Part shown: positions 1-64,000 of the stretch, one piece after another
Position numbering within the stretch: the stretch's first letter is position 1
Layout of the letters: each line of letters begins with the position of its first letter
Origin: Phycisphaeraceae bacterium
GTDB taxonomy: Bacteria; Planctomycetota; Phycisphaerae; Phycisphaerales; UBA1924
Direction of reading: 5' to 3'
Assembly: GCA_019636655.1 (NCBI GenBank)
Contig: JAHBXB010000001.1
Location: 372,001 to 436,000 of the forward strand
DNA length: 64,000 nucleotides
The notes under the pieces: model-generated
Database searches by the model: none
What the model was told of the DNA's origin: nothing
The model's input: only the letters and a program-made list of their open reading frames with translations
Position numbers and translations under genes: made by a program

Positions 1-716
1 CCCATCGCCGGATTGGGGTACGTGGGCATGCCGAAGGCGGTCGGGCTGATCGACGAGCTCAGGTTGAGGAAGTTGGCCGTGGCCGGCATCAGATCGAACT
101 CGGTGTTCGCATCGATCTTGCCGATCTTGAGCCGCAGCCCATCTTCGAACAGCCTCTGCTCGTACCACGCCTCGTCGACTTCGGTCACGTGCTCGGGCGC
201 CGCCAGCCAGGAGATGGTCTGGAACGCGCCGCTCGGGTCTGGTGTCTCGGGCACATCGTTGGACTGCACATCGACAAAGAATGAACCGCCGCTGATTCCC
301 AGCAGCTTCTCGAAGTCGAGCGTCGCGTCCACCTGCAGCAGCCCGTACGACCCGGCTGTCTTGTCCAGGCCCCCTTTCCAGATGCTAAACCAGTCGAGCG
401 TGTACGACCCCTCGACAGTGACGCCGGCATCCTCGAGCCACGTTCGCGCCCCGCCCCAATCCCCCGTGGCCTGCTGCCACGCCCACCATGGTCGCCCCCC
501 CTCGCCGAACCAATCACGCTGCTCGATCGCCGGGGCTGCCTCCTTTATCGCAGTCCCATCCGCCGTCGGCTGCGCCGCCCCCAGCGCGGCCGCGTTGATG
601 CCCGCCCCCAGGAACCCCGCAAGCACGATCACCGCCGTCCCCCCATGCAGGCACCCGCCTATCGGGGCATGCGCTTCCAAGCCGGGACCAAGGCCGTCGC
701 CGCCATCGTTGCCCAT
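1..716 (-). CDS. OprB-type carbohydrate-selective porin, N-terminal part (runs off left edge)
   Basis: The minus-strand reading frame is open from the left edge to an ATG at 716 and encodes an N-terminal hydrophobic export segment (around TAVIVLAGFLGAG) followed by a mature start with GDWGGARTWLEDAGVTVEG, YTLDWFSIWKGG and LLQVDATLDFEKLLG. The WGG-R-L-G-V/I pattern followed by alternating beta-strand-like segments, then KIGKIDANTEFD, is typical of OprB/carbohydrate-selective outer-membrane porins, which form sugar-permeable barrels. Only about 238 residues are visible; the C-terminal barrel lies outside the window. The start is uncertain: the frame is open further upstream, and a GTG at 632 preceded by a GGGGGAC-like site is an alternative that would shorten the leader. 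It follows the prepilin-like gene on the same strand after about 100 bases. Confidence 0.75.
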   Translation of the reverse strand, partial: MGNDGGDGLGPGLEAHAPIGGCLHGGTAVIVLAGFLGAGINAAALGAAQPTADGTAIKEAAPAIEQRDWFGEGGRPWWAWQQATGDWGGARTWLEDAGVTVEGSYTLDWFSIWKGGLDKTAGSYGLLQVDATLDFEKLLGISGGSFFVDVQSNDVPETPDPSGAFQTISWLAAPEHVTEVDEAWYEQRLFEDGLRLKIGKIDANTEFDLMPATANFLNLSSSISPTAFGMPTYPNPAM

Positions 717-819
717 GCAAGACTCTTCGATCCGCCACCGTTCCTGTCGCCACCAAACGCCGCAGCCCTGGTGGTCGCCACGGGGCGACCCACAGTCCTG
801 TGGCTCAACCGCCCTCCGA

Positions 820-1536
820 CTACGGAAGCGGCGCACACCACGTCTCTGGAATCGATCGGTGCTCCCGCGCCGACCCGTCAAGCATCACCGCGTTGAACCC
901 ATTCGCCCGCCCGTGAAGCCGCGCCAGCCGGTCCGCCGCGTGGAGCGGCTGCCGGAAGTCAAGCATGCTCCAGCATCGTTCCTGCGGACGGCCATCGTCG
1001 CCCGGCGGGGGTTGGGACGAGTCTACGACAAGCGGGGCCACACCCGGGTCCTGCACCGCGTCGAATCGGATGCACGCCATCCGCGCCGGCGGCGCAGTGT
1101 CATAGTTGTCCGGATCGCCGGGCTGCCCGGCGTGGCCGGTCGCGTTCATGGCATAGGTCCTCGTCAGGGTCTCTCCATGCTCCGCATCGTTCGTCGGGCA
1201 CACCAGCACGCCGCGGGCTGAGTACAACTCCGTCGGTGTGCTCCCGCCCATCCCCGCCGACTGCTGCACCACCAGCGCCCAGTTCGGCGGCTGAGCGTAC
1301 GGCTGTCCGATGGCCGGCCCGGTCCCGCGGTTCTCATCGGCGTACCCCTGGCAGATGATCCCGATCTGCCTCAAGTTCGACAGGCACACGACTGCGCGCC
1401 CCGCCTCCCGCGCCTGCCCCAGCGCGGGGAGCAACACGCCCACGAGCACCGCGATCACCGCGACAACCACCAGCACCTCAAGAAGCGTGAACCCCGCCCC
1501 GGCGCTCCCCCGGCCGTCGGCTCTAGAGTTCATCAT
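820..1536 (-). CDS. Prepilin-type N-terminal cleavage/methylation domain protein (pseudopilin-like)
   Basis: The protein has a short basic leader, then [17 protein letters not shown], the class III signal cleaved before Phe and N-methylated by a prepilin peptidase; the Glu at position +5 is present. A helix with [13 protein letters not shown] follows, then a globular domain with LSNLRQIG and, near the C terminus, [15 protein letters not shown], which resembles the H-x9-DG motif of planctomycete DUF1559 pseudopilins but with a slightly longer spacer. At about 238 residues it is shorter than many DUF1559 members. Such proteins are very numerous in Planctomycetes; the individual role is unknown. 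I chose the MM start near 1536 because GACGAGG precedes it; a longer start at 1563 adds nine residues. It is divergent from the hydrolase gene on the plus strand, 58 bases away. Confidence 0.85.
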
Positions 1537-1594
1537 CACCCGGCCTCGTCGCTCACGGTACATCCTGGATCGAGCATACCGGAGTCTTTACCTG

Positions 1595-3097
1595 ATGGCA
1601 CCACGCTGGTTCGTTCCTTTGATCTCATGGATCCTTGCGCCCGCCCTCGCCCTCGCCCAGCCCGGGCCCGAGGCAGAAACACAGCACTGGGCCGGCACTA
1701 TCCAGCTCCCCGGTGGCGCCGCCATCGAAGCGGTCTTTACGCTGATCCCCGTTCCCCCCCAGCCGGACTCACTCGACGCCGGAGCGTGGGTCGGCACGAT
1801 GGACATCGCTCCGGCCCCGGGCATCGGCGGCGCAGTCGCCGTCCCCCTCGAACAAATCGAGATCACCCCTACCGAACTCCGCTTTGCCATGCGTTCCCCC
1901 GATGGCAGTCGCAACCTGGTCAATGCCACCCGCGCGGACGGGGCCGAGACCGCCGAGGGCAGCTTCGTGGTCGGAGAGGCAACCGCCCTTCGTCTCGCGA
2001 TGAAGCGGGTCTCACCCGAGGCCGCCTTGCTCCTCGTCCCTCGCAGGCCCCAGCAGCCCCGGCCCCCGTACCCCTTCAGGGCCGAGGACGTCGCCTTCGA
2101 CCAGGGCGACGTCTCTTCCTCCATTGCGGGCACATTGACTCTTCCCGACGGCCCCGGCCCCTTCCCGGCGTTGATCCTCCTGAGCGACGAGGGCGCCCAG
2201 GGCCGGAACTTCGACACCGAACTCCACCAGCCCTTCACGGTCCTCGCCGCCTCCCTTGCCCGTTCCGGGTTCGCGGTGCTCCGCTGCGATGATCGCGGCG
2301 TCGGGCGCTCCGCCGGCGACTACTCCTCCGTCACGACAAGCAGCCTCGTCGACGACGCCCTCTCGATGACCCGCTTCCTCGCGGGCCGCAAGGACACCGA
2401 CCGCTCACGCATCGGCCTCATCGGCGTCGGAGAGGGGGCCACCGTCGCCGCGCTCGCGGCCGCGAAGGCAGCCGACCCGTCCATCGCCGCCCTCATTCTC
2501 ATCGCGCCGCCGGCACTCCCCGGCGCCGAGCTCGTCGCCGCGCGGGAACTGCGAGCCATGCTCGGCCAGGGCGAGGACCCCGACTACGCCGCGGCTCGGC
2601 GCGACCGCCGCTTGGCGCTCTTCCGCGCCGTCGCCGAGGGCGCCGACGAGACCACCCTTCTCGCCATGATCAAGGCCGATCTGCAGGCCATGATCGACAC
2701 CAACCGCGCCGACATCGTCGGGCTCAACGCCTCGACCATCAACGAGTTCGCCAGCGAGTTCTACATGTCCTCGACCCGCCCGCACCGGCGCGAGTGGCTC
2801 GGCGCCGATCCGCTCCCGGCCTATCGGGGCATCCGCTGCCCCGTTCTTGTTCTCGCGGGAGAGCTCGACACCGTCATCCCAACCGACGACAACCTCCCCA
2901 GGGCCGAGGCCGCCATCCGCCAGTCGCCTGCGAAGGACGTCACCGTGACCCGGCTCCCCGGTCTCTCCCACCTGTTGCAGCCCGCGGTCACCGGCTCTCC
3001 GGAGGAAGCGATGCAGATCGAGACCACCATCGACCCCGCCGCGCTCGACGCCGCCGCGTCGTGGCTTCGCGCCCGGATGATGCCCCGGCAGCCCTGA
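1595..3097 (+). CDS. Secreted alpha/beta-hydrolase family protein lacking the nucleophile serine
   Basis: A 500-residue protein with a signal peptide (MAPRWFVPLISWILAPALALAQ), an N-terminal beta-rich domain (about 25-160) and a C-terminal alpha/beta-hydrolase domain. The hydrolase domain shows the oxyanion/early-strand segment GPFPALILLSDEGAQG, a DDRGVGRS loop, the acid region LAGELDTVIPTDDN and the histidine in GLSHLLQP. At the nucleophile elbow, where relatives have GHSEGG, this protein reads GVGEGA, with Gly279 replacing Ser. The family is usually annotated as dienelactone-hydrolase-like or S9-like esterase. Without the serine, ordinary hydrolysis is unlikely, so a binding role or altered chemistry is possible. 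The ATG at 1595 gives the only sensible signal peptide; reading further upstream runs antisense through the prepilin gene. Confidence 0.8.
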   Translation: MAPRWFVPLISWILAPALALAQPGPEAETQHWAGTIQLPGGAAIEAVFTLIPVPPQPDSLDAGAWVGTMDIAPAPGIGGAVAVPLEQIEITPTELRFAMRSPDGSRNLVNATRADGAETAEGSFVVGEATALRLAMKRVSPEAALLLVPRRPQQPRPPYPFRAEDVAFDQGDVSSSIAGTLTLPDGPGPFPALILLSDEGAQGRNFDTELHQPFTVLAASLARSGFAVLRCDDRGVGRSAGDYSSVTTSSLVDDALSMTRFLAGRKDTDRSRIGLIGVGEGATVAALAAAKAADPSIAALILIAPPALPGAELVAARELRAMLGQGEDPDYAAARRDRRLALFRAVAEGADETTLLAMIKADLQAMIDTNRADIVGLNASTINEFASEFYMSSTRPHRREWLGADPLPAYRGIRCPVLVLAGELDTVIPTDDNLPRAEAAIRQSPAKDVTVTRLPGLSHLLQPAVTGSPEEAMQIETTIDPAALDAAASWLRARMMPRQP

Positions 3098-3157
3098 GCC
3101 CTCCGCCTGCGTGTACAGTTCGCCGCCGCCCAATCCCGTCTGCCCCGGAGACCGACC

Positions 3158-4354
3158 TTGACCCGATACGTGCTCCCGCTCGTCCTCGCCGCTGTGTTCG
3201 CGTCGTTCCCGGTTGCCGCGAACGCCCAGCTCCTCCCAGCGGTCGTCGACGGCTTCAAGGTCCGCCCGGGCTACGAGGTCACCGTCGCGGTCCAGGACCT
3301 CCCCGGGGCACGCTTCCTCGAGGTCGACGACCAGGGCACCGTCTACTGCTCCCTGCCGCGATCCGGCCAGATCGTCGCCCTCAAGGACACCAACGGCGAC
3401 GGCACATTCGACTCGCGCACCATCTTCGTCGCCAACAAGCCGCTCGTCCATGGCCTCTGCTTCTTCGATGGGTGGCTCTGGTTCGCCACATCCGGTTCGA
3501 TCCACAAGGCTCGCGACACCAACGCCGACGGCGTCGCCGACGAGGTTGTCGACATCGTCCCCGCAGGCTCCATGCCCCGCGGCGGGACGCACTGGTGGAG
3601 ATCCCTCCTCGTCACCCCCGACGGCCTCTACACCTCCATCGGCGACGGCAGCAACATCTCCGATCAGACCAAGACCGACCGACAGAAGATCTGGTCCTTC
3701 TCCCTCGACGGCTCCGGCAAGCAGCTCTTCGCCAGCGGAATCCGCAACACCGAGAAGCTCCGCATCCGCCCCGGCACCAGCGAGATCTGGGGATTCGACC
3801 ACGGCTCCGACAACTTCGGCGAACCCCTCGGCGACCGCCCCGGCATCGACCAGCCGATCACCGATCTCAACCCGTCCGATGAGTTCAACCTCTACACCAA
3901 GGGTGGCTTCTACGGCCATCCCTTCATCGTCGGCGACCGCATCCCCCGCTACGAATACCGCGATCGCGCCGACATCCACGACCTCGCCAAGAAGACCATT
4001 CCGCCGCAATGGAAAGTAGGGGCCCACTGGGCCACCAACGGCTGGTGCTTCATCGATCCGGCCATCAACGATCGCACCGGCGCATTCCCCAAGGACCACA
4101 ACGGTGACGCCTTCGTCGCCTGCCACGGCTCGTGGAACTCCTCGCTCCGCGTCGGCTACTGCATCGCCCGTGTCCTCTTTGATCCCACCACCGGCCGCCC
4201 CTACGGGCTCCTCAAGGTCGTCGACACCATCGATGCCGGCGACAACGTCGCCGCGCGACCCGTCGATTGCGTCCAGATGCCCGACGGCTCCATCCTCTTC
4301 AGTTCAGATCAGCCCGGTCGTATCTACCGCCTCCGCGCCACCCCCTCGAAGTAG
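3158..4354 (+). CDS. Secreted L-sorbosone/glucose dehydrogenase-like beta-propeller protein
   Basis: A 398-residue protein starting at a TTG, with a signal peptide ending near ANAQ. The body resembles the PQQ-dependent glucose/sorbosone dehydrogenase family (six-bladed propeller): GYEVTVAVQDLPGARFLEVDDQG, PRSGQIVALKDTNGDG, LYTSIGDGSNI, ASGIRNTEKLRIRPGTSEIWGFDHGSDN, GGFYGHPF and DAFVACHGSWNSS. The RNxxxL...WG-DHG...N segment is the most diagnostic part and carries candidate calcium/cofactor ligands. Two EF-hand-like loops, DTNGDGTFD and DTNADGVAD, lie in the N-terminal third. Likely role: periplasmic or extracellular oxidation of a sugar or alcohol using PQQ, but the substrate cannot be read from the sequence. 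It follows the hydrolase gene by 60 bases and precedes the Fur gene by 17 bases, so the three may be co-transcribed. Confidence 0.8.
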   Translation: MTRYVLPLVLAAVFASFPVAANAQLLPAVVDGFKVRPGYEVTVAVQDLPGARFLEVDDQGTVYCSLPRSGQIVALKDTNGDGTFDSRTIFVANKPLVHGLCFFDGWLWFATSGSIHKARDTNADGVADEVVDIVPAGSMPRGGTHWWRSLLVTPDGLYTSIGDGSNISDQTKTDRQKIWSFSLDGSGKQLFASGIRNTEKLRIRPGTSEIWGFDHGSDNFGEPLGDRPGIDQPITDLNPSDEFNLYTKGGFYGHPFIVGDRIPRYEYRDRADIHDLAKKTIPPQWKVGAHWATNGWCFIDPAINDRTGAFPKDHNGDAFVACHGSWNSSLRVGYCIARVLFDPTTGRPYGLLKVVDTIDAGDNVAARPVDCVQMPDGSILFSSDQPGRIYRLRATPSK

Positions 4355-4371
4355 GCCACCCTCCTCAGCCG

Positions 4372-4764
4372 ATGCCCCGCCACGCCCCAATCCGCGAGAC
4401 CCGACAGCGCCAAGCCATCCGTGAGGTGCTCGACGCGGCCGACCGTCCCCTCTCGCCCCTCGAGGTGCTCGGGCACGCCAAGTCCAAGGTCCCCCGCCTC
4501 GGCCTCGCTACCGTCTATCGCACCCTCAAGGCCCTCGTCGATGAGCGGTGGCTCGTCCCTGTCAGCATCCCCGGCGAATCGCCCCATTACGAGCGAGCCG
4601 GCAAGGCCCATCACCACCACTTCCATTGCCGTGGCTGCGGCGGCGTCTTCGAGGTCCACGGCTGCCCCGGAGACCTCAAGCCCCTCGCCCCGCAGGGTTT
4701 CCGCGTCGAGGGCCACGAACTGATTCTCTACGGCGTCTGCCGCCGCTGCCGCGCCGCCTCCTGA
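4372..4764 (+). CDS. Fur-family transcriptional regulator
   Basis: A 130-residue protein with the two-domain Fur layout. The N-terminal winged helix contains IRETRQRQAIREVLDAADRPLSPLEVL and the recognition segment LGLATVYRTLKALVDERW. The C-terminal half has the metal region HHHHFHCRGCGGVFEV and a terminal CRRC, giving the two CxxC pairs of the structural zinc site. Fur relatives sense Fe, Zn, Mn or peroxide and repress DNA in the metal-bound form; the subtype (Fur, Zur or PerR) cannot be decided here. The start at 4372 gives the normal family length. It lies 17 bases after the sorbosone-dehydrogenase-like gene and converges on the beta-CASP gene. Confidence 0.9.
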   Translation: MPRHAPIRETRQRQAIREVLDAADRPLSPLEVLGHAKSKVPRLGLATVYRTLKALVDERWLVPVSIPGESPHYERAGKAHHHHFHCRGCGGVFEVHGCPGDLKPLAPQGFRVEGHELILYGVCRRCRAAS

Positions 4765-4789
4765 TTCCCGCTCCGCCGAAACCCGCCCG

Positions 4790-6199
4790 CTAGAGGTCGA
4801 TCGACTCCCCATACACCGGCAGGTGCGTCCGAAACCCCAGGTCCCGCTTCAGCCGCGCCGCGAGCGCCTCGCGCTGGCGATCCTCGCCGTGCGTCAGCAG
4901 CGTCGGCGGCTTCGACGCCTTCATCGCTGAGGCCCACTCCACCAGTGTCGACTGCCCTGCGTGCGCCGAGAATCCGCCCAGCGTGTGCACCTTGGCCCGC
5001 ACCTCGATGTCCGCCCCAAGCACACGCACGTTCTTTGCTCCATCCACCAGCCGCCTCCCCAGCGTCCCGCGCCCCTGGTACCCGCAGAACAGCACCCGCG
5101 TGTTCGGATTCGCCAGCCGGTTCTTGAGGTGGTGCACGATCCTCCCGCCCGTGCACATCCCCGATGCTGAGATGATGATCGCCGGCCCCGAGATCCCGTT
5201 GAGCGCCTTGCTCTCATCCGCAGTCCGCACGTAGTGCAGCCCGCGATACTTCAGCGGCCTGATCCCCTTCGCCAGCAGGTCCTGCGTCTCCTCGTCCGCC
5301 CCGCTCGCGTGCGACCGGTACAGGTTCGTCACCTCCAGCCCCATCGGGCTGTCGACGTAGATCTCCAGCTGCGGCAGCGTCCCCGCCCGTTCCAGTTCCC
5401 CAAGGTGGTAGACCAGTTCCTGCATCCTCCCCACCGCAAACGCCGGGATCAGCACCACACCCCGATCCGCGGCGGCCTCCGACAGAACCCGCGCGAACTC
5501 CTGAAGCGTCGCATCCAGCCCCTTGTGGTCCCTGTCGCCGTAGGTCGATTCCAGGATCAGCCAATCCGCCGCGGTCGGCGGCACCGGGTCCCACAGCATC
5601 GGCGCCCCGATCGGTCCGAGGTCCCCTGAGAACACCACCACCACCGACCTCCCTCCCTCCCTCAGCGTCATCTCCACGCTGGCCGCCCCGGCGATGTGCC
5701 CCGCACGCAGAAGCCGCACCTGAACCCCCTCGGCGACCTCCACCGGCTCGTCGTACCTGGCCGTCGAGAACCGTCTCATGAACCTGGCCACGTCGGCCTC
5801 ACCGTACAGCGGCCGGTCCGCCATCGCCGATTGCGTCGGCTTCCCGCGCGACCGCCGCTCCGCATCCATCGCCATGATCCCCGCCGAGTCCTTCAGGATG
5901 ATTCCCGTCAGTTGCTCCGTCAGTTCCGTCGCCCACACCCGGCCACGGTCCTTGCTCGGCTCCGCATACCCGCCCTCCTCAAGGATCGGCATCCGTCCGC
6001 TGTGATCCAGGTGCGCGTGCGTGAGCACGACCGCATCCAGAGCGCCAAAGTCGATCTCCGGCAGCCGGTGGTTCTTCTCGTCCGCGTCCTGGTCACCCTG
6101 AAAAATCCCAAAGTCCAGCATGACCCGCGACCGGCCGCACTCGACGGAGTAGCACGACCCCGTCACTTCCCCGGCCGCACCAAAGAAGGTCAATCGCAT
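4790..6199 (-). CDS. MBL-fold/beta-CASP RNA-processing hydrolase
   Basis: A 469-residue metallo-beta-lactamase protein of the beta-CASP group. The N terminus reads MRLTFFGAAGEVTGSCYSVE, then the zinc motif HAHLDHSGRMP (residues 61-71), LRAGHIAGAASVEM, VVFSGDLG, the beta-CASP insert with IPAFAVGRMQELVYHL, SASGMCTGGRIVHHLKN and the C-terminal RMMBL-type FSAHAGQSTLVEWA followed by LTHGE. All the usual metal-binding His/Asp positions are visible. Homologues such as CPSF73-like and YSH1-like proteins cleave RNA as endo- or exonucleases, and the bacterial ones are cytoplasmic. The start at the second Met (6199) fits the family better than 6214, because CTCCTTCACC-type leader sequence precedes MRLTFFG. 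It converges on the Fur gene with a 25-base gap. Confidence 0.9.
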   Translation of the reverse strand: MRLTFFGAAGEVTGSCYSVECGRSRVMLDFGIFQGDQDADEKNHRLPEIDFGALDAVVLTHAHLDHSGRMPILEEGGYAEPSKDRGRVWATELTEQLTGIILKDSAGIMAMDAERRSRGKPTQSAMADRPLYGEADVARFMRRFSTARYDEPVEVAEGVQVRLLRAGHIAGAASVEMTLREGGRSVVVVFSGDLGPIGAPMLWDPVPPTAADWLILESTYGDRDHKGLDATLQEFARVLSEAAADRGVVLIPAFAVGRMQELVYHLGELERAGTLPQLEIYVDSPMGLEVTNLYRSHASGADEETQDLLAKGIRPLKYRGLHYVRTADESKALNGISGPAIIISASGMCTGGRIVHHLKNRLANPNTRVLFCGYQGRGTLGRRLVDGAKNVRVLGADIEVRAKVHTLGGFSAHAGQSTLVEWASAMKASKPPTLLTHGEDRQREALAARLKRDLGFRTHLPVYGESIDL

Positions 6200-6328
6200 C
6201 CTGCTCTCCTTCACCCGGCCGTTGCCCTACCGAACCTTCCGAACCTTCGCCGCCTCACAACGTATCAGATGAACGCGTCGAGCGCCCCAATCCGCTCCAC
6301 GCGTCCCGCCGACGGGAACCGGACGATA

Positions 6329-7465
6329 ATGTCCTCCGGAGAACGTCACCTCGTGAGCCCACACCCCAAATCGACCGACGTTCCCAAGCAGAACCGAGGA
6401 GTTCGTCTGAACGGGAACCGACTGCAGCGTGCCGCCGCCATGACCGCCTCCGGCATGCGCCGCTATCCGAAGGAGGTCATCGCCTCCCTCCGGCGTCGCG
6501 CCGGCGTCGGGCCCTTCGGCCTCTCCCCGCTCAATCAGGCAACACCACTCGCCGACTGGGCCTCCCACGATCTCGCCGCCGTCTGGCTCGGTCACGCCAG
6601 CGTGCTCCTGCGCATCGGTGGTCCCGACGGCCTCACGATCCTCACCGACCCGGTCTTCTCCGAGCGCGTCGGCGTGAAACTCGGCCCCGTGACCGTCGGC
6701 GTCGGGCGATTGGCCCCCGTTCCGATCCCCATCGATCAACTCCCCGCGGCCGACCTCGTGCTCCTCTCCCACGCTCACTTTGACCACCTCGACCGCCCGA
6801 CCCTCAAGCGGCTCGTTTCCGACCAGACCGCCGTCATCACCGCCCGCAAGACTTCCCGCCTCATACCCCGCGGCTTCGGACGGATTGTTGAACTCGACTG
6901 GTCCCAGCAGATCGACCTCCCGGCCCCCGATGGCCGCTCGGTCTCCATCTCCGCCCACCGCCCGGCCCACTGGGGCGCCCGCTTCGCCTGCGACCGCCGC
7001 CGCGGCTTCAACTCGTACCTCATCCAGTCCCACGGCCGCCACTCCACCCGAGTTCTCTTCGCCGGCGACACCGCCCACACCCACGCGTTCGACGGCCTGG
7101 GCGCCGTCGATCTCGCGATCTTCGGCATCGGCGCCTACGACCCCTGGGACCACGCCCACGCCAACCCCGAGCAGGTCTGGTCCATGTTCAGCAGGATGTC
7201 CGCCTCCGATCCCGCCCGCGGCGTCCTGCTCCCCATGCACCACTCGACCTTCAAACTCAGCGAGGAGCACGTCGACGAGCCGATGACCCGCCTCCTCGCC
7301 GCGGCGGGCGAGCAGGCCCACCGCGTCGTCGGCCGCAGGATGGGCGACCTCTGGTCCGGCCTCTCCCACGCGACCAGCACCATCGGCCGTCTCGCCGCCC
7401 GCGTCTCCAGCGCCATGCCCACCTCGGCCGCCGCTTGGCTCTCCCACCTCCGCCACCACGCGTAG
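6329..7465 (+). CDS. UlaG/NAPE-PLD-like MBL-fold metallohydrolase
   Basis: A 378-residue MBL-fold protein of the COG2220 type. It has WLGHASVLLRIGG, TILTDPVFSERV, the metal motif LLSHAHFDHLDRPTLKRL, SAHRPAHWGARF, RVLFAGDTAHT and the late histidine in LLPMHHSTFKLSEEH. This set is typical of L-ascorbate-6-phosphate-lactonase/NAPE-PLD relatives, which hydrolyse phosphodiesters or lactones with two metal ions. No secretion signal is clear, so a cytoplasmic or membrane-peripheral site is likely. The first 35-40 residues are poorly conserved and a start at ATG 6440 is possible. It is divergent from the beta-CASP gene (about 130 bases) and converges on the kinase gene with a 7-base gap. Confidence 0.85.
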   Translation: MSSGERHLVSPHPKSTDVPKQNRGVRLNGNRLQRAAAMTASGMRRYPKEVIASLRRRAGVGPFGLSPLNQATPLADWASHDLAAVWLGHASVLLRIGGPDGLTILTDPVFSERVGVKLGPVTVGVGRLAPVPIPIDQLPAADLVLLSHAHFDHLDRPTLKRLVSDQTAVITARKTSRLIPRGFGRIVELDWSQQIDLPAPDGRSVSISAHRPAHWGARFACDRRRGFNSYLIQSHGRHSTRVLFAGDTAHTHAFDGLGAVDLAIFGIGAYDPWDHAHANPEQVWSMFSRMSASDPARGVLLPMHHSTFKLSEEHVDEPMTRLLAAAGEQAHRVVGRRMGDLWSGLSHATSTIGRLAARVSSAMPTSAAAWLSHLRHHA

Positions 7466-7472
7466 TCGCCGA

Positions 7473-10178
7473 TCAGCGTCGGCCGACCCACACACCGGCG
7501 AGCCTGTCGTGCAGGCCTCGGGCAGGACTTCGGAGTGCCGAGACGGCGATGACGATCGCAACCGAGAAGGCGACGGCGCCGAGTATCGCGGCTTGATTGA
7601 ATGGGATCCAGGTCCCGTTTGCCATCGCGATGACGCCAAGCACGCCGGTGGGCACGACAACGGGGAGCCACATGATCGCGCTCCTCGCGAGCATCCGCGA
7701 CCGCGAGGCCCGGCCACACTCAGTCACCACCTCCAGGCCGAAGGTGGTCAGTCCGGTCGACTTGCGCCAGAACGCAAGGATGAAGTCGAACAGGGCTATG
7801 GAGTTCATCATCACCAGCACGGCGATCGCGGCTCGTCCCGCCCAGGTCATCGGTCCCGCGGACGGGTCGGTGTTCGCGGCGATTCCCAGGAATGTCGCGA
7901 CGGAGGCGTAGCCCGGGATCACGAACAGCGATGCGCCGCGCAGGCCGCGGCTGATGTCGGCCGGCTTGTTGAGCAAGCCCTTCAGCGTGCCCGCGAGAAA
8001 CGTGAGCTTCTCGAATGAGCGAGATCGCAGGTTCTGCAGCGCCGGCCGGGCATGCAGGGGCACGCTCAGGGGGTCAACATGATCCGCGACACGCTGAAGG
8101 AACTGCTGCTGGCCGTCGAGACTGTCCACGGCGACCGACTCCCCGGGGTCACCGGCGCATGGCCACGGTGAATCGAGCAGCATCGCGCGCCCATCATCAG
8201 TGATCCAGACCTGGCCAAGGCTGTACGACGCGGCCAGCGTGTCATCACGCTCGGCCGATCGGAGTTCGACGGCGAGGTCGTGCAGCCAATACCTCATCGT
8301 GGACCATGGCACAAGGCCTTGAGCCACCCGCTCGCAAAACGACGCGCCGCGATCGGCCTCATAGGCATCCCAGACTTCACCTTCTGTTTCGATTTCCTGC
8401 AGCCAGCGCGCTCGGCCCGGGCGAGCCGCCGCCCGCCGGGCTTCCGATACCGGCCTCCCGTTGTGACGGATGAGCCAAACCTGCCGGCGCAGCTCCGGGT
8501 CGTTTGCCTGGAGCCACTCTCCCGGTGTGACGTTCGAAGTGACGCGGAACGGGCCGATGCACAGCCCAGAGTCGGCAGTCTCTTCAGGGTCAGCCGCAGC
8601 GGCCTCGGCGGGCCGCCGGCTGCCCCGCGGCCGAACAACGACTCGCGTTCCGGTAAGCAGGTCCCACGCCGTCGCGAAGCCGTTGCTCCGGCGGGCGGGC
8701 ATCCAGAGCAGCGCCGCGATCCATGGGCAGAACGTCGCGAGCCCGATGAACAGCATCAAGTTGAGGGCCGTCCATTCGCCGTCCGGCAACAAGGCGACGG
8801 AAAGCGGAATGCGGACGCACTCGATGGTCGCGATCGGGATTGCAATCCGGGCCAGCGCCCGGCCCATCCCGGGAGCGCGCCCATCCTTCGTGACCACACG
8901 GAGGCTCAAGATCCACTTGCCCAGACCCGCGCCCCAGATCCCCTCGGTCACCGCGAAGTAGCCAAACCCAGCCGCGAACACGAGCAGGTAATACCGCCAA
9001 GCCGCGAAGCTGAACTCGTACAGCGGCCGGATGAAGAGCCTCTCGGGACCGACGGCGATCATCAGCGTTCCGTAGGTTGGCATGAACGCGGTCAGGTAGT
9101 CGATCCAGCCCGCCGCGGTGCGCTGTGATTGCGTCGCCGGCTCGGGAACGACCGAGCTGAACGGCAGCAGCGCGTTTCGGAGCGAGGCGTAGTCCGCAAA
9201 CCTACCGGCAGGCTCCTTCGCAAGGCATCGTGCAATGACCTGTGACAACCCCGGCGGCACGCCGTCGCGGAGCTCCGCCACGTCCGCCGGCGGTGTATCG
9301 ATCACGTTCGCGACCACCTGCACGGCATTCGCGCCCTCGAACGGTGCACGAGCGGTCAGCAGCGCAAAGAGTGTCGCGCCGACCGAATAAATGTCCGATC
9401 GTGCATCGACATTGTCGCCCCGGAGTTGCTCCGGTGAAGCGAACGCCGGCGTTCCCATGACCCCGCCGGTCTGCGTCATGAAGCTGTCTGCAGACGGGAG
9501 TGTCGAGACGGACAACCCGAAGTCACCGACCTTGACGGTTCCATCCGGCGATACGAAGCAGTTGGACGGCTTGATGTCCCGGTGCAGAACCCCCCGATTA
9601 AGCGCGGCTTCGAGCCCATCGATCACGCTCAGTGCCGCGTCAACGGCTTGCGTCACCGGGAGCGGGCCGCGCCGGTCAACTGCGTCCTGCAGCGTGCCAC
9701 CGGCGGCGATCTCCATCGTGATCACGGGCATGCCGCCGATCTCCTCGCTGCCGAACACATACAGGCTCGAAGGGTGGTTCACGCGAGCAGCGAGCCTGCC
9801 CTCCCGAAGGAACCGCTGGCGCATCTCGGGCGAGTCCAGGCTCTGAGCGAGCAGCTTCAGGGCAAGGCGCCGGCCGCTTGAACGCTGCACGGCTTCGTAC
9901 ACCGTTCCCATGCCGCCGCGTCCAAGGATCGCGACAAGCGTGTAGCCGCCCAGCTCGTACGGGAGTTCAAATGAGGCCCGGCCGCGATCGTGCCGCGGAG
10001 CCGTTGGGCCAAGGGGCTGCGTCTCGGCGTCGTTGTCAACCGGAGCGGTGCGGGCACCGGCCCGCAGGACCCCCGACATCAGACAGGCTGCGCACATCCC
10101 CTGACCGCCAGGAGCGTCGAGCACGACCCCGCAGCCCGGGCATCGGTTCGGGTCAGTTGTTTGGGTTGTGCTATCCAT
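7473..10178 (-). CDS. Ser/Thr protein kinase with N-terminal zinc ribbon and two RDD-type membrane modules
   Basis: A 901-residue protein. Residues 13-33 form a CPGCG...CAAC zinc-ribbon-like knuckle. The kinase domain (about 78-350) has the glycine loop GRGGMG (86-91), catalytic lysine in LALKLL (K108), HRDIKPSN (199-206), DFGLS (219-223) and GTPAFASPEQL, so it should be active. After it come two separated RDD-like membrane modules: one from about 365 to 510 (WIDYLTAF...GKWILSLRVVTKDG) and one at the C terminus (FVIPGYASVA...TTFGLEVVTECGR...GLHDRLAGVWVG). A soluble linker of about 200 residues lies between them. The MDSTTQ start is preferred over a start ten residues earlier. The ECF sigma gene lies 69 bases upstream on the same strand, a pairing common in Planctomycetes, so the kinase probably signals to or with that sigma factor. 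Confidence 0.9.
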   Translation of the reverse strand: MDSTTQTTDPNRCPGCGVVLDAPGGQGMCAACLMSGVLRAGARTAPVDNDAETQPLGPTAPRHDRGRASFELPYELGGYTLVAILGRGGMGTVYEAVQRSSGRRLALKLLAQSLDSPEMRQRFLREGRLAARVNHPSSLYVFGSEEIGGMPVITMEIAAGGTLQDAVDRRGPLPVTQAVDAALSVIDGLEAALNRGVLHRDIKPSNCFVSPDGTVKVGDFGLSVSTLPSADSFMTQTGGVMGTPAFASPEQLRGDNVDARSDIYSVGATLFALLTARAPFEGANAVQVVANVIDTPPADVAELRDGVPPGLSQVIARCLAKEPAGRFADYASLRNALLPFSSVVPEPATQSQRTAAGWIDYLTAFMPTYGTLMIAVGPERLFIRPLYEFSFAAWRYYLLVFAAGFGYFAVTEGIWGAGLGKWILSLRVVTKDGRAPGMGRALARIAIPIATIECVRIPLSVALLPDGEWTALNLMLFIGLATFCPWIAALLWMPARRSNGFATAWDLLTGTRVVVRPRGSRRPAEAAAADPEETADSGLCIGPFRVTSNVTPGEWLQANDPELRRQVWLIRHNGRPVSEARRAAARPGRARWLQEIETEGEVWDAYEADRGASFCERVAQGLVPWSTMRYWLHDLAVELRSAERDDTLAASYSLGQVWITDDGRAMLLDSPWPCAGDPGESVAVDSLDGQQQFLQRVADHVDPLSVPLHARPALQNLRSRSFEKLTFLAGTLKGLLNKPADISRGLRGASLFVIPGYASVATFLGIAANTDPSAGPMTWAGRAAIAVLVMMNSIALFDFILAFWRKSTGLTTFGLEVVTECGRASRSRMLARSAIMWLPVVVPTGVLGVIAMANGTWIPFNQAAILGAVAFSVAIVIAVSALRSPARGLHDRLAGVWVGRR

Positions 10179-10247
10179 GGTGCGCCTCCCAGTGGGTTGG
10201 TTCACCACTTCCTGACGGGGCCGAGACCAGAGATTACAGACGCTCGC

Positions 10248-10985
10248 TCATTTTTCTCTGAGCACCGCGATGAGATACCGCAGCTCGTCATCAACGTCCG
10301 CCTCATGAGCAACGGTCCGCGCGACGGCCTCACGCACGAGGGCGGCGTACCGCTGCCGGAGCCGATGGATGGCCACTGCGGCAGCGTTCTCGGTCATCCC
10401 AAGCCTCCCGGCGACGCCCGATCTGTCGGCGATCTCACCCGTCAAAGCCGGCCGCAACGCCGCAAACTGGTCCGCCCTGCCTCGGCCCGACCACTCGGCT
10501 TCAAGTGCCTTGAGCGCCGCGGCGGTCGTCTCCTGGGCCCAACTCCGATCGAAGGCCCTGTCCGCATCCGCGGGCGACGCCGAGCGTGCACCCGCGCTGA
10601 TGCGGGACTCCATCTCGGAGATGTCGCCCTCGATGAACCGCCGCCCGCCGCCGCGCTTCTTGGACTCTGCCTGCTCCCGCGTATTGGCCATGAAGTGCTT
10701 CATGGCGCCGAGGAGATACGAACGAAATCGCCCACGCTCGCGATCTGCTCCGCCCAGGCCGCCGGTCTCGATGATCCTGGCCAGAAAGGCCTGCGTGATG
10801 TCCCGAGCATCCTCGGCGGCGTACCCGCTGAGTCGGGCAAAGGCGTACAGCGATCGCCAATACGAGCCGCAGAGGTGCTCAAGGGCCTCCCGGGCACGCC
10901 CATCGGCGACGTCATGCCGTCGCGGGAGTGCAGCAATGAGGCTCCAGTGCGTGGTGTGGAACCGGGATGAGCCATCGGGCACCAT
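10248..10985 (-). CDS. ECF-type RNA polymerase sigma factor
   Basis: A 245-residue sigma-70 family protein. The N terminus FHTTHWSLIAAL is characteristic of a planctomycete ECF group. Region 2 is recognisable in YWRSLYAFARLSGYAAEDARDITQAFLARI and GRFRSYLLGAMKHFMAN, and region 4 in FAALRPALTG...GVAGRLGMTENAAAVAIHRLRQRYAALVREAV, which contains the helix-turn-helix that contacts -35 elements. No anti-sigma gene is adjacent; the next gene downstream is the Ser/Thr kinase, which may control the factor by phosphorylation. The start MVPDGSS near 10985 is chosen because homologues begin a few residues before the TTHWSL motif; upstream in-frame starts add a basic stretch of non-family sequence. Confidence 0.9.
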   Translation of the reverse strand: MVPDGSSRFHTTHWSLIAALPRRHDVADGRAREALEHLCGSYWRSLYAFARLSGYAAEDARDITQAFLARIIETGGLGGADRERGRFRSYLLGAMKHFMANTREQAESKKRGGGRRFIEGDISEMESRISAGARSASPADADRAFDRSWAQETTAAALKALEAEWSGRGRADQFAALRPALTGEIADRSGVAGRLGMTENAAAVAIHRLRQRYAALVREAVARTVAHEADVDDELRYLIAVLREK

Positions 10986-11132
10986 GGAGAAGCCTAGTGG
11001 CACGGAGCGGTCGGCGTGACCGCGCGCAGCCGGCTCTGGTCGATGCGAGGCCAGCCATCGCATCGCATCTCGACGTGCCCTGTGATCGCAGTCTTCGCGC
11101 ACAGCGACCGCTCAACCAACAGACGGCGCCGG

Positions 11133-11552
11133 TCAGCTTCCCTTCTGCTCGTTCGACTCTTCCTGCCCCCTCCCCGCCAAGGAGTCCCGCAAGGACGCCC
11201 ATTTCAACAGCGCATCCAGCGCCGGACACAGCGCTTGCCCGAAACGCGTCAGCGCGTATTCCACTTTCGGCGGCACCTGAGGATGAACCGTGCGCCGAAC
11301 GATCCCATCGCGCTCCAACTCACGCAGCTGCTGGATGAGCATCTTCTGCGAGATGGCCGGGATGGCTCGTTCCAGCTCTGAGAAGCGGAGCACCGGATTC
11401 ACGAACAGGTGAAAGATGATCACCAGCTTCCAACGGCCCTCGAGCATCTTCAGGGCCCTTTCGGTGTCCTGAGCGGCATCCGCCGCGGCGGATGGGCCGC
11501 GATATACCTTACCTTTTGGACTGTACCATACCTTTTTGTTGGTACTTGTCAT
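11133..11552 (-). CDS. HxlR-family transcriptional regulator
   Basis: A 139-residue winged-helix protein with the HxlR signature: ALKMLEGRWKLVIIFHLF, LRFSELERAIPAISQKMLIQQLRELERDGIVRR and the wing VPPKVEYALTRFGQAL. HxlR relatives are small dimeric regulators that often repress an adjacent oxidoreductase gene and respond to reactive electrophiles or redox stress. The N-terminal 20 residues (MTSTNKKVWYSPKGKVYRG) do not look like typical HxlR sequence, and an inverted repeat lies inside their codons. No alternative start exists downstream before the domain, so I keep the ATG at 11552. It is divergent from the SnoaL-like pseudogene and SDR gene, which are its likely targets. Confidence 0.9.
   Translation of the reverse strand: MTSTNKKVWYSPKGKVYRGPSAAADAAQDTERALKMLEGRWKLVIIFHLFVNPVLRFSELERAIPAISQKMLIQQLRELERDGIVRRTVHPQVPPKVEYALTRFGQALCPALDALLKWASLRDSLAGRGQEESNEQKGS
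11523..11545. promoter_or_regulatory. Candidate HxlR operator (inverted repeat GTACCA-N11-TGGTAC)
   Basis: A perfect 6-bp inverted repeat, GTACCA at 11523-11528 and TGGTAC at 11540-11545, is separated by 11 bases. It lies just inside the HxlR gene, over codons 3-10, and just downstream of the predicted minus-strand promoter. HxlR-type regulators often bind GTAC-containing dyads in the shared promoter region of divergent genes, so autoregulation is plausible. Direct binding is inference. Confidence 0.4.
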
Positions 11553-11558
11553 TCCAGC

Positions 11559-11587
11559 AGTGTATCTCTAGCCTGCGTTGGTCGCAA
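11559..11587 (-). promoter_or_regulatory. Candidate sigma70-type promoter of the HxlR gene, possibly leaderless
   Basis: On the minus strand TTGCGA (11587-11582) and TACACT (11564-11559) are 17 bases apart, each matching four of six consensus positions. A start of transcription about seven bases after the -10 box would fall at the ATG of the HxlR gene (11552), implying a leaderless or near-leaderless mRNA. The plus-strand gene on the other side instead has an AAGGAG site before its ATG. Confidence 0.35.
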
Positions 11588-11633
11588 CGAGGCGTGAAGG
11601 CCTGGCTCGACCAGCGCGGCAAGGAGCACCAGC

Positions 11634-11960
11634 ATGCCACCAACCCTGCCCCCGTGTGTTGCCGACTACTTCGACGGAGCGAACAAGCACGACGTCGATG
11701 CCGCCGTCGCCGCGTTCGCCCGCGATGCAGTGGTCACGGACGAGGGCCATCGATACAGCGGACGCGATGCCGTGCGCGAATGAATCGAAAAGACAACCGC
11801 GAAGTACCGCCCGACATTCGTGGTCAAGACGGTTGCTGACCAAGCGGAGACGACGGTCGTCACGGCCGGTGTGTCGGGCACGTTCGCGGGAAGCCCGGTT
11901 GATATCCGCTACCAGTTCATGCTCAATGACGGGAAGATCACCCGACTGGAGATCCGATGA
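11634..11960 (+). pseudogene. SnoaL/NTF2-like protein gene interrupted by an in-frame TGA
   Basis: Reading from ATG 11634 gives VADYFDGANKHDVDAAVAAFARDAVVTDEG-HRYSGRDAVRE, then TGA at 11781-11783, then IEKTTAKYRPTFVVKTV...VVTAGVSGTFAGSPVDIRYQFMLNDGKITRLEIR and a proper stop at 11958. The two halves together make a 109-codon SnoaL-like (NTF2-fold) protein, and relatives normally have Trp at the interrupted position (RDAxREW), so one TGG-to-TGA change explains the break. A good AAGGAG ribosome site precedes the ATG, and the final TGA overlaps the ATG of the SDR gene (ATGA), showing that this was a translationally coupled gene. Members often act as small epimerases, isomerases or binding proteins next to SDRs. 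It could be a true nonsense mutation or a sequencing error. Confidence 0.8.
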
Positions 11961-12763
11961 TGGCCGATACCCCACAGTTCGCGACCGACCCGAAGGAGTT
12001 CGCCGGCAAGCGAGCTCTGGTTACAAGCGGCACGCAGGGCATGGGCGAGGCGATCGTTCGCCGCCTCACCGCCGGCGGGGCGCTCGTCGCGACGACTGCC
12101 CGCTCCGCCTTGCCCGAAGGACAGAAGCCGTCCCTGTTCGTCCAGGCCGATGTCGCGACTCTCGAGGGGGTGGAAACGGTCATCGGCGAGATCGATGCCC
12201 GCATGGGCGGGGTGGACATCCTCATCAACAACGTCGGTGGATCCTCCGCGCCCAGTGGAGGGGTCCTAGCGATGAGCGATCAGCACTGGCAGGTCGCGTT
12301 CAACCTCAACCTGATGGCAGCCGTCAGGTTCGATCGCCACTTCATTCCGGGAATGCTCCAGCGCCGCTCCGGCGTCATCATTCACATCACTTCGATCCAG
12401 CGCCGCCTGCCGCTGTACGAGGCGACGCTCGCATACGCCGCGGTCAAGGCCGCGCTCACGACCTACAGCAAGGGGTTGGCAAACGAGGTCGGACCCAAGG
12501 GAGTTCGCGTCAACACGGTTGCGCCGGGCTTCATCGAGACCGCGGCGGCAAAGCGCCTCGTAACCCGCCTCGCGAGCGGATCCGGGACGACTGAGCAGGA
12601 GGCCCGCCAAGGCCTCATCGATTCGCTGGGCGGAATCCCGATCGGTCGCCCGGGACGGCCGGAAGAAGTCGCGGAACTCGTGGCGTTCCTCGCCTCCGAC
12701 CGGGCCGCTTCCATCCACGGGAGCGAATACGTGATCGACGGCGGCACCGTGCCGACGGTCTGA
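11957..12763 (+). CDS. SDR-family oxidoreductase
   Basis: A 268-residue classical short-chain dehydrogenase. The Rossmann nucleotide motif reads ALVTSGTQGMGEAI (TGxxxGxG), followed by ADVATLEG, LINNVGG, the catalytic serine in HITSIQR, YAAVK with the catalytic Tyr and Lys, then VNTVAPGFIET and a C-terminal SEYVIDGG. These are all intact. The substrate cannot be told; the family uses NAD(P)(H) on alcohols, ketones and similar compounds. Its ATG overlaps the stop of the broken SnoaL-like gene, so its translation may have depended on coupling with that gene. The adjacent divergent HxlR regulator probably controls it. Confidence 0.9.
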   Translation: MMADTPQFATDPKEFAGKRALVTSGTQGMGEAIVRRLTAGGALVATTARSALPEGQKPSLFVQADVATLEGVETVIGEIDARMGGVDILINNVGGSSAPSGGVLAMSDQHWQVAFNLNLMAAVRFDRHFIPGMLQRRSGVIIHITSIQRRLPLYEATLAYAAVKAALTTYSKGLANEVGPKGVRVNTVAPGFIETAAAKRLVTRLASGSGTTEQEARQGLIDSLGGIPIGRPGRPEEVAELVAFLASDRAASIHGSEYVIDGGTVPTV

Positions 12764-12853
12764 TGATGAGCACATTCGGGGATGCGTGCTACGGTTGACA
12801 GGATGACCAGCACGGATTCATCGAACTCGCCATGGGCTGCGCTGGGACGAACC

Positions 12854-13189
12854 ATGCGGCCGCCCCTTCTTCCTCTGTGCATGCTTCTGCTGTGCATGCT
12901 CGCCGCGGCCGGTTGCTCAACAGCGCCATCCGTTGGCGGCGGGACTGCAGCGCACAGCACAAGCGAGCGCACAGACGCGCAGAGTCGCTGCTCAATGAGC
13001 TTCCGCGATCTGTTTGTTGCCGCCAAGGGGCGCGAATGGACCGAAGAAGAAGTGCTGGAGTTTCAGGCCTTCGACCAGGAAGGCAAGAACCGCATGGTCA
13101 AGCAGCTCGCGGCCGAGGCGGGCGGTATCCGAACCGAAGATCAAGTCGGGACCGACGGCGTGGTCTATACCGCGTTCTGGAGGGAGTAG
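12854..13189 (+). CDS. Small lipoprotein of unknown function
   Basis: A 111-residue protein. MRPPLLPLCMLLLCMLAAAGC is a textbook lipoprotein signal peptide with lipobox AAGC and Cys near residue 21, so the mature protein should be lipid-anchored. The mature part is short and charged (FRDLFVAAKGREWTEEEVLEFQAFDQEGKNRMVKQLA...), with no recognised domain. GGGACGA lies at a good distance before ATG 12854, and earlier in-frame ATGs (12782, 12803) would bury the signal peptide, so I prefer 12854. It follows the SDR gene by about 90 bases on the same strand. Confidence 0.65.
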   Translation: MRPPLLPLCMLLLCMLAAAGCSTAPSVGGGTAAHSTSERTDAQSRCSMSFRDLFVAAKGREWTEEEVLEFQAFDQEGKNRMVKQLAAEAGGIRTEDQVGTDGVVYTAFWRE

Positions 13190-13628
13190 AGGCTCTCTGG
13201 CAGCCCCCCTCGCGCCGCCCCAAGCGGCAAGGCTCCGAGTGACATGTACGCGCTCTGCTGGAACTATTCGCACATTGGGGCTCAAGACGACGTACTACCT
13301 GCACTCGCGAGCCGCGATGCCTCACGACTGTCAGGTGGAGAAGTCATCGACCGACATGAATCAAGCATGGGGGAGCGGGGGACGCAGCCGAAGTGGATGA
13401 GGAACCGGTCGGTGTCGGCGAGCGTGCCGGGAGGGGCGCAACCACAATCGCCGTCATCGTCCGAGCCTTCGTCTGCATCATCCGGAATCGAGCCAAGGCC
13501 GAGGCAGAGATGGCCGTCGTCGACCCCGATGTCGAGAGCCAGCCCCATCATCGATCTCGTCTGCAATACATGCCAGTAGGGCACCCGCGGGGAAACACTC
13601 CGGCGCAGTCGACCTTCTATTATTGTGC
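13190..13628. other. Noncoding stretch upstream of the DUF7019-like gene; nothing convincing
   Basis: About 440 bases without a supportable gene. Several frames are open on both strands, as expected at this base composition, but none has a family resemblance, a ribosome site or plausible composition. A minus-strand frame with an Asp-rich segment (DDADEGSDDDGDCGC, near 13440-13510) could be a decayed fragment. A small GCCGC-CCCAA-GCGGC hairpin sits just after the lipoprotein gene. Confidence 0.5.
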
Positions 13629-14315
13629 ATGCGGTACTACGTGTATGTGTCAAAAGCGAAGATCGACATGCTGTATCCCCAAATGGACCCGGGGATCACC
13701 AAGACAATCAAGTCGTCGCTCGAAGCGTCGATTCCAGGAATCTTCAAGGCCGCTCGTGAGGAACAGCGGACCGCCAACGCCCGACCGACTGAGTACATCG
13801 CCAAGCTTCTTGTACTCGAAGAGTACATGAAGCGAGTGTATACACCGGGCAAGCCCGGCGAGAACTGTCGGTTAATGAGCGGCAGTTTTTCCGCAAGGGT
13901 CTTCAACTATCGGTGGAACAGCATCCTATTTGTTGGCCAGGCAAATGGCCAGACCATTGCGCTGTCTGGATCCCGCGATCATCTTGTTGGGGCACGACCA
14001 CTAGCTAGCAAGGACGACAAGGATGACGGATTCCTTCCGTCCTTTGGACAGCACGTTCTCAGTGTGATTGAGGAAATGGGAAAAGAGCACCATCCAAATT
14101 GGAATATCGATGACGCGGGGAAGATGCTTGAAGATCGCTCTTGCGTTACCCGCGTGGAGCGGCCTGCTTGGGCTCGCGTTTTGGATGGATACCGCAATCA
14201 ATCTGTGCCACAGGCCCAGACATTCCAGTTTTTTGCCTATCAGTTTGCAGGCCACTCGGGGTACTGGCTAGGCACGCCGCTTTACCTCGCTCAAGGTGCC
14301 GACACACGCCAATAG
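13629..14315 (+). CDS. DUF7019 (SAVMC3_10250-like) family protein, probably acquired
   Basis: A 228-residue protein starting MRYYVYVSKAKIDMLYPQMDPGITKTIKSSLEA. The opening (RYYxYVSxxKxDMLxPQ), the central FVGQANGQTIALSGSRDHLVGA and the late FFAYQFAGHSGYWLGTPLYLAQ resemble the DUF7019/SAVMC3_10250 family, known mostly from actinobacteria; this recall is tentative. The family's function is not established to my knowledge. There is no signal peptide or membrane segment, so the protein should be cytoplasmic. Codon use is clearly less GC-biased than in all neighbours and long noncoding stretches flank it on both sides, which suggests horizontal transfer. An in-frame TTG six bases upstream is possible, but ATG at 13629 matches the conserved start. 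Confidence 0.7.
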   Translation: MRYYVYVSKAKIDMLYPQMDPGITKTIKSSLEASIPGIFKAAREEQRTANARPTEYIAKLLVLEEYMKRVYTPGKPGENCRLMSGSFSARVFNYRWNSILFVGQANGQTIALSGSRDHLVGARPLASKDDKDDGFLPSFGQHVLSVIEEMGKEHHPNWNIDDAGKMLEDRSCVTRVERPAWARVLDGYRNQSVPQAQTFQFFAYQFAGHSGYWLGTPLYLAQGADTRQ

Positions 14316-14803
14316 GTTTGGTGCCACTGGCGGCGCTTTGTCTGCAATGCAGGGGCTACCGTCCCTGCAACCCCGCCCGGAGAAAAAGCCGGGGGTCGCG
14401 GCGGTGGTCGGCGCGGCTTGGTCTTTTCGGGGGATAGAGGTGCCGGAGGAAGGGGCTTCCCCTTCCTCCGGCATCAGCGGACCCTTGAAAGCGACCGTCG
14501 ACGGGGCTACGGCCTTTATTGGGCCTGTTCCACGACGAAGCAGAGGTTCCCCCCGGCGCAAAGTGGCCGCCCGATGTGTTGTCGTCTTGATCGTCGATGC
14601 GGCCTTCCCCGCTCTCTGCGGCGAGGCCGCAGCCTCCGGGCATGATCACCGATTGCGCGACAGAACATCCCGCCAGTTCTAAGGAGCGTGCAGACGCAAA
14701 CCGTGCGGGCGAACGGTGCCCAAGACGCGTCCGAATCGACATCGCTGCTCGACGACGTGAGCGCGTCGAAGGATGTCGGCGGTCGCCCTAGCCGGCCGCT
14801 CTG
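14316..14803. other. Noncoding stretch with several inverted repeats
   Basis: About 490 bases between the DUF7019-like gene and the end of the cardiolipin synthase gene. No reading frame is convincing. Hairpin-forming repeats are visible: TGCAGGG/CCCTGCA (14348-14354 with 14363-14369), CCCGG/CCGGG around a purine-rich loop (14376-14393), and a perfect 15-bp stem at 14441-14473. The rest shows nothing I can name. Confidence 0.6.
14441..14473. repeat. Perfect 15-bp inverted repeat with 3-base loop
   Basis: TGCCGGAGGAAGGGG (14441-14455), loop CTT, and its exact reverse complement (14459-14473). No T-run follows on either strand, so it is not a classic intrinsic terminator. Its TGCCGG ends are shared with a stem at 22211-22235, and CCGGAGG also appears in a dyad at 24433-24479, which hints at a family of small palindromic elements. 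Confidence 0.7.
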
Positions 14804-16258
14804 CTACAGCAGCGGCCCAAGCATCCGCGCCGCGTTCTCCATCGCCTTCCGCGCCAACGGCCGCCGCCGCCACGACTCCAGGTCCAGCTCCACGCTGCGG
14901 TTCATGTAGTCCGTCTGCAGGAACCGCATCACGCTCGCGAACTCCGAGTCGTACACCAGCAGCGTGATCTCGAAGTTCAGCCAGAACGAGCGGATGTCGA
15001 TGTTCGCCGAGCCGATGATCCCGAACACCCGGTCCGCCGTCAGCATCTTCGAGTGCAGCAGCCCCCCCTGGTACTCGTAGATCCGCACGCCCGAGTCCAT
15101 CAACTCCTGGTAGTACGACCGCGCCGCGGCTCCCACCACGGGCGCATCGAGCACCGCCGGGACCACCAGCGTCACCCGCACGCCGCGCATCGCCGCCGAC
15201 CGCAGCGCCGACACCACCGCCGGGTCCGGCACGAAGTACGGAGTCGTCAGGATCAACTCCTCGCGCGCGGTGTACATCGTCCCCAGCAGCGCCTGGTGGA
15301 TCACCTCCGGCGACGGCCCCGGCCCCGACGGCACCACCTGCACCACCGAATCGTCCGCCGCCGGTTCCGGAAACTCCGGAAGGTACCGGCGCAGCTCCCG
15401 CACATCCTCATCACCGTCCAGTTGCCAGTCCATCAGGAATGTCAGCCCCAGCGCCTGCGCCGCCGGCCCCGTCACCCGCACCGAGGCGTCGATCCACGGG
15501 CCTGTCTCCCGGTGCGGCTTGGCCCGGAACGTCTCGTCCGTGATGTTCTGGCTCCCCGTGTACGCGATCTTCCCGTCGATCACCGCGATCTTCCGGTGGT
15601 TCCGCAGGTCGATCCGCGCGAACAAAAACCGCAGGAAGCTCACCGGCAGCGATTCCACCACCTGCACCCCGGCGCTCCGCATCATCTGCGGCAGTTCGCT
15701 CTTGAAAAACGCCCATCCCCCGACCCCGTCCACCAGCACCCGGCACGCGACCCCCCGCCGCGACGCACGCATCACCGCCTCCGCCACCGCGTGCCCCGCC
15801 GTGTCCGGCATCCAGATGTAATACACCAGGTGGCACGACGACTCCGCGCGGTCGATGTCCGCGATCAGCGCCGCGATCATCTCCGCGTTCCGCCCGAACA
15901 GGTCAAGGTGATTGCCCCGCAGCGGCGGCAGCCCCGTCACAGCCGTCCCGAACCGCGCCACCTGGTCGAAGACGTTCTCCCCCTTCGCCCACGGCAGGTT
16001 CCGGTGCAGCCACAACCCCACCGCCATCCGGTCCATGCCCGCCGAGAGTTCCTCGTGCCGCCGCAGCCGCAGCCGGCCCAGCCGGCTCTCGCCTACCAGT
16101 AGGTATACGAACGGCCCAACCACTGGCAGGAACAGCAGCACCGTGATCCACGCCAACGCCACCGACACCGGCAGCCGGCGCGATACCACCCTGATCAACA
16201 GGACGATCCGCACCGCCGCGTCGATGAGCCAGACCTGCCACGGGATCCACGTCAACAC
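14804..16258 (-). CDS. cls: Cardiolipin synthase (phospholipase D family)
   Basis: A 484-residue membrane enzyme that joins phosphatidylglycerol molecules, or uses a related donor, to make cardiolipin. Two N-terminal hydrophobic segments (residues about 5-25 and 30-55) anchor it in the inner membrane. Two HKD motifs are intact: HRKIAVIDGKIAYTGSQN in the middle and HSKMLTADRVFGIIGSANID near the C terminus, each HxKxxxxD. Length and layout match bacterial ClsA-type enzymes. The gene is divergent from the esterase gene with a 67-base gap. Confidence 0.92.
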   Translation of the reverse strand: MLTWIPWQVWLIDAAVRIVLLIRVVSRRLPVSVALAWITVLLFLPVVGPFVYLLVGESRLGRLRLRRHEELSAGMDRMAVGLWLHRNLPWAKGENVFDQVARFGTAVTGLPPLRGNHLDLFGRNAEMIAALIADIDRAESSCHLVYYIWMPDTAGHAVAEAVMRASRRGVACRVLVDGVGGWAFFKSELPQMMRSAGVQVVESLPVSFLRFLFARIDLRNHRKIAVIDGKIAYTGSQNITDETFRAKPHRETGPWIDASVRVTGPAAQALGLTFLMDWQLDGDEDVRELRRYLPEFPEPAADDSVVQVVPSGPGPSPEVIHQALLGTMYTAREELILTTPYFVPDPAVVSALRSAAMRGVRVTLVVPAVLDAPVVGAAARSYYQELMDSGVRIYEYQGGLLHSKMLTADRVFGIIGSANIDIRSFWLNFEITLLVYDSEFASVMRFLQTDYMNRSVELDLESWRRRPLARKAMENAARMLGPLL

Positions 16259-16325
16259 CGTATTGACCCCGTGAGAGCCGACCTTTCCCGCAACCCCTCG
16301 CCGAGCGCACCCTTATCGTACATGG

Positions 16326-17840
16326 ATGCCGCGACTGCTGCTCATCGCCGCCGCACTGCTCCTGGCCGTCTTCCCCGCACCGTGCGACGCCCAGCGGGTC
16401 TTCAACGTCGCCAGGTCCAGGCCCGAACGGGTCGTCGTCTCGCTCTCGGAGCAGGACCCGCTCCCCTTCCTCGATTCCTCCTCCACCGAACCGGGCATGA
16501 CCGCCCGCCTCGCCGGCATCCTCGCGGTCCTTGAGTCGCAGGACGATCTCCGCCGCCTCTACGCGTGCGTCGGTCCCGACTCTCCCGCGGCGAGGACCCG
16601 CCAGGCCCAGAGCGACGACACCTCCACCCGCCTGTACGTCTTCCACCTCTACGCCCGCGATACCCGCCGCCGCATCGAGATCCGCCGAACCTTCGACGGC
16701 CAGATCTTCGCCCAGCCCATCGACGTTGACGACAACGAGTCCTCCTCGCCCCACCGCCTCAAGGTCGATGCCTTCTCGCTCCTCGCCGCGCAGTGGAACC
16801 CGTACCGCGGCGACCTCGCCTCCTCACCCCCAACGCCCGCGCCGGCCCCCTCCATCGAGCCCGGCCGCCAGGCCACGCTCGACCAGCCCTACGAGCCGGG
16901 CCTGTTCACCATGGACCAGCCCACGCTCAGCGAGCGGTTCTTCTCTCGCCGCTCCTCACGTTTTCCGCCCGCCAAGCGGATCCTCGCGCACGAGACCATC
17001 AACATTCGGCTCCCATCAGGCGGCGTCGACCCCCGCTCTCCGGCCGGTCTGCTCGTGTGGATCGATCCCAGCCCCGGCGGCAACATCCCCCAGTCCCTCG
17101 GCCCCGCGCTCGATCACCTCGGTTTCATCGCTGTGGCGCCGATGAACGCCGACAACCAGCGCCCCGTCGGCGACCGCCTCCAGCTCGCGCTCGACGCCGT
17201 CGCGACCGCCATGGACCGCTACCACATCGACAGGCGCCGGATCTACGCCTCTGGCCTCTCCGGCGGCGGCAAGATGAGCGCCCTGCTCTGGGCCGGCTTC
17301 CCCGAACTGTTCGCCGGCGCCATCCCGGTCGTCGGCTTCGAGTTCTGGGAGAAGATCCCCTCCTCACGGCCCGGCCAGCCCTACCGCGCCCTCATCGCCC
17401 GCCCCGAGCCCCAGCGTCTCGACCTCATCAAGACGCACCGCCTCGCCCTCATGACCGGCGCCAAGGACTTCAACCACGAACCCATCGCCGGCGCCGCCGA
17501 AATCCTCGGCAACCAGGGGTTCGCCTCCCACCTCTACGACTTCCGCGATATGGGCCACGAAGTTCCCACCGCCGACCGTTTCACCGAGGCCATGCTCTGG
17601 CTCGATCACCCCCGTCGCTCCCTCCTCGAGCAGCAAGCCGGGGAGGCCCAGTCCCTGCTCGATGCCTACGCCAAGGGCTCCGCGCCGCCTCCCCCGACCA
17701 CCGACGCGCAGCGAGAAGCCCTCATCAACATCACGAGAGTCGGGCCATGGAGCCCCGCCGCGTGGAAAGCCGCGGAACTCCTCGGCGCCGCCCAGCCCTC
17801 ACCAATGAACGCCACCCCGCCCGCGACTACCGCCCCCTGA
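16326..17840 (+). CDS. Secreted esterase/PHB-depolymerase-like alpha/beta hydrolase
   Basis: A 504-residue protein with signal peptide MPRLLLIAAALLLAVFPAPCDAQ. The N-terminal half is family-specific and unrecognised. The C-terminal half is an alpha/beta hydrolase with GLLVWIDPSPGG, FIAVAPMNADN, DRYHIDRRRIYASGLSGGGKMSALL (nucleophile elbow GLSGG), LALMTGAKDFN and a late FRDMGHEVPTADRF with the likely catalytic His. This architecture recalls polyhydroxybutyrate depolymerases and feruloyl-esterase-like enzymes; the substrate is unknown. Unlike the hydrolase at 1595, its serine is present. The 3' end overlaps the 3' end of queF on the opposite strand by 14 bases. Confidence 0.8.
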   Translation: MPRLLLIAAALLLAVFPAPCDAQRVFNVARSRPERVVVSLSEQDPLPFLDSSSTEPGMTARLAGILAVLESQDDLRRLYACVGPDSPAARTRQAQSDDTSTRLYVFHLYARDTRRRIEIRRTFDGQIFAQPIDVDDNESSSPHRLKVDAFSLLAAQWNPYRGDLASSPPTPAPAPSIEPGRQATLDQPYEPGLFTMDQPTLSERFFSRRSSRFPPAKRILAHETINIRLPSGGVDPRSPAGLLVWIDPSPGGNIPQSLGPALDHLGFIAVAPMNADNQRPVGDRLQLALDAVATAMDRYHIDRRRIYASGLSGGGKMSALLWAGFPELFAGAIPVVGFEFWEKIPSSRPGQPYRALIARPEPQRLDLIKTHRLALMTGAKDFNHEPIAGAAEILGNQGFASHLYDFRDMGHEVPTADRFTEAMLWLDHPRRSLLEQQAGEAQSLLDAYAKGSAPPPPTTDAQREALINITRVGPWSPAAWKAAELLGAAQPSPMNATPPATTAP

Positions 17841-18231
17841 ACTGCTCCGGCACCCTCCCGTGCTCGGCGCGGATCACCGACCGAATCCCCCCGCGCCCAC
17901 GCCAACTCGTCGCCACCTGCAGCCACACCGGATTCATCAGCCGCACAAGGTCCTCGCGGATCCGGTGCGTCACCGCTTCGTAGAAAATCCCCTCGTTGCG
18001 GAACGACTGGTAGTACAGCTTCAGCGACTTGAGCTCCACGCACCCCCGGCGACCCGCCTTCGTCCCCGCCGCCGCCGGGCAATACCGCAGCGTCACCTCG
18101 CCAAAGTCCGGGTGCCCTGTCTTCGGGCACAGCGACGTGAACTCCTCCGATACGTGCTCGATCACGATCGAACTCGCGCCGCCAACACCCCGCGGCGTCT
18201 CGAACGCCTCGAGCACCTTCACATCAGGCAT
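17827..18231 (-). CDS. queF: NADPH-dependent preQ0 reductase (7-cyano-7-deazaguanine reductase)
   Basis: A 134-residue enzyme that reduces preQ0 to preQ1 for queuosine in tRNA. It has the short, single-domain form. EFTSLCPKTGHPDFGEVTLRY carries the thioimide-forming cysteine (C34) and the following Asp, and ELKSLKLYYQSFRNEGIFYE is the diagnostic QueF motif. HRIREDLV and the C-terminal region fit as well. It lies 9 bases downstream of the TPR lipoprotein gene on the same strand, so they are likely co-transcribed. No other queuosine gene is in the window. Confidence 0.95.
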   Translation of the reverse strand: MPDVKVLEAFETPRGVGGASSIVIEHVSEEFTSLCPKTGHPDFGEVTLRYCPAAAGTKAGRRGCVELKSLKLYYQSFRNEGIFYEAVTHRIREDLVRLMNPVWLQVATSWRGRGGIRSVIRAEHGRVPEQFRGR

Positions 18232-18240
18232 CCGCGCACC

Positions 18241-19299
18241 TCAGCGATTCGTGTACCGCGTCACCAGTTCCAGGATCTTCGGCTGGTTCGGGCTCACCTG
18301 CAGCGACTTCTTCAACGCCGCAATCCCCTTCTGGTGCGCCGTCGCGTTCTTGTAGTCCGACTTGATCCACGCGTTCAGGTACGACACCCCGACCCCGTTC
18401 AGCCCCGGCGTGTAGTCCGGCGCCATCGCCACCGACTTCTCGAACGCAGTCAGCGCTTCGTCGTACTTTCCCAGCTGGAACGCCACGTACCCCAGCCGCT
18501 CCCACACCGCGCCCGACGGATCGCTCTCCGCCAGTTGGATCAGCGTGTTCCGCATCTCCTCGAACCGCCGCAGCCGCCCGTAACTCTCCGCGAGGTTCAG
18601 CAGCAGCGACGGCGTCAGCTCCATCAACTCCGCCGCCTGCTGGTACTCCTGCACCGCCTCCTGGTGCAGGTTCATCGCCGCGTAGATCGCCCCCAGGTTA
18701 AACCGCGCCGGCCCGTTCCGCGGCTGCAGCTGCACCGCCTTCCGCCCGTACTGCAGCGCCTGGCTGTTCTCGTCCAGCTGGTAGTACGCCGCCGACAGGT
18801 TCAGATTCGCCTTGAAGTCGTCCGGCTTGAGGTTCAGCGCGAGCAGATACGCAGAGATCGCCTCCGACACCCGCTCCATCATCTGCAGCATCAGCCCGTT
18901 GAGGTACTGCGCATCGAAGTTCCGCGGGTCGGTCGAGGCCGCACGCTCGTACAACTCCTGCGCCCGGCCCCAGTCCTTCTCGGTCCGGAACAGGTCCCCC
19001 ATCCCCATGAACGCCGACGTCTCGCGAGGATTGATCTCGATCGCCCGCCGGAAGTCCGCCAGCGCCGTCTCGCGGTCCCCGCGCCGCACCGCCTCCTCCG
19101 CCTCCTTCACCAGCACCTTCGACCGGTCCTGCGGCGACTTCGCGATCAGCCCGCCCCCGCCCGACCGATCCGCCGTCGACGGCGACGCCGTCTCCCCGTT
19201 CCCGCCGCACCCCACCGCCACGACACACCACACCGCGGACGCCAGCCACCCGGCTCGAACCGCACGCATCCGAGCCCCGCTGGTGTGTCGCTGCATCAT
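18241..19299 (-). CDS. TPR-repeat lipoprotein
   Basis: A 352-residue protein. An N-terminal signal with WCVVAVGCGG suggests a lipoprotein (Cys near residue 31 with this start; a start at the Met ten residues later would also give a signal peptide). The remainder is a chain of about seven tetratricopeptide repeats, for example ALADFRRAIEINPRETSAFM, AISAYLLALNLKPDDFKANL, ALQYGRKAVQLQPRNGPARF and ALTAFEKSVAMAPDYTPGL. TPRs bind protein partners; the partner is not known. It is followed by queF 9 bases downstream. The 117-base gap to the endonuclease IV gene upstream may hold its promoter. Confidence 0.85.
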   Translation of the reverse strand: MMQRHTSGARMRAVRAGWLASAVWCVVAVGCGGNGETASPSTADRSGGGGLIAKSPQDRSKVLVKEAEEAVRRGDRETALADFRRAIEINPRETSAFMGMGDLFRTEKDWGRAQELYERAASTDPRNFDAQYLNGLMLQMMERVSEAISAYLLALNLKPDDFKANLNLSAAYYQLDENSQALQYGRKAVQLQPRNGPARFNLGAIYAAMNLHQEAVQEYQQAAELMELTPSLLLNLAESYGRLRRFEEMRNTLIQLAESDPSGAVWERLGYVAFQLGKYDEALTAFEKSVAMAPDYTPGLNGVGVSYLNAWIKSDYKNATAHQKGIAALKKSLQVSPNQPKILELVTRYTNR

Positions 19300-19416
19300 G
19301 GTCGTCTGAGCCCTTGCCTCTTCCGTCCCCTCCGTCCCCGCCCTACGTACTGCCCCATCCGCCCCCGGGGTCGAAAATATACGCCCCGCCCTCGCTCCCT
19401 CCGCCCGGACACCCGG

Positions 19417-20385
19417 TTATCGACCGACCGCCCGGCTCTTCCGCACTCCTGCCCCGCCCTTGGCCCCCGATACGGGTGCCGTCGCCGCCTTCTTTCCCGC
19501 CACCTCCCGCACCCCCGCCGCCTTCCTCAGCACCCGCAGGTTCACCGTGTCCCACGCCACTCTTTTGTCGGCCTCTCCCTTGGGCGTCTCAAGGATCATC
19601 GGCAGCGCCGCCAGCTCGGTCCGCCCCAGGACCCCCGCAAACCCCTCCTCGCCGATCGTCCCCTTCCCGATGTGCTCGTGCCGATCCAGCCGGCTCCCGC
19701 ACGCCCCCTTCGAATCGTTCAGGTGCAGCACCCTCAGATTCTCGATCCCGCACACCCGGTCAAACTCGTCCAGCACCGCGCCCGCTTTCGCTCGCCCCGC
19801 CATGTCATACCCCGCCGCGTGCGCATGACACGTATCGAAGCAGAACCCCACCCGCCCCGCCTCCCCCGTCGCCTCCACGATCATCCCGCGCAGCCTCGCC
19901 AGGTCCTCAAACCCCCGCCCGATCGTCGATCCGCCCCCCGCCGTGTTCTCCAGGCACGACACCGTCGCGTACCCCTTCGTCCGCCGGAACAACTCCCGAT
20001 ACGCCGCGGCGATCCGCCCCAACCCCTCCTCCAGCGTGCTCGTCGTGTGCGCACCGGGATGGTGCACCAGCCGCCCGATCCCCAGCCGCTCGCACCGCTC
20101 GATCTCCTCCTGCATCGTGTCGATCGACTTCTTCCACAGCACATCATCCGGGCTGGCCAGGTTGATTAGATACGACGCGTGCGACACCAGCCGCGCCGGC
20201 TCCTCGCCCCACCCCAGCCGCTTCACCTCGCCCCGCCACTCCGTTACCACCCCCTCGTTCAGCGGCGGCGGTGTCCACTGCTGCTGGTTCTTCGTGAACA
20301 CCTGCACGCAGTCCAACCCCAGCCCCTCGGCCTCCCGAAGGGCGTTGCTCATCGAACCCGCGATCGACAGATGTGATCCAAACAT
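19417..20385 (-). CDS. nfo: Deoxyribonuclease IV (endonuclease IV, AP endonuclease)
   Basis: A 322-residue TIM-barrel enzyme that cuts DNA 5' of abasic sites in base-excision repair with three zinc ions. Diagnostic segments: GSHLSIAGSMSNALREAEGLG, VFTKNQQQW, LVSHASYLINLAS, LVHHPGAHTTS, CLENTAGGGSTIG, FCFDTCHAHAAGYD, HLNDSKGACGSRLDRHEHIGKGTIG and LETPKG. The metal ligands (His, Glu, Asp, Asp-His) are all in place. The last 40 residues (VAGKKAATAPVSGAKGG...) are a Lys/Ala/Gly-rich tail beyond the usual length, possibly helping DNA binding. It is divergent from the lipoprotein gene at 20474. Confidence 0.95.
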   Translation of the reverse strand: MFGSHLSIAGSMSNALREAEGLGLDCVQVFTKNQQQWTPPPLNEGVVTEWRGEVKRLGWGEEPARLVSHASYLINLASPDDVLWKKSIDTMQEEIERCERLGIGRLVHHPGAHTTSTLEEGLGRIAAAYRELFRRTKGYATVSCLENTAGGGSTIGRGFEDLARLRGMIVEATGEAGRVGFCFDTCHAHAAGYDMAGRAKAGAVLDEFDRVCGIENLRVLHLNDSKGACGSRLDRHEHIGKGTIGEEGFAGVLGRTELAALPMILETPKGEADKRVAWDTVNLRVLRKAAGVREVAGKKAATAPVSGAKGGAGVRKSRAVGR

Positions 20386-20473
20386 CCCTCACTCTACGCC
20401 CACGCCGTCCCCCGCCACCCGCTTCCAGTGGCTCTGTTGGACATCCCCGCCGCCTCCGGCCGATCTTGTCAGC

Positions 20474-21190
20474 ATGCCCCGCCCGCTCCTCATGCTCCTC
20501 GCGGCCGCCCTCTTCGCCGCCGCTCCCGGCTGCAAGTCCACGCCCACCACCGGCCCCTGCCCCATTGTCTACCGCTTCGAAAACGTCCACCGCCAGGGCG
20601 CCAAGGACGAGTGGCTCGACATCATCAAGGTCCTCAACCGCTACACCGTCAAGCCCGTCCCCGCTCCCAAGGTCACCGACGTCAAGACCCTCCCCGGCAA
20701 GGCCGAGGTCCGCACCTGCGAGGTCGCCGTCACCCTCCCCTCCATGGCCGATATCGCCGATGTCGAGCTCGAACTCCAGAACCTCAACGAAGCCCGCCGC
20801 GGCGCCCACAAACTCGAGTTCTCACTCGACCGCGCCGTCATGACCTACCGCTCCAACTTCGTCGCCGCAGGCCTCGACGTCACCCTCCGCGGCATCACCA
20901 ACCCCGGCTTCATCGTCGGCGTCTTCCTCGACCCCGCCGACTACCCCGTCGTCACCCGGGCCACCCGCTCCGGCAACTGGTCCATCCCCATCTCCGCCGT
21001 CCCCGAGACCCGCTCCATCTACGGCTACTCCCGCGACCCCGACCGCTCCGCCCGCACCCGCTACTTCGTCATCGACGTCAACACCATGCGCCAGGAGTTC
21101 GTCAGCAAGTCTCAGTACATGGCCGCCGTCGACTTCGACCCCGACAACCAGCCCCCGCCCAAGCCCACCGCCAAGGCCGACGACTGGTAG
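20474..21190 (+). CDS. Putative lipoprotein of unknown function
   Basis: A 238-residue protein with a hydrophobic leader MPRPLLMLLAAALFAAAPGCKS; the APGC site is an imperfect lipobox, so lipid attachment is likely but not certain. The mature part (YRFENVHRQGAKDEWLDIIKVLNRYTVKP..., ELELQNLNEARRGAHKLEFSLDRAVMTYRSN) contains no motif I recognise. Start at ATG 20474 gives the signal peptide; reading further upstream runs antisense through nfo. It is 28 bases ahead of the SDR gene on the same strand, so they may be co-transcribed. Confidence 0.7.
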   Translation: MPRPLLMLLAAALFAAAPGCKSTPTTGPCPIVYRFENVHRQGAKDEWLDIIKVLNRYTVKPVPAPKVTDVKTLPGKAEVRTCEVAVTLPSMADIADVELELQNLNEARRGAHKLEFSLDRAVMTYRSNFVAAGLDVTLRGITNPGFIVGVFLDPADYPVVTRATRSGNWSIPISAVPETRSIYGYSRDPDRSARTRYFVIDVNTMRQEFVSKSQYMAAVDFDPDNQPPPKPTAKADDW

Positions 21191-21218
21191 CCCCGCCCGC
21201 CCCGCGTACGCTCCTTCC

Positions 21219-22028
21219 ATGAGCGACCTCTCCAACCGCACCGCCATCGTCACCGGCGCCACCGCCGGCATCGGCCTCGCAATCGCCCAGGCCCTCGCCC
21301 TCCGCGGCTGCCGCCTCGTCATCAACGCCCGCCGCGCCGACAAGCTCAACACCCTCGCCGACCAACTCAATACCTCCCCCTCCGCCGGCCCAGTCCCGCG
21401 CGTCGCCCCCGTCGCCGGCGACGCCGCCGAGCAGCCCGTCATCGACGCCATGCTCGCCGCCGCCTCCCGCCTCGCCCCCTCTAGCCCAGCCGCCGCCCCC
21501 ATCGGCGTCGATGCCGTCATCGTCAACGCCGGCCGCGGCCTCGCGGGCTCGGTCGTCACCTCCGACCCAGGTCAGTGGGAGGAGATGATCCGCACCAACG
21601 TCCTCGCCGCCGCCCGCCTCATCCGCTCCGCGGCGACCCGCATGCTCGAATCCCTCGCCGCCACCCCCTGGCGGTCCCACCCGCGCGACATCATCGTCAT
21701 CGGCTCCATCGTCGGGAAGCACGTCTCCCCCTTCTCGTCCATGTACGGCGGCACCAAGTTCGCCGTCCACGGCATGACCGAAGGCGTCCGCCGCGAACTC
21801 GCCCCCAAGGGCATCCGCGTCACGCTCATCGCCCCCGGCTTTGTCGTCAGCGAGTTCCAGGGCGTCGCTGGCTACGAGGAGCAGTGGTTCAAGACCGTCG
21901 TCGACAAGATCGGCCCCGTCCTCGAACCCGCCGACGTCGCCCGCGTCGTCCCCTTCATCCTCACCCAGCCCCCGCACGTCCACATCGGCGACGTCATCAT
22001 CCGCCCCACCCGACAGGACTACCCCTGA
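21219..22028 (+). CDS. SDR-family oxidoreductase
   Basis: A 269-residue classical short-chain dehydrogenase: AIVTGATAGIGLAIAQALA (TGxxxGIG), NAGRGLAG, catalytic serine in IVIGSIVGKHVS, YGGTKFAVHGM with the catalytic Tyr/Lys, and VTLIAPGFVVSEF. The N-terminal motif and size fit NADP-using members close to YdfG/serine-dehydrogenase-like enzymes, but the substrate is not evident. An insert around residues 55-85 (AGPVPRVAPVAGDAAEQP) is rich in Ala/Pro. It follows the lipoprotein gene by 28 bases. Confidence 0.9.
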   Translation: MSDLSNRTAIVTGATAGIGLAIAQALALRGCRLVINARRADKLNTLADQLNTSPSAGPVPRVAPVAGDAAEQPVIDAMLAAASRLAPSSPAAAPIGVDAVIVNAGRGLAGSVVTSDPGQWEEMIRTNVLAAARLIRSAATRMLESLAATPWRSHPRDIIVIGSIVGKHVSPFSSMYGGTKFAVHGMTEGVRRELAPKGIRVTLIAPGFVVSEFQGVAGYEEQWFKTVVDKIGPVLEPADVARVVPFILTQPPHVHIGDVIIRPTRQDYP

Positions 22029-22339
22029 GCCTGCGAACCCTCTTCTGTCGCTCTCCTGTCGTTGCTTTCCTTACTTCCGACTCTCTTCCTCCGTCTCCAC
22101 TTCGTGTACCGCATCCTCAGCCCGAAGGGCTGCCAGTCCGTAGCCTGGGGTGAAGCGAGAAGTCCTCGACGATCGACACCCCAGGCCCGCTGTCTGTCCT
22201 AAGCGGGGGGTGCCGGGGGGCGGCAGCCCCCGGCATCTGAAACCCGCTCGTGCCCCCCGCATCAGTGGTTCGTGCGCGACCCGGCGTCCGGTATGCTCCA
22301 TCTCCAAGCACGCGTCTCTTCAACACCGGAGGCACGCCC
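22029..22339. repeat. Intergenic region carrying three tandem inverted repeats
   Basis: No gene is supported here. Three hairpins are visible: CAGCCC-gaa-GGGCTG at 22118-22132; GCCTGGGGTG (22143-22152) with CACCCCAGGC (22177-22186); and TGCCGGGGG (22211-22219) with CCCCCGGCA (22227-22235). The first two together resemble palindromic intergenic elements seen in many planctomycete genomes (CCGAAGGGC...GCCTGGGGTG-A-GCG), which is recall rather than a search result. Just before the next gene, GGAGG near 22329 is its ribosome site. Confidence 0.65.
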
Positions 22340-23596
22340 ATGCCAACACCCCGCCGCACACATCATCAGAGAATCCTCGCCGTCCTGATCGCCGCCGCCC
22401 TCGCCATCCTCGCCCCTCGCTCGACGATGGCGACGCTTGTGGACGGCGACGCCGCGGCAATCCTCAGCAAGAGCCGCGAGCAGTACGAACGCGCCATGGA
22501 CGACATCCGGCGGGCGATCTCCGCCCAGTTGGAATCGAAGAAGGAGCAGGCGAAGAAACTCAAGGACAACACCGAGGCAACCGCCGAGGTCCTTGAAGAG
22601 ATCAAGGAATTCATCGCCACGGGCGCGATCCCGGACACGAAGTCCCGCGAGAAACTCGAGCAGGCCTACCGCAAGGCCGCCTCCCAGATGAAGAAGGCAT
22701 ACAACGACGCCCTCCTCTCGCCCGATGGTGAGCGGCTGTTCGCGGCCGATGCGGCCCAGTTCTGGTCCCAGTGGGACCTCGTGCCCTGGGGCCCCGACCT
22801 CGTCAACTCTGAGCGCACCCTCGCGTCGACGGATGACACGCTCGTGGTCGACGCCGAATCAGAGGGCGAGTACCGCGTCGATGTCCACGGCACGTGCCGC
22901 GGCAAGGGGTGCGTGGTCCTTCTCGATATCCCGTTGGCGGACGGCAGGCGGCTGAGGCTCCCTTCGCTCCCCATCGACGACGGTCCCGTTCGCCTCCTGC
23001 TCTCCGTGCGGGAGGATCACGTGAGCGCGGACCTCGGCTTCGCCCGCCCCGTGGATCTCTCGACCGCATCGAATCACGAAACCAAGGGCATCGAGGTTTC
23101 CGCGGCGAACGGCGCGGTGGTGATCGAGTCCGTTCGTGTCAAACCGATTGTCGCCGGAAGCCCACCCGAACCGATGGACCCGGCAAAGCGGCCTGCCGAT
23201 AGCAGGCAGCCCGACAACGCGGACCCGCTGCCGCTGAACGCATCCGGGAGCGGGAACCTCTACAACCACAACTCGCAGAACCCCGTGAATGCGCAGGTCA
23301 CCGTGATCGAACGCGATGGATCGACTGTGGTGCTACGCGTCGTGCGGCCCGGCACCGGCGAAACCTTCCGCGTCTCCTGCACCCTCTCCCGCGGCAACCT
23401 GGCGGTGAACTCGGTGGAGCAAACGCAGCCCCCGCGCGGAGCCCCCAGGTTCAATATCAGCCGAACCGAGGGCGGCAACGGGACTATCCGAAACGGCGTC
23501 CTCGGACTCAGGTGGACCGTGCGCGGCAGTTCACCCCCCGCGAAGGCCAACAACCGCCCATGGACCGTCACCCTCAAGAACGTCAAGATCCGGTAG
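22340..23596 (+). CDS. Secreted protein of unknown function with N-terminal coiled coil
   Basis: A 418-residue protein starting at ATG 22340, preceded by a strong GGAGG site. The leader RILAVLIAAALAILAPRSTMA is a signal peptide. Residues about 35-115 are strongly helical and charged (SREQYERAMDDIRRAISAQLE, KKEQAKKLKDNTEATAEVLEE), a likely coiled coil. The remainder is beta-rich (EYRVDVHGTCRGKGCVVLLDIPLADG..., NLYNHNSQNPVNAQVTVIERDGSTVVLRVV) and may be a lectin/LamG-like module, but no family motif is certain. I do not recognise the protein. It stands alone between an inverted-repeat region and a convergent membrane-protein gene. Confidence 0.7.
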   Translation: MPTPRRTHHQRILAVLIAAALAILAPRSTMATLVDGDAAAILSKSREQYERAMDDIRRAISAQLESKKEQAKKLKDNTEATAEVLEEIKEFIATGAIPDTKSREKLEQAYRKAASQMKKAYNDALLSPDGERLFAADAAQFWSQWDLVPWGPDLVNSERTLASTDDTLVVDAESEGEYRVDVHGTCRGKGCVVLLDIPLADGRRLRLPSLPIDDGPVRLLLSVREDHVSADLGFARPVDLSTASNHETKGIEVSAANGAVVIESVRVKPIVAGSPPEPMDPAKRPADSRQPDNADPLPLNASGSGNLYNHNSQNPVNAQVTVIERDGSTVVLRVVRPGTGETFRVSCTLSRGNLAVNSVEQTQPPRGAPRFNISRTEGGNGTIRNGVLGLRWTVRGSSPPAKANNRPWTVTLKNVKIR

Positions 23597-23665
23597 GCGA
23601 TTGCCGCCGGTGGGTGGTTCTGGTTCTCCAATCTCACCCGAGCGTGCCGCTTTACTTGGGACAGA

Positions 23666-24283
23666 TCACCGTGCACGTCCAAACCGTCCACACTCCGGGC
23701 ACGGTCCTCCCCCGGCAACGATCGGATAGGCACATTCCTCGCACAGCAAGTGAACGCGTCGATATCGACTCCGAACCGCGCGGCGGACCGACGAGGCCAG
23801 CGCGAGAGCGCCTGCCGCTACCATCGTGTTGGCCGCCAGGCCGAGCGGCATCGGCTGCAGTGGAAGCCTGCGAGTCCAGTAGCAGTAGCCTCGGTCATAC
23901 CACGACAGCAGCTCGATACCCGCTCTAGACGAGCAGAATGGGCCTACGTACACGAAATCGACGTTGCCCTGCGGATACTCCTCTGAGTTGAGCGTCCACA
24001 TCATGCACTTCGCCGGCCATCCGACTTCATAGTGCACCTCCTTGAAGTGCAGCGGCTGCTCCACCGCGCTGGACCAGACAGTGTTGATGCCGATTGCGGC
24101 TGCCAGGCATTGCTCTGTCGGCTGCCGCGGCCACTCCGGCGGGTGGGGCGTGGCCCAGGAGAGGCTGCTCTGAGGGATCGTCGTGTCAGCAATCAGAGGA
24201 AGTGGAGCCCACAACGCCAGCATCCACGCGAGAATGAGCGATAGCGCGCACCCGGCGCCGATCGTGATCAGAGTCCGAATCAC
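23666..24283 (-). CDS. Membrane protein with C-terminal zinc ribbon, unknown function
   Basis: A protein of about 205 residues. An N-terminal membrane segment (TLITIGAGCALSLILAWMLAL) and a second one near residue 150 (GLAANTMVAAGALALASSV) flank a cysteine-containing outer region. The C terminus, CEECAYPIVAGGGPCPECGR, is a two-CxxC zinc ribbon like those ending many planctomycete membrane proteins. I favour the GTG at 24283 because AGGA precedes it at suitable spacing; a GTG at 24319 would add 12 residues. It converges on the secreted protein gene. Confidence 0.65.
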   Translation of the reverse strand: MIRTLITIGAGCALSLILAWMLALWAPLPLIADTTIPQSSLSWATPHPPEWPRQPTEQCLAAAIGINTVWSSAVEQPLHFKEVHYEVGWPAKCMMWTLNSEEYPQGNVDFVYVGPFCSSRAGIELLSWYDRGYCYWTRRLPLQPMPLGLAANTMVAAGALALASSVRRAVRSRYRRVHLLCEECAYPIVAGGGPCPECGRFGRAR

Positions 24284-24319
24284 ACGTGTCCTGTTTCTCC
24301 CGAGAGCGAATGGCCACAC

Positions 24320-24638
24320 CGAGTGGGATATCGACCAAGGTGTCCCAGCGCACCGAAACCTGGGCTACCGCAGGTGGCACCGACATCGTGCCACCGACTC
24401 AACCGGCTCTGCGGTTTAGTCGGTGCATCTTGCCCTCCGGCACCACCGCGCATCGCCCCATGATCTCCCCGCCGGAGGGAGTCGCAAAGGGAACCAGCAT
24501 GGTTCCCTTTGCACCTGCAACCCTCCGCCCCTCGAAACCGCGCGTAACTCTGCACCAATGCACCACTTAGACAACTTGTGCATATTCCTATCAAAACCCT
24601 ATTGACACACCGTCAAAAACCCGTATCCTGCTCGGGTC
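24320..24638. repeat. Intergenic region with overlapping, strong inverted repeats
   Basis: Four dyads in about 140 bases and no gene: GGTGGCAC/GTGCCACC (24373-24380 and 24388-24395); a 14-bp stem with one mismatch (24392-24405 and 24412-24425) that overlaps the first and so is mutually exclusive with it; CCCTCCGGC/GCCGGAGGG (24433-24441 and 24471-24479); and a perfect 12-bp stem GCAAAGGGAACC/GGTTCCCTTTGC (24484-24495 and 24501-24512). No T-run follows, so they are not standard terminators. Confidence 0.7.
24602..24629 (+). promoter_or_regulatory. Sigma70-like promoter overlapping a TTGAC/GTCAA dyad, close to the start codon
   Basis: A consensus -35 TTGACA (24602-24607) is 16 bases from TATCCT (24624-24629). 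The -35 box is part of the palindrome TTGAC-acacc-GTCAA (24602-24616), a natural place for a regulator to bind. The downstream ATG is at 24639, so the transcript would begin within a few bases of the start codon, a leaderless mRNA. Confidence 0.5.
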
Positions 24639-25382
24639 ATGCTCAACCTCCCTTCCTTCAACCCCTCCCCCGACCTCGCGGCCAAGATCCTCGATTCCGT
24701 CACCGACCCCACCCTCACCCTCCGCGACGTCGCCGACCTCCACCACACCACCGTCGAAGCCCTCATCCTCTGGTTCGCCGAGCCCGAGATCGCTGAACGG
24801 CTGGACCAGATCGAATCCACCATCGCCCGCCGCACCCGGATCGTCGCCTCCAACTTCCTCCCCGCGGCCACCATCGCGCTGGGTCGCTCCATCGACGAGC
24901 ACAACGCCGACGAAGCCCACTTCCCCGTCCGCCCCGGCGACCAGCGTGGGCTCGAACTCCGCCGCCGCTCCCGAGAAACCGCCCGCCGCGCCGCCGCCCT
25001 CCTCCTTCGCCTCGCCAACTTCACCCCAGGCCCGCTCCGCTACGTACCCCTCCCCGCGCGGCCCCGCTCCCTGTCCGACGCGGCTCCCCCAACCCCCATC
25101 CCAAGCCTTCCCACCGATGCCGCTGCGCCGACCCCCCTCGAACCCGGCGACGGCGGACGTCTCCGCCCGCCGCCGCCGAATTCCGGGTCGAAGTCCGGGT
25201 CCATCGAACCTCAGCACCCGTTCGAAAGGGCCTCCACCCAGGCCGCGATGTACGCCGCGACGTCGGCTGCGTCGACGGCGCCGTTGGAGTCAAAGTCAGC
25301 CGCCAGCGTTCCGTCGGCGACCGATCCGATCCACGCGTTCACGTACACCGAGATGTCCGCAGGCTCGACCACCCCGTTGTGA
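24639..25382 (+). CDS. Helix-turn-helix-like protein of unknown function
   Basis: A 247-residue reading frame. Residues 8-75 (LAAKILDSVTDPTLTLRDVADLHHTTVEALILWFAEPEIAERLDQIESTIARRTRIVASN) look like a helix-turn-helix (LTLRDVADLHHTTVEALILWF) followed by helices. Residues 100-130 are Arg-rich helices, and the region after 135 is Pro/Ala/Ser-rich and disordered. The final 57 codons (25211-25382) lie antisense to the dockerin-like tail of the peroxidase gene, so either the genes overlap by 172 bases or the functional protein is shorter. No ribosome site is visible before ATG 24639, in keeping with the promoter just upstream. Confidence 0.6.
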   Translation: MLNLPSFNPSPDLAAKILDSVTDPTLTLRDVADLHHTTVEALILWFAEPEIAERLDQIESTIARRTRIVASNFLPAATIALGRSIDEHNADEAHFPVRPGDQRGLELRRRSRETARRAAALLLRLANFTPGPLRYVPLPARPRSLSDAAPPTPIPSLPTDAAAPTPLEPGDGGRLRPPPPNSGSKSGSIEPQHPFERASTQAAMYAATSAASTAPLESKSAASVPSATDPIHAFTYTEMSAGSTTPL

Positions 25383-27061
25383 TCCGTGTCGGCCGGGCAC
25401 CCACCGCCGAACTCCATGGCGAAGAAGATGCTCTCCTGCAGCCTCGCGATCCCCGTCGTCCGCCGGAGGATGGTCGAGAGCCGGGTTGACTCCAGTTCGC
25501 GCACCTCCTCCCGGGAGAACTGATCGTTCTGATACCAGAACCGATCTCCGTCCCTCAGCCGCGTGAACTGGTCCAGCAGGATCGCCGTGTGCGTCGGCCC
25601 CATGCTCGACCCGGGAAGGTGATCCTCGGCCAGCAGGCCCACCCACGCATCGATGGAGTCCACCGATCCGTACAGCGTGCGCAGCCGATCCACCAGCGAC
25701 CGGTCCGAGGTGATGTCCGAAAAGCGCCGCACCCGCGCCAGCCCGAAATCCCGCCGCATCGTGTTGTAGTCCGCCAGCCCGTGGTCGCGCCCCCGTTGGA
25801 TGTTGAGCGCCGCCAGGTCAAACCCGCCCGCGCCCGGAGGCCCGAACAGGAAGTTCCGCAGCGGATCGACGATCATCGTGTCCGTCTCCTGCTGCGTGCT
25901 CGCCGCAAAGTACCGCACCACCGGCTCGATCCCGCCCGCCTCCGCGATCGCGTACGGATTGAAGAACGCCTCCGCCAGTTCAATGACCCCGGCCTCTTCG
26001 AAGTCGGCGTCAAGCAGGTCGATGTCCTCCCCGACCATCGAGTGGCCGATCCGGAACCCCGCCGTGGCAAAGGCGTTGCTCAGCCCCGGGTTCACCCACG
26101 GCTTGTACCCCGAGTACTCCGGCATCCGCCGCCCAAGCAGCGCCGGCAGCCACTCGTTCGCCACGATCACCTGCATCTCCGCCCCCACCCAGCGGCGGGC
26201 CTCCTGGTACAGCCGCTCGTCGCTCCAGTCCGGGTGCCGCGCCCGCAGCCGATCCGCCTGCCAGTTGTGCTCCCGCACGAACGCGCAGTGCAGCGACGTC
26301 AGCCCGACCTGCTCGTTCGCCCGTACGTCCCCCGCGGCGTACATCGACGTGGCCGGATGCCCCAGCGGATTGTCGTTCTCGAGGGTCCCATCGTTGTACG
26401 GCAGCATCTCGCCGTACTCGGTCTGCACCGACTTCAGCCGCCCACCGACCCCGCTCCGGAGCCACCCGGCCCGCGCCGCATCGGACCCGTAGATGTGGGA
26501 CGCATCGATGAACGCCGTCACCGTGTTGACCTGCTGGCGCGCCGAGTTCCCACCCGTCGCCGGATCAAACCCCGACCGCGTAAACCCGATCACCATCGTG
26601 CCCGTGGAGTTCGGATCAAAGAACGGGTCGCCGGTCGGAACCGGGATGTTCCACACCTCCGAGGACCCGCCGCGTGCCAGGCCGATGTCGTGGTCCAGGA
26701 ACTGCCCGAACTCGTAGACGCACGTCGACAGCCCCCGCGAATCAGCCGTCTCGAGCCCGCCCTGCGCCACGACGACGTTGCTGATCAGCCTCGCCGCCGG
26801 GCGCCCCGCGCCCGCCGGGGCCGACCGGCCGTCCCCGTAGTGAGCCCCGCTCGACTCTCGAAGATAGTTCGACCCCGCCATGCCCCACGAGGGCCGATTC
26901 CGGTTGTTCCCGGAGCCGTCATACGAGCGATACTCGCGGAATCGGGTATCGATCTCCTGAGCCCGCACCCCGCCGGCCCCAGCGCCGAGTACCAGCGCCG
27001 CAACAACCATCCCGGCCCCCCGCGCTGCGGGAAACCCGGAGCCAACCTGTGCCTGCCGCAT
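25211..27061 (-). CDS. Secreted animal-type heme peroxidase with dockerin-like C terminus
   Basis: A 616-residue protein. A signal peptide (GMVVAALVLGAGAGGVRAQE) is followed by the peroxidase domain: YEFGQFLDHDIGL with the Asp-His pair (distal His near 124), ASHIYGSD, FVREHNWQADRLRARHPDWSDERLYQEAR, VIVANEWLPALLGR, GFRIGHSMVGED with the proximal His, and LNIQRGRDHGLADYNTMRRDFGL. These match the peroxidasin/myeloperoxidase superfamily as found in bacteria. The C terminus has two DxDxNGxVxxxD-type calcium repeats (DTDHNGVVEPADI and DFDSNGAVDAADV) flanked by Cys, a dockerin-like tail common on exported Phycisphaerae proteins. The start is the Met at 27061, preceded by GGAGGAAAGAG; an upstream Met at 27076 is less likely. 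It oxidises halides or small organics with H2O2; the target is unknown. Confidence 0.88.
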   Translation of the reverse strand: MRQAQVGSGFPAARGAGMVVAALVLGAGAGGVRAQEIDTRFREYRSYDGSGNNRNRPSWGMAGSNYLRESSGAHYGDGRSAPAGAGRPAARLISNVVVAQGGLETADSRGLSTCVYEFGQFLDHDIGLARGGSSEVWNIPVPTGDPFFDPNSTGTMVIGFTRSGFDPATGGNSARQQVNTVTAFIDASHIYGSDAARAGWLRSGVGGRLKSVQTEYGEMLPYNDGTLENDNPLGHPATSMYAAGDVRANEQVGLTSLHCAFVREHNWQADRLRARHPDWSDERLYQEARRWVGAEMQVIVANEWLPALLGRRMPEYSGYKPWVNPGLSNAFATAGFRIGHSMVGEDIDLLDADFEEAGVIELAEAFFNPYAIAEAGGIEPVVRYFAASTQQETDTMIVDPLRNFLFGPPGAGGFDLAALNIQRGRDHGLADYNTMRRDFGLARVRRFSDITSDRSLVDRLRTLYGSVDSIDAWVGLLAEDHLPGSSMGPTHTAILLDQFTRLRDGDRFWYQNDQFSREEVRELESTRLSTILRRTTGIARLQESIFFAMEFGGGCPADTDHNGVVEPADISVYVNAWIGSVADGTLAADFDSNGAVDAADVAAYIAAWVEALSNGC

Positions 27062-27334
27062 CTCTCTTTCCTCCATGGAAAAGGGGTGAAGTGCCCCAGC
27101 GAGATGTGGATGAGTGCCCCGGCCACCGGAGAATCCGACGCCGGTCCAACGAAGCCGTGCGGTGTCAGGCGCAGGTCGGTTTTGCAAAATCCCGCAGATG
27201 ACGCAGGTTGCCTATCTTCCCGTGCTTCCCCGAGCCTAATAACAAACGACTTAAGAAACCTAAAGTTAGTACCAGCGTGGCCAGCAGCGTGGGGCGCGGC
27301 GGAATGCGGCCACTATCGGCGAACCCTGGCCGCT

Positions 27335-30259
27335 CTACTTGCCGTCGAACCAGTTCATCGCCACCGCCGAGTCCGCCTTGAGCGGCACCGTCAGCGTCAT
27401 GGCGCTCTCCATGCGCTCGACGATCAGCCTCCGCGCCCGCTCGGCAACCCCCTCCACCGCCTCGAAGACCAGCTCGTCGTGGATCTGCAGGAGCATGCGG
27501 ACACCGGCGATGTCCGGGGGTTTTCCGCCTCGCCACGCCGCGGCGCTCGGCGACGGGCTGAGCCGCCGGTGCAGGTCGATCATCGCCAGCTTGATCAGGT
27601 CCGCCGCCGACCCCTGGACCACCGAGTTGATGGCGGTCCGCTCCGCAAGCGACCGCCGCGCCGGGTTCCGGGACTCGATATCCGGGATCGGCCGCCGCCG
27701 CTTGAGCATCGTCTCGACATACCCGGTCGACCGGGCCTGCTCGATGCACTCCTGCAGGAACGTCGTGATCCCGGAGAAGCGACGCTTGTACGAGTCGATG
27801 ATCTCCGCCGCGGCCGAGTTGTCGATCCCCAGCCGCCGCGCCAGCCCGAAGGCCGTGATCCCGTACACGATTCCGAAGTTCACCATTTTGGCGCTGTTGC
27901 GCTGCTCCTTGGTGACCTCCCCGATGGGCACATGGTGGATCTGCGCGGCGACCGCCGCGTGGATGTCCTCCCCCCGCATGAACGCATCAATGAGCGCCGG
28001 GTCGCGGGAGAGATGGGCCAGAATCCGCAACTCGATCTGGGAGTAATCCGCCGTGACCAGCACGTGCCCCGGCTCGGCGACAAACGCTCTTCGGATCTCG
28101 CGTCCGATGTCCGATCGGATCGGGATGTTCTGCAGGTTCGGGTCCGAGGAGCTCAGCCGCCCTGTGGCGGCGACCGTCTGGTTGAACGAAGCGTGGATCC
28201 GCCCCGTCGCCGGGTTGATCGCGTCCTTCAGCGCCACGAGGTACGTGGAGACCAGTTTCGTGAGTTGCCGGTAGTCGAGGATCAACTGCGGAATGGGGGT
28301 CAGAATCGTGGGATCCGACGCCAGTTGCTCGAGCACTTCCGTGTCCGTGGAGTACCCGGTCTTGATTCGCTTCACGGGCTTGAGCCCGAGCCCGGGTTCG
28401 GCGGCATCGTCGCGCCGGTTGAACAGCACCCCGGCGAGTTGCCGCGGCGAGTCCGGGTTGAACGGCCGTTCGATCGCGTCGTACGCCGCACTCTCGATCT
28501 GCTTCTTCAACTCGCCGATCCGCGTCTGCAGCCGGTCTCGCTGCCGGTCGAGCTCGGCCGGATCGACGCGGATTCCGTTCCATTCCAGTTCCGCCAGCAC
28601 TTCCAGCAGGGGCGTCTCGACCTCCGACAGGAGGGGCATGAGCCCCATCGCCCGCAGGTGCGGCAGCATGACCTCCCGCAGCCGCAGAGCGATATCGGCG
28701 TCCTCGGCCGCGTACTGGGTGGCGAGATCGACGGGAACGGTGTCGAAGGTTCGCTGCGAGGGGCCCGAGCCGATGAGTTCGGTGATCGAGATGTTCGTGT
28801 GGTTCAGCAGGGCCAGCGCGAGCGCATCGAGCGAGTGCGAGGAGCGGGAGGAATCGATCAGGTACGAGGCGATCATCGAATCAAAGGCGATGCCGGCGAG
28901 CGGCGCGCCCGCGGCGCGGAGGACCATCTGGTCGAACTTGAGGTTGTGCCCCGTCTTGGGCCGATCGGCGTCAGCAAGGATCGGGCCGAGGGCCTTGAGC
29001 ACCGTGCCCGCGTCCAAGTGCTCGACCGGTGCCGGCGACCGGATCGGGATGTACACGCCGGTGCCGGGTTCGATCGAGAGGGAGATGCCGCACAAGGCGG
29101 AGGAAATCGGCGAGAGCCCGGTGGTCTCGGTGTCGATGGCGATGACGGGCGCAGTGCGGAGTTGGCCGATGAGCGAGTCGAGGTCCGCGTGGGTGGTGAT
29201 GGAGCGGTACCCGGGGTTGGGGGGGCGAGTAGAGCTGGAGGAGGGAACAGACGATGGATCCGGCTCGAGGTGGTCGAACAGCCCGCCCGCAGCGAGCGGC
29301 CGCGCCGCCGCGCCGGATGCGGCCGGTTTCGGCGCGACGGGAGTGGGGGAGCCCCCGGCGGCGCCGAGCAGAGCGCGGACCTCGTCCTGGTACCGGTTGA
29401 AGCCGAGTTCACGCAGGATCGGGAGGAGCGAGTCGAGATTCAGCCGCTTGGTATCGGCCGCCTGGAGGTCAAGGGAGACCGGCGCATCGTGCCGGAGCGA
29501 GACCAGCTCGCGGCTGAGTGCCAGCCGCGGAATCGCCTCGCGGAGCCGTTCGCCTCGCTTGCCCTTGATCTTGTCCGCGTGGGCGATGAGGTTGTCGAGC
29601 GTTCCGTACGTCGTGATCAGTTCCGCCGCGGTCTTGGGGCCGACGCCCTCGACGCCGGGGACGTTGTCCACCGAGTCGCCCATGAGGGCGAGCATGTCGA
29701 TGACCTGCGGCGGCGTGAGGCCCGAGTCGGCCTTGAGCGTGTCGGCCGTGATCAGGAGATCGGTATGGATGTCGTACATCTCGACCGCGTTGGCGGCGAG
29801 CAGTTGCTTGAGGTCCTTGTCCTTGGAGATGATGCGGATCCGCAGGTCGGGGTGCGCCGCGCGGAGGGAGGTCACGAGGGTGGCGATGGTGTCGTCGGCC
29901 TCGAAGCCCTCGACGCCGACAACGGGGACGCCGATGGCGCGGAGCGCCGCGAGGCAGCGGTCGACCTGCGGGAAGAGGTCCTCCGGCGGCGGCGGGCGGT
30001 TGGTCTTGTACTCGGGGTAGAGCGTGGACCGAAAGGTCTCGGTGTCGCCCGAGACATCGATGGCGACGGCGAGGTAGTCGGGCCGGCCCCCGTCGGCGCC
30101 GATCTGCCCCTCCGCGCGGAGGAGTTTGAGGAGCATGCCGAGGAACCCGAACGACATGTTCGTGGGTTCCTTGGTGACCGGGGAGGTCATCGGAGTCCGG
30201 ATCGCGTGGTACGCGCGGAAGAACTGGGCGTAGCCGTCGATGAGGTAGAGGGTGGGCAT
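27335..30259 (-). CDS. polA: DNA polymerase I
   Basis: A 974-residue three-domain enzyme for Okazaki-fragment processing and repair. The 5'-3' exonuclease (1-300) has LIDGYAQFFRAYHA, VAIDVSGDTETFRSTLYPEYKTNR, EADDTIATLV, ISKDKDLKQLL and MGDSVDNVPGVEGVGPKTA. The 3'-5' exonuclease is intact: IDTETTGLSP with the Asp/Glu pair, GHNLKFDQM and YAAEDADIAL. The polymerase domain shows TGRLSSSDPNLQNIP, VTADYSQIELRILAHLS, the O-helix EQRNSAKMVNFGIVYG, ERTAINSVVQGSAADLIK and LQIHDELVFE. It lies 51 bases downstream of the GlmU-like gene in the mre cluster. Confidence 0.97.
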   Translation of the reverse strand: MPTLYLIDGYAQFFRAYHAIRTPMTSPVTKEPTNMSFGFLGMLLKLLRAEGQIGADGGRPDYLAVAIDVSGDTETFRSTLYPEYKTNRPPPPEDLFPQVDRCLAALRAIGVPVVGVEGFEADDTIATLVTSLRAAHPDLRIRIISKDKDLKQLLAANAVEMYDIHTDLLITADTLKADSGLTPPQVIDMLALMGDSVDNVPGVEGVGPKTAAELITTYGTLDNLIAHADKIKGKRGERLREAIPRLALSRELVSLRHDAPVSLDLQAADTKRLNLDSLLPILRELGFNRYQDEVRALLGAAGGSPTPVAPKPAASGAAARPLAAGGLFDHLEPDPSSVPSSSSTRPPNPGYRSITTHADLDSLIGQLRTAPVIAIDTETTGLSPISSALCGISLSIEPGTGVYIPIRSPAPVEHLDAGTVLKALGPILADADRPKTGHNLKFDQMVLRAAGAPLAGIAFDSMIASYLIDSSRSSHSLDALALALLNHTNISITELIGSGPSQRTFDTVPVDLATQYAAEDADIALRLREVMLPHLRAMGLMPLLSEVETPLLEVLAELEWNGIRVDPAELDRQRDRLQTRIGELKKQIESAAYDAIERPFNPDSPRQLAGVLFNRRDDAAEPGLGLKPVKRIKTGYSTDTEVLEQLASDPTILTPIPQLILDYRQLTKLVSTYLVALKDAINPATGRIHASFNQTVAATGRLSSSDPNLQNIPIRSDIGREIRRAFVAEPGHVLVTADYSQIELRILAHLSRDPALIDAFMRGEDIHAAVAAQIHHVPIGEVTKEQRNSAKMVNFGIVYGITAFGLARRLGIDNSAAAEIIDSYKRRFSGITTFLQECIEQARSTGYVETMLKRRRPIPDIESRNPARRSLAERTAINSVVQGSAADLIKLAMIDLHRRLSPSPSAAAWRGGKPPDIAGVRMLLQIHDELVFEAVEGVAERARRLIVERMESAMTLTVPLKADSAVAMNWFDGK

Positions 30260-30310
30260 TGGAGAGCGGCCGGTGGTCGGCGTTCAAGTGAGGAGGAAAC
30301 GAGCCGCAGG

Positions 30311-31546
30311 CTAGCGAGTCGGCGCGGGGAGGGCGCGGAGCAGGGCGAGGTATTCCTCGCTGGGCCTGGCGCTTCGGCGCGCCATGACGGTGCGGGCGAT
30401 CTCGATGAACTTGTCGGAACGGAAGGCGCGGGCGCCGGCATCGGTGACCCACGAGAGCGGCGCGATGGTGCCCGAAACCGGGGCCGAGGCGGCCCACATC
30501 GTGCCGGTGCCGACGATGGCGCCGGTCATGATGCGGGTGCAGATGGCGAACTTGGCGTGGTCGCCGATGATGGCGCCGAGGAACTGCTCGCCGGTGCGCT
30601 CGTTTTGGCCGGGCGTGCCGTCGCGATGGAGAGCGCGACAGATGACCTGGTCGTAGGTGTTGAGCAGGTTGGAGTTGGTGGTGCCGGCGCCGAGGTTGGC
30701 CCACTGGCCGACCCAGGAATCGCCGAGGTGGCCGTCGTGGGCCTTGTTCGCCCAGCCATGGAAGATCGTGCCGCCGACTTCGCCGGCGACTTTGCAGTGA
30801 GGACCGATCGCGGTGTTGGCCTTGATAAGGGCGCGGTCGAGGATTGTCGAGTGCGGCCCGACGTACACCGGGCCGCAGAGCGTGACGCCGGGCCGAATGA
30901 CGGCGTGGTCGTCGATGTAGACGGGGCCCGCCTCGGCGTCGAGGATCACGCCGGGGTAGATCTTCGCCGTCGAGGAGACGTTGACCGGGTGCTGGCCGAA
31001 GGCGGTCGCGTTCGGCCGGGTGGGCGATGGCGCATCGATCGCGGCCGCGGGGCGGCCCAGGAGCAGGGCCAGGTCGTGCCGGAGCAGTGCATCCCGCGCC
31101 GAGCGGATGTGCCAGGGGCGGGTGAGGAGTTGGAGGCCGTTTGCTCGCGTGGCGCCAAGGCCCGTGAAGTCGCCGGCCAGGACGCGGTCGACCTGCGTCG
31201 GGGGGATGCGGGCGGCGATCAGGTCGCCGGAGTGGTCGAGCAACGCCGCGCCGGGCGACAACCCGGCTACGGCCTCGATGTCCGTGCCGATCCAGCGGCC
31301 ATTGATGACGAGCACGGGCTCGGTCGTGTCGATCGGCGCGTTGACGGGTTCACCGTTCTCCGCCGCGAGCGCTGCGAGCAGGGGCGAGGTTACCCGCAAG
31401 TGGGTCGCGCCGGGGGACGCGATGGAGTGGACCATGAGCCGCTCGAGCAGCGACAGCGCGCCGGTGCGGACATGGAACGCCGGGCGCAGGTCGGTGAGCG
31501 GGCTGAGCAGTCCCTTGCCGTCGTCGAAGACAATCACCGGGTCCAT
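30311..31546 (-). CDS. GlmU-like putative sugar nucleotidyltransferase/acyltransferase
   Basis: A 411-residue protein of the GlmU-like family found in Planctomycetes and Bacteroidetes. The N-terminal half (IVFDDGKGLLSPLTDLRPAFHVRTGALSLLERL, PVLVINGRWIG) resembles a diverged nucleotidyltransferase with the early RPAFxxRxGxxSLxER motif. The C-terminal half is a left-handed beta-helix of hexapeptide repeats (VSSTAKIYPGVILDAEAGPVYIDDHAVIRPGVTLCGPVYVGPHS, IGPHCKVAGEVGGTIFHGWANKAHDGHLGDSWVG). Expected role: activating or acetylating an amino sugar for cell-envelope synthesis. Position between mreD and polA supports an envelope role. The exact reaction is inference. Confidence 0.8.
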   Translation of the reverse strand: MDPVIVFDDGKGLLSPLTDLRPAFHVRTGALSLLERLMVHSIASPGATHLRVTSPLLAALAAENGEPVNAPIDTTEPVLVINGRWIGTDIEAVAGLSPGAALLDHSGDLIAARIPPTQVDRVLAGDFTGLGATRANGLQLLTRPWHIRSARDALLRHDLALLLGRPAAAIDAPSPTRPNATAFGQHPVNVSSTAKIYPGVILDAEAGPVYIDDHAVIRPGVTLCGPVYVGPHSTILDRALIKANTAIGPHCKVAGEVGGTIFHGWANKAHDGHLGDSWVGQWANLGAGTTNSNLLNTYDQVICRALHRDGTPGQNERTGEQFLGAIIGDHAKFAICTRIMTGAIVGTGTMWAASAPVSGTIAPLSWVTDAGARAFRSDKFIEIARTVMARRSARPSEEYLALLRALPAPTR

Positions 31547-31564
31547 GGCGGGCAGTGTAGCGGG

Positions 31565-32146
31565 CTACTGCATTCGCCTGGAGAATCGGCGCTGGTTGGC
31601 GTCGGGGAAGCCGAAGATGCGGACCCAGCGGATCATCGGGAATGCCAGGAGCAGCGCCGGGAGACCGGTGTAGACGGCGGTGCCGCACCGCGAGACGAGC
31701 TCCGCGAACATCCCGCCGCCGCCTCCTTCGTAGAGCGAGCGGAAGGCGGTGAGAGAGACGGAGATGATCGCGGCAACGACTCCCGCGATGATCGTGAGGG
31801 CCACGACGCTGCGCGGATTGCGGCGGATCACGGTGTTGCGCACCTGGTACACGGCGAAGGCGCCGGCCATGTACCCCAGGGCGTTGGGGCCGAGATGGAC
31901 GACGGTCGAGAGGGCGTCCGCGCCGCTGCCGATAGGCCCGAGCAGGTCGAGCGTGGCGCCGATGATGAGGGCGAACCAGAGGGCGTGGTGCAGCGCGGCG
32001 TGCATCGCGACGAAGACGACCAGCGGCATCACGAAGCCCGGCACCATGAGCGGCATGGTGCCGAAGCGGATCCCCAGCGCGGGGGAGAGCCCCAGCTCGA
32101 GGCCGAGCAGCAGGTACGCGGCGATGAGCGCGGCGGGCCAGCTCAT
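31565..32146 (-). CDS. mreD: Rod-shape-determining protein MreD
   Basis: A 193-residue integral membrane protein with about five or six hydrophobic segments (MSWPAALIAAYLLLGLELGL, MVPGFVMPLVVFVAMHAAL, ALWFALIIGATLDLLG, YMAGAFAVYQV, VVALTIIAGVVAAIISV, VYTGLPALLLAFPM). MreD sequences are poorly conserved, so the call rests mainly on topology, the DLLGP segment and position right after mreC. Its ATG overlaps the mreC stop (ATGA), implying translational coupling. It helps MreB/MreC guide wall synthesis in the inner membrane. Confidence 0.85.
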   Translation of the reverse strand: MSWPAALIAAYLLLGLELGLSPALGIRFGTMPLMVPGFVMPLVVFVAMHAALHHALWFALIIGATLDLLGPIGSGADALSTVVHLGPNALGYMAGAFAVYQVRNTVIRRNPRSVVALTIIAGVVAAIISVSLTAFRSLYEGGGGGMFAELVSRCGTAVYTGLPALLLAFPMIRWVRIFGFPDANQRRFSRRMQ

Positions 32147-33054
32147 GGCGCGCCCCCGGCGCCGGGGGTGTCGGGCTCGAAGTCGGGCGAGTCGGCGGTG
32201 ACGCGGATGATGACCTCGGTGGCGCGGTCGAGCCGGGCCTGCGGGCGGACGACGACCTGTTGCCGCTGCGCGGAAGTGGGCTTGGGGCCGACGCGCTCGA
32301 CGACGCCGATGACCAGGCCGAGCGCGTGGGCGGGCCACTCGTCGTCGCTAAGGCGGACGGTCATGCCGGGCTCGACGGTCGGCGGCTCGGTCATGCCCTG
32401 GGGAAACTCGAGATCGCCGATCAGGGTGCCGTCGCCGACGGGCATGAGGTTGCAGGTAGGGCCGCGGACGAGGTCCGAGAGCATGACGACGCCCTGGACC
32501 TGGCCGGCGCGTCGGTCGGTGATGGGGACGACGTCGCTGAGCGGTGCGCCCGTGGGGAGCGCGCGGCCGACGAGCATGACGCCCTGGACGACCGCCACGG
32601 CGTTGAGCGGCGTGATGCCCTTGTTGCGGCCGGTGCGGACCTTGAGGACGGTGCTGCCGCGGTCCGAGCCGGTGCCGATGACCGGCGCAGCGAACTGGTA
32701 CACGGGGAGTTCGGGATGAAGAGCAAGGCCGCGCTGGAGGAGTTGGATCTGCTTCTGGAGGCGTTCGATCTCGCTCGTGCGCTGCTGGTAGGCGACCTTG
32801 TACTGTGCGATCTGCTCCTCGAGGTGCAGGACCCGTTCGTCCTCCGAAGAGGGCGGGGTGACGGGGCCGCGGGTGGAGCGGGCGAGGTAGGCGATGGGGC
32901 GCTGGATGGGGCTGACGATCAGCTCAAGGGCCTCGCGGCCCCAGGCGGCCCACGGCGTCCACGAGGCGGGGAGGAGCGAGTGAAGGAACATGAACGCGGC
33001 CGCTGCCGCCAGCGTTCGCCTCGAACCGAGCCAGGGGATTCTCTCGCGGGCCAT
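32143..33054 (-). CDS. mreC: Rod-shape-determining protein MreC
   Basis: A 303-residue protein with one N-terminal membrane segment (residues about 14-40), a coiled coil (EDERVLHLEEQIAQYKVAYQQRTSEIERLQKQIQLLQ) and a periplasmic beta-domain (VIGTGSDRGSTVLKVRTGRNKGI, NAVAVVQGVMLVGRA, PGMTVRLSD). This is the MreC layout; the protein links the MreB cytoskeleton to wall synthases in the periplasm. It lies 75 bases after mreB and overlaps mreD by four bases. The C-terminal tail is Pro/Gly-rich. Confidence 0.92.
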   Translation of the reverse strand: MARERIPWLGSRRTLAAAAAFMFLHSLLPASWTPWAAWGREALELIVSPIQRPIAYLARSTRGPVTPPSSEDERVLHLEEQIAQYKVAYQQRTSEIERLQKQIQLLQRGLALHPELPVYQFAAPVIGTGSDRGSTVLKVRTGRNKGITPLNAVAVVQGVMLVGRALPTGAPLSDVVPITDRRAGQVQGVVMLSDLVRGPTCNLMPVGDGTLIGDLEFPQGMTEPPTVEPGMTVRLSDDEWPAHALGLVIGVVERVGPKPTSAQRQQVVVRPQARLDRATEVIIRVTADSPDFEPDTPGAGGAP

Positions 33055-33129
33055 GCGTCAGTGTGGTGCGTCGGCCGGCGCGACTGGGTGGTGAGCGGCT
33101 GGGGTGGACCGGCGGTGGGGGGGCGGAGA

Positions 33130-34176
33130 TCAGACGTCGTTGTCGGACTCGAGGGTGTCCTTCCATTCCTCGATGTGCTCGAGGTAGATGGCGGTTCCCC
33201 GGGCGACGCAGGTGAGGGGATCGTCGGCGATTCGGGCCTCGAGGCCGGTGGCGTTCTGGAGGACGACGCCCATGCCGCGGAGCAGGGCGCCGCCGCCGGC
33301 GAGGGTGATGCCGTTCTCGACGAGGTCCGCGGCGAGTTCGGGCTCGGCCTTCTCGAGGGTGCGGGTGACGGCCTCGACGATGGCGGAGACGGGCTCCATG
33401 AGGGCCTCGCGGATCTCCTCGCTGGTGATGATGGTCTTGCGCGGGAGGCCGGAGATCATGTCGCGGCCGCGGACCTCCATGGACGTCTCGTCGCCGACGC
33501 GTGCGGCGGAGCCGATCTCGATCTTGACCCGCTCGGCGGTCTGCTCGCCGATCATGAGGTTGTAGGTGCGCTTCATGTGGTTGATGATGGCCTCGTCGAG
33601 GTCATCACCGGCGACGCGGACGGACTCGCAGACGGCGACGCCGCCGAGGGAGAGGATGGCGACCTCGGTCGTTCCGCCGCCGATATCGACGATGGCGGAG
33701 GCGGTGGGCTCGGCGAAGGGGAGGCCGGCGCCGATGGCGGCCGCGACGGGCTCCTCGATGAGGTAGGTCTTCCAGGCGCCGGCGCGCTTGGCGGAGTCCC
33801 AGACGGCCATCTTCTCGACGGCGGTGATGCCGGAGGGGATGGAGATGACCACGCGCGGGCCGACCCAGTTGCGGCCGTTGACCTTGCGGATGAAGTAGGA
33901 GAGCATCGCCTCGGTGATCTCGAAGTCGGAGATCACGCCGTCCTTGAGCGGGCGGATGGCGGTGATGTTGCCCGGGGTCTTGCCGAGCATTTCCTTGGCG
34001 ACCCAGCCGACGGCCTCGCCGTCCTTGAGCACCTTGTTGGTGTTCTTGACGACGGCGACGACGCTGGGCTCGTTCAGAACGATTCCCTGGCCGCGGACGG
34101 CAACAAGCGTGTTGCACGTCCCGAGGTCGATCCCCATGTCCAACCTGACAAGGCCAAGCACGCGATCAAGCAGCAC
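33130..34176 (-). CDS. mreB: Rod-shape-determining actin-like protein MreB
   Basis: A 348-residue actin homologue that polymerises under the inner membrane and orients wall growth. Motifs: phosphate-1 MGIDLGTCNTLVAVRG, NEPSVVAVVKN, LKDGVISDFEITEAMLSYF, VISIPSGITAVEKMAVWDSAKRAGA, EPVAAAIGAGLPF, phosphate-2 IVDIGGGTTEVAILSLGG and adenosine-binding ITLAGGGALLRGMG. The start is a GTG at 34176, giving the normal amphipathic N terminus MLLDRVLGLVRL. It is the first gene of a likely operon mreB-mreC-mreD-GlmU-like-polA on the minus strand. Confidence 0.97.
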   Translation of the reverse strand: MLLDRVLGLVRLDMGIDLGTCNTLVAVRGQGIVLNEPSVVAVVKNTNKVLKDGEAVGWVAKEMLGKTPGNITAIRPLKDGVISDFEITEAMLSYFIRKVNGRNWVGPRVVISIPSGITAVEKMAVWDSAKRAGAWKTYLIEEPVAAAIGAGLPFAEPTASAIVDIGGGTTEVAILSLGGVAVCESVRVAGDDLDEAIINHMKRTYNLMIGEQTAERVKIEIGSAARVGDETSMEVRGRDMISGLPRKTIITSEEIREALMEPVSAIVEAVTRTLEKAEPELAADLVENGITLAGGGALLRGMGVVLQNATGLEARIADDPLTCVARGTAIYLEHIEEWKDTLESDNDV

Positions 34177-34335
34177 GTTCAGTCCGTCTCACGAGACCCC
34201 GGTGGGCGACTCCGGTCTCCGACCGGCCGGCAAGCGATCGCTTGGCCCTCCTGGCTCCTATTAGAAGCACAGGTTATCGGCGCTGGGGGTCGTTTGCCAG
34301 TCGCGGAACAACCGACAGGCGATTGGGAGACACAG

Positions 34336-34406
34336 CCGCCGCGTCTCCACGGGTGGAGGCGCGGCGGCCGCGAAGGCGGCGACCGGCCTTGGGGAGCCGG
34401 TCGCCG
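34336..34406 (-). terminator. Two consecutive strong hairpins downstream of the coiled-coil gene
   Basis: Hairpin 1 pairs CCGCCGCG (34336-34343) with CGCGGCGG (34360-34367) and continues inside with CTCCAC/GTGGAG. Hairpin 2 pairs CGGCGACCGGC (34377-34387) with GCCGGTCGCCG (34396-34406). They follow the stop of the minus-strand coiled-coil gene and precede mreB, so they could end its transcript; there is no clear U-run, so a leader-RNA role for mreB is also possible. Confidence 0.45.
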
Positions 34407-34446
34407 GGGGCGTCAAAGCCCCGATGGTGAGGCTCGTGGCGAGCGA

Positions 34447-35442
34447 TCAGTTGACCTTGACCGTGGAGGCGACGGGCTCGGCGGCTCTGGAGGGGGACGA
34501 CGCCTCGGCGCCGCGGTCGGTGCGGATCGCCTTTTCAGGGTGGATCTCGATGACTCGCCGGGCGGGCTTGAGCGAGGGCCGAGCGGGCGCGGCGGCCGGC
34601 CCGGCGGCCTCGCGGTCGAGTTGCAGGCGGGCCTGCTGCTCGTAGTTGTCCTGCGAGGTGCTCTGGGCGAAGCAGTCGAGCTTGGCCTCCTGGCGGGCCC
34701 GGACGTCGGCGAGGCGGGCCCGGACCTGGTCGAGGCTGCCGGCCTTGTAGCGGCTCTGCTCATCGATGGACTGCTGCCACTTGCCGACGATCGCGATCAT
34801 GCGCTCGTTGCGGGCGATGGCGTCGACCTCCTGGTCGATGGTCCACAGCTGGGCCTGGAAGTTGGTGCGCTCGGACTCGAGTTTCTCGAGGATGGCGACG
34901 AGCCGCGATTCCTGCTTGGCGAGCAGGTCGAGGTTGCGCTCGAGTTCGACGCACTTGGTGGAGTAGGCGTTGCTGGTCGCCGCGGCCTGGTCGGCCTTGG
35001 ACTGGGCGGTGGAGATGTCGATCCGCCCGTTCTTGTAGGCGATGACGACGTCGGTGGGCTCCTGGAGCGCGACGGTGCGGATCTGCTCGGCCTGGGCCTG
35101 GTCGATCGCGGCGAGCAGGGAATCGCGGTCGCCGTCGGCGAGGGCCACGACCTTGCCGGAGATGGCGATGTCGCGCTGGATCTGGGCCTTCTGCTCGCGG
35201 AGTTCGGCGAGGTCGCCGCGGACTTCGCTGATGCGCTTGGGGTACTGCGACTCGAGGTCACGGAGCTGGGCGCGGAGGGCGACCGGGTCGGTGATCGCCT
35301 TGTCGATCTTGTCGTTGATGGCGGAGCGGGTCTGTGTGAAGAGCGCCCCGACGCGGTCGGGGCCGGCGATGACGACCGCCGCGCCCGTGGCCAGCGCCCC
35401 GATGACCCCGATTCGGACAACATGCTTGGTGATGCAGGCCAT
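34447..35442 (-). CDS. Membrane-anchored coiled-coil protein, unknown function
   Basis: A 331-residue protein with a perfect AAGGAGG site before its ATG. The N terminus (CITKHVVRIGVIGALATGAAVVIAGP) is a membrane anchor or signal segment. Residues about 40-240 are heptad-rich coiled coil (RAQLRDLESQYPKRISEVRGDLAELREQKAQIQRD, VELERNLDLLAKQESRLVAILEKLESERTNFQAQL). The C-terminal 70 residues are Ala/Pro/Arg-rich and likely disordered. I do not recognise a named family. It sits just upstream of mreB on the same strand and is divergent from the sigma factor gene, so a structural envelope role is conceivable. Confidence 0.75.
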   Translation of the reverse strand: MACITKHVVRIGVIGALATGAAVVIAGPDRVGALFTQTRSAINDKIDKAITDPVALRAQLRDLESQYPKRISEVRGDLAELREQKAQIQRDIAISGKVVALADGDRDSLLAAIDQAQAEQIRTVALQEPTDVVIAYKNGRIDISTAQSKADQAAATSNAYSTKCVELERNLDLLAKQESRLVAILEKLESERTNFQAQLWTIDQEVDAIARNERMIAIVGKWQQSIDEQSRYKAGSLDQVRARLADVRARQEAKLDCFAQSTSQDNYEQQARLQLDREAAGPAAAPARPSLKPARRVIEIHPEKAIRTDRGAEASSPSRAAEPVASTVKVN

Positions 35443-35770
35443 GGTGAATCCTCCTTGGCACTTCGTGCGGGCTTCGCGGCGACCGGGCCGCTCACAGTGA
35501 CGGGCACGGCGCCATGCCGAGTGATTGGGAGGATGGGTCGGCGGTTTTCGCGCGGGCTTGACGGAGCGGATCGGGAGTTACCGGAACGGGGCGCGCGTGC
35601 GGCCGTGGCGGGCCGCGAGAGGAGGCCGGGATATCCTCAATACAAGAGGTTGGAACCGGGCGGCGGTCTGTCGGAAGAACGTGGCGGTGGGGGTTGGCAT
35701 ATTGAGGAGCGCGGGCGTCGCGGCAGCCGAACGATTAGCGAACGGATGCGGGCGAGTCGGCGGGAAGACG
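35443..35770. other. Divergent intergenic region; ribosome site but no convincing promoter
   Basis: 328 bases between the coiled-coil gene (minus) and the sigma factor gene (plus). The only clear element is AAGGAGG just outside the coiled-coil start. I see no convincing -10/-35 pair or long dyad. Regulators of both genes probably act here. Confidence 0.5.
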
Positions 35771-36523
35771 ATGCTCAACTCTCTGACCACGAGTTTCATC
35801 GCGAGGCTTCGGGCCAACGACCAGGGGGCGTGGTTCGAGCTGTGGGAGACGTTCGGGCCGGTGCTGCGCGCGCAACTGACGAAGTGGGGGAAGGGACGGA
35901 TCGGGCCTGAAACGGTGCGGGACCTCTCGCAGGAGACGCTGGCCGCGTTGTCGGACTCGATCGACCGGTACGACCCGGGGCGTGGGGCGAGGTTCTCGAC
36001 GTGGCTGCTGGCGATCGCGAAGCACGTGCTGGGGGACGAACTGGACCGGAGGTCGGCGCTCAAGCGAGGGGGAAACAAGCGGGCGGCGGTGCTGGACGAG
36101 ACGTGGATGCGGGCGGCGCCGGGGCTCGGGGCGGATGCGGAGTACGAGGCGGCGATCTTCCGGGCGAAGGTGGAGGCGGCGATCCGGCTGGTGGAGAAGG
36201 CGAGCGACTTCACGGACTTCTCGATCTACCGGCTGCGCGTGCTGGACGGCAAGAGCGGCAAGGAGGTGGCGGGCGCGCTGGGGATGAGCGAGCCGACGGT
36301 GAGCCGGCGGCTGTCGCGGGTGCGGGACCTCCTGCGGTCGCGGCTGGCGGAGGTGATCTCGACGTATTCATTCACGGAGGACGAGCACGCGGAAGCGTCC
36401 CGAAACGGTCTTGAACTGAATCCCACCAACACGGACGACTCGCTGTTTGACGAGGCGGTGGCGGAGATTTACCACCGCCACATGGAACTCAAGCGGGCGG
36501 ACCGGGTGACGAGCACGGGGTGA
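35771..36523 (+). CDS. Sigma-70 family RNA polymerase sigma factor
   Basis: A 250-residue sigma factor. Region 2: IARLRANDQGAWFELWETFGPVLRAQL, DLSQETLAALSDSIDRYDPGRGARFSTWLLAIAKHVLGDELDRR. Region 4: DFTDFSIYRLRVLDGKSGKEVAGALGMSEPTVSRRLSRVRDLLRSRLAEV with a helix-turn-helix. A C-terminal tail of about 45 residues (STYSFTEDEHAEASRNGLELNPTNTDD...) goes beyond the minimal ECF form and may be regulatory. The start at ATG 35771 gives the family length; longer in-frame starts run into non-family sequence. The kinase gene follows 49 bases downstream, suggesting joint control. Confidence 0.88.
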   Translation: MLNSLTTSFIARLRANDQGAWFELWETFGPVLRAQLTKWGKGRIGPETVRDLSQETLAALSDSIDRYDPGRGARFSTWLLAIAKHVLGDELDRRSALKRGGNKRAAVLDETWMRAAPGLGADAEYEAAIFRAKVEAAIRLVEKASDFTDFSIYRLRVLDGKSGKEVAGALGMSEPTVSRRLSRVRDLLRSRLAEVISTYSFTEDEHAEASRNGLELNPTNTDDSLFDEAVAEIYHRHMELKRADRVTSTG

Positions 36524-36572
36524 CGGATTCCCGGCTGCTGCCCCGGGCGCCGCGTACGGAGGGACGACCGCC

Positions 36573-38945
36573 ATGATCAGCCTTGGAGCACCCATCCTGG
36601 TCCTGCTGGCGTTGGTGGCGATCCCGCTGGGAATCGTGGCGCTGATCTACCTGATCATCCCGGTGTTCAAGGGCGTCGCGTGGTTGGTGCGGCAGGTGCT
36701 GCGGTTTGTCATCGGTGAGATCTCCGATGTGCTGCGGCTGATCGGCGCGATCGTGACGGGGATCGTGCTTGTGCCGCTGGTGATCGGGAACATCGTCATC
36801 GGGCGGTGGTCGGCGTCGGCGCACTTCGGGCGGGCGATCCGTTCGGAGTGCCACACGGGCGCGATGGCGGTGTACCGGATGCTGATCGGGCACCCGGCGC
36901 GGCTGCTGTGCCTGACGCCGCTGGTGGACGGGATCGAGCGGCGGATCCCCGAGGCCGTGGCGGCGGCGCCGGGGGCGGACCGGCCGCGGGGCCGGGAGGG
37001 GCAGTTCCCCGGGTACACGATCGTCGGGTCGCTGGCGGGCGGGGGATCGGGCGGGCGGCTGTACGTGGCGGAGCCGAGCACGGAGAAGGCGGCGGCGCTG
37101 TCGCGTCAGGGGATGAACGGGGTGGAGCGGGTGGTGATCAAGTCGTTCTCGCTGCGCGATGGGTCGACGCTGCCGCAGATCGTGCGGGAGAACCGGGCGC
37201 TGGACGCGGCGAAGCGGCTGGGGCTGATCATCGAGCACGAGCTGACGCAGGAGCGGTTCCACTACGTGATGAAGTACGTGCCGGGGGACTCGCTGTCGCT
37301 GGTGACGCAGCGGATGCACGCGGCGTCGGGGGACGGCGGGCTGGACGGCGCAACGCTGGCGAGGGCGCTGGAGTACTCGTGCGACCTGCTGAGGACGCTG
37401 TGTCATTACCACTCCGGCGGGCTGTGGCACAAGGACGTGAAGCCGGACAACATCATCGTGTCCGACGGGCAGGCGCACCTGGTGGACTTCGGGCTGGTGA
37501 CGCCGTTGCGGAGCGCGATGACGCTTACGACGCACGGGACGGAGTATTTCCGCGATCCGGAGATGGTGCGGATGGCGCTGCGCGGGGTGAAGGTGCACCA
37601 GGTCGACGGGGCGAAGTTCGACGTGTACGCGGCGGGGGCGGTGATCTTCTCGATGATCGAGAACTCGTTCCCGGCGCACGGGGGGCTGTCGCAGATCACG
37701 CGCCGGTGCCCGGAGACGGTGCGGTGGATCGTTCGGCGGGCGATGACGGACTACGACAAGCGGTACGCGAACGCCGGGGCGATGCTGGCGGACCTGGAAG
37801 TGGTGGCGGCGGCGCGGGATCCGTACGCGCTGCGGCCGGCGGACCTGCCGAGCGTGGGCGAGACGGGCGGCGAGGAGTCGGCCGCTGCGGCGGGAGCGGC
37901 CGCCGGCGGTCGTGGAGCGGACGGCGCCGAGCCGGACTGGGTCTTCGCCCGCGGGGCGCGTTCACCCAGGCCGCCGGCGGAGCCGGCGCCGGCGCGGGCC
38001 GGGCGCACGCCGAAGGTGAAGGTGACGTCGTGGTGGTCGGGCCGGTACCAGGTTGAGCCCGGGGACGCGGGCGTCAAGGCGCCGGGGCCGATCGGTGCGG
38101 CCTTTGGTGCGATGGGCGCGGCGGCAGCCGCGGTTCCGCACGAGCGGCGGCGGACGCCGTCGGCATCGGCGGCGGAGCAGGTGCGGTCGGCGCGGCGGCG
38201 CGCGGCGGAGGCGCGCAAGCGCGCCCAGAGCCGGATGCGGTCGCGGCGCGGGGTGCCGGACGATGTGGCCGGGATCAACACCGGGGTCGGCGTGGCGCTG
38301 GCGGCGTTCATGGCGCTGATGGCGTGCGTGGGGCTTGCGGTGTACCTCATCAACTCTTCCAAGGCGACGAGGGCGATGGCGACCGCGGTGCAGACGCCGG
38401 TGGTCTCGGTCGGCGATGGAACGATCTCGGTGCGGACCTCGACCGCGTCGGTGGTCCGCGTGGGAGAGCCGGCGACCGGCGCTGCGCGGGTCGCGACAAC
38501 CGTGAGGGGCGCCGCGCCGGCGTGGAGCGCGAAGCCCAAGGGTCGGATGCTCGTGCTGCGGGATGCCTCGACGCTGAGCCCCGAGATGGCCGAAGCGACG
38601 AAGCGGCAGTTCAAGGACCTGGCGAGTGCGGGGTTCGAACTCATCGGGAACGTGCCGGGCAACGAGGAGATCGAGAGCGAGGAGCGGGAAGCGCAGGACG
38701 CGATGATCGCGGATGTCCGCAACGCGGTTCGGCTGCTGCCGTTCCAGTCGGCGGAGGCAAGGTCGGTGATCCGCGGCTGGCTGGATGCGAGCCCGGATGT
38801 TGACCTGCTGCTGTGGGTGGCCCGCGGGGATGATCCGGCGGAGGCGTCGTGGTGGATCGTGGGGCCGTCGGTAATCGAGAAGGGCGTGCTGTCGGCCGCG
38901 GCGGACGCGATCCAGGCCAAGCCCGCGAGAACGGCGGGGCGTTAG
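36573..38945 (+). CDS. Membrane Ser/Thr protein kinase with HKD catalytic loop and C-terminal outer domain
   Basis: A 790-residue protein. Residues 5-80 hold two or three hydrophobic segments. The kinase domain (about 147-415) has a glycine loop AGGGSGG (155-161), VVIKSF with K190, HKDVKPDN (286-293, with Lys in place of the usual Arg in HRD), VDFGL (304-308) and GTEYFRDPEM. Residues 415-565 are Ala/Gly/Arg/Pro-rich linker, followed by a membrane helix GVALAAFMALMACVGLAVYLI and a C-terminal domain of about 200 residues (MLVLRDASTLSPEMAEATKRQFKDLASAGFELIG...DVDLLLWVARGDDPAEASWWIVG), perhaps a sensor. It lies between the sigma factor and a giant charged membrane protein on the same strand. Confidence 0.85.
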   Translation: MISLGAPILVLLALVAIPLGIVALIYLIIPVFKGVAWLVRQVLRFVIGEISDVLRLIGAIVTGIVLVPLVIGNIVIGRWSASAHFGRAIRSECHTGAMAVYRMLIGHPARLLCLTPLVDGIERRIPEAVAAAPGADRPRGREGQFPGYTIVGSLAGGGSGGRLYVAEPSTEKAAALSRQGMNGVERVVIKSFSLRDGSTLPQIVRENRALDAAKRLGLIIEHELTQERFHYVMKYVPGDSLSLVTQRMHAASGDGGLDGATLARALEYSCDLLRTLCHYHSGGLWHKDVKPDNIIVSDGQAHLVDFGLVTPLRSAMTLTTHGTEYFRDPEMVRMALRGVKVHQVDGAKFDVYAAGAVIFSMIENSFPAHGGLSQITRRCPETVRWIVRRAMTDYDKRYANAGAMLADLEVVAAARDPYALRPADLPSVGETGGEESAAAAGAAAGGRGADGAEPDWVFARGARSPRPPAEPAPARAGRTPKVKVTSWWSGRYQVEPGDAGVKAPGPIGAAFGAMGAAAAAVPHERRRTPSASAAEQVRSARRRAAEARKRAQSRMRSRRGVPDDVAGINTGVGVALAAFMALMACVGLAVYLINSSKATRAMATAVQTPVVSVGDGTISVRTSTASVVRVGEPATGAARVATTVRGAAPAWSAKPKGRMLVLRDASTLSPEMAEATKRQFKDLASAGFELIGNVPGNEEIESEEREAQDAMIADVRNAVRLLPFQSAEARSVIRGWLDASPDVDLLLWVARGDDPAEASWWIVGPSVIEKGVLSAAADAIQAKPARTAGR

Positions 38946-39003
38946 GGCGGGCGTGTGCGGCGGCCGTTTCAACCCATCGGCCCCGTGAAACGTACAATCT
39001 GGT

Positions 39004-41898
39004 ATGAGCCGAACGCACGAGGTGGCACGAGCCGCACGCCGCAGGCTGGGGGTGCGGGATCTGGTGAACAGGCTGGGCCCGGCGCTGGTGGTGGGGAGCG
39101 CACTCGGGCTAGGGGCGGTGGTGGCAGAGCGGGTGCTCGGCGCGAGCGGGCTGGCGTGGTGGGTGGTGGTCGCGGTGCCGGTCGCGGGTTCGGCGGCGGG
39201 CGCGGCGGCGATCGCGGCGTTCCGGCGGCGGTCGCTGCTCGAGGCGGGGGGCGAGGTGGATGCGGCGCTTGGGCTGAGGGACCGATTGTCAACCGGGCTG
39301 GCGTTCTCGGGGGCGACCGCGGGGCCGTTTGCGTCGATCGCTGTTGAGGATGGGGAGCGCGCGGCGGGGGGTGTGGCGCTTCGGCGGGCGATTCCGGTGC
39401 GGTTTGGATCGTCGTGGTGGGCGTGGCCGGTGCTGCTGGTGGGGGCGGTGGGGGCGGGGTGGCTGCTGCCGGAGTGGAACCTGTTGCGGCCGGCAGCGGT
39501 GAGCCCGCTGGTGCTCGCCGAACGGGAGCGGGCGCGGGTTGAGGCGGCGAAGGACGTTGTCGCGGCGGTGGAGTCGATCCGGGCAACGCACGATGCGCCG
39601 ACAGTGGATGTGGCGGGGCGTGAGCAGTTGGCGGTGCTGGAGCAGATCGAGCAGGAGTTGGCGGATGGTCGGGTTTCGCCCGAGGAAGCGCGGCGGGTCG
39701 CGGCCGCGGCGATGGATGAGGTGGCGAAGGAGAAGGGCGAGGCGGCGGAGGAGGCGCAGCGCCGGGCCGATGCGCTTCGGGAGCAGTTGGCGCAGGCGGG
39801 GGCCGGGGGCGGGAATCCGTCGGGCGGTGGATCTGGGTCGGTGCTGAGTGATGCGCTGCGGCGCGGAGATGTGTCGGGGGCGGCGAAGGCGGCTGAGGCG
39901 ATGTCGCGAGAGTTGGCGGAGATGACGCCGGAGGAGCGGGCGAAGGCCGCGGAATCGCTCGAGCACCTGGCGGAGGATCTTGAGGCGTTGAGCCGGCCGG
40001 AGGAGAAGGCCGCCGGGGAGACTGGCCAGGAGCAGGCGCGGCCGGGGGAGGATCCGCGGGAGCAGAAGGCCGTCGAGGCGCTCCAGGATCAGGGGCTGTC
40101 GAAGGAGCAGGCGTCGCGGCTGTCGAAGGAGACGGACGGGGAGAAGATCAGGGAGGAGTTGGAGAAGAACAGGATCGATCCCGAGACGGCGCGGCGAGCC
40201 GCGGAGAAGATCGCGGAGCAGAACCGGGAGCGGCGGGCGGAGGAGCAGGCGGCGAAGGAGCGGGAGAGCCTGGCTCGGTCGCTGAAGAGCGCTGCGCAGT
40301 CGCTGCGCGAGCGGGAGCAGACGAACGAGGCCGAGGCGACGAAGGAGGGCGGTGCCTCGCAGCAAAGAGAGGAGAGGAACGGGGCGGGGCGGGGCTCCGA
40401 GAAAGACGCGGAGAAAAGGCCGGAGAAAAAGCCGGGCGACTCAAGGCGGGAGGAAGGATCATCCCAGAAGGACCGGGAGGGAGGGAAAGGGGCGGGCGAG
40501 GAGGAGCGGGCGAGCGGGAACAAGGGGGACCAACCCGGATCGAAGGGCGCGGAAGGGAGCGCCGGGGCGGAGGGTGAGAAGGGGGGCCAGGAGCGGCGGG
40601 AGGAGGGATCAAAGGGGCGTGGCGAGAAGGACGGTTCTCGCGCGCAAGGCGGCGACGCCCGGCCGAAGACGGATCAGAAGAAGACCGGTGCCGGCGAGGG
40701 CGACAAGAAGGAGGAGGCGGCGAAGGGCGAGCAGCCGACGGGGGGCGACGGCCGGCAGAAGAACGAGGCGGGCAACGGAGCGCCCGATTCGCCGCGGCAA
40801 GGGGCGGATGAGCAGCGTGGAACGCAGCCTGGAGAGCAGGGGCGACCGAGCGAGAAGGACCAAGGGAGGGATGAGAAGAAGGAGACGGGTGACGCAGGTG
40901 GAGGTGAGAAGGAGCAGGGGCGGAATGCACGGGCTGGGGAGAAGAAGGATGGGACCGAGAAGGGCCCGGGAACAAAGGACGAGAGGAACGCGAGAACAGG
41001 TGGCGAAACACCAAAGGGCGGAGAGACGCCGGGCGCTGACGACGCGAAGCGCATTGGTGACAAGCCAGAACCGGGCGCCGGCACGACTCCAACGGGTATC
41101 GAAGCGCCGAAGGGCCTCCGATCCGGCGGCGAGAAGGCCAGCGACGGAAAGACGGGCCGGCCGACGGCTGGCAAGCCGGGGGAGACGTCGGGGGGCGAGG
41201 CGGAGGCAACGGACACGTCGAGGGATGGTGCGGGCGGCGAGAAGCCAGTACCGGGTGCGGCGAAGCCGGGCGGAGGGTCGCCAGAGGGGGCGACGGATGG
41301 GTCGCCCGGCGAAGGCGTGTCGCGACTGACCAAGCAGTTGAAGGATCTAGAGAACTCGTCGCGCGGCGCGGAGCGGGATGGGAAGTCGGCGCAGGAGTTG
41401 GCCGACAAGGCCCGTGAGATGTGGGATAGGGCCGACCCGGAGACGCGGGAGCGGATGAAGGACTGGGCGCAGCAGATGTCGCGGGAGCAGGGGAACAAGA
41501 AGGGGTTTGCGCCGGGGGACAACGCGCCGGTGGACCAGGCCGGGGGCGGCGGATTCACGGGCACACCGAGCGACCGGCCGCGTGGGGCCGAGCCGTCGCC
41601 GCCGCTGCCGGCGAGGACCACGGTGGTCGACGGCCGCTCGACGCCACCGCAGGGCGATGTCGACCCATCGCGCGAGCGGGTTGTCGCGGAGTGGTTGGGC
41701 GACGGCAAGTCCGGGGAGCGCGTGTCGCGCCAGGAGGTCGAGGCGAGGATCTCCGAGGCGGCGCAGAGCGCGGAACGGGCGATCGGCGATGACCGGACGG
41801 TGCACTCGAGGTACGACAAACTGATCCGCCGGTACTTCCGCCGATTGCCGGACAACATCGTGCCAGCCGGGGAACCGCCGGCCCCGTCGTCTCCGTAG
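39004..41898 (+). CDS. Giant membrane protein with long charged low-complexity region
   Basis: A 964-residue protein. The first 170 residues contain three or four hydrophobic stretches (GPALVVGSALGLGAVVAERVLG, LAWWVVVAVPVAGSAAGAAAIAAF, SWWAWPVLLVGAVGAGWLLP). Residues 170-420 are helical with coiled-coil character (ELADGRVSPEEARRVAAAAMDEVAKEKGEAAEEAQRRADALREQLAQ). Residues about 420-790 are almost entirely Gly, Glu, Lys, Arg, Asp, Gln, Ser and Ala, certainly disordered. The C terminus returns to ordered helices (REMWDRADPETRERMKDWAQQMSREQG; VEARISEAAQSAERAIGDD...YDKLIRRYFRRLPDN). The layout recalls DUF4175-like proteins encoded beside VWA proteins; this is a tentative comparison. It precedes the double-VWA gene by 80 bases. 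Confidence 0.75.
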   Translation: MSRTHEVARAARRRLGVRDLVNRLGPALVVGSALGLGAVVAERVLGASGLAWWVVVAVPVAGSAAGAAAIAAFRRRSLLEAGGEVDAALGLRDRLSTGLAFSGATAGPFASIAVEDGERAAGGVALRRAIPVRFGSSWWAWPVLLVGAVGAGWLLPEWNLLRPAAVSPLVLAERERARVEAAKDVVAAVESIRATHDAPTVDVAGREQLAVLEQIEQELADGRVSPEEARRVAAAAMDEVAKEKGEAAEEAQRRADALREQLAQAGAGGGNPSGGGSGSVLSDALRRGDVSGAAKAAEAMSRELAEMTPEERAKAAESLEHLAEDLEALSRPEEKAAGETGQEQARPGEDPREQKAVEALQDQGLSKEQASRLSKETDGEKIREELEKNRIDPETARRAAEKIAEQNRERRAEEQAAKERESLARSLKSAAQSLREREQTNEAEATKEGGASQQREERNGAGRGSEKDAEKRPEKKPGDSRREEGSSQKDREGGKGAGEEERASGNKGDQPGSKGAEGSAGAEGEKGGQERREEGSKGRGEKDGSRAQGGDARPKTDQKKTGAGEGDKKEEAAKGEQPTGGDGRQKNEAGNGAPDSPRQGADEQRGTQPGEQGRPSEKDQGRDEKKETGDAGGGEKEQGRNARAGEKKDGTEKGPGTKDERNARTGGETPKGGETPGADDAKRIGDKPEPGAGTTPTGIEAPKGLRSGGEKASDGKTGRPTAGKPGETSGGEAEATDTSRDGAGGEKPVPGAAKPGGGSPEGATDGSPGEGVSRLTKQLKDLENSSRGAERDGKSAQELADKAREMWDRADPETRERMKDWAQQMSREQGNKKGFAPGDNAPVDQAGGGGFTGTPSDRPRGAEPSPPLPARTTVVDGRSTPPQGDVDPSRERVVAEWLGDGKSGERVSRQEVEARISEAAQSAERAIGDDRTVHSRYDKLIRRYFRRLPDNIVPAGEPPAPSSP

Positions 41899-41978
41899 CC
41901 GCCGCGCGTGCGGGCGCGAGTTCGGATGGGCGGGTTTCGCGTGAAGGTGGGGCTACCCGCGGAGACTATGCTGCGATC

Positions 41979-44900
41979 GTGAGCATCCGATTCGATCAGC
42001 CTGTGTGGCTCCTGCTGCTCGCGCTGAGCGTGCCGGTGGCTGTCATTGGTGTACGGTGGCTCACGGGGATGAGCCCGGTTCGTCGCGCCACGGCGATTGT
42101 CGCGCGAGTCGTGCTGGTGGCACTGGTGTCGGCCATGCTGGCCGGGGCGACGGCGGTGCGGACGACCGAGCGGCTGGCCGTAGTCGCCGTGGTGGATGTC
42201 TCGGGGTCGGTGAGGCGGCTGGCGGATCAGGCGGGGACTGGAGAGGTTGGGAGCGGGGACGGACGGCGGGCGCTCGAAGCGGTGAGACACTTTCTGGAGG
42301 CGGCCGCGGCGGATCGGAAGCCGGACGATCTGCTGGGGATCGTCGTCTTCGACTCCTCGGCGGTGGCGGTCGCGACGCCGACGCGGGCGGATGTGCTGCA
42401 GCGGTCGTTGGACGTCAGCACGGGTGAGGGGTCGAACATCGGCGAGGCGCTGCGGTTCGCGGCGGCACTGTTCCCTCCGGATGCGACGAGGCGGATCGTC
42501 CTGTTTTCGGATGGGAACGAGACGGCGGGGCGCGCGATGGAGGCGGCGAAGGAGCTGTCGGCGTCGGCGGGGCTTGGGGGCGTGGCTAGCGCGGGGCGGG
42601 AGTCCGGGGGCGTCGTGGTGGACGTGGTGCCGATCGCGTACCACTTCTCGAACGAGGTGGTGGTGGAGGCGGTGGAGGCGCCGCCGACGGCGCCGCCGGA
42701 GGGGACGATCAACGTGCGGGTGGTGCTGAGCGCGACGTCGCCGGCATCGGGCGTGCTCAGGCTGCTGAACGAGGGGGAGGAGATCGACATCAACGGCGCG
42801 GAGGCGGGATCGGCGCGGCGGGTGACGCTGGCGCCGGGGCGGAGCGTGGAGTCGATCGCGGTGAAACTCGATGCGTCGCGGGTGCACCGGTTCGAGGCGA
42901 TCTTCGAGCCGGATGCGGGGCCCACCAGGTCCGGCGGCGCGGCGGCGTACGCGGGGGACACCGTCCTGACGAACAACCGCGCGGAATCGTTCACGATCAC
43001 GGCGGGCCGCGGGAGCGTGCTGGTTGTGGACGGGGTGAGCGGCGGCGATGCGCAGGGCGCGGGGGCGACGCTGGCGCGAACGCTGTCGGGCGCGGGCATC
43101 GATGTGGAGACGGTGGCGCCGGCGGGGCTGCCGGGTGATCCGCTGTCGCTGCAGGCGTACGACCTCGTGATCCTGCAGAACGTGGCGGCCGATGCGCTGC
43201 CGCGGAACTCGCACGCCTTGCTGGCGAGTTACGTGTCGGACCAGGGGGGCGGGTTGATCATGGTGGGGGGGCCGGACTCGTTCGGCGCTGGGGGCTGGAA
43301 GGGGTCGGACCTGGAGGCGGTGCTGCCGGTGCGGCTGGACCTGCCGGAGAAGCTGGTGGTTCCCGCGGCGGCGATCGTGCTGGTGCTCGACGATTCGGGG
43401 TCGATGTCGCGGAGCGTGATGGGCTCGTCGAGGACGCAGCAGGAGGTGGCGAACGAAGGGGCCGCGCTGGCGGTGCAGTCGCTGGACCGGACGGACATGG
43501 TCGGGGTGATCGCCTTCAACTCGGACTACGTGGTGCTGGTTCCGCTGGACCGGAACACGGAGCCGGACCGGACGTGCTCGATCATCCGCTCGATCCGGCC
43601 GGACGGGGGAACGGAGATCGGACCGGCGCTGGAGGAGGCGTTCAACCAGCTCAAGGATGCGGAGGCGACGGTCCGGCACGTGATCCTGCTGACCGACGGG
43701 GTCTCGGGGGATCGGCAGAGCCTGCCGGACCTTGCGGTGCGGATGAAGGAGGAGGGGATCTCGCTGTCGACGATCGCGGTGGGCGATGGAGCGGATGCGC
43801 AGACGCTGCAGGTGATGGCGGACCGGGGCGGGGGCGCGTTCTACCGGGTGACGGACCCGAGCCTGTTGCCGCGGATCTTCCTGAAGGCGGTGCGGGTGGT
43901 GCGGACGCCGCTGATTCGGGAGGCGCCGTTCACGCCGGTGGTGCTGGCCACGGGTTCACCGGTGACCGAGGGGGTCGGGGCGGGGATGCCGCCGCTGCGG
44001 GGTCTTGTGCTGACGCAGCCGCGGCCGGAACGGACAGTGACACTGGCGATGACGACGCCGACCGGCGAGCCGCTGCTGGCGTACTGGAACGCGGGGTTGG
44101 GGCGCGTGGCGGCGTTTACATCCGATGCGCATTCGAAGTGGGCCCAAGGGTGGATCGGCTGGCCCGGGTATCGGCGGATGTGGACGCAACTGGAGCGGGA
44201 GATCGCGAGGCCGGCGACCGATCGCACGGCGGAACTGACGACCGAGGTGGTGGGGGATTCGTTGCGGCTCCGGCTGGACGCGGCGGACAAGGACGGGAGA
44301 CCGCTGGATCTGCTGTCGGTGCCGGCGAAGGTGTACGGGCCCGATGGGAAGGTGATCGCGACCCAGTTGGCGCAGACGGCGCCGGGGGTGTACGAGGGAT
44401 CGGTGCAGGCGACGGGGAGCGGGAACTACGTGGCGGTGCTGACGCCCCGGCAGGGGACGCGTCGGCTGCCGCCGGTGCTGGGCGGCGCCTCGCGGGCGTC
44501 GGGGGTAGAATTCCGAGCACTGTCGTCGAACATCGGGCTGCTGCGGGACGTGGCGGGCGTGACGGGAGGGCGGGTGTACGACCTGCGTGATCCGTCCTCG
44601 GCGAACCTGTTTGACCGCACGGGTGTGAGGCCGAGCGAGGCGCGGCAGCCGCTGTGGAGGCCGCTGCTGCTGTGGACGATCATCGTGCTGCTGATGGATG
44701 TGGCGACGCGGCGGATCGCGTGGGACCGGTTTTTCAGCAGCCGGTACGGCGCGGACGTCAAGGCGGCCGCGGCGGATGCGGTGCGGGACCGCGGGGCGCG
44801 GGCGGCGGCGGCGTTGTCGTCGCTGCGCGGAGCACCCGCGGCGGCGCCGGCCGGGGGAGCTTTGTCCACCGACGATGCACGGCGGATTGTCGCGGAGCAG

Positions 44901-45110
44901 GCGAGGCGGCGGAAAGAGGAGCGGGCCGCCGCGGCGCGGGGCGGCACCGCGGCAGGAGCTGGGGCAGCGTCGGCAGCGCAAGCGCCGCGGGACCCGGGGG
45001 AGGCTGGGCAAGCGGAAGATCGAACTTCGGGACTGATGGCGGCCAAACTGCGTGCGAAGCGGCAGTTCGAGGAGAGGAAGGAAGGCGGCGCTGGAGGCGC
45101 CGGGGAGTAG
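41979..45110 (+). CDS. Membrane protein with two VWA domains and a GATase1-like middle domain
   Basis: A 1043-residue protein. Two N-terminal membrane helices are followed by a first VWA domain (VVAVVDVSGSVRR, DxSxS present), an extracytoplasmic linker, a glutamine-amidotransferase-1-like segment (GSVLVVDGVSGGDAQGAGATLARTL...YVSDQGGGLIMVGGPDSFGAGGW) and a second VWA domain (VLVLDDSGSMSRSVM, VRHVILLTDGVSGD) with a complete MIDAS. A last membrane helix (LLLWTIIVLLMDVATRRIAW) precedes a charged cytoplasmic tail. This is the architecture of planctomycete proteins found near MoxR/DUF58 loci, though no MoxR gene is in the window. Likely role: metal-dependent binding in the periplasm. It follows the giant disordered protein gene by 80 bases, and the methyltransferase gene starts 2 bases after its stop. 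Confidence 0.85.
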   Translation: MSIRFDQPVWLLLLALSVPVAVIGVRWLTGMSPVRRATAIVARVVLVALVSAMLAGATAVRTTERLAVVAVVDVSGSVRRLADQAGTGEVGSGDGRRALEAVRHFLEAAAADRKPDDLLGIVVFDSSAVAVATPTRADVLQRSLDVSTGEGSNIGEALRFAAALFPPDATRRIVLFSDGNETAGRAMEAAKELSASAGLGGVASAGRESGGVVVDVVPIAYHFSNEVVVEAVEAPPTAPPEGTINVRVVLSATSPASGVLRLLNEGEEIDINGAEAGSARRVTLAPGRSVESIAVKLDASRVHRFEAIFEPDAGPTRSGGAAAYAGDTVLTNNRAESFTITAGRGSVLVVDGVSGGDAQGAGATLARTLSGAGIDVETVAPAGLPGDPLSLQAYDLVILQNVAADALPRNSHALLASYVSDQGGGLIMVGGPDSFGAGGWKGSDLEAVLPVRLDLPEKLVVPAAAIVLVLDDSGSMSRSVMGSSRTQQEVANEGAALAVQSLDRTDMVGVIAFNSDYVVLVPLDRNTEPDRTCSIIRSIRPDGGTEIGPALEEAFNQLKDAEATVRHVILLTDGVSGDRQSLPDLAVRMKEEGISLSTIAVGDGADAQTLQVMADRGGGAFYRVTDPSLLPRIFLKAVRVVRTPLIREAPFTPVVLATGSPVTEGVGAGMPPLRGLVLTQPRPERTVTLAMTTPTGEPLLAYWNAGLGRVAAFTSDAHSKWAQGWIGWPGYRRMWTQLEREIARPATDRTAELTTEVVGDSLRLRLDAADKDGRPLDLLSVPAKVYGPDGKVIATQLAQTAPGVYEGSVQATGSGNYVAVLTPRQGTRRLPPVLGGASRASGVEFRALSSNIGLLRDVAGVTGGRVYDLRDPSSANLFDRTGVRPSEARQPLWRPLLLWTIIVLLMDVATRRIAWDRFFSSRYGADVKAAAADAVRDRGARAAAALSSLRGAPAAAPAGGALSTDDARRIVAEQARRRKEERAAAARGGTAAGAGAASAAQAPRDPGEAGQAEDRTSGLMAAKLRAKRQFEERKEGGAGGAGE

Positions 45111-45112
45111 GA

Positions 45113-45898
45113 ATGGAACGGGAACGGGTCGACCACACCGCGCCGCTGCACACGATGAACCCGACCTCGCGGTTCGGGGCGCGGGCGGAGGATTACAAGA
45201 AGTTCCGGCCGTCGTATCCGGGTGCGGCGATCGATGCGGTGCTGGACGGGCTGGGCGAAGCGGGGAGGGTGGTGGCGGCGGATGTCGGGGCGGGAACGGG
45301 GATCTCGTCGCGGCTGCTGGCGGAGAAGGGCGTGCGGGTGATCGCGGTCGAGCCGAACGCGGCGATGCGGGAGGCGGCCGAGGCGCACGGGCTGGTGGAG
45401 TGGCGGGATGGGACCGCGGAGGCGACGGGTCTGCGGGATGGGGAGGTGGACCTGGTGGTGTGCGCTCAGGCGTTCCACTGGTTCGAGCCGGTCGGCGCGG
45501 TGCGGGAGTTCTGGCGGGTGCTCAAACGCGGCGGGCGCCTGGCGCTGGTGTGGAACTCACGGGACAACCGGGACGATCTGACTCGGGGGTATGTCGAGGC
45601 GATTCGCACCCACGGCGGGGAGCACCCGGCGGAGCGGCGTCCGTTCCGGCCCGACGGGGTGAGCGAGACGGGGCTGTTCACGCCGTTGCGGCTGTTCGAA
45701 GTTCCAAGCGAGCAGGCGCTGGACGAGGAGGGGCTGCTCGGGCGGGCGGCGAGCGCCTCGTATGTGCCCAAGGCGGGGCCGGATCATGACCGGCTGATGG
45801 AGGCGCTGCGGGTGCTGCACCGGGCGCACCGCGGGGCGGATGGGATGGTGAGGCTGCGGTACATCACGCAGGTGTGGACGGGGGATCGGGTGGGGTGA
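45113..45898 (+). CDS. Class I SAM-dependent methyltransferase
   Basis: A 261-residue protein of the type-11 methyltransferase family: RPSYPGAAIDAVLDGLGE, the SAM motif AADVGAGTGISSRLLAEKG, VRVIAVEPNAAMREAAE, GTAEATGLRDGEVDLVVCAQAFHWFEPVGAVREFWRVLKRGGRLALVWNSRDN. The early segment SRFGARAEDYKKFRPSYP and the FHWF motif match small-molecule methyltransferases; the substrate is unknown. ATG 45113 lies 2 bases after the VWA stop with GGGGAG inside that gene's end, so it is probably the last gene of that operon. It ends in a region with a shared terminator. Confidence 0.9.
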   Translation: MERERVDHTAPLHTMNPTSRFGARAEDYKKFRPSYPGAAIDAVLDGLGEAGRVVAADVGAGTGISSRLLAEKGVRVIAVEPNAAMREAAEAHGLVEWRDGTAEATGLRDGEVDLVVCAQAFHWFEPVGAVREFWRVLKRGGRLALVWNSRDNRDDLTRGYVEAIRTHGGEHPAERRPFRPDGVSETGLFTPLRLFEVPSEQALDEEGLLGRAASASYVPKAGPDHDRLMEALRVLHRAHRGADGMVRLRYITQVWTGDRVG

Positions 45899-45902
45899 CG
45901 CC

Positions 45903-45943
45903 AAAAACAAAGCCGCGGGCCGCGCATGGTGCGCGGCCCGCGG
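45903..45943 (-). terminator. Intrinsic terminator of the sulfatase gene (usable from both sides)
   Basis: A perfect 13-bp stem CCGCGGGCCGCGC (45913-45925) and its reverse complement (45931-45943) around loop ATGGT. On the minus strand it is followed by CTTTGTTTTTGG (complement of 45902-45912), the U-run of a rho-independent terminator. It sits between the convergent ends of the methyltransferase and sulfatase genes. Confidence 0.8.
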
Positions 45944-45964
45944 TGGGTTGGTTCGTGCGGGTTG

Positions 45965-48499
45965 TTACTCGCTGGCCTTGTTGTTGCGCTGGGCCGCCTC
46001 GAGCTTCCTGATGTCCTCGGGGCTGAGTTGCGGGCGATCGATCTTGAGCGTCAGCGTGTTCAGCCTGGCGGTGAGCGGGAACGGCGGCGTGTAGTCCTCG
46101 TCGTTCACGCCGGTCAGCGTGTCGGAACCGATGTCGAAGGACTCGTCCCATTGAAGGATCATGGGGAGGGTGTGGGGCATCTCGTGCGTCGCCACGGCCT
46201 TGCCGTCGACCTTGAGGGTGCCGGTGCCCGGGCGTCCCAGGCCGCTCATGTTGTTGAAGGCCAGCGTTCCCACGCCGAGGCCGTCGTACTCGAAGTCAAA
46301 CTCGATGGTGTGGCGGCCGGGCGAGAGGGCCTCGGGGCCCTCCCATTTCATGCGCCTCAGGTCGAGCAGGTTCCAGAGGAAGACGGGCTTGCCCTTGAGC
46401 AGGTAGAAGCCGTATCCGCCGAAGCGGCCGCCGGAGGTGAGGATCATTCCTTCCGCGCCGCCCGCGGGCACCTCGATGTCCGCCGTGATGGTGTACGAAC
46501 TGTTGAGGAGGAAGGGGGAATCGCCCTGGGGCAGGCCGACCATCGGGTGCTTGTACACGAACTCGGTTCGGCCGGCGGTGATGTTGGGGCGCGGCGCGAC
46601 GATGCGGCCCGCGACGGAGGCGTCCATCGGGAAGACCTGGTACTTGCGGGCCTCCTCGATGAACAACTGCCTGAGCTGCTTGACCTTGTCGGGGTGCTTG
46701 TCGGCGATGTTGTTGGACTGGCTGAAGTCGGTGTTCAGGTCGTAGAGCTCGAAGACCTGGTTGTTGAGCGGGTCGGGGTTGGCGGTGCCGAATGCCTCCC
46801 AGGGCGCACGGTTTACCTTCGTGCTCAGGAGCCAGCCCTCGTGGTAGAGGGCGTACTGGCCCATCATCTCGAAGTACTGGGTCGTGTGGCGGGAGGGCGC
46901 CTTGGCGTTCGCGGGATCGAAGGTGTAGAGGAGGCTGGTGCCCTCGATCGGAGCCTGCTTGATGCCGTCGACCACCTCGGGGGCGGGGATGCCACAGGCC
47001 TCGAGGATGGTCGGGACGATATCGATGATGTGGCAGAACTGCTCGCGCAGGGCGCCCTTGTCCTTGATCCGCGCCGGCCAGGAGATGCACATGCCCTGGC
47101 GGATGCCGCCGAGTTTCGAGGCGTTCTGCTTGAACCACGTGAAGGGGGCATCGAAGGCCCACGACCAGCCCGCCGACATGTGGTTGTACGTCTGCTCAGT
47201 GCCCCAGACGTCGTACCACTTCATCTGAACGTCAACGGGCACGCTGACGCCGTTGAAGAAAGCGACCTCGTTCGGAGTGCCCAGGGGTCCGCCCTCGGCG
47301 CTGGTGCCGTTGTCGCCGTTGATGTAGATGATGAGCGTGTCGTCGAGCTTGCCCATGTCCTCGATGGCCTGGATGACGCGGCCGATCTCGTGGTCGCTGT
47401 AGGCGACGTAGGCAGCGAAGACCTCCACCTGCCGGATGTAGAGCTTCTTCTCTTCGGGGGTGCAGTCGTCCCAGTTCTTGATGACCTCGGTCGGCCAGGG
47501 GGAGAGGTTGGTGTTCGGGGGGATCACGCCCAGGCGCTTCTGGTTCTCGTAGATCCGCTCCTGGACCTTATTCCAGCCCTCGTCGAAGAGGTGCATGGCG
47601 TGGATCTTGTCGACCCACTCCTTGGTCGGATGGTGGGGCGCGTGCGAGGCGCCGGGCGCATACTTGACGAAGAACTTCTTGGTCGGGTCGATCTGGTTGA
47701 GTTCGTTGAGGCGAGCGATGGCGTCATCGGCCATGCCGGTGATGAGGTTCCATCCCGGCTTGCCCTCGAACGGGTAGATCTGGGTCGTGTTGCGGAAGAG
47801 GTTCGGCTGCCACTGGTTGGCATCGCCGCCCACGAAGCCGTAGAAGTATTCGAACCCCATGCCAAGCGGCCACTGGTCGAAGGGACCGACCTGGCTCGCG
47901 GCGAACGCGGGGGTGTTGTGGTCCTTTCCGAACCACGCGGTCGAGAAGCCGTTGTCCTTGAGAATCCGACCGATCGTCGCCTTGTCCTCGGCGATGATGC
48001 TGTTGTACCCGGGGAAGCCGGTGGCCTGCTCGGAGATCACGCCAAAGCCGGCCGAGTGGTGGTTGCGGCCGGTGATGAGGGCGGCCCGCGTCGGCGAGCA
48101 GAGCGCGGTGGAGTGGATGTTGTTGTAGCGCAGGCCGTTGTTGGCGATGCGGTCCATGGCGGGCGTGGGGATGACGCCGCCGAAGGTGCTGGGGACGCCG
48201 AATCCGGCGTCGTCGGTGATGATGAGCAGGATGTTGGGGGCTTCCTTCGGCGGCACGATGCGGGGCGCCCACCAGAACTTGGACTGGAGCGCATCGTCCT
48301 TGATCACGCCGCCGAAAGCCGGGTCGGGCGCGGGGAGTTGTTTGCCGTCGATGGTAGTGGTGGCGCTCGGCGAGCCGGGTGTGCCGGTGGTCTGGATGGG
48401 CGCGGGCTTGGTGGGTGGTTGCCGTGATTCCGCGTGGCACGCGAAGGTGATCGCGGCGACGAGGGCGCCAGAGAGCAAGGACGAGGTGGGCCGGTCCAT
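45965..48499 (-). CDS. Exported arylsulfatase (type I, Cys-type)
   Basis: An 844-residue sulfatase. N-terminal export signal SLLSGALVAAITFACHA; Asp pair in APNILLIITDDAGFG; the maturation motif CSPTRAALITGRNHH with C134 that becomes formylglycine; WFGKDHNTPA, SHAPHHPTKEW with further ligands, and NGDNGTSAEGG. The C-terminal 230 residues form a beta-rich, LamG-like segment (SSYTITADIEVPAGGAEGMILTSGGRFGGYGFYLLKGKP). Size and order match Pseudomonas AtsA-type arylsulfatases. It hydrolyses sulfate esters, presumably from algal or other polysaccharides, outside the cytoplasm. CAGGAGAAATAA precedes the ATG as ribosome site. The FGE-like gene lies 3.6 kb away. Confidence 0.93.
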   Translation of the reverse strand: MDRPTSSLLSGALVAAITFACHAESRQPPTKPAPIQTTGTPGSPSATTTIDGKQLPAPDPAFGGVIKDDALQSKFWWAPRIVPPKEAPNILLIITDDAGFGVPSTFGGVIPTPAMDRIANNGLRYNNIHSTALCSPTRAALITGRNHHSAGFGVISEQATGFPGYNSIIAEDKATIGRILKDNGFSTAWFGKDHNTPAFAASQVGPFDQWPLGMGFEYFYGFVGGDANQWQPNLFRNTTQIYPFEGKPGWNLITGMADDAIARLNELNQIDPTKKFFVKYAPGASHAPHHPTKEWVDKIHAMHLFDEGWNKVQERIYENQKRLGVIPPNTNLSPWPTEVIKNWDDCTPEEKKLYIRQVEVFAAYVAYSDHEIGRVIQAIEDMGKLDDTLIIYINGDNGTSAEGGPLGTPNEVAFFNGVSVPVDVQMKWYDVWGTEQTYNHMSAGWSWAFDAPFTWFKQNASKLGGIRQGMCISWPARIKDKGALREQFCHIIDIVPTILEACGIPAPEVVDGIKQAPIEGTSLLYTFDPANAKAPSRHTTQYFEMMGQYALYHEGWLLSTKVNRAPWEAFGTANPDPLNNQVFELYDLNTDFSQSNNIADKHPDKVKQLRQLFIEEARKYQVFPMDASVAGRIVAPRPNITAGRTEFVYKHPMVGLPQGDSPFLLNSSYTITADIEVPAGGAEGMILTSGGRFGGYGFYLLKGKPVFLWNLLDLRRMKWEGPEALSPGRHTIEFDFEYDGLGVGTLAFNNMSGLGRPGTGTLKVDGKAVATHEMPHTLPMILQWDESFDIGSDTLTGVNDEDYTPPFPLTARLNTLTLKIDRPQLSPEDIRKLEAAQRNNKASE

Positions 48500-48641
48500 T
48501 TATTTCTCCTGAGAAAGAATCGGTGGGTGGGCAGTCTACGCAAACTCGGGGGCTGGTGCTTTCCCCGGGATCACGGCGCTTTCGACATCAGCACGGCCGA
48601 TTGCATGCTGTGGATTCACACGCTCGACGTTCGATCGACCA

Positions 48642-50309
48642 TCATCGCGTTTCGACAACGCCCTTGAGCGCCAGCGTGGAGGCCTCGACGATGCGCAGGG
48701 GAATGATGCGGCCGATGAGGTCATCGGGGCTCGAGCCGCGAGGCGCATCGAAGAGGACGATCAGATCGCCGTCCGTCCGGGCGGACATCTGTGGCGGTTC
48801 GGAGGACGGGTCGGCCGCGGGCGCGGGCTGTCGAGCCTCGCGGCCGCCGATCGTGAGTTGGAGCGTGCCCGGCGCGGGGGCGGCCGACTTCTGCTTCTTC
48901 TGCTCGCGCGGCGAGAGGCCTGTGACGAACGCGGGAACCGTGGTTCCGACGTACTCGGCCGAGACCGCGGCGCTGATGGAGTTCTGCAAGGCGAGCAGGG
49001 CGTTGTTGCGGAGGCGCTTGGTTGCCTCGGGGACGTCGTCGGCGAGGCGGTCGTAGGCGGAGGTGCCGGGGCGGGGTGAGTACTTGAAGATGAAGCAGTT
49101 CTTGTAGCGGGCGGCGCGGAGGAGAGACTCGGTGGCGGCGAAGTCGTCGTCGGTCTCGGTGGGGAAGCCGACGATGATGTCCCCGGCGATGGTGACGGGC
49201 CTGCCGAGTTCGGGCTGGTGCAGGAAGGAGTGGACGCGGGCGAGGAAGTCGAGGTACTCGGCGACCGAGTAGCCGCGGTTCATGAGCTTGAGAATGCGGT
49301 CGGAGCCCGATTGGCCCGGGACGTGGAGGTAGCGGCAGATTCGCGGGTGGTCGCGGATGACCTCGAGGACGTCGTCGCCGAAGTCGCGCGGGTAGCTGGT
49401 GACGAAGCGGAGGCGCTGGATCGCGTGGACCTCGTCGTGGATGCGGCGGAGCAGGTCGGCGAAGGTGGTCGTGCGATCGCCCGCGAACGGGTCGCGCCGG
49501 TGTCCGCCGAGGTAGGAGCGGCCCTTCTGCGGCTGGGTGATGCCGTTGACGCTGACGGCGGCGCCGTGCTCGAAGCGGTAGTGGTTGACGGTCTGGCCCA
49601 GGAGCGTGATCTCGATGACGCCGGAATCGGCGAGGCGCTTGCACTCCTCGATGATGTGGTCGGGCGGGCGGTGGACCTCGGCGCCCCGCGTGAAGGGGAC
49701 GACGCAGTAGGTGCAGAACTTGTTGCAGCCGCGGGTGATGCGGACGTAGGCGGTGCGGGTGTGGGGTGCGGCGCCATCGGGAGCGACGGCGCGGGAAAGA
49801 TCCAGCAGTTCGAGGGAGTCCTGGGCGGCCGCGAGGGTGCCGCTGCGGCGCGAGGTGTTGCCCTGGAGGGCGAGTTCGCCGGCGGAGCGGAGGCGGACGC
49901 GGCCGGAGGGATCGAGCGAGGGCTCGTCGCCGGCGAGGGCGGCGCGGGTGCGGACGGCGTTGTCGAGCAGGGTGGGGAGCTTGTCCAGTTCGCCCGGGCC
50001 GCAGAGGAGATCGACGACGGGCATCCGGCGGATGAGGGTCTCGCCGTCGCGCTCGGCGAGGCAGCCCAGGACGCCGACGACCAGCGACGGATCGGCCTCC
50101 TTGCGCTCCCGGAGTTCGCCCAGGCGGCTCCAGACCTTCTGCTCGGCGTGTTCGCGGACGGAGCAGGTGTTGTAGAGCACGACGTCGGCCTGGGCGCGGT
50201 CGGGAGTGAAGCGGTAGCCCAGGGAGCGGAGCTGGCCGGTGACCAGCTCGGAATCGAGCTCGTTCATCTGGCAGCCGAAGGTCTCGATGTAGACGGTGCG
50301 GGTAGGCAT
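48642..50309 (-). CDS. miaB: tRNA-2-methylthio-N6-dimethylallyladenosine synthase
   Basis: A 555-residue radical-SAM methylthiotransferase acting on A37 of tRNA. The N-terminal cluster domain has YIETFGCQMNELDSELV, YNTCSVREHAEQKV and GVLGCLAERDGE with the three cysteines. The radical-SAM motif is CNKFCTYC (CxxxCxxC), followed by ITLLGQTVNHY, RLRFVTSYPRDF, HVPGQSGSDRILKLMNRGY and DIIVGFPTETDDDFAAT. The C terminus holds a TRAM-like domain with a long Pro/Ala insert (PAADPSSEPPQMS), which makes it longer than the usual 440-480 residues. It is divergent from the histidine kinase gene (108-base gap). Confidence 0.95.
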   Translation of the reverse strand: MPTRTVYIETFGCQMNELDSELVTGQLRSLGYRFTPDRAQADVVLYNTCSVREHAEQKVWSRLGELRERKEADPSLVVGVLGCLAERDGETLIRRMPVVDLLCGPGELDKLPTLLDNAVRTRAALAGDEPSLDPSGRVRLRSAGELALQGNTSRRSGTLAAAQDSLELLDLSRAVAPDGAAPHTRTAYVRITRGCNKFCTYCVVPFTRGAEVHRPPDHIIEECKRLADSGVIEITLLGQTVNHYRFEHGAAVSVNGITQPQKGRSYLGGHRRDPFAGDRTTTFADLLRRIHDEVHAIQRLRFVTSYPRDFGDDVLEVIRDHPRICRYLHVPGQSGSDRILKLMNRGYSVAEYLDFLARVHSFLHQPELGRPVTIAGDIIVGFPTETDDDFAATESLLRAARYKNCFIFKYSPRPGTSAYDRLADDVPEATKRLRNNALLALQNSISAAVSAEYVGTTVPAFVTGLSPREQKKQKSAAPAPGTLQLTIGGREARQPAPAADPSSEPPQMSARTDGDLIVLFDAPRGSSPDDLIGRIIPLRIVEASTLALKGVVETR

Positions 50310-50417
50310 CGGGAGCGGGAGTTTAGGTCGGCGGATGAGCGAATCGCGGGGGACCGTCGCCGCGGCGGGTCCGGCCTCGTGCGCTGGGCACCCGGGCCGA
50401 CCGGTACACTTCGGGGC

Positions 50418-52100
50418 ATGTGGCGCGGGATCTCACTGGCGAACAAGTGTCTGCTGCTGTTCGGTGCGGCGGTGGTGCTCATCATCGTCTCCGCGCTGGC
50501 GGTGCCGTGGTTCCGTCTCAACTCGATGGTCGAGGAGGGACGGCGGGACTCCGCGTCGCGGCTGGTGTTGGCGTGGGAGCGGATCGTGCAGCGGGACGCC
50601 GCGGCGGGGAAGGGGACGCCGCCGGGGGTGGTTGAGCGGCTGGGTGGGGCTGACATCGTGATGCTGTCGGCGGCGATGGCGCAGGAGCAGATCGATCGAC
50701 CGGATCCGGATGACACCTCGCGGTTCGTGAAGCGGGCGTGGAACCGTTTCGCGGCGGACGACAACGCGGTAGAGTCGTTCTCCAGCCAGTGGCGGCGCTC
50801 GGGCCGGCTGGAGTGGTACGCGAAGGCGGTGCGGGCCGACGACGACTCGCTGCAGGGGATGATCCTGCTGACGCAGACCAACAGCGGCGCGGCGTGGCAG
50901 CTGGTGCAGAACACCATCTACCTGCTGGCCGCGGGCCTGATTGCGTTGGGGCTCGCGGTGCTGGTGTTCTACCTGATTACGAACCGGCTGATCCTGAGCC
51001 CGGTGCGGTCGCTGAAGGAGACGGCCGAGTCGGTGCGGCTGGGGAACCTCTCGACGCGGTCGTCGATCGACACCGGGGACGAGTTCGAGGAACTTTCGGA
51101 TACGTTCAACCAGATGCTCGAGGGGCTGCAGGCGGGGTCGGACCAGCTCAGGGCGATCAACACCGCGCTGGACGTGAGGGTGGGGGAGTTGGCCGAACGC
51201 AACCTGGCGCTGCACGAGGCGAACCGGGTGAAGGGCGAGTTCCTGGCGAATGTCAGCCACGAGTTGCGGACGCCTCTGAACTCGATCATCGGGTTTGCGG
51301 AGTTGCTGCTGGAGATCGCGGAGAAGGAGGCTGCGGCCGGGGACGACTCGACGCGGCTGACCAAGCGGCGGCGGTACCTCGAGCACATCATTACGGCGGG
51401 CAAGACGCTGCTGGAGATGATCAACAGCCTACTGGAGATGGCGAAGGTGGAGGCGGGGCGGACGGCGCTGCACCTGGAGACGATCAACGTCGCTGATACC
51501 TGCAACGCGCTGGCGGCGATGCTGCGCCCGCTGGCGGACAAGAGTGGCGTGGACCTGGCCGTGGAGATCTCGCCGGACCTTCCGCTGGTGGAAACGGATC
51601 CGAAGAAACTGCAGCAGATCGTGTTCAATCTGCTGTCAAACGCGATCAAGTTCACGGGCGACCCGGCGCGGGCCGACGAGGCCGCGGCGGAGCTCGCGCC
51701 CGGGGCGCCGAAGGGGGGGCGGGTGGTCCTTCGGGCCGAGAAACTGGTGGGGCGAGCGAGCGAGGGGGCGGAGAGCGTGGACCGGGTGAGGATCAGCGTG
51801 CTGGACACCGGGCCGGGGATCGCGGAGGAGGACCTGCCGAAGATCTTCGAGAAGTTCCGGCAACTCGAGTCGGGCATCACTCGCCGGCACGCGGGGACCG
51901 GGCTTGGGCTGGCGATCTCGAAGGAGTTGACCTCGCTGCTGCAGGGCGAGATCCACGTGCAATCGGAACTCGGCCGGGGCTCGATGTTCAGCCTGATCCT
52001 GCCGCTGCACCCGGATCCGACGCGGGCCGCGGAGATGCGATTGGAGATGCAGTTCCGCGGCGCCTTGGCATCACAGAAGGTTGCAACGGAGACAGCGTGA
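50418..52100 (+). CDS. HAMP-domain sensor histidine kinase
   Basis: A 560-residue inner-membrane sensor. Membrane helix 1 (CLLLFGAAVVLIIVSALAV), an outer sensing domain (about 30-175), helix 2 (NTIYLLAAGLIALGLAVLVFYLI), HAMP (NRLILSPVRSLKETAESVRLGNLSTRS), a short coiled coil, the dimerisation box NVSHELRTPLNSIIGF with phospho-acceptor His281, and an HATPase domain with N-box LLSNAIKF, G1 SVLDTGPGI, F-box EKFRQL and G2 GTGLGLAIS. No response-regulator gene is adjacent, so the partner is encoded elsewhere. The start ATG 50418 gives the first membrane helix at the N terminus. Confidence 0.92.
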   Translation: MWRGISLANKCLLLFGAAVVLIIVSALAVPWFRLNSMVEEGRRDSASRLVLAWERIVQRDAAAGKGTPPGVVERLGGADIVMLSAAMAQEQIDRPDPDDTSRFVKRAWNRFAADDNAVESFSSQWRRSGRLEWYAKAVRADDDSLQGMILLTQTNSGAAWQLVQNTIYLLAAGLIALGLAVLVFYLITNRLILSPVRSLKETAESVRLGNLSTRSSIDTGDEFEELSDTFNQMLEGLQAGSDQLRAINTALDVRVGELAERNLALHEANRVKGEFLANVSHELRTPLNSIIGFAELLLEIAEKEAAAGDDSTRLTKRRRYLEHIITAGKTLLEMINSLLEMAKVEAGRTALHLETINVADTCNALAAMLRPLADKSGVDLAVEISPDLPLVETDPKKLQQIVFNLLSNAIKFTGDPARADEAAAELAPGAPKGGRVVLRAEKLVGRASEGAESVDRVRISVLDTGPGIAEEDLPKIFEKFRQLESGITRRHAGTGLGLAISKELTSLLQGEIHVQSELGRGSMFSLILPLHPDPTRAAEMRLEMQFRGALASQKVATETA

Positions 52101-52111
52101 TCGGGGCGTGG

Positions 52112-53263
52112 TCAGTGGTCCGATGCAGGCGGTGTCACGGCGGCGGGCGGAGCGATCGGCTGGGCGGGCGCGGTTGGCTTGGGGGCCTCGGCGTCGCGCA
52201 CCAGGCGGATGCCCACGTGACTCATCCCGGTATCGGGCGTGCAGCCCATCCGAGCGCTGACGCGATAGCTGGCGCAGTACGAATCGTTGCAGAGGAAGGA
52301 TCCGCCGCGCTGGACGCGGACATCCGGGGCATGCGGGTTGCGGGGATCATGGGAGGCCGGTGGCCCTTTGGGGTTCGCGGCGACGCCATCGGGGCCGAGC
52401 GACCGGGCCATGAGCGCGTAGGTGTCATCCCGGAACAAGTCGCTGGTCCATTCCCAGACGTTCCCGGCCATGTCGTAGAGCCCGTATCCATTGGGCGGGT
52501 ACGACGCTACGGGGGCGGTCCGCACGAATCCGTCCTCGTGGGAGTTCACGCGGGGGAAGCTGCCTTGCCAGGTGTTGGCGCGGGTCGGGCCGATGGGCTC
52601 GTTGCCCCACGGGTTCACGGCGTCCTTCAGCCCGCCGCGGGCGGCGAACTCCCACTCGGCTTCGGTCGGGAGGCGGCCGCCGGCCCAGGCGCAGTAGGCC
52701 AGCGCGTCCTCGTAGGAGACCTGCACGACGGGGTGGTCCATCCGGTCGGTGATGTCGGAAGCGGGGCCCTCGGGGTGGCGCCAATCGGCGCCGATGGTCC
52801 ATTGCCACCAACTGAGGTCGGCGCACGATTCGCCGGGCTGTCCCGGCGGCGGGACGAAGACGAGCGAGCCCGGGCGGAGCATGTCGTCGGGCGGCTTCGG
52901 GGTGCCCGGGGCGACCTGCTGGCGGAGTTGTTCCCAATCAACCGCCCGCTCGGCGGTGGTCGTGTAGCCGGTCGCCTCGACAAAGTTGGCGAACTGCGAG
53001 TTGGTGACCTCGGTGGGGCTGATCCAGAAGCCATCGACGCGGACGCGGTGGATCGGCGCTTCGTCCCGGCGCGCGAGCGGATCGGTGCTCCCCATGTCGA
53101 ACTCGCCGCCGGGAATCCAGACGAGTGATGCGAGCTTCTCGGGTGCGGGGCGTGCTGGTGGAGGAGAAGACGGCGGTTGGGCGAGCATCGGAGCGGCGAG
53201 CAGCAAGGGCACCATTCCGGCAGCGATCATTCGGCAGGCTGAGCGAGGTGACGATCGCTTCAT
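52112..53263 (-). CDS. Formylglycine-generating-enzyme family protein (sulfatase maturation)
   Basis: A 383-residue exported protein (leader MIAAGMVPLLLAAPMLA). The FGE/SUMF1 fold is visible: VWIPGGEFDMGSTDP, RVDGFWISPTEVTNSQFANFVEATGY, HPVVQVSYEDALAYCAWAGGRLPTEAEWEFAARGG, NPWGNE, SYPPNGYGLYDMAGNVWEWTSD and RVQRGGSFLCNDSYC. The two catalytic cysteines C325 and C330, five residues apart as in human FGE Cys336/Cys341, are both present, which sets it apart from the many non-catalytic paralogues. It should convert the Cys of CxPxR sulfatases to formylglycine using copper and O2. An exported location fits an oxidising compartment. It follows yraN and a SurA-like gene on the same strand. Confidence 0.85.
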   Translation of the reverse strand: MKRSSPRSACRMIAAGMVPLLLAAPMLAQPPSSPPPARPAPEKLASLVWIPGGEFDMGSTDPLARRDEAPIHRVRVDGFWISPTEVTNSQFANFVEATGYTTTAERAVDWEQLRQQVAPGTPKPPDDMLRPGSLVFVPPPGQPGESCADLSWWQWTIGADWRHPEGPASDITDRMDHPVVQVSYEDALAYCAWAGGRLPTEAEWEFAARGGLKDAVNPWGNEPIGPTRANTWQGSFPRVNSHEDGFVRTAPVASYPPNGYGLYDMAGNVWEWTSDLFRDDTYALMARSLGPDGVAANPKGPPASHDPRNPHAPDVRVQRGGSFLCNDSYCASYRVSARMGCTPDTGMSHVGIRLVRDAEAPKPTAPAQPIAPPAAVTPPASDH

Positions 53264-53332
53264 AGCGGGCTCCGTGACAGTGAGGAGGAGCCGGATTGTA
53301 GATCTGTCAGGCAGGAGCGCTGCCGATCCGCA

Positions 53333-53767
53333 TCACACCGCGGCGATGTGGTGGCGGAGGATCGGCTTGCCGCGGGCCGGCCACTCCACGGCGACAACAT
53401 CGATTCGAACGGGGCGATCGTTCCAACGGTTGGCGGCGGCGAGGTGCCTGGCGACGCTGAGGAGTTTTCGTCGCTTGTGCGCGTGGATGTTGGCCTCGGG
53501 AGGGGGTTGGATCCGGCCGGGGATGGTGCGCCGGGTCTTAACCTCGACGACGACGATCGTCCGTCGGTCCGGCGCGACGCAGACGATGTCCGCCTCGCCC
53601 ATAGGGACCCTGACATTGCGGGCGAGGATGCGGTAGCCCGAACGACGCAGGAGGCGGGCGGCGGCTCGCTCGCCGGCGCGACCGAGGCGACGCTCGGCGG
53701 CGGCGGGGGTCTCCGGGGGGCGGCGAAGGAGTGCGGCCCAGGTCCTGGCAAAGAGCGGCGACAACAA
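53333..53767 (-). CDS. yraN: YraN/UPF0102 family putative endonuclease
   Basis: A 144-residue protein of the UPF0102 family, a Holliday-junction-resolvase-like nuclease fold. Motifs: GRAGERAAARLLRRSGYRILARNVRVPMGEADIVCVAP, then VVVEVKTRR with the conserved Glu-x-Lys, followed by HKRRKLLSVARHLAA and PVRIDVVAVE. The G-E-x-A...G-E-x-D-x-V...V-E-V-K-x-R pattern is complete. Function is not proven. The first 20 residues are less conserved, so the start may be slightly downstream. It lies 12 bases after the SurA-like gene on the same strand. Confidence 0.88.
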   Translation of the reverse strand: MLSPLFARTWAALLRRPPETPAAAERRLGRAGERAAARLLRRSGYRILARNVRVPMGEADIVCVAPDRRTIVVVEVKTRRTIPGRIQPPPEANIHAHKRRKLLSVARHLAAANRWNDRPVRIDVVAVEWPARGKPILRHHIAAV

Positions 53768-53779
53768 CGTGGGCCCTGC

Positions 53780-55096
53780 TCAGGACGGGGAACCGTAGAA
53801 CCGCTGGTACGCGATGATGACCAGCCGCTCACTCATGACGTTGAGATCGCTGTAGGAGCCTCGCTCGAGGAGCGAGTTGAAGTAGCGGTTCATCTCCGCG
53901 TTCATCCGGCTATTCTGCAATCGGTCCGCGATGGAGAGCTGAGCATCGTAGAACGATACCGGCTCCGGCTGATCAATCTTCTCCAGTTTGATCCAGTAGA
54001 GATCGTTGCCGAGCGTCACGGGGCCAGCGACTTCGCCGACGCCGATCGAATGGGCGGCGTCGTTGAGCGGCTTGGGGCCGAACAGTTCGGAGGCCTGGTA
54101 CGTGCCGGTCAGGTTCGCGGTGTGCATTCCGCCGCCAGCTGCAAGGTTGATCGTATCGTCTTCGGCCAGCGTGTCGAAGGGCGTGCCGCTGGCCAGCGCG
54201 ACCGAGACCTTGTCGGCGCTGATGGAATCAGACTTCTTGATGCGGATCATGCGGAACTGAGCGGTGCCAGGCGGGCTGAGGCGATCCTTGTTCGCCTGGT
54301 AGTAGATCCAGACGTCGCGAGGGCTGACGTTGACGCGGCTGGCGACACGCTGCGAGAGCTCCATGGCAATGAGACGCTCTTCGAGCTTCTTCTTGGCCAT
54401 CTGATCCAGCGTGGTCTGCTCGGTCTCGATGAGTTGCTGCTCGGCGACGAGTTCCGCGCCCCCGGACTGTCGTATGTAGTCGCTGCGGAGTTGCCCCAGG
54501 AACTGACGAAGGCCGATTTCCTTCATCTCGGGCGTGAGCTTGGACATCGCCTCGGCGAGCAGCAGTTCGTCCTTCACCTTCTGGAAGAGTTCGTCCCGGA
54601 TGATCCTCGTGGCCTCGGCGATCCACGCGGCCGGCGCCGGGTACTGGTTGCTCAACTGGCGGAGGCGGCCCTCGAGGTTGCTCTTCTCGAAGAACGCCGA
54701 GGCCACGATCGGGTGGCCGTTGATCTGCCCGACGAGGGAATCGACAAGGATTGACTGTCCGGCCGCTTTGGGCGCGGGGTCGACATCGCGAGGCGGACCC
54801 GCGTAGGACGAGATGTCGATGGCGCCCTCCGAGGCGGACGATGCGCTCATCGTGGGAACGCGAGAGGCGGAGAGGCTGGCTGGACTTGGAGGGGAGGCGG
54901 ATGAGGGGGCCTCCACGGTCGGAGCACCCAGCGAACGGACCGGCACGGACTGCTGGAAGTCTGAGGCGCTGACCACCGACTGGTTCCCGCCGCTGGTGGA
55001 GCAGGCGGCCAAGGCCGCCGAGCCGAGGAGGGCCACGGCCAGCAAAGTCAGACGCGCCCCCGACGCCTGAATCGGCCGGTTTGTGAGTGCTCGCAT
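53780..55096 (-). CDS. SurA/parvulin-like lipoprotein chaperone
   Basis: A 438-residue protein. LTLLAVALLGSAALAACS ends in a good lipobox (LAAC, Cys near residue 32), so it is probably anchored in the outer membrane or periplasm. A Ser/Ala/Pro-rich stretch (35-110) precedes a SurA-like helical N-domain (SLVGQINGHPIVASAFFEKSN...AEATRIIRDELFQKVKDELLLAEAMSKLTPE) and a diverged parvulin-type region (FRMIRIKKSD...AGGGMHTANLTGTYQASELFGPKP...VAGPVTLGNDLYWIKLEKI). Likely an outer-membrane-protein chaperone or peptidyl-prolyl isomerase; catalytic competence cannot be judged. It heads a short cluster with yraN and the FGE gene. Confidence 0.75.
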   Translation of the reverse strand: MRALTNRPIQASGARLTLLAVALLGSAALAACSTSGGNQSVVSASDFQQSVPVRSLGAPTVEAPSSASPPSPASLSASRVPTMSASSASEGAIDISSYAGPPRDVDPAPKAAGQSILVDSLVGQINGHPIVASAFFEKSNLEGRLRQLSNQYPAPAAWIAEATRIIRDELFQKVKDELLLAEAMSKLTPEMKEIGLRQFLGQLRSDYIRQSGGAELVAEQQLIETEQTTLDQMAKKKLEERLIAMELSQRVASRVNVSPRDVWIYYQANKDRLSPPGTAQFRMIRIKKSDSISADKVSVALASGTPFDTLAEDDTINLAAGGGMHTANLTGTYQASELFGPKPLNDAAHSIGVGEVAGPVTLGNDLYWIKLEKIDQPEPVSFYDAQLSIADRLQNSRMNAEMNRYFNSLLERGSYSDLNVMSERLVIIAYQRFYGSPS

Positions 55097-55187
55097 CGCG
55101 TACTCCTCGGCTCACAGGTTAGGTGCAAACCCGACACTCCGCCAACCCCTGCATATACTCGGTCAATCCCCGGAAAGGGCCCCACCA

Positions 55188-55679
55188 ATGGCCGACCAGC
55201 CGACCCCGCAAGCCCCCAAGATCATCGTGGACAGCGACTGGAAGGCCCAGGCCCAGGCCGAAAAGGCCCGGTTGGCAGCCGCGGAACAGGAAAAGGCGAG
55301 CAAGGCGGGAACCGGACCGGATGCCCGCGGCGTGCCCGGCGGGCCGGACTCCGGTCGCATGCCCCCGGCGGACTTCCAGACGCTGCTCGGGACCATGGTG
55401 ACCCAGGCCCTGATGTACATGGGGGCGTTCCCGGATCCGGAAACGGGCCGGGCGGTGGTGTCGTTGGAGCACTCCAAGTTCCACATCGACTTGCTGGAGG
55501 TTTTGGCGACTAAGACCAAGGGCAACCTGACCGAGCAGGAAGACCACGACCTCACCCAGACGCTGAGCGAACTGCGGATGCGATTTGTGGAGATCTCCAA
55601 AGCGGTCGCCGCGGCGATCGCGAAACAGGAGGCGGGCGGGAAGATCGGCGGGTCGCCCGGCGGATTGAAACTGACCTGA
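55188..55679 (+). CDS. DUF1844 domain protein
   Basis: A 163-residue protein. The C-terminal 90 residues match DUF1844: ADFQTLLGTMVTQALMYMGA, GRAVVSLEHSKFHIDLLEVLATKTKGNLTEQEDHDL. The N-terminal 60 residues are a charged, Ala/Lys/Gln-rich helix (DSDWKAQAQAEKARLAAAEQEKASKAG), usual for planctomycete members. The family's function is unknown; members are small and probably cytoplasmic. GGAAAGGG precedes ATG 55188. It is divergent from the SurA-like gene and lies 78 bases before sdhC. Confidence 0.9.
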   Translation: MADQPTPQAPKIIVDSDWKAQAQAEKARLAAAEQEKASKAGTGPDARGVPGGPDSGRMPPADFQTLLGTMVTQALMYMGAFPDPETGRAVVSLEHSKFHIDLLEVLATKTKGNLTEQEDHDLTQTLSELRMRFVEISKAVAAAIAKQEAGGKIGGSPGGLKLT

Positions 55680-55757
55680 GGATGGGGTGGGAGGGTGTGA
55701 GGGTGACCCGCTCCCCGTTCGAGTGGGGGGGTGATTGGGCTCTGGAGGGAACCGTTG

Positions 55758-56579
55758 GTGGGACAGTCCGAGTCGTTCCTTGACAAGCACTACTACCTGC
55801 TCCGCCGGCTCCATTCGCTCTCGGGCATCGTTCCTATCGGCGCGTTCCTGATCGCGCACCTCACGACGAACTCCACCATCCTGTGGGGCCACCTGGATTC
55901 GCGCAAGCGGGTGCACGGGCATTCCGCCGCGGCGGCGTTCCAGGAAGAGGTGAACTGGATCCACTCGCTGCCGGCGCTGATCCTGATCGAGATCTTCGTG
56001 CTGTGGCTGCCGATCGCGTTCCACGCCGGCTTGGGCGTGGTGTACGCGATAAGCGGGAAGTCGAATACATCCCGGTACGCGTACCAGGCGAACTATCGGT
56101 ACTGGCTGCAGCGGATGACCGGCTACATCGGGATCCTGTTCATCTTCTACCACATCGCGACGCTGCGATGGCACTGGACGTTCCTGGTGCCGGGCGGGAC
56201 GGAGTGGTCAGCGACGTTCGCGGCGTCGACGCTCGGGGCGGTGCTGCAGGGCGGCACGCAGGGAATGACGCTGGGCGGAGCGATCGTCACCGTCGGATAC
56301 ATGGTGGGCGTGACGGCGCTGGTGTTCCACTTTGCGAACGGCCTGTGGACGGCCGCGATCACCTGGGGGGTGACCCAATCGCGGATGGCGATGCGGCGTT
56401 GGGGGCAGGTGTGCACGGCGATCGGGGCGGGGCTGATGCTGATGGCGTGGGGGGCCGTCATCGGGTTTGCGACGCTGGACATTCGGCGCGCGGAGTCGGC
56501 CGAGCGGAGCGTGCACGGGGGGCACGCGGAGGGCATGCACGCGGGTGAGACTGCGACGGTCGGCCAATCCGGCGAGTGA
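55758..56579 (+). CDS. sdhC: Succinate dehydrogenase cytochrome b subunit
   Basis: A 273-residue membrane subunit of the single-polypeptide, di-heme cytochrome b type (Bacillus/Wolinella style). Five membrane segments are visible: RLHSLSGIVPIGAFLIAHLTTNS, HSLPALILIEIFVLWLPIAFHAGLGVVYAI, MTGYIGILFIFYHIATL, GGAIVTVGYMVGVTALVFHFANGLW and VCTAIGAGLMLMAWGAVIGF. Histidines in helices 1, 2, 3 and 4 are the expected heme ligands. It passes electrons to menaquinone or ubiquinone. I prefer the GTG at 55758 (or the TTG at 55755) because GGAGGG lies 8 bases upstream; an earlier GTG at 55731 adds 9 residues. The tail after residue 245 is His/Gly-rich. Confidence 0.9.
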   Translation: MGQSESFLDKHYYLLRRLHSLSGIVPIGAFLIAHLTTNSTILWGHLDSRKRVHGHSAAAAFQEEVNWIHSLPALILIEIFVLWLPIAFHAGLGVVYAISGKSNTSRYAYQANYRYWLQRMTGYIGILFIFYHIATLRWHWTFLVPGGTEWSATFAASTLGAVLQGGTQGMTLGGAIVTVGYMVGVTALVFHFANGLWTAAITWGVTQSRMAMRRWGQVCTAIGAGLMLMAWGAVIGFATLDIRRAESAERSVHGGHAEGMHAGETATVGQSGE

Positions 56580-56627
56580 GGCTGATGCGAATCGCGGCCG
56601 TCCGCGGCCGCGGGAAAGAGTCGGAGC

Positions 56628-58601
56628 ATGGTGAAGCAGCGTGTGATTGTCGTCGGTGGTGGGTTGGCGGGGCTCGCGGCGGCGGTGCGCCTGGGCGAGG
56701 CGGGGGTTCCGGTGGACCTGTTCTCGCTGGTGCCGGTGAAGCGGTCGCACTCGGTGTGTGCGCAGGGCGGGATCAATGCGTGCAACGACGTGGCCCGGCA
56801 GCAGGGGTACTCGGAGTACGAGCACTTCGACGAGACGGTCTACGGCGGGGACTACCTCGCGGACCAGCACCCGGTGCTGGAGATGGCCAACTGGGCGCCC
56901 CGGGTGATCGACCTGCTGGACCGCATGGGGGTCCCGTTCAACCGCACGGCGGAGGGATTCCGCGACCTGAGGCTGTTCGGCGGCTCATTGTTCAAGCGAA
57001 CCCACTTTGCCGGGGCGACGACGGGGCAGCAGTTGATGTACGCCCTGGACGAGCAGGTGCGGAGGTACGAGGCCGAGGCGAAGGTCACCAAGTACGAGTT
57101 CTGGGAGTTTCTGTGGCCGGTGATCGACGAGGGGCGGTGCATCGGCATCGCGGCACAGGATCTGCGAACGATGCAGATCCGCGCGTTCCGCGCCGACGCG
57201 GTGGTGATGGCGACCGGTGGGTGCGGGCTGGTGTACGGCAAGTCGACCAACTCGATCATGTGCACCGGCGCCGCGGCCGGACGGTGCTACCAGGCGGGGG
57301 TGTGGTACGGGAACCCGGAGATGATCCAGGTGCACCCGACCGCGGTTCCCGGGGCGGACAAACTGCGGCTGATGTCCGAATCGGCGCGCGGCGAGGGGGG
57401 ACGGATCTGGGTGCCCCGGTTGCAGGGCGACTCTCGCCCGGCCAGGGACATCCCGGAGGCGGAGCGGCTGTACTTCCTCGAGGAGAAGTACCCAAAGTAC
57501 GGGAACATTGTGCCCCGGGACATCGCGACGCGTGAGATCTTCGACGTGTGCGTCAACCAGGGGCTCGGCGTGGGCGGCGAGAACGCCGTGTACCTCGATC
57601 TGACTCACAAGGACCCGGACGAGCTGACGAGGAAGCTGGGCGGGATCCTGGAGATCTACGAGAAGTTTGTGGGTGTCGACCCGCGTCGCGAACCTATGAA
57701 GATCTTCCCGGCGGTGCACTACTCGATGGGCGGGCTGTGGACCACGTACGTGAAGGGGCGGTACACGCCGCCCCAGCCGCTGGAGAAACACCGCTCGGGG
57801 GCTGCGACGCCGATCGGGGCCGACATCGGGCTGGGCATGGCGCCCGGCGAGATGACGAACATGCAGACCAACGTGCCCGGGCTGTACGCGTTCGGGGAGG
57901 TGAACTTCGCGTACCACGGGGCCAACAGGCTGGGGGCGAACGCGCTGTTGTCGTGCATCTTCGACGGGCTGTTCTGCGGCGTGAGCGTGGTGAACTACCT
58001 GCGGGACGGCGAGCCGTCGAAGCGGCCGGCCGAGTCAGCGCGTGCGACGGTGTTCGAGACGGTCGAGCGGCAGGAGACCGCGAAGTACCGCGCGATCCTG
58101 GAGACGGCGGGCAAGGGCGGGGGCGAAGCGGCGACGAATCCGTACCTGATCCACAAGGAACTCGGGGACGAGATGACCGCCGCGTGCACGGTGGTCAAGA
58201 GCGGGCCTCGCCTGGAGCAGTGCCTGGGGAAGATCTCGGAACTGAAGGAGCGGTACGCAAGGGTGTGCCTGCCCGACGCGGCGATGTGGACGAACCAGTC
58301 GCTGACGTACACGCGGGCAGTGGGGGACATGCTGGTCGTGGCGGAGGCGATCGCGATGGCGAGCATCGAGCGGAAGGAGAGCCGCGGGGCCCACTACCGC
58401 ACGGATTACCAGCAACGCGACGACGCGAACTTCATGAAGACGACACTGGCGAAGTTCGATCCCCGAACAAGGACGACGAGCATCGAGTTCGTGCCCATCG
58501 ACGCGTCGCTGACCAAGGCGACCGCGCGCACGTACGGAAAAGTGGAAGACAAGAGCGGGGCGAAGACGGGCAGCACACCGGCGGCGGCCGGGGCCGTGTG
58601 A
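56628..58601 (+). CDS. sdhA: Succinate dehydrogenase/fumarate reductase flavoprotein subunit
   Basis: A 657-residue catalytic subunit with covalent FAD. Motifs: VIVVGGGLAGLAAAVRLGE (dinucleotide fold), KRSHSVCAQGGINAC (flavin attachment region, SHSxxAQGG), TGGCGLVYGKSTNS, IQVHPTAVPG, MSESARGEGGRIW, RDIATREIF, HYSMGGLWT, NMQTNVPGLYAFGEVNFAYHGANRLGANALLSC and, late, RKESRGAHYRTDYQQRDD. It oxidises succinate to fumarate in the TCA cycle (or works in reverse). It lies 48 bases after sdhC and 17 before sdhB, forming an sdhCAB operon. Confidence 0.97.
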   Translation: MVKQRVIVVGGGLAGLAAAVRLGEAGVPVDLFSLVPVKRSHSVCAQGGINACNDVARQQGYSEYEHFDETVYGGDYLADQHPVLEMANWAPRVIDLLDRMGVPFNRTAEGFRDLRLFGGSLFKRTHFAGATTGQQLMYALDEQVRRYEAEAKVTKYEFWEFLWPVIDEGRCIGIAAQDLRTMQIRAFRADAVVMATGGCGLVYGKSTNSIMCTGAAAGRCYQAGVWYGNPEMIQVHPTAVPGADKLRLMSESARGEGGRIWVPRLQGDSRPARDIPEAERLYFLEEKYPKYGNIVPRDIATREIFDVCVNQGLGVGGENAVYLDLTHKDPDELTRKLGGILEIYEKFVGVDPRREPMKIFPAVHYSMGGLWTTYVKGRYTPPQPLEKHRSGAATPIGADIGLGMAPGEMTNMQTNVPGLYAFGEVNFAYHGANRLGANALLSCIFDGLFCGVSVVNYLRDGEPSKRPAESARATVFETVERQETAKYRAILETAGKGGGEAATNPYLIHKELGDEMTAACTVVKSGPRLEQCLGKISELKERYARVCLPDAAMWTNQSLTYTRAVGDMLVVAEAIAMASIERKESRGAHYRTDYQQRDDANFMKTTLAKFDPRTRTTSIEFVPIDASLTKATARTYGKVEDKSGAKTGSTPAAAGAV

Positions 58602-58618
58602 GTGAGGAAGGGCAACGC

Positions 58619-59449
58619 ATGAGCAACGCCGGCACTACCAATGGCCATGCCCGTCGAGCATCCGCGCGACCGGGGCGGACGGTGCGCCTCCGCATCAAAC
58701 GGTGCGACGGACCGGGCAAGCCGTCGTACTGGGAGACGTTCCCCGTGGCGGTCGATCGCGGGGCGAACATCATCTCCTGCCTGCAGAAGATCGCAGCGAA
58801 CCCGGTGACGGCCGAGGGGAAGAGGACGACGCCGGTGGTGTGGGACTCGGGGTGCCTCGAGGAGGTGTGCGGTGCGTGCAGCATGGTTATCAACGGGAGG
58901 GTGCGGCAATCGTGCTCGTGCCTGATCGATGAGCACGCGCCGGGGGACGGGGACGAGATCACGCTGGAGCCGATGAGCAAGTTCCCGGTGGTTCGAGACC
59001 TCTGGGTGGATCGCTCGCGGATGTTCCACAACCTGGAGCGGATCAAGGGATGGGTGCCCATCGACGGCACGTACTCCCTGGGCCAGGGGCCGAAGGAGAC
59101 CTCCGACAGGCAGGAGGTCCGTTACAAGCTCTCGGAGTGCATGACCTGCGGGTGCTGCCTCGAGGCTTGCCCGCAGTACACCCTCGAGAGCGATCCATCG
59201 AAGTGGGACTCGTCGTTTGTCGGGGCGCAGGTGATCTCGCAGGTGCGGTACTTCAACATGCACCCGACCGGCGAGCGGCTCGCGTCGGACCGGCTCGACG
59301 TGATGATGGCTCAGGGCGGGGTGTCGGACTGCGGCAACGCGCAGAACTGCGTCGAAGTGTGCCCGAAGAACATCCCGCTGACCGAGTCGATCGCGGCGAT
59401 CGGCCGGGCCGTGACCATCCACGGCTTCAAGCGGTACTTCCACCGGTAA
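58619..59449 (+). CDS. sdhB: Succinate dehydrogenase iron-sulfur subunit
   Basis: A 276-residue electron-transfer subunit. The N-terminal ferredoxin domain has the 2Fe-2S ligands in DSGCLEEVCGACSMVINGRVRQSC (C-x4-C-x2-C...C). The C-terminal domain has CMTCGCCLEACP and DCGNAQNCVEVCPKNIPL, giving the 4Fe-4S and 3Fe-4S clusters. Start at ATG 58619 has GAGGAAGGG upstream. It carries electrons from the flavin of SdhA to the quinone site at SdhC. The first 20 residues are an extra basic tail. Confidence 0.96.
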   Translation: MSNAGTTNGHARRASARPGRTVRLRIKRCDGPGKPSYWETFPVAVDRGANIISCLQKIAANPVTAEGKRTTPVVWDSGCLEEVCGACSMVINGRVRQSCSCLIDEHAPGDGDEITLEPMSKFPVVRDLWVDRSRMFHNLERIKGWVPIDGTYSLGQGPKETSDRQEVRYKLSECMTCGCCLEACPQYTLESDPSKWDSSFVGAQVISQVRYFNMHPTGERLASDRLDVMMAQGGVSDCGNAQNCVEVCPKNIPLTESIAAIGRAVTIHGFKRYFHR

Positions 59450-59454
59450 CGGGG

Positions 59455-59745
59455 TCAGGCCTGCACGTCGATGTTGGGGGGAGGCTCGCCCTGCTGCGGC
59501 GGGCCGTAAGCGGGGTGCTCGCGCCGGTCCTCGCGGGCCTCTTCGCGGTCATTCGAGGCCAGGTTGCGGACGGCCGAATCGGTCTGGGTCTGTGAGACCT
59601 CGAGGTCGATCTCGTCCTGCGGCCGACGGGATTCGGCGGGGCCCTGCCGCCGTCGGGCGGCGTCGCGGGACGCGATCCGCTCGGCCCCCGGGGCGCCGGC
59701 GACAGACTGCGTGACGATCGAGTTGCCCGGGCCGAGCACGCTCAT
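59455..59745 (-). CDS. Small charged protein of unknown function
   Basis: A 96-residue protein starting MSVLGPGNSIVTQSVAGAPGAERIASRDAARRRQGP and ending with a Pro/Gln-rich tail. It is highly charged, lacks a signal peptide or membrane segment, and is probably disordered except for possible helices (SQTQTDSAVRNLASNDREEAREDRRE). No strong ribosome site precedes the ATG, so this call is moderate. It lies convergent to sdhB (5-base gap) and is followed upstream by another small gene on the same strand. Confidence 0.45.
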   Translation of the reverse strand: MSVLGPGNSIVTQSVAGAPGAERIASRDAARRRQGPAESRRPQDEIDLEVSQTQTDSAVRNLASNDREEAREDRREHPAYGPPQQGEPPPNIDVQA

Positions 59746-59841
59746 ACTGGGGTATCGGCACGGCCGGCGATGGTCCTTGACGGGGCCGGTCTGGCGGGCT
59801 CCTGGAGCGGTCCGTATCGGACGCGGTGGGGGCATTGGACG

Positions 59842-60051
59842 TTACTGGCGGTGCTTGCCGGGGCCGGGGGAACGCATCCCCTGGACGATGCCGACCAGCA
59901 GCGCCGTAGCGGCATAGCCAAAGCCCGCCGCGCCAAGCCCGACGAACGCGGACTTGCCCGCGGGGTAATGGCCGGAGAAGTAGGCCCAGACGCCGACGGC
60001 AACGCCGATGATGCTCGCGGCAACCCAGATCAGAACGTGTGGCTTAAGCAT
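59842..60051 (-). CDS. Small membrane protein with two transmembrane helices
   Basis: A 69-residue protein: MLKPHVLIWVAASIIGVAVGVWAYFSGHYPAG is helix one, SAFVGLGAAGFGYAATALLVGIVQGM helix two, with a basic tail (RSPGPGKHRQ). GGGAG precedes ATG 60051; an earlier start adds 14 residues. Role unknown. It lies 54 bases after the fabI stop on the same strand. Confidence 0.65.
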   Translation of the reverse strand: MLKPHVLIWVAASIIGVAVGVWAYFSGHYPAGKSAFVGLGAAGFGYAATALLVGIVQGMRSPGPGKHRQ

Positions 60052-60105
60052 GGGGGCTCCCGTTGATCGGGAGGCAGCATACACGGGCGACACCGGATCG
60101 GGCGG

Positions 60106-60891
60106 TCAGACCCCGACGATGTTGATGCCGCAATCGACGTAGATGGTCTCACCGGTGACACCGTCGGAGAGGTCGCTGGCGAGGTAGACGGCGGTCTTGC
60201 CGACGTCGGAACCCTCGGTGGGGCGGCGGAGGGGCGCTTTGATGAGTGCCTGGTTCGAGAGTTCCTCCGCGCCGCCGACGGCGGAGGACGCGAGCGTCCG
60301 CAGGTAGCCGCCCGAGATGATGTTGACGCGGGTCTTCTGGGCGCCCAAGTCGAAGGCGAGGTAGCGGGCGGTGCACTCGAGGGCGGCCTTGGCGACGCCC
60401 ATGACGTTGTAGCCGGGGACGACCTTCTCGCCCCCGTAGTACGACATGGCCATCACGCTGCCGCCACCGGCCTTGGCAAGCAGATCCTTGGCGCGGCGCG
60501 CCATGGCCAGCAGGGTGTAGGCGGAGATATCAATCGCAGCGAGATAGGCCTGCCGGGGGGTCTCGACAAACTTTCCGGCCTGGAGGAACTCGCGGTCGGC
60601 AAAGGCGATGGAGTGGACGAGGAAGTCCATCTTGTCAAAGGACTCGGCGTAGCGGGTGAAGGCGGCGTCGATCTGCTCGTCGCTGGAGGCTTCCATCGGG
60701 AAGAGCCAGGGGTCGGAGACGCCCAACTGCTCGACCGCCTTGCGGGTGCGTCGCTCGTTCTTCTCGCCAGGGAGGTGGGTGAAGGCGCACTTGCCGCCGT
60801 TGTCGATGATCGACTTGGCGATGTACCAGGCGTACGAGCGGTCGTTCGCGACACCGACGATGAGGCCGACCTTGCCATCGAGAAGACCCAT
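60106..60891 (-). CDS. fabI: Enoyl-ACP reductase FabI
   Basis: A 261-residue SDR-like reductase completing fatty-acid elongation with NADH. Motifs: LIVGVANDRSYAWYIAKSI (glycine loop of FabI type, GVAND-S), VHSIAFADREFL, the active Tyr/Lys in YNVMGVAKAALE, VNIISGGYLRTLAS, and the C-terminal VTGETIYVDCGINIVGV. YYGGEKVVPGY supports FabI over other SDRs. AGGAGGT lies just before the ATG. It is divergent from the HIT gene (113 bases). Confidence 0.96.
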   Translation of the reverse strand: MGLLDGKVGLIVGVANDRSYAWYIAKSIIDNGGKCAFTHLPGEKNERRTRKAVEQLGVSDPWLFPMEASSDEQIDAAFTRYAESFDKMDFLVHSIAFADREFLQAGKFVETPRQAYLAAIDISAYTLLAMARRAKDLLAKAGGGSVMAMSYYGGEKVVPGYNVMGVAKAALECTARYLAFDLGAQKTRVNIISGGYLRTLASSAVGGAEELSNQALIKAPLRRPTEGSDVGKTAVYLASDLSDGVTGETIYVDCGINIVGV

Positions 60892-61004
60892 GAAGACCTC
60901 CTGGGAGCTGGAAACCGGGAACAGGCGGAAGGATACGCACGGCCCGGCGGAACACGACGCGGGTCGCCGCCCGGGCGGCGTGGGGCGGCGGCTACTGTGT
61001 GGTC

Positions 61005-61427
61005 ATGGCCGAGACCATTTTCTCGAAGATCATCCGCGGCGAGATCCCCTGCCACAGGGTGTACGAGGACGAGCACGTGCTGGCGTTCCTGGACATCGGC
61101 CCGCTCTCTCCCGGGCACACCCTGGTTGTCCCGAAGGAGGAGGCCGCCACGCTTGACAGGCTCTCCGATGAAGCGGCCGCGGCGGTCGGTCGGGTGTTGC
61201 CGCGGGTGTGCCGGGCGGTGATCGAGGTCACCGGGTGCGAGGCGTACAACGTGCTGCAGAACAACGGCGCTGCGGCCCACCAGGCGGTGTTCCACGTGCA
61301 CTTCCACGTGATCCCGAAGACGGATGATGGCCGGGGCCTGGGCATGGGGTGGAAGGCGGGGTCGCTGGAGAAGAGCACCGGCGCGGAGCTGGCCCGGAAG
61401 ATGGCCGAGTCGATCGCGCGGGACTGA
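61005..61427 (+). CDS. HIT-family nucleotide-binding hydrolase
   Basis: A 140-residue protein with the histidine-triad motif HVHFHVIP preceded by NVLQNNGAAAHQAVFH, and the early IFSKIIRGEIPCHRVYEDEHVLAFLDIGPLSPGHTLVVPK typical of HinT-like proteins. It hydrolyses nucleoside phosphoramidates or related compounds in the cytoplasm. Two Met codons lie close together and ATG 61005 begins the conserved segment. The nadC gene starts 17 bases after its stop. Confidence 0.92.
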   Translation: MAETIFSKIIRGEIPCHRVYEDEHVLAFLDIGPLSPGHTLVVPKEEAATLDRLSDEAAAAVGRVLPRVCRAVIEVTGCEAYNVLQNNGAAAHQAVFHVHFHVIPKTDDGRGLGMGWKAGSLEKSTGAELARKMAESIARD

Positions 61428-61444
61428 TTCGGGGGGAGCTGACC

Positions 61445-62371
61445 GTGGTCGATCTGAACAAGTTGAGTCTGGGTGAGCTCTACGCCGAACTGGCACGGGA
61501 TGGGCTCGTGCGGCGGCTGGTGGAGTTGGCGCGGGATGAGGACCTCGGCGCTCGGGGGGACGTGACCAGCGGGGTATGCATCGACGCCGGCCGGGTGGGC
61601 CGGGCGGTTGTGGTTGCCCGTGAGGCCGGCGTGCTCGCGGGCCTCGCGGTGGCTTCGACAGTTGTCAGCGTCTTGGCACCGGGCACACGGCTAAGCGTGC
61701 TTGTCTCCGACGGGCTCACCGTGAGCCCGGGCCAGGAGGTCGCTCGTCTTGATGGGCCGCTGCGGGAGATTCTCGCAGCGGAGCGGACGCTGCTGAATGT
61801 CGTGGGGCGGCTCTCCGGGGTGGCGACAAGGACGCGGGAGTATGTGCAGGCGGCGGGGGCGCTCGGCGGCCGTGCGGGGGTGTACGACACGCGGAAGACG
61901 ACGCCGGGGATGCGGGTGCTTGAGAAGTACGCGGTGCGGTGCGGGGGTGGGCGGTGTCACCGGATCGGGCTGTACGACGCCGTGCTGATCAAGGACAATC
62001 ACCTTGCGGGGGTGCCGCCGGATCGGCTCGCAGGGTTCGTCGGCGCGGCGGTGGAGCGTGCGAAGGCTGTCCCCGGGGGAGTGCGGTTCGTGGAGTGCGA
62101 GGTCGACTCCCTGGACCAACTGGCGGCGCTGCTGGCGGGCGGGGGATGCCGCGTTGACGTGGTACTGCTGGACAACATGGGGCCGAAGGAGTTACGCCGG
62201 GCGGTCGGGATGAGGGGGGAATCCGCGGTCGCCGTTGAACTGGAGGCCTCCGGCGGGGTGACGCTGGAAACCATCGGGGAGATCTCGGCGACCGGGGTGG
62301 AGCGGATCAGCGTGGGGGGGCTCACTCACCACGCGGTTTCGCTCGACCTGGCCCTGGATGCTGAGGGTTGA
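61445..62371 (+). CDS. nadC: Nicotinate-nucleotide pyrophosphorylase (carboxylating)
   Basis: A 308-residue enzyme that makes nicotinate mononucleotide from quinolinate and PRPP in NAD synthesis. Motifs: EDLGARGDVTSGVCI, AREAGVLAGLAVA, AAERTLLNVVGRLSGVATRTREYV, YDTRKTTPGMRVLEKYAVRCGGGRCHRIGLYDAVLIKDNHL (the most diagnostic block), VECEVDSLDQ, VVLLDNMGPKEL, ELEASGGVTLETI and RISVGGLTHHAVSLDLAL. The GTG at 61445 follows a GGGGGAG site; longer starts run through the HIT gene's end. No nadA or nadB lies in the window. Confidence 0.95.
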   Translation: MVDLNKLSLGELYAELARDGLVRRLVELARDEDLGARGDVTSGVCIDAGRVGRAVVVAREAGVLAGLAVASTVVSVLAPGTRLSVLVSDGLTVSPGQEVARLDGPLREILAAERTLLNVVGRLSGVATRTREYVQAAGALGGRAGVYDTRKTTPGMRVLEKYAVRCGGGRCHRIGLYDAVLIKDNHLAGVPPDRLAGFVGAAVERAKAVPGGVRFVECEVDSLDQLAALLAGGGCRVDVVLLDNMGPKELRRAVGMRGESAVAVELEASGGVTLETIGEISATGVERISVGGLTHHAVSLDLALDAEG

Positions 62372-62412
62372 GGCGGGCGGGCGATCGAAACGAGGCGGCG
62401 TAGGATCGCCCG

Positions 62413-64000
62413 ATGACGCCACCTGACGGTCGAGAGAGGCGGATCCGAAAACTCCCCGCGCTGCTGGTGAACCAGATCGCGGCGGGCGAGGTGGTGGAAC
62501 GTCCCGCATCGGTGGTGAAGGAACTGGTGGACAACGCGCTGGATGCGGGCGCGACCAGGATCACGGTTGACCTGGAAGGGGGCGGGATCGAACTGGTCCG
62601 CGTGACCGACGATGGGTGCGGGATCGCGCCCGAGGACCTGTCGCTGGCCCTTGCGGACCACGCGACGAGCAAGATCACCGAGGCCGCTGATCTGGACCGC
62701 ATCGGGACGATGGGCTTCCGGGGGGAGGCGCTGGCGTCGATCGCGTCCGTCTCGAGGCTGTCGATGCGGTCGCGCCGGGCAGCCGACACGGCCGCGAGCC
62801 AGGTGGAGGCGGAGGGAGAACGGATCGGCCAGGTGACGCCCGCAGGGGGGCCGGTCGGGACAAGCGTCACGGTGCGGAACCTGTTCTTCAACACGCCGGC
62901 GAGGCGGAAGTTCCTTCGGACTCCGGCGACTGAGCAGGGGCATTGCCTGGACATTGTCGAGACGCTGGCCATGTCGCACCCGGCGATCGGGTTCGCGGCG
63001 AGCACGGATGGGAAGCGCGGCATCGACCTGGCGCCTGGGCAGTCGCCGCGGGAGCGGGTGGTGGCGGTGCTGGGGGCGGAGATCGAGTCGCAACTGGTTG
63101 AGGTGCATGCGGACCGGTTTGATGACTCGCGCGGACTGGCGATGTGGGGGGTTGTCGGGCTGCCGTCGATTGCGCGGGCGACGGCGAAGGCGCAGTGGGT
63201 CTTCCTGAACGGCAGGCCGATCCGCGACAAGAGCATCCAGCACGCGATCAAGGAGGCGTTCCGGGGGCTCATCGAGCCGGGGCGGTTCCCCACTGCGGTG
63301 CTGATGATCGAGATGGACCCGGGGGCGGTGGATGTCAACGTGCATCCGCGCAAGACCGAGGTGCGGTTCCGCGATCAGAGTGTGGTGCACTCGGTCGTGC
63401 TCAGGGCGATCCGCGAGGCCCTTGCGGGGGCGGACCTCACGCCGTCGGTAGCGGGGATCGGGTGGCGAGGGCAAAGTGGGCATGGATCGGCCGGAGAGGA
63501 TCGGGCGGTGGTGGGCGTGGGTGGCTCGCCGGCGCCAGGCGGCTTCGTGGACTATTTCCAGCGCCAGCCCGCGGCCCCATCGGGAGAGCGGTTGAGCTTC
63601 GAGGCGATCCGCGAGGCGGTGCAGGGCGGATCGACCGATCCCGCGGCATCGCCCCGGGCCGCGGAACCGGGACCGATCGACCAGCCTCGGCCGGCGGAGC
63701 GGGTGCTGCAGGTGCACAACTCGTTTGTGGTCACGCAGGACGAGCAGGGGATCGTGATCGTCGACCAGCACGCTCTGCACGAACGGGTGATGTTCGAGGA
63801 CCTCATCGCGAGGATCTCGGGTCGGGGCGGGACAGATGGTCAGCCGGCGCGTCTGGAGAGCCAGCGCATGCTGGTGCCGCCGGTGGTGGAGGTGACGCGT
63901 CGGCAACTGGACCGGCTCGGCGATCTGGCGCCGTTGTTCGAGCGGCTGGGGATCGAGGTGGAGCCGATCGGCCCCGCAGCGGTGGCGGTGCAGGGGTTCC
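62413..64000 (+). CDS. mutL: DNA mismatch repair protein MutL, N-terminal part (runs off right edge)
   Basis: About 529 residues are visible. The GHKL ATPase domain has LVNQIAAGEVVERPASVVKELVDNALDAGA with the catalytic Glu, TDDGCGI, HATSKI, and GFRGEALASI. VRNLFFNTPARRKFL and VFLNGRPIRDKS follow, then the linker and the C-terminal dimerisation domain starting with RVLQVHNSFVVTQDEQGIVIVDQHALHERVMFED. This contains DQHA-x2-E-x4-E, the MutL endonuclease motif, so the protein should nick DNA itself. The end lies beyond the window. It begins 41 bases after nadC. Confidence 0.96.
   Translation, partial: MTPPDGRERRIRKLPALLVNQIAAGEVVERPASVVKELVDNALDAGATRITVDLEGGGIELVRVTDDGCGIAPEDLSLALADHATSKITEAADLDRIGTMGFRGEALASIASVSRLSMRSRRAADTAASQVEAEGERIGQVTPAGGPVGTSVTVRNLFFNTPARRKFLRTPATEQGHCLDIVETLAMSHPAIGFAASTDGKRGIDLAPGQSPRERVVAVLGAEIESQLVEVHADRFDDSRGLAMWGVVGLPSIARATAKAQWVFLNGRPIRDKSIQHAIKEAFRGLIEPGRFPTAVLMIEMDPGAVDVNVHPRKTEVRFRDQSVVHSVVLRAIREALAGADLTPSVAGIGWRGQSGHGSAGEDRAVVGVGGSPAPGGFVDYFQRQPAAPSGERLSFEAIREAVQGGSTDPAASPRAAEPGPIDQPRPAERVLQVHNSFVVTQDEQGIVIVDQHALHERVMFEDLIARISGRGGTDGQPARLESQRMLVPPVVEVTRRQLDRLGDLAPLFERLGIEVEPIGPAAVAVQGF

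Follow-up and report, generated by a model that had tools for sequence, protein, structure and literature searches.

A putative kinase-gated ECF sigma factor with a PSP-like candidate regulon, beside a MoxR-free VWA gene pair in Phycisphaerales

Control of ECF sigma factors by Ser/Thr kinases is exemplified by EcfP-PknT in Vibrio parahaemolyticus and EcfK-PknS in Xanthomonas citri, in which a sigma factor of group ECF43 is phosphorylated by the kinase encoded next to it (PMC8999054, PMC13147305). Canonical ECF factors share the motif DxxDxxQE in region 2.2, while the ECF43 factors under kinase control display QTTA or STTA and are activated via a phosphorylated threonine, a second site located in the linker mattering too in EcfK (PMC8999054, PMC13147305, PMC8103513). 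In the accessible text of PMC8999054 and PMC13147305, the only kinase-linked ECF factors with known targets are ECF43 members, which lie outside the planctomycete phylum, and the former source lists as kinase-linked, with kinase control predicted, four groups with planctomycete model members (ECF59, 61, 62 and 217). A different kind of system, the PSP/Lia response, has Toastrack, SHOCT-like and Band-7 proteins among its described partners (PMC11237479).

The locus considered here lies in a 64,000-nucleotide stretch of DNA (the window) from a Phycisphaeraceae bacterium with a genome of 3.66 Mb in 8 contigs. Five genes run in one direction, with gaps of 49, 58, 80 and 2 bases that are exact according to the list of open reading frames, and it had been suggested from their order (the original prediction) that they form a single signalling chain. 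The features discussed below are the following.

35771..36523, plus strand: SIG, sigma factor gene encoding an ECF sigma with 56-79% identity to 31 relatives
35912..35935, plus strand: region 2.2 motif of SIG, TVRDLSQE, residues 48-55
36401..36425, plus strand: promoter-like element in the SIG coding sequence, CGAAA-N15-TCCCA, 172 bp 5' of the KIN start
36573..38945, plus strand: KIN, membrane Ser/Thr kinase gene (PF00069), with a conserved N-terminal hairpin and kinase domain
39004..41898, plus strand: gene for a giant charged membrane protein (the giant)
41979..45110, plus strand: gene for a type-A double-VWA/GATase1_like membrane protein
45113..45898, plus strand: gene for a Methyltransf_11 protein (profile match 1e-20)
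34447..35442, minus strand: CCM, coiled-coil membrane protein of 331 aa, divergent to SIG and outside the five-gene interval
35522..35550, minus strand: ECF-like CCM promoter, CGAAA-N15-TCCCAATCA
45913..45943: 14-pair hairpin at the boundary between the five-gene block and a convergent sulfatase gene, with a terminator-like score on the minus strand

We consider it probable that two modules meet here: a kinase-gated ECF sigma factor that drives a PSP-like regulon and feeds back on its kinase (module A), and a neighbouring MoxR-free VWA pair (module B). In this scheme, KIN, which its hairpin would anchor in the membrane and which would have a variable part outside, would sense an envelope signal and phosphorylate SIG, most likely at Thr48, which occupies the place of the first acidic DxxD residue in ordinary ECF sigmas. 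Active SIG would transcribe from YGAAA-N15-YCCSA promoters, as conservation and co-occurrence suggest. Its targets would be CCM, KIN, whose promoter would lie concealed within the sigma gene and create a positive feedback, and scattered membrane-stress genes (Toastrack, DUF4870, SHOCT-like, LemA and Band-7), a set resembling the PSP/Lia response. Module B (giant, VWA protein and methyltransferase) would be a chance or lineage-specific neighbour of module A and probably an envelope-associated VWA assembly, whose MoxR would be encoded elsewhere or not be needed.

The assignment of the first two genes is secure. SIG matches PF04542 (8e-11) and PF08281 (2e-7), which confirms a sigma-70/ECF factor, and has both region 2 and region 4, as ECF factors do; KIN matches PF00069 at 3e-18. 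The hydropathy profile of KIN, with an N-terminal hairpin (11-29/53-81) and a single further helix (572-590), makes it plausible that its domains lie on either side of the membrane, as had been predicted. The kinase is probably active, since K190, H286-K-D288, K290-P-x-N293 and D305 are invariant in an alignment of 29 sequences; the weak conservation of its C-terminal part would be in keeping with a sensor. Gene content was compared in 61 genomes, comprising this one, 36 more of its family (f1) and 24 of the order, the genes of the relatives being called by a custom codon-bias caller trained on the window genes and refined per locus, so that their starts may be off. SIG is present in 48/61 genomes (37/37 in f1, none in families f5 or f6) and KIN is found in those 48 and no others, adjoining SIG in 47 of them. 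Sigma factor and kinase are thus a conserved pair, as originally proposed, and the sole genome in which they are apart is G012 (SIG at C4:10422, KIN at C4:97535, 87 kb away).

How SIG could be switched is suggested by its region 2.2. The DxxD motif of ordinary ECF sigmas docks on RNA polymerase. In 33 SIG orthologs the consensus is T-x-R/K/Q-D-L-S/T-Q-D/E; only one of the three acidic positions of DAED is retained, and one of the two lost ones is taken by a threonine, Thr48, which is found in 33/33 orthologs and is also invariant in a 32-sequence alignment. This makes phosphorylation of Thr48 the likeliest mechanism by which SIG would be activated. Two observations speak against such a switch, namely that the acidic Asp51 is retained and that the phospho-threonine of ECF43 is at the third place of the motif rather than the first. 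The ECF43 signature (uncharged residues, third-place Thr, QTTA) was found in none of the 33 orthologs, all of which have TVRD or variants of it. Since its Thr comes first in the motif and the last residue is still Asp, SIG may act like ECF43 factors without being filed among them. As far as the accessible text on ECF43 goes, SIG is like EcfP and EcfK in adjoining a Ser/Thr kinase gene, in having lost DxxD acidic residues and in having an invariant Thr in region 2.2. It differs in sequence (TVRD, with a first-place Thr and a last-place Asp, instead of STTA or QTTA with phosphorylation of the third-place Thr), in that its gene contains a promoter-like element for the kinase, and in its proposed targets, which are envelope-stress genes and not type VI secretion (T6SS) or polymyxin resistance. 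The likeness to ECF59, 61, 62 and 217, as listed in the accessible text of PMC8999054, consists in the phylum of model members and in kinase linkage.

Just beyond the interval, on the opposite strand, lies a conserved partner gene of SIG and KIN that the original prediction overlooked. The product of this gene, CCM, has one N-terminal membrane helix followed by long helices and a tail, and the alignment of 28 members has a mean column identity of 44%; mreB and mreC are likewise on the other strand, upstream of the block. In a single-sequence AF2 model (mean pLDDT 66.8), helices span residues 53-126 and 143-279. A relationship to PspA/IM30 was considered and set aside. No convincing Pfam family was found for the window protein and the other members, and PF04012 is neither in the list of the window protein nor among the 25 of 94 families listed for the 28 members. 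A profile search of the PDB gave 20 matches that are mostly to coiled coils (best E 0.007), and in a fold search none of 686 matches reached E <= 0.001, Vipp1 chains appearing at E 0.08-0.15. CCM is proposed to be the main target of SIG.

Gene order among relatives separates the rest of the block from SIG and KIN. In 36 f1 genomes that have both SIG and a type-A VWA gene, the two lie within 12 kb in 13; in 2 they share a contig at a distance of at least 188 kb, and in 21 they are not on the same contig. Of these 21, G031 and G003 have a fragment of the kinase gene next to the VWA region where the contig ends, and further ones may likewise reflect breaks between contigs. In nine of the rest, the 20-kb stretch around SIG has more than 5 kb of other genes behind the kinase. 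Outside f1, SIG and the type-A VWA gene of G051 (f4) are 1.1 Mb apart on the same contig. Among 15 cases in which the modules are adjacent, G031 and G003 included, kinase and giant are separated in 10 by an opposite-strand trpD-like gene (the one scanned matches PF00591 and PF02885), and in those 10 a simple common operon is ruled out; four have no trpD-like match at this place (the window, L075, L103 and L072), and G034 is outside this comparison. The direct order kinase-giant-VWA is also seen in L075 and L103, while in the named metagenome-assembled genome (MAG) L016 both modules are present with two other minus-strand genes between them. Given this separation and these intervening genes on the opposite strand, a common transcript is not the rule and the block is better seen as two modules. 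The conservation of gene order, on which the original prediction was to be judged, turned out largely against it.

The arrangement in the window itself leaves room for a more local connection. A scan for sigma-70 promoters found no match across the five-gene block, the two plus-strand terminator-like matches in the block are within the KIN and VWA genes, and no terminator-like site was found in the 58-base gap between KIN and the giant. With no trpD-like gene and no such site in this gap, read-through is possible there. The giant, VWA and methyltransferase genes could thus have been recruited in this lineage, the embedded promoter 172 bp upstream of KIN reading into them and bringing them into the envelope-stress regulon, and L072, L075 and L103 likewise have no intervening gene. 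We regard such a recruitment as unlikely, although less so than the other alternatives discussed below, because transcription would have to read through the 2.4 kb of the kinase gene, G031 has no trpD-like gene at this place and yet has no embedded promoter either, and the giant may have a promoter of its own.

The evidence for a promoter shared by the genes of module A came from 24 loci in which CCM is divergent to SIG at a distance of 50-600 bp. A search of these 24 intergenic regions for word pairs spaced 14-19 bases apart gave as best dyad TTGGG-N16-TTTC, as read on the sigma strand, in 16/24 regions (none of 10 shuffles gave more than 5), which on the CCM strand takes the form TGAAATC-N13-TCCCAA. 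The motif stays beside CCM when that gene is 3-6.6 kb off SIG (L088, L114, L121 and L122) or on a separate contig (L168 in G010, L176 in G017). A scoring matrix built from 19 sites reached its threshold of 8 bits upstream of CCM in 28/28 cases, including 9/9 that were not used in building it, but in only 2/28 of the same regions after shuffling. Upstream of other genes, scores of at least 8 were seen for the giant in 1/35, for VWA in 0/72, for mreB in 0/12, for MoxR in 0/23 and for unlabelled genes in 11/858 (5 after shuffling). In 11 further f1 genomes, the CCM site has the N15 spacing in 7/10 and N14 in 2. Regions upstream of the sigma gene reach the threshold in 11/33, and a looser pattern allowing N14 or N15 within 320 bp of it is found in 9/33, scattered in f1; a similar element lies 37-49 bp 5' of SIG in all three f2/f3 loci, while the looser pattern precedes SIG in 0/5 f4 loci, two of them added.

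On a genome scale, TGAAANC-N13-YCCSAA was compared with the same pattern with a spacer one base longer and with the reversed pattern, and gave 93 sites in 37 genomes. The excess is significant in 23 f1 genomes (73 sites versus 16 with the longer spacer, p 4e-10, and 9 reversed), not significant in seven SIG-bearing genomes outside f1 (12 versus 8, p 0.25, and 5 reversed), and absent from seven genomes without SIG (8 versus 9, and 4 reversed), although the genomes without SIG are also the more distant ones, so that phylogeny confounds this comparison. One of the 16 longer-spacer sites, L216, precedes a SHOCT-like gene and is probably a genuine site, which makes this control slightly too strict. 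We infer from conservation and co-occurrence that SIG uses YGAAA-N15-YCCSA. That a different sigma factor uses the motif, or that it is a general promoter, the targets of SIG lying elsewhere, is a distinctly unlikely alternative. It draws on the fact that neighbourhood and co-occurrence are the sole basis of the assignment to SIG, but has to contend with a motif that is found at the two constant neighbours of SIG and moves along with CCM and KIN, that precedes SIG itself in the f2/f3 loci, and that is in excess in the SIG-bearing family and not in the seven SIG-less genomes.

The putative kinase promoter lies inside the sigma gene. Kinase upstream regions reach a matrix score of 8 in 14/32 cases, and the matches that were inspected fall within the sigma coding sequence; they were initially viewed as coding coincidence, a view overturned by codon usage and by G012. 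CGAAA-N15-YCCSA occurs within the SIG gene, 147-243 bp 5' of the KIN start, in 24/26 f1 loci and in 9/11 further f1 genomes; it is missing from G031 and G034 and nearly matched in L112, and 0/7 other loci examined (the named MAG L016 and six from f2-f4) have it. With spacings off by one, the embedded pattern matches elsewhere in the sigma gene in 5/33. A merely conserved coding sequence would be a simpler explanation, as the peptide RNGLxLNP is conserved in the family and the DNA is constrained anyway. We nevertheless find it very unlikely that there is no promoter here, on three grounds. The arginine codon of the element is CGA in 26/28 sequences, when the best of the other 25 arginine columns has 21% and CGA makes up 77/863 of all other arginine codons in these sigma genes, a comparison in which relatives count as independent data; the spacing is identical to that of the CCM promoters; and in G012, where KIN is not downstream of SIG, there is no embedded copy and a free-standing one is found about 57 bp 5' of KIN. 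We know of no other case of a promoter preserved inside a sigma gene by codon choice.

The genes behind the motif give an idea of what SIG may control. Of the 73 f1 sites, 60 were fetched in 59 stretches, the remaining 13 being at CCM (11) or before SIG (2). They are intergenic in 48/60 cases and within predicted genes in 12/60, as against 9/16 intergenic for the controls, and a same-strand start 30-250 bp downstream is modestly enriched (38/60 versus 5/16, p 0.026). The genes behind these 60 sites form 7 homologous clusters, while those behind the 16 longer-spacer control sites, a smaller sample, form none. One cluster, of small SHOCT-like membrane proteins, spans 8 genomes, and others are DUF4870 (5 genomes; PF09685 at 2e-29 and 5e-31 in two scanned), Toastrack-like (3 genomes; PF13349 at 1e-7 in L193, the one scanned), HlyD-type (one member scanned), two secreted families that were Pfam-negative in one scanned member of each, and CCM itself (2 genomes). 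Single cases are LemA (PF04011, 5e-55), Band-7 (PF01145, 1e-11) and TM2 (4e-10), the Pfam scan having covered some of the genes behind motif sites. With 12/60 sites intragenic and 11/858 unlabelled genes also reaching the matrix threshold, this list is in part due to chance. In the genome of the window, YGAAA-N15-YCCSAANNA is found at only 4 sites.

Site 1: CCM
Site 2: Toastrack lipoprotein-like protein (PF13349, 3e-10)
Site 3: three small membrane proteins in a row, of which one has a SHOCT-like match under the cut-off (4e-4)
Site 4: inside a gene

Module B has a history of its own. The giant was correctly called a charged membrane protein: 24-72 is the one segment whose hydropathy exceeds the threshold, and the K/R/E/D content is 31-49% in every 100-residue block between 201 and 900. 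It has no Pfam family above the cut-off and most of its conservation is at the two ends (mean column identity 21%); of the 23 families that a scan of 23 members gave at E <= 0.5, 22 were confined to one member each, so that no named family could be retained. In the VWA protein, two stretches match PF13519 (VWA, 3e-31) and two match PF07090 (GATase1_like), and both kinds of domain are therefore present as predicted, but the best GATase1_like stretch (651-738) lies behind the second VWA and not between the two. The methyltransferase, whose identification stands with its 1e-20 match to Methyltransf_11, immediately follows the VWA gene in 10 loci including the window. It had also been noted that the five-gene block has no MoxR or DUF58 gene, which is right: MoxR matches above the cut-off number 5 in this genome, the only one on this contig being about 830 kb distant. 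A VWA relative is found on 12 named contigs (9 Phycisphaerales, 1 Phycisphaeraceae and 2 Planctomycetota MAGs).

In a tree of 59 VWA proteins of at least 850 aa, taken from G-labelled genome loci with 12 named loci left out, 39 rows are type A, including the protein of the window, 16 are type B and four from f5 are the outgroup. Type B is MoxR-linked in 14/16, and the type-B paralogue of the window's genome (on contig C2) has genes for MoxR, DUF58 and a BatA/VWA protein behind it. Type A occurs in families with SIG and in families without it. In f6, MoxR accompanies 4/5 type-A genes, the row being giant-VWA-MoxR-DUF58-BatA in three, whereas no MoxR was found in the fetched stretch beside the type-A VWA gene in any of 34 loci of f1-f4. 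Giant and VWA protein are homologous to members of MoxR-DUF58-BatA-VWA operons in f6 and f2 genomes, from which module B differs by having no MoxR gene in the cluster, and the earlier association of such pairs with MoxR was right as to their origin. The two are best described as a MoxR-free offshoot of MoxR-DUF58-BatA operons, and the simplest history, with the root of the tree assumed, would be a single separation from MoxR at the base of f1-f4. The giant belongs with the VWA protein and not with SIG-KIN. The idea of one five-gene signalling operon, in which the kinase signals to giant and VWA protein with the sigma factor as output, is largely refuted as a conserved system and highly improbable altogether, because the shared strand, the short gaps, the terminator-free gap behind the kinase and the gene orders of L075, L103 and L072 are outweighed by the separation of the modules in many family genomes and in G051, the opposite-strand genes between them in 10/15 adjacent cases and in L016, the near absence of the motif at the giant and its absence at VWA, and the f6 genomes that have VWA without SIG.

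Taken together, SIG-KIN is a variant of the kinase-linked ECF kind and module B a MoxR-less relative of known operons. As for the PSP/Lia response, the likeness would lie in a membrane coiled-coil protein with Toastrack (DUF4097), SHOCT-like and Band-7 proteins under one signal, co-regulation here being suggested by the shared motif. There are differences too, as CCM is not detectably PspA/IM30 (a comparison limited to CCM), the putative SIG regulon is scattered rather than being one operon, and its control would be by a kinase-linked ECF sigma. LemA, DUF4870 and TM2, which are behind the motif here, go unmentioned in the main text of PMC11237479, from which the word Planctomycetes is also absent. 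Neither the sigma-kinase-CCM module and its promoter nor a PSP-like regulon in planctomycetes was found described in a searched literature that includes few subscription journals, and the module is not described in the accessible text of PMC8999054, PMC13147305, PMC8103513, PMC11237479 and PMC11032199. Our tentative proposal, which we hold to be possible though short of probable, is that this is an undescribed envelope-stress pathway of Phycisphaerales, in which a kinase-gated ECF sigma would drive a PSP-like regulon, the kinase promoter, dual-coded within the sigma gene through an arginine codon, would provide feedback on the kinase, and the giant-VWA pair would have been captured in this lineage by read-through, no gene intervening.

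What the locus offers for the biology of this order is threefold. VWA/giant pairs can persist without a MoxR neighbour across several of its families. A promoter held in a sigma gene through codon choice would be an unusual overlapping code. Finally, the proposed pathway is open to direct testing, since the SIG-KIN case supplies a specific promoter, a list of targets, a candidate phospho-site and, in G012, a natural control.

Downstream of the ECF-like promoter motif YGAAA-N15-YCCSA, putatively used by SIG (the sigma factor of the five-gene block), several genomes encode secreted-looking proteins of about 580-650 aa that fall into two families, the first at L164, L189 and L192 and the second at L162 and L194; a Pfam scan of two members from these families gave no match. 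In the window's own genome, a site of this type (L213, G000:C4 near 233978) precedes a tandem of three small membrane proteins, possibly a new SHOCT-like family, the first of which ends in the tail RREIAAYIAEGSM. Besides the type-A VWA protein of the block, this genome encodes a second VWA/GATase protein (34% identity), of type B, whose gene (L068, G000:C2:541289-544324 and on) is the first of a MoxR-DUF58-BatA operon.

Other genes in the window are:

10248-10985 (-), second ECF-like sigma factor of the window, no orthologue of SIG
32143-34176 (-), mreC and mreB
45965-48499 (-), gene for a sulfatase (PF00884, 5e-48), in convergent orientation with the five-gene block

The mreC and mreB genes immediately follow, on the same strand, the gene of the coiled-coil membrane protein CCM, and mreB adjoins it in at least seven relatives as well. 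CCM, the proposed main target of SIG, is therefore a neighbour of cell-shape genes.
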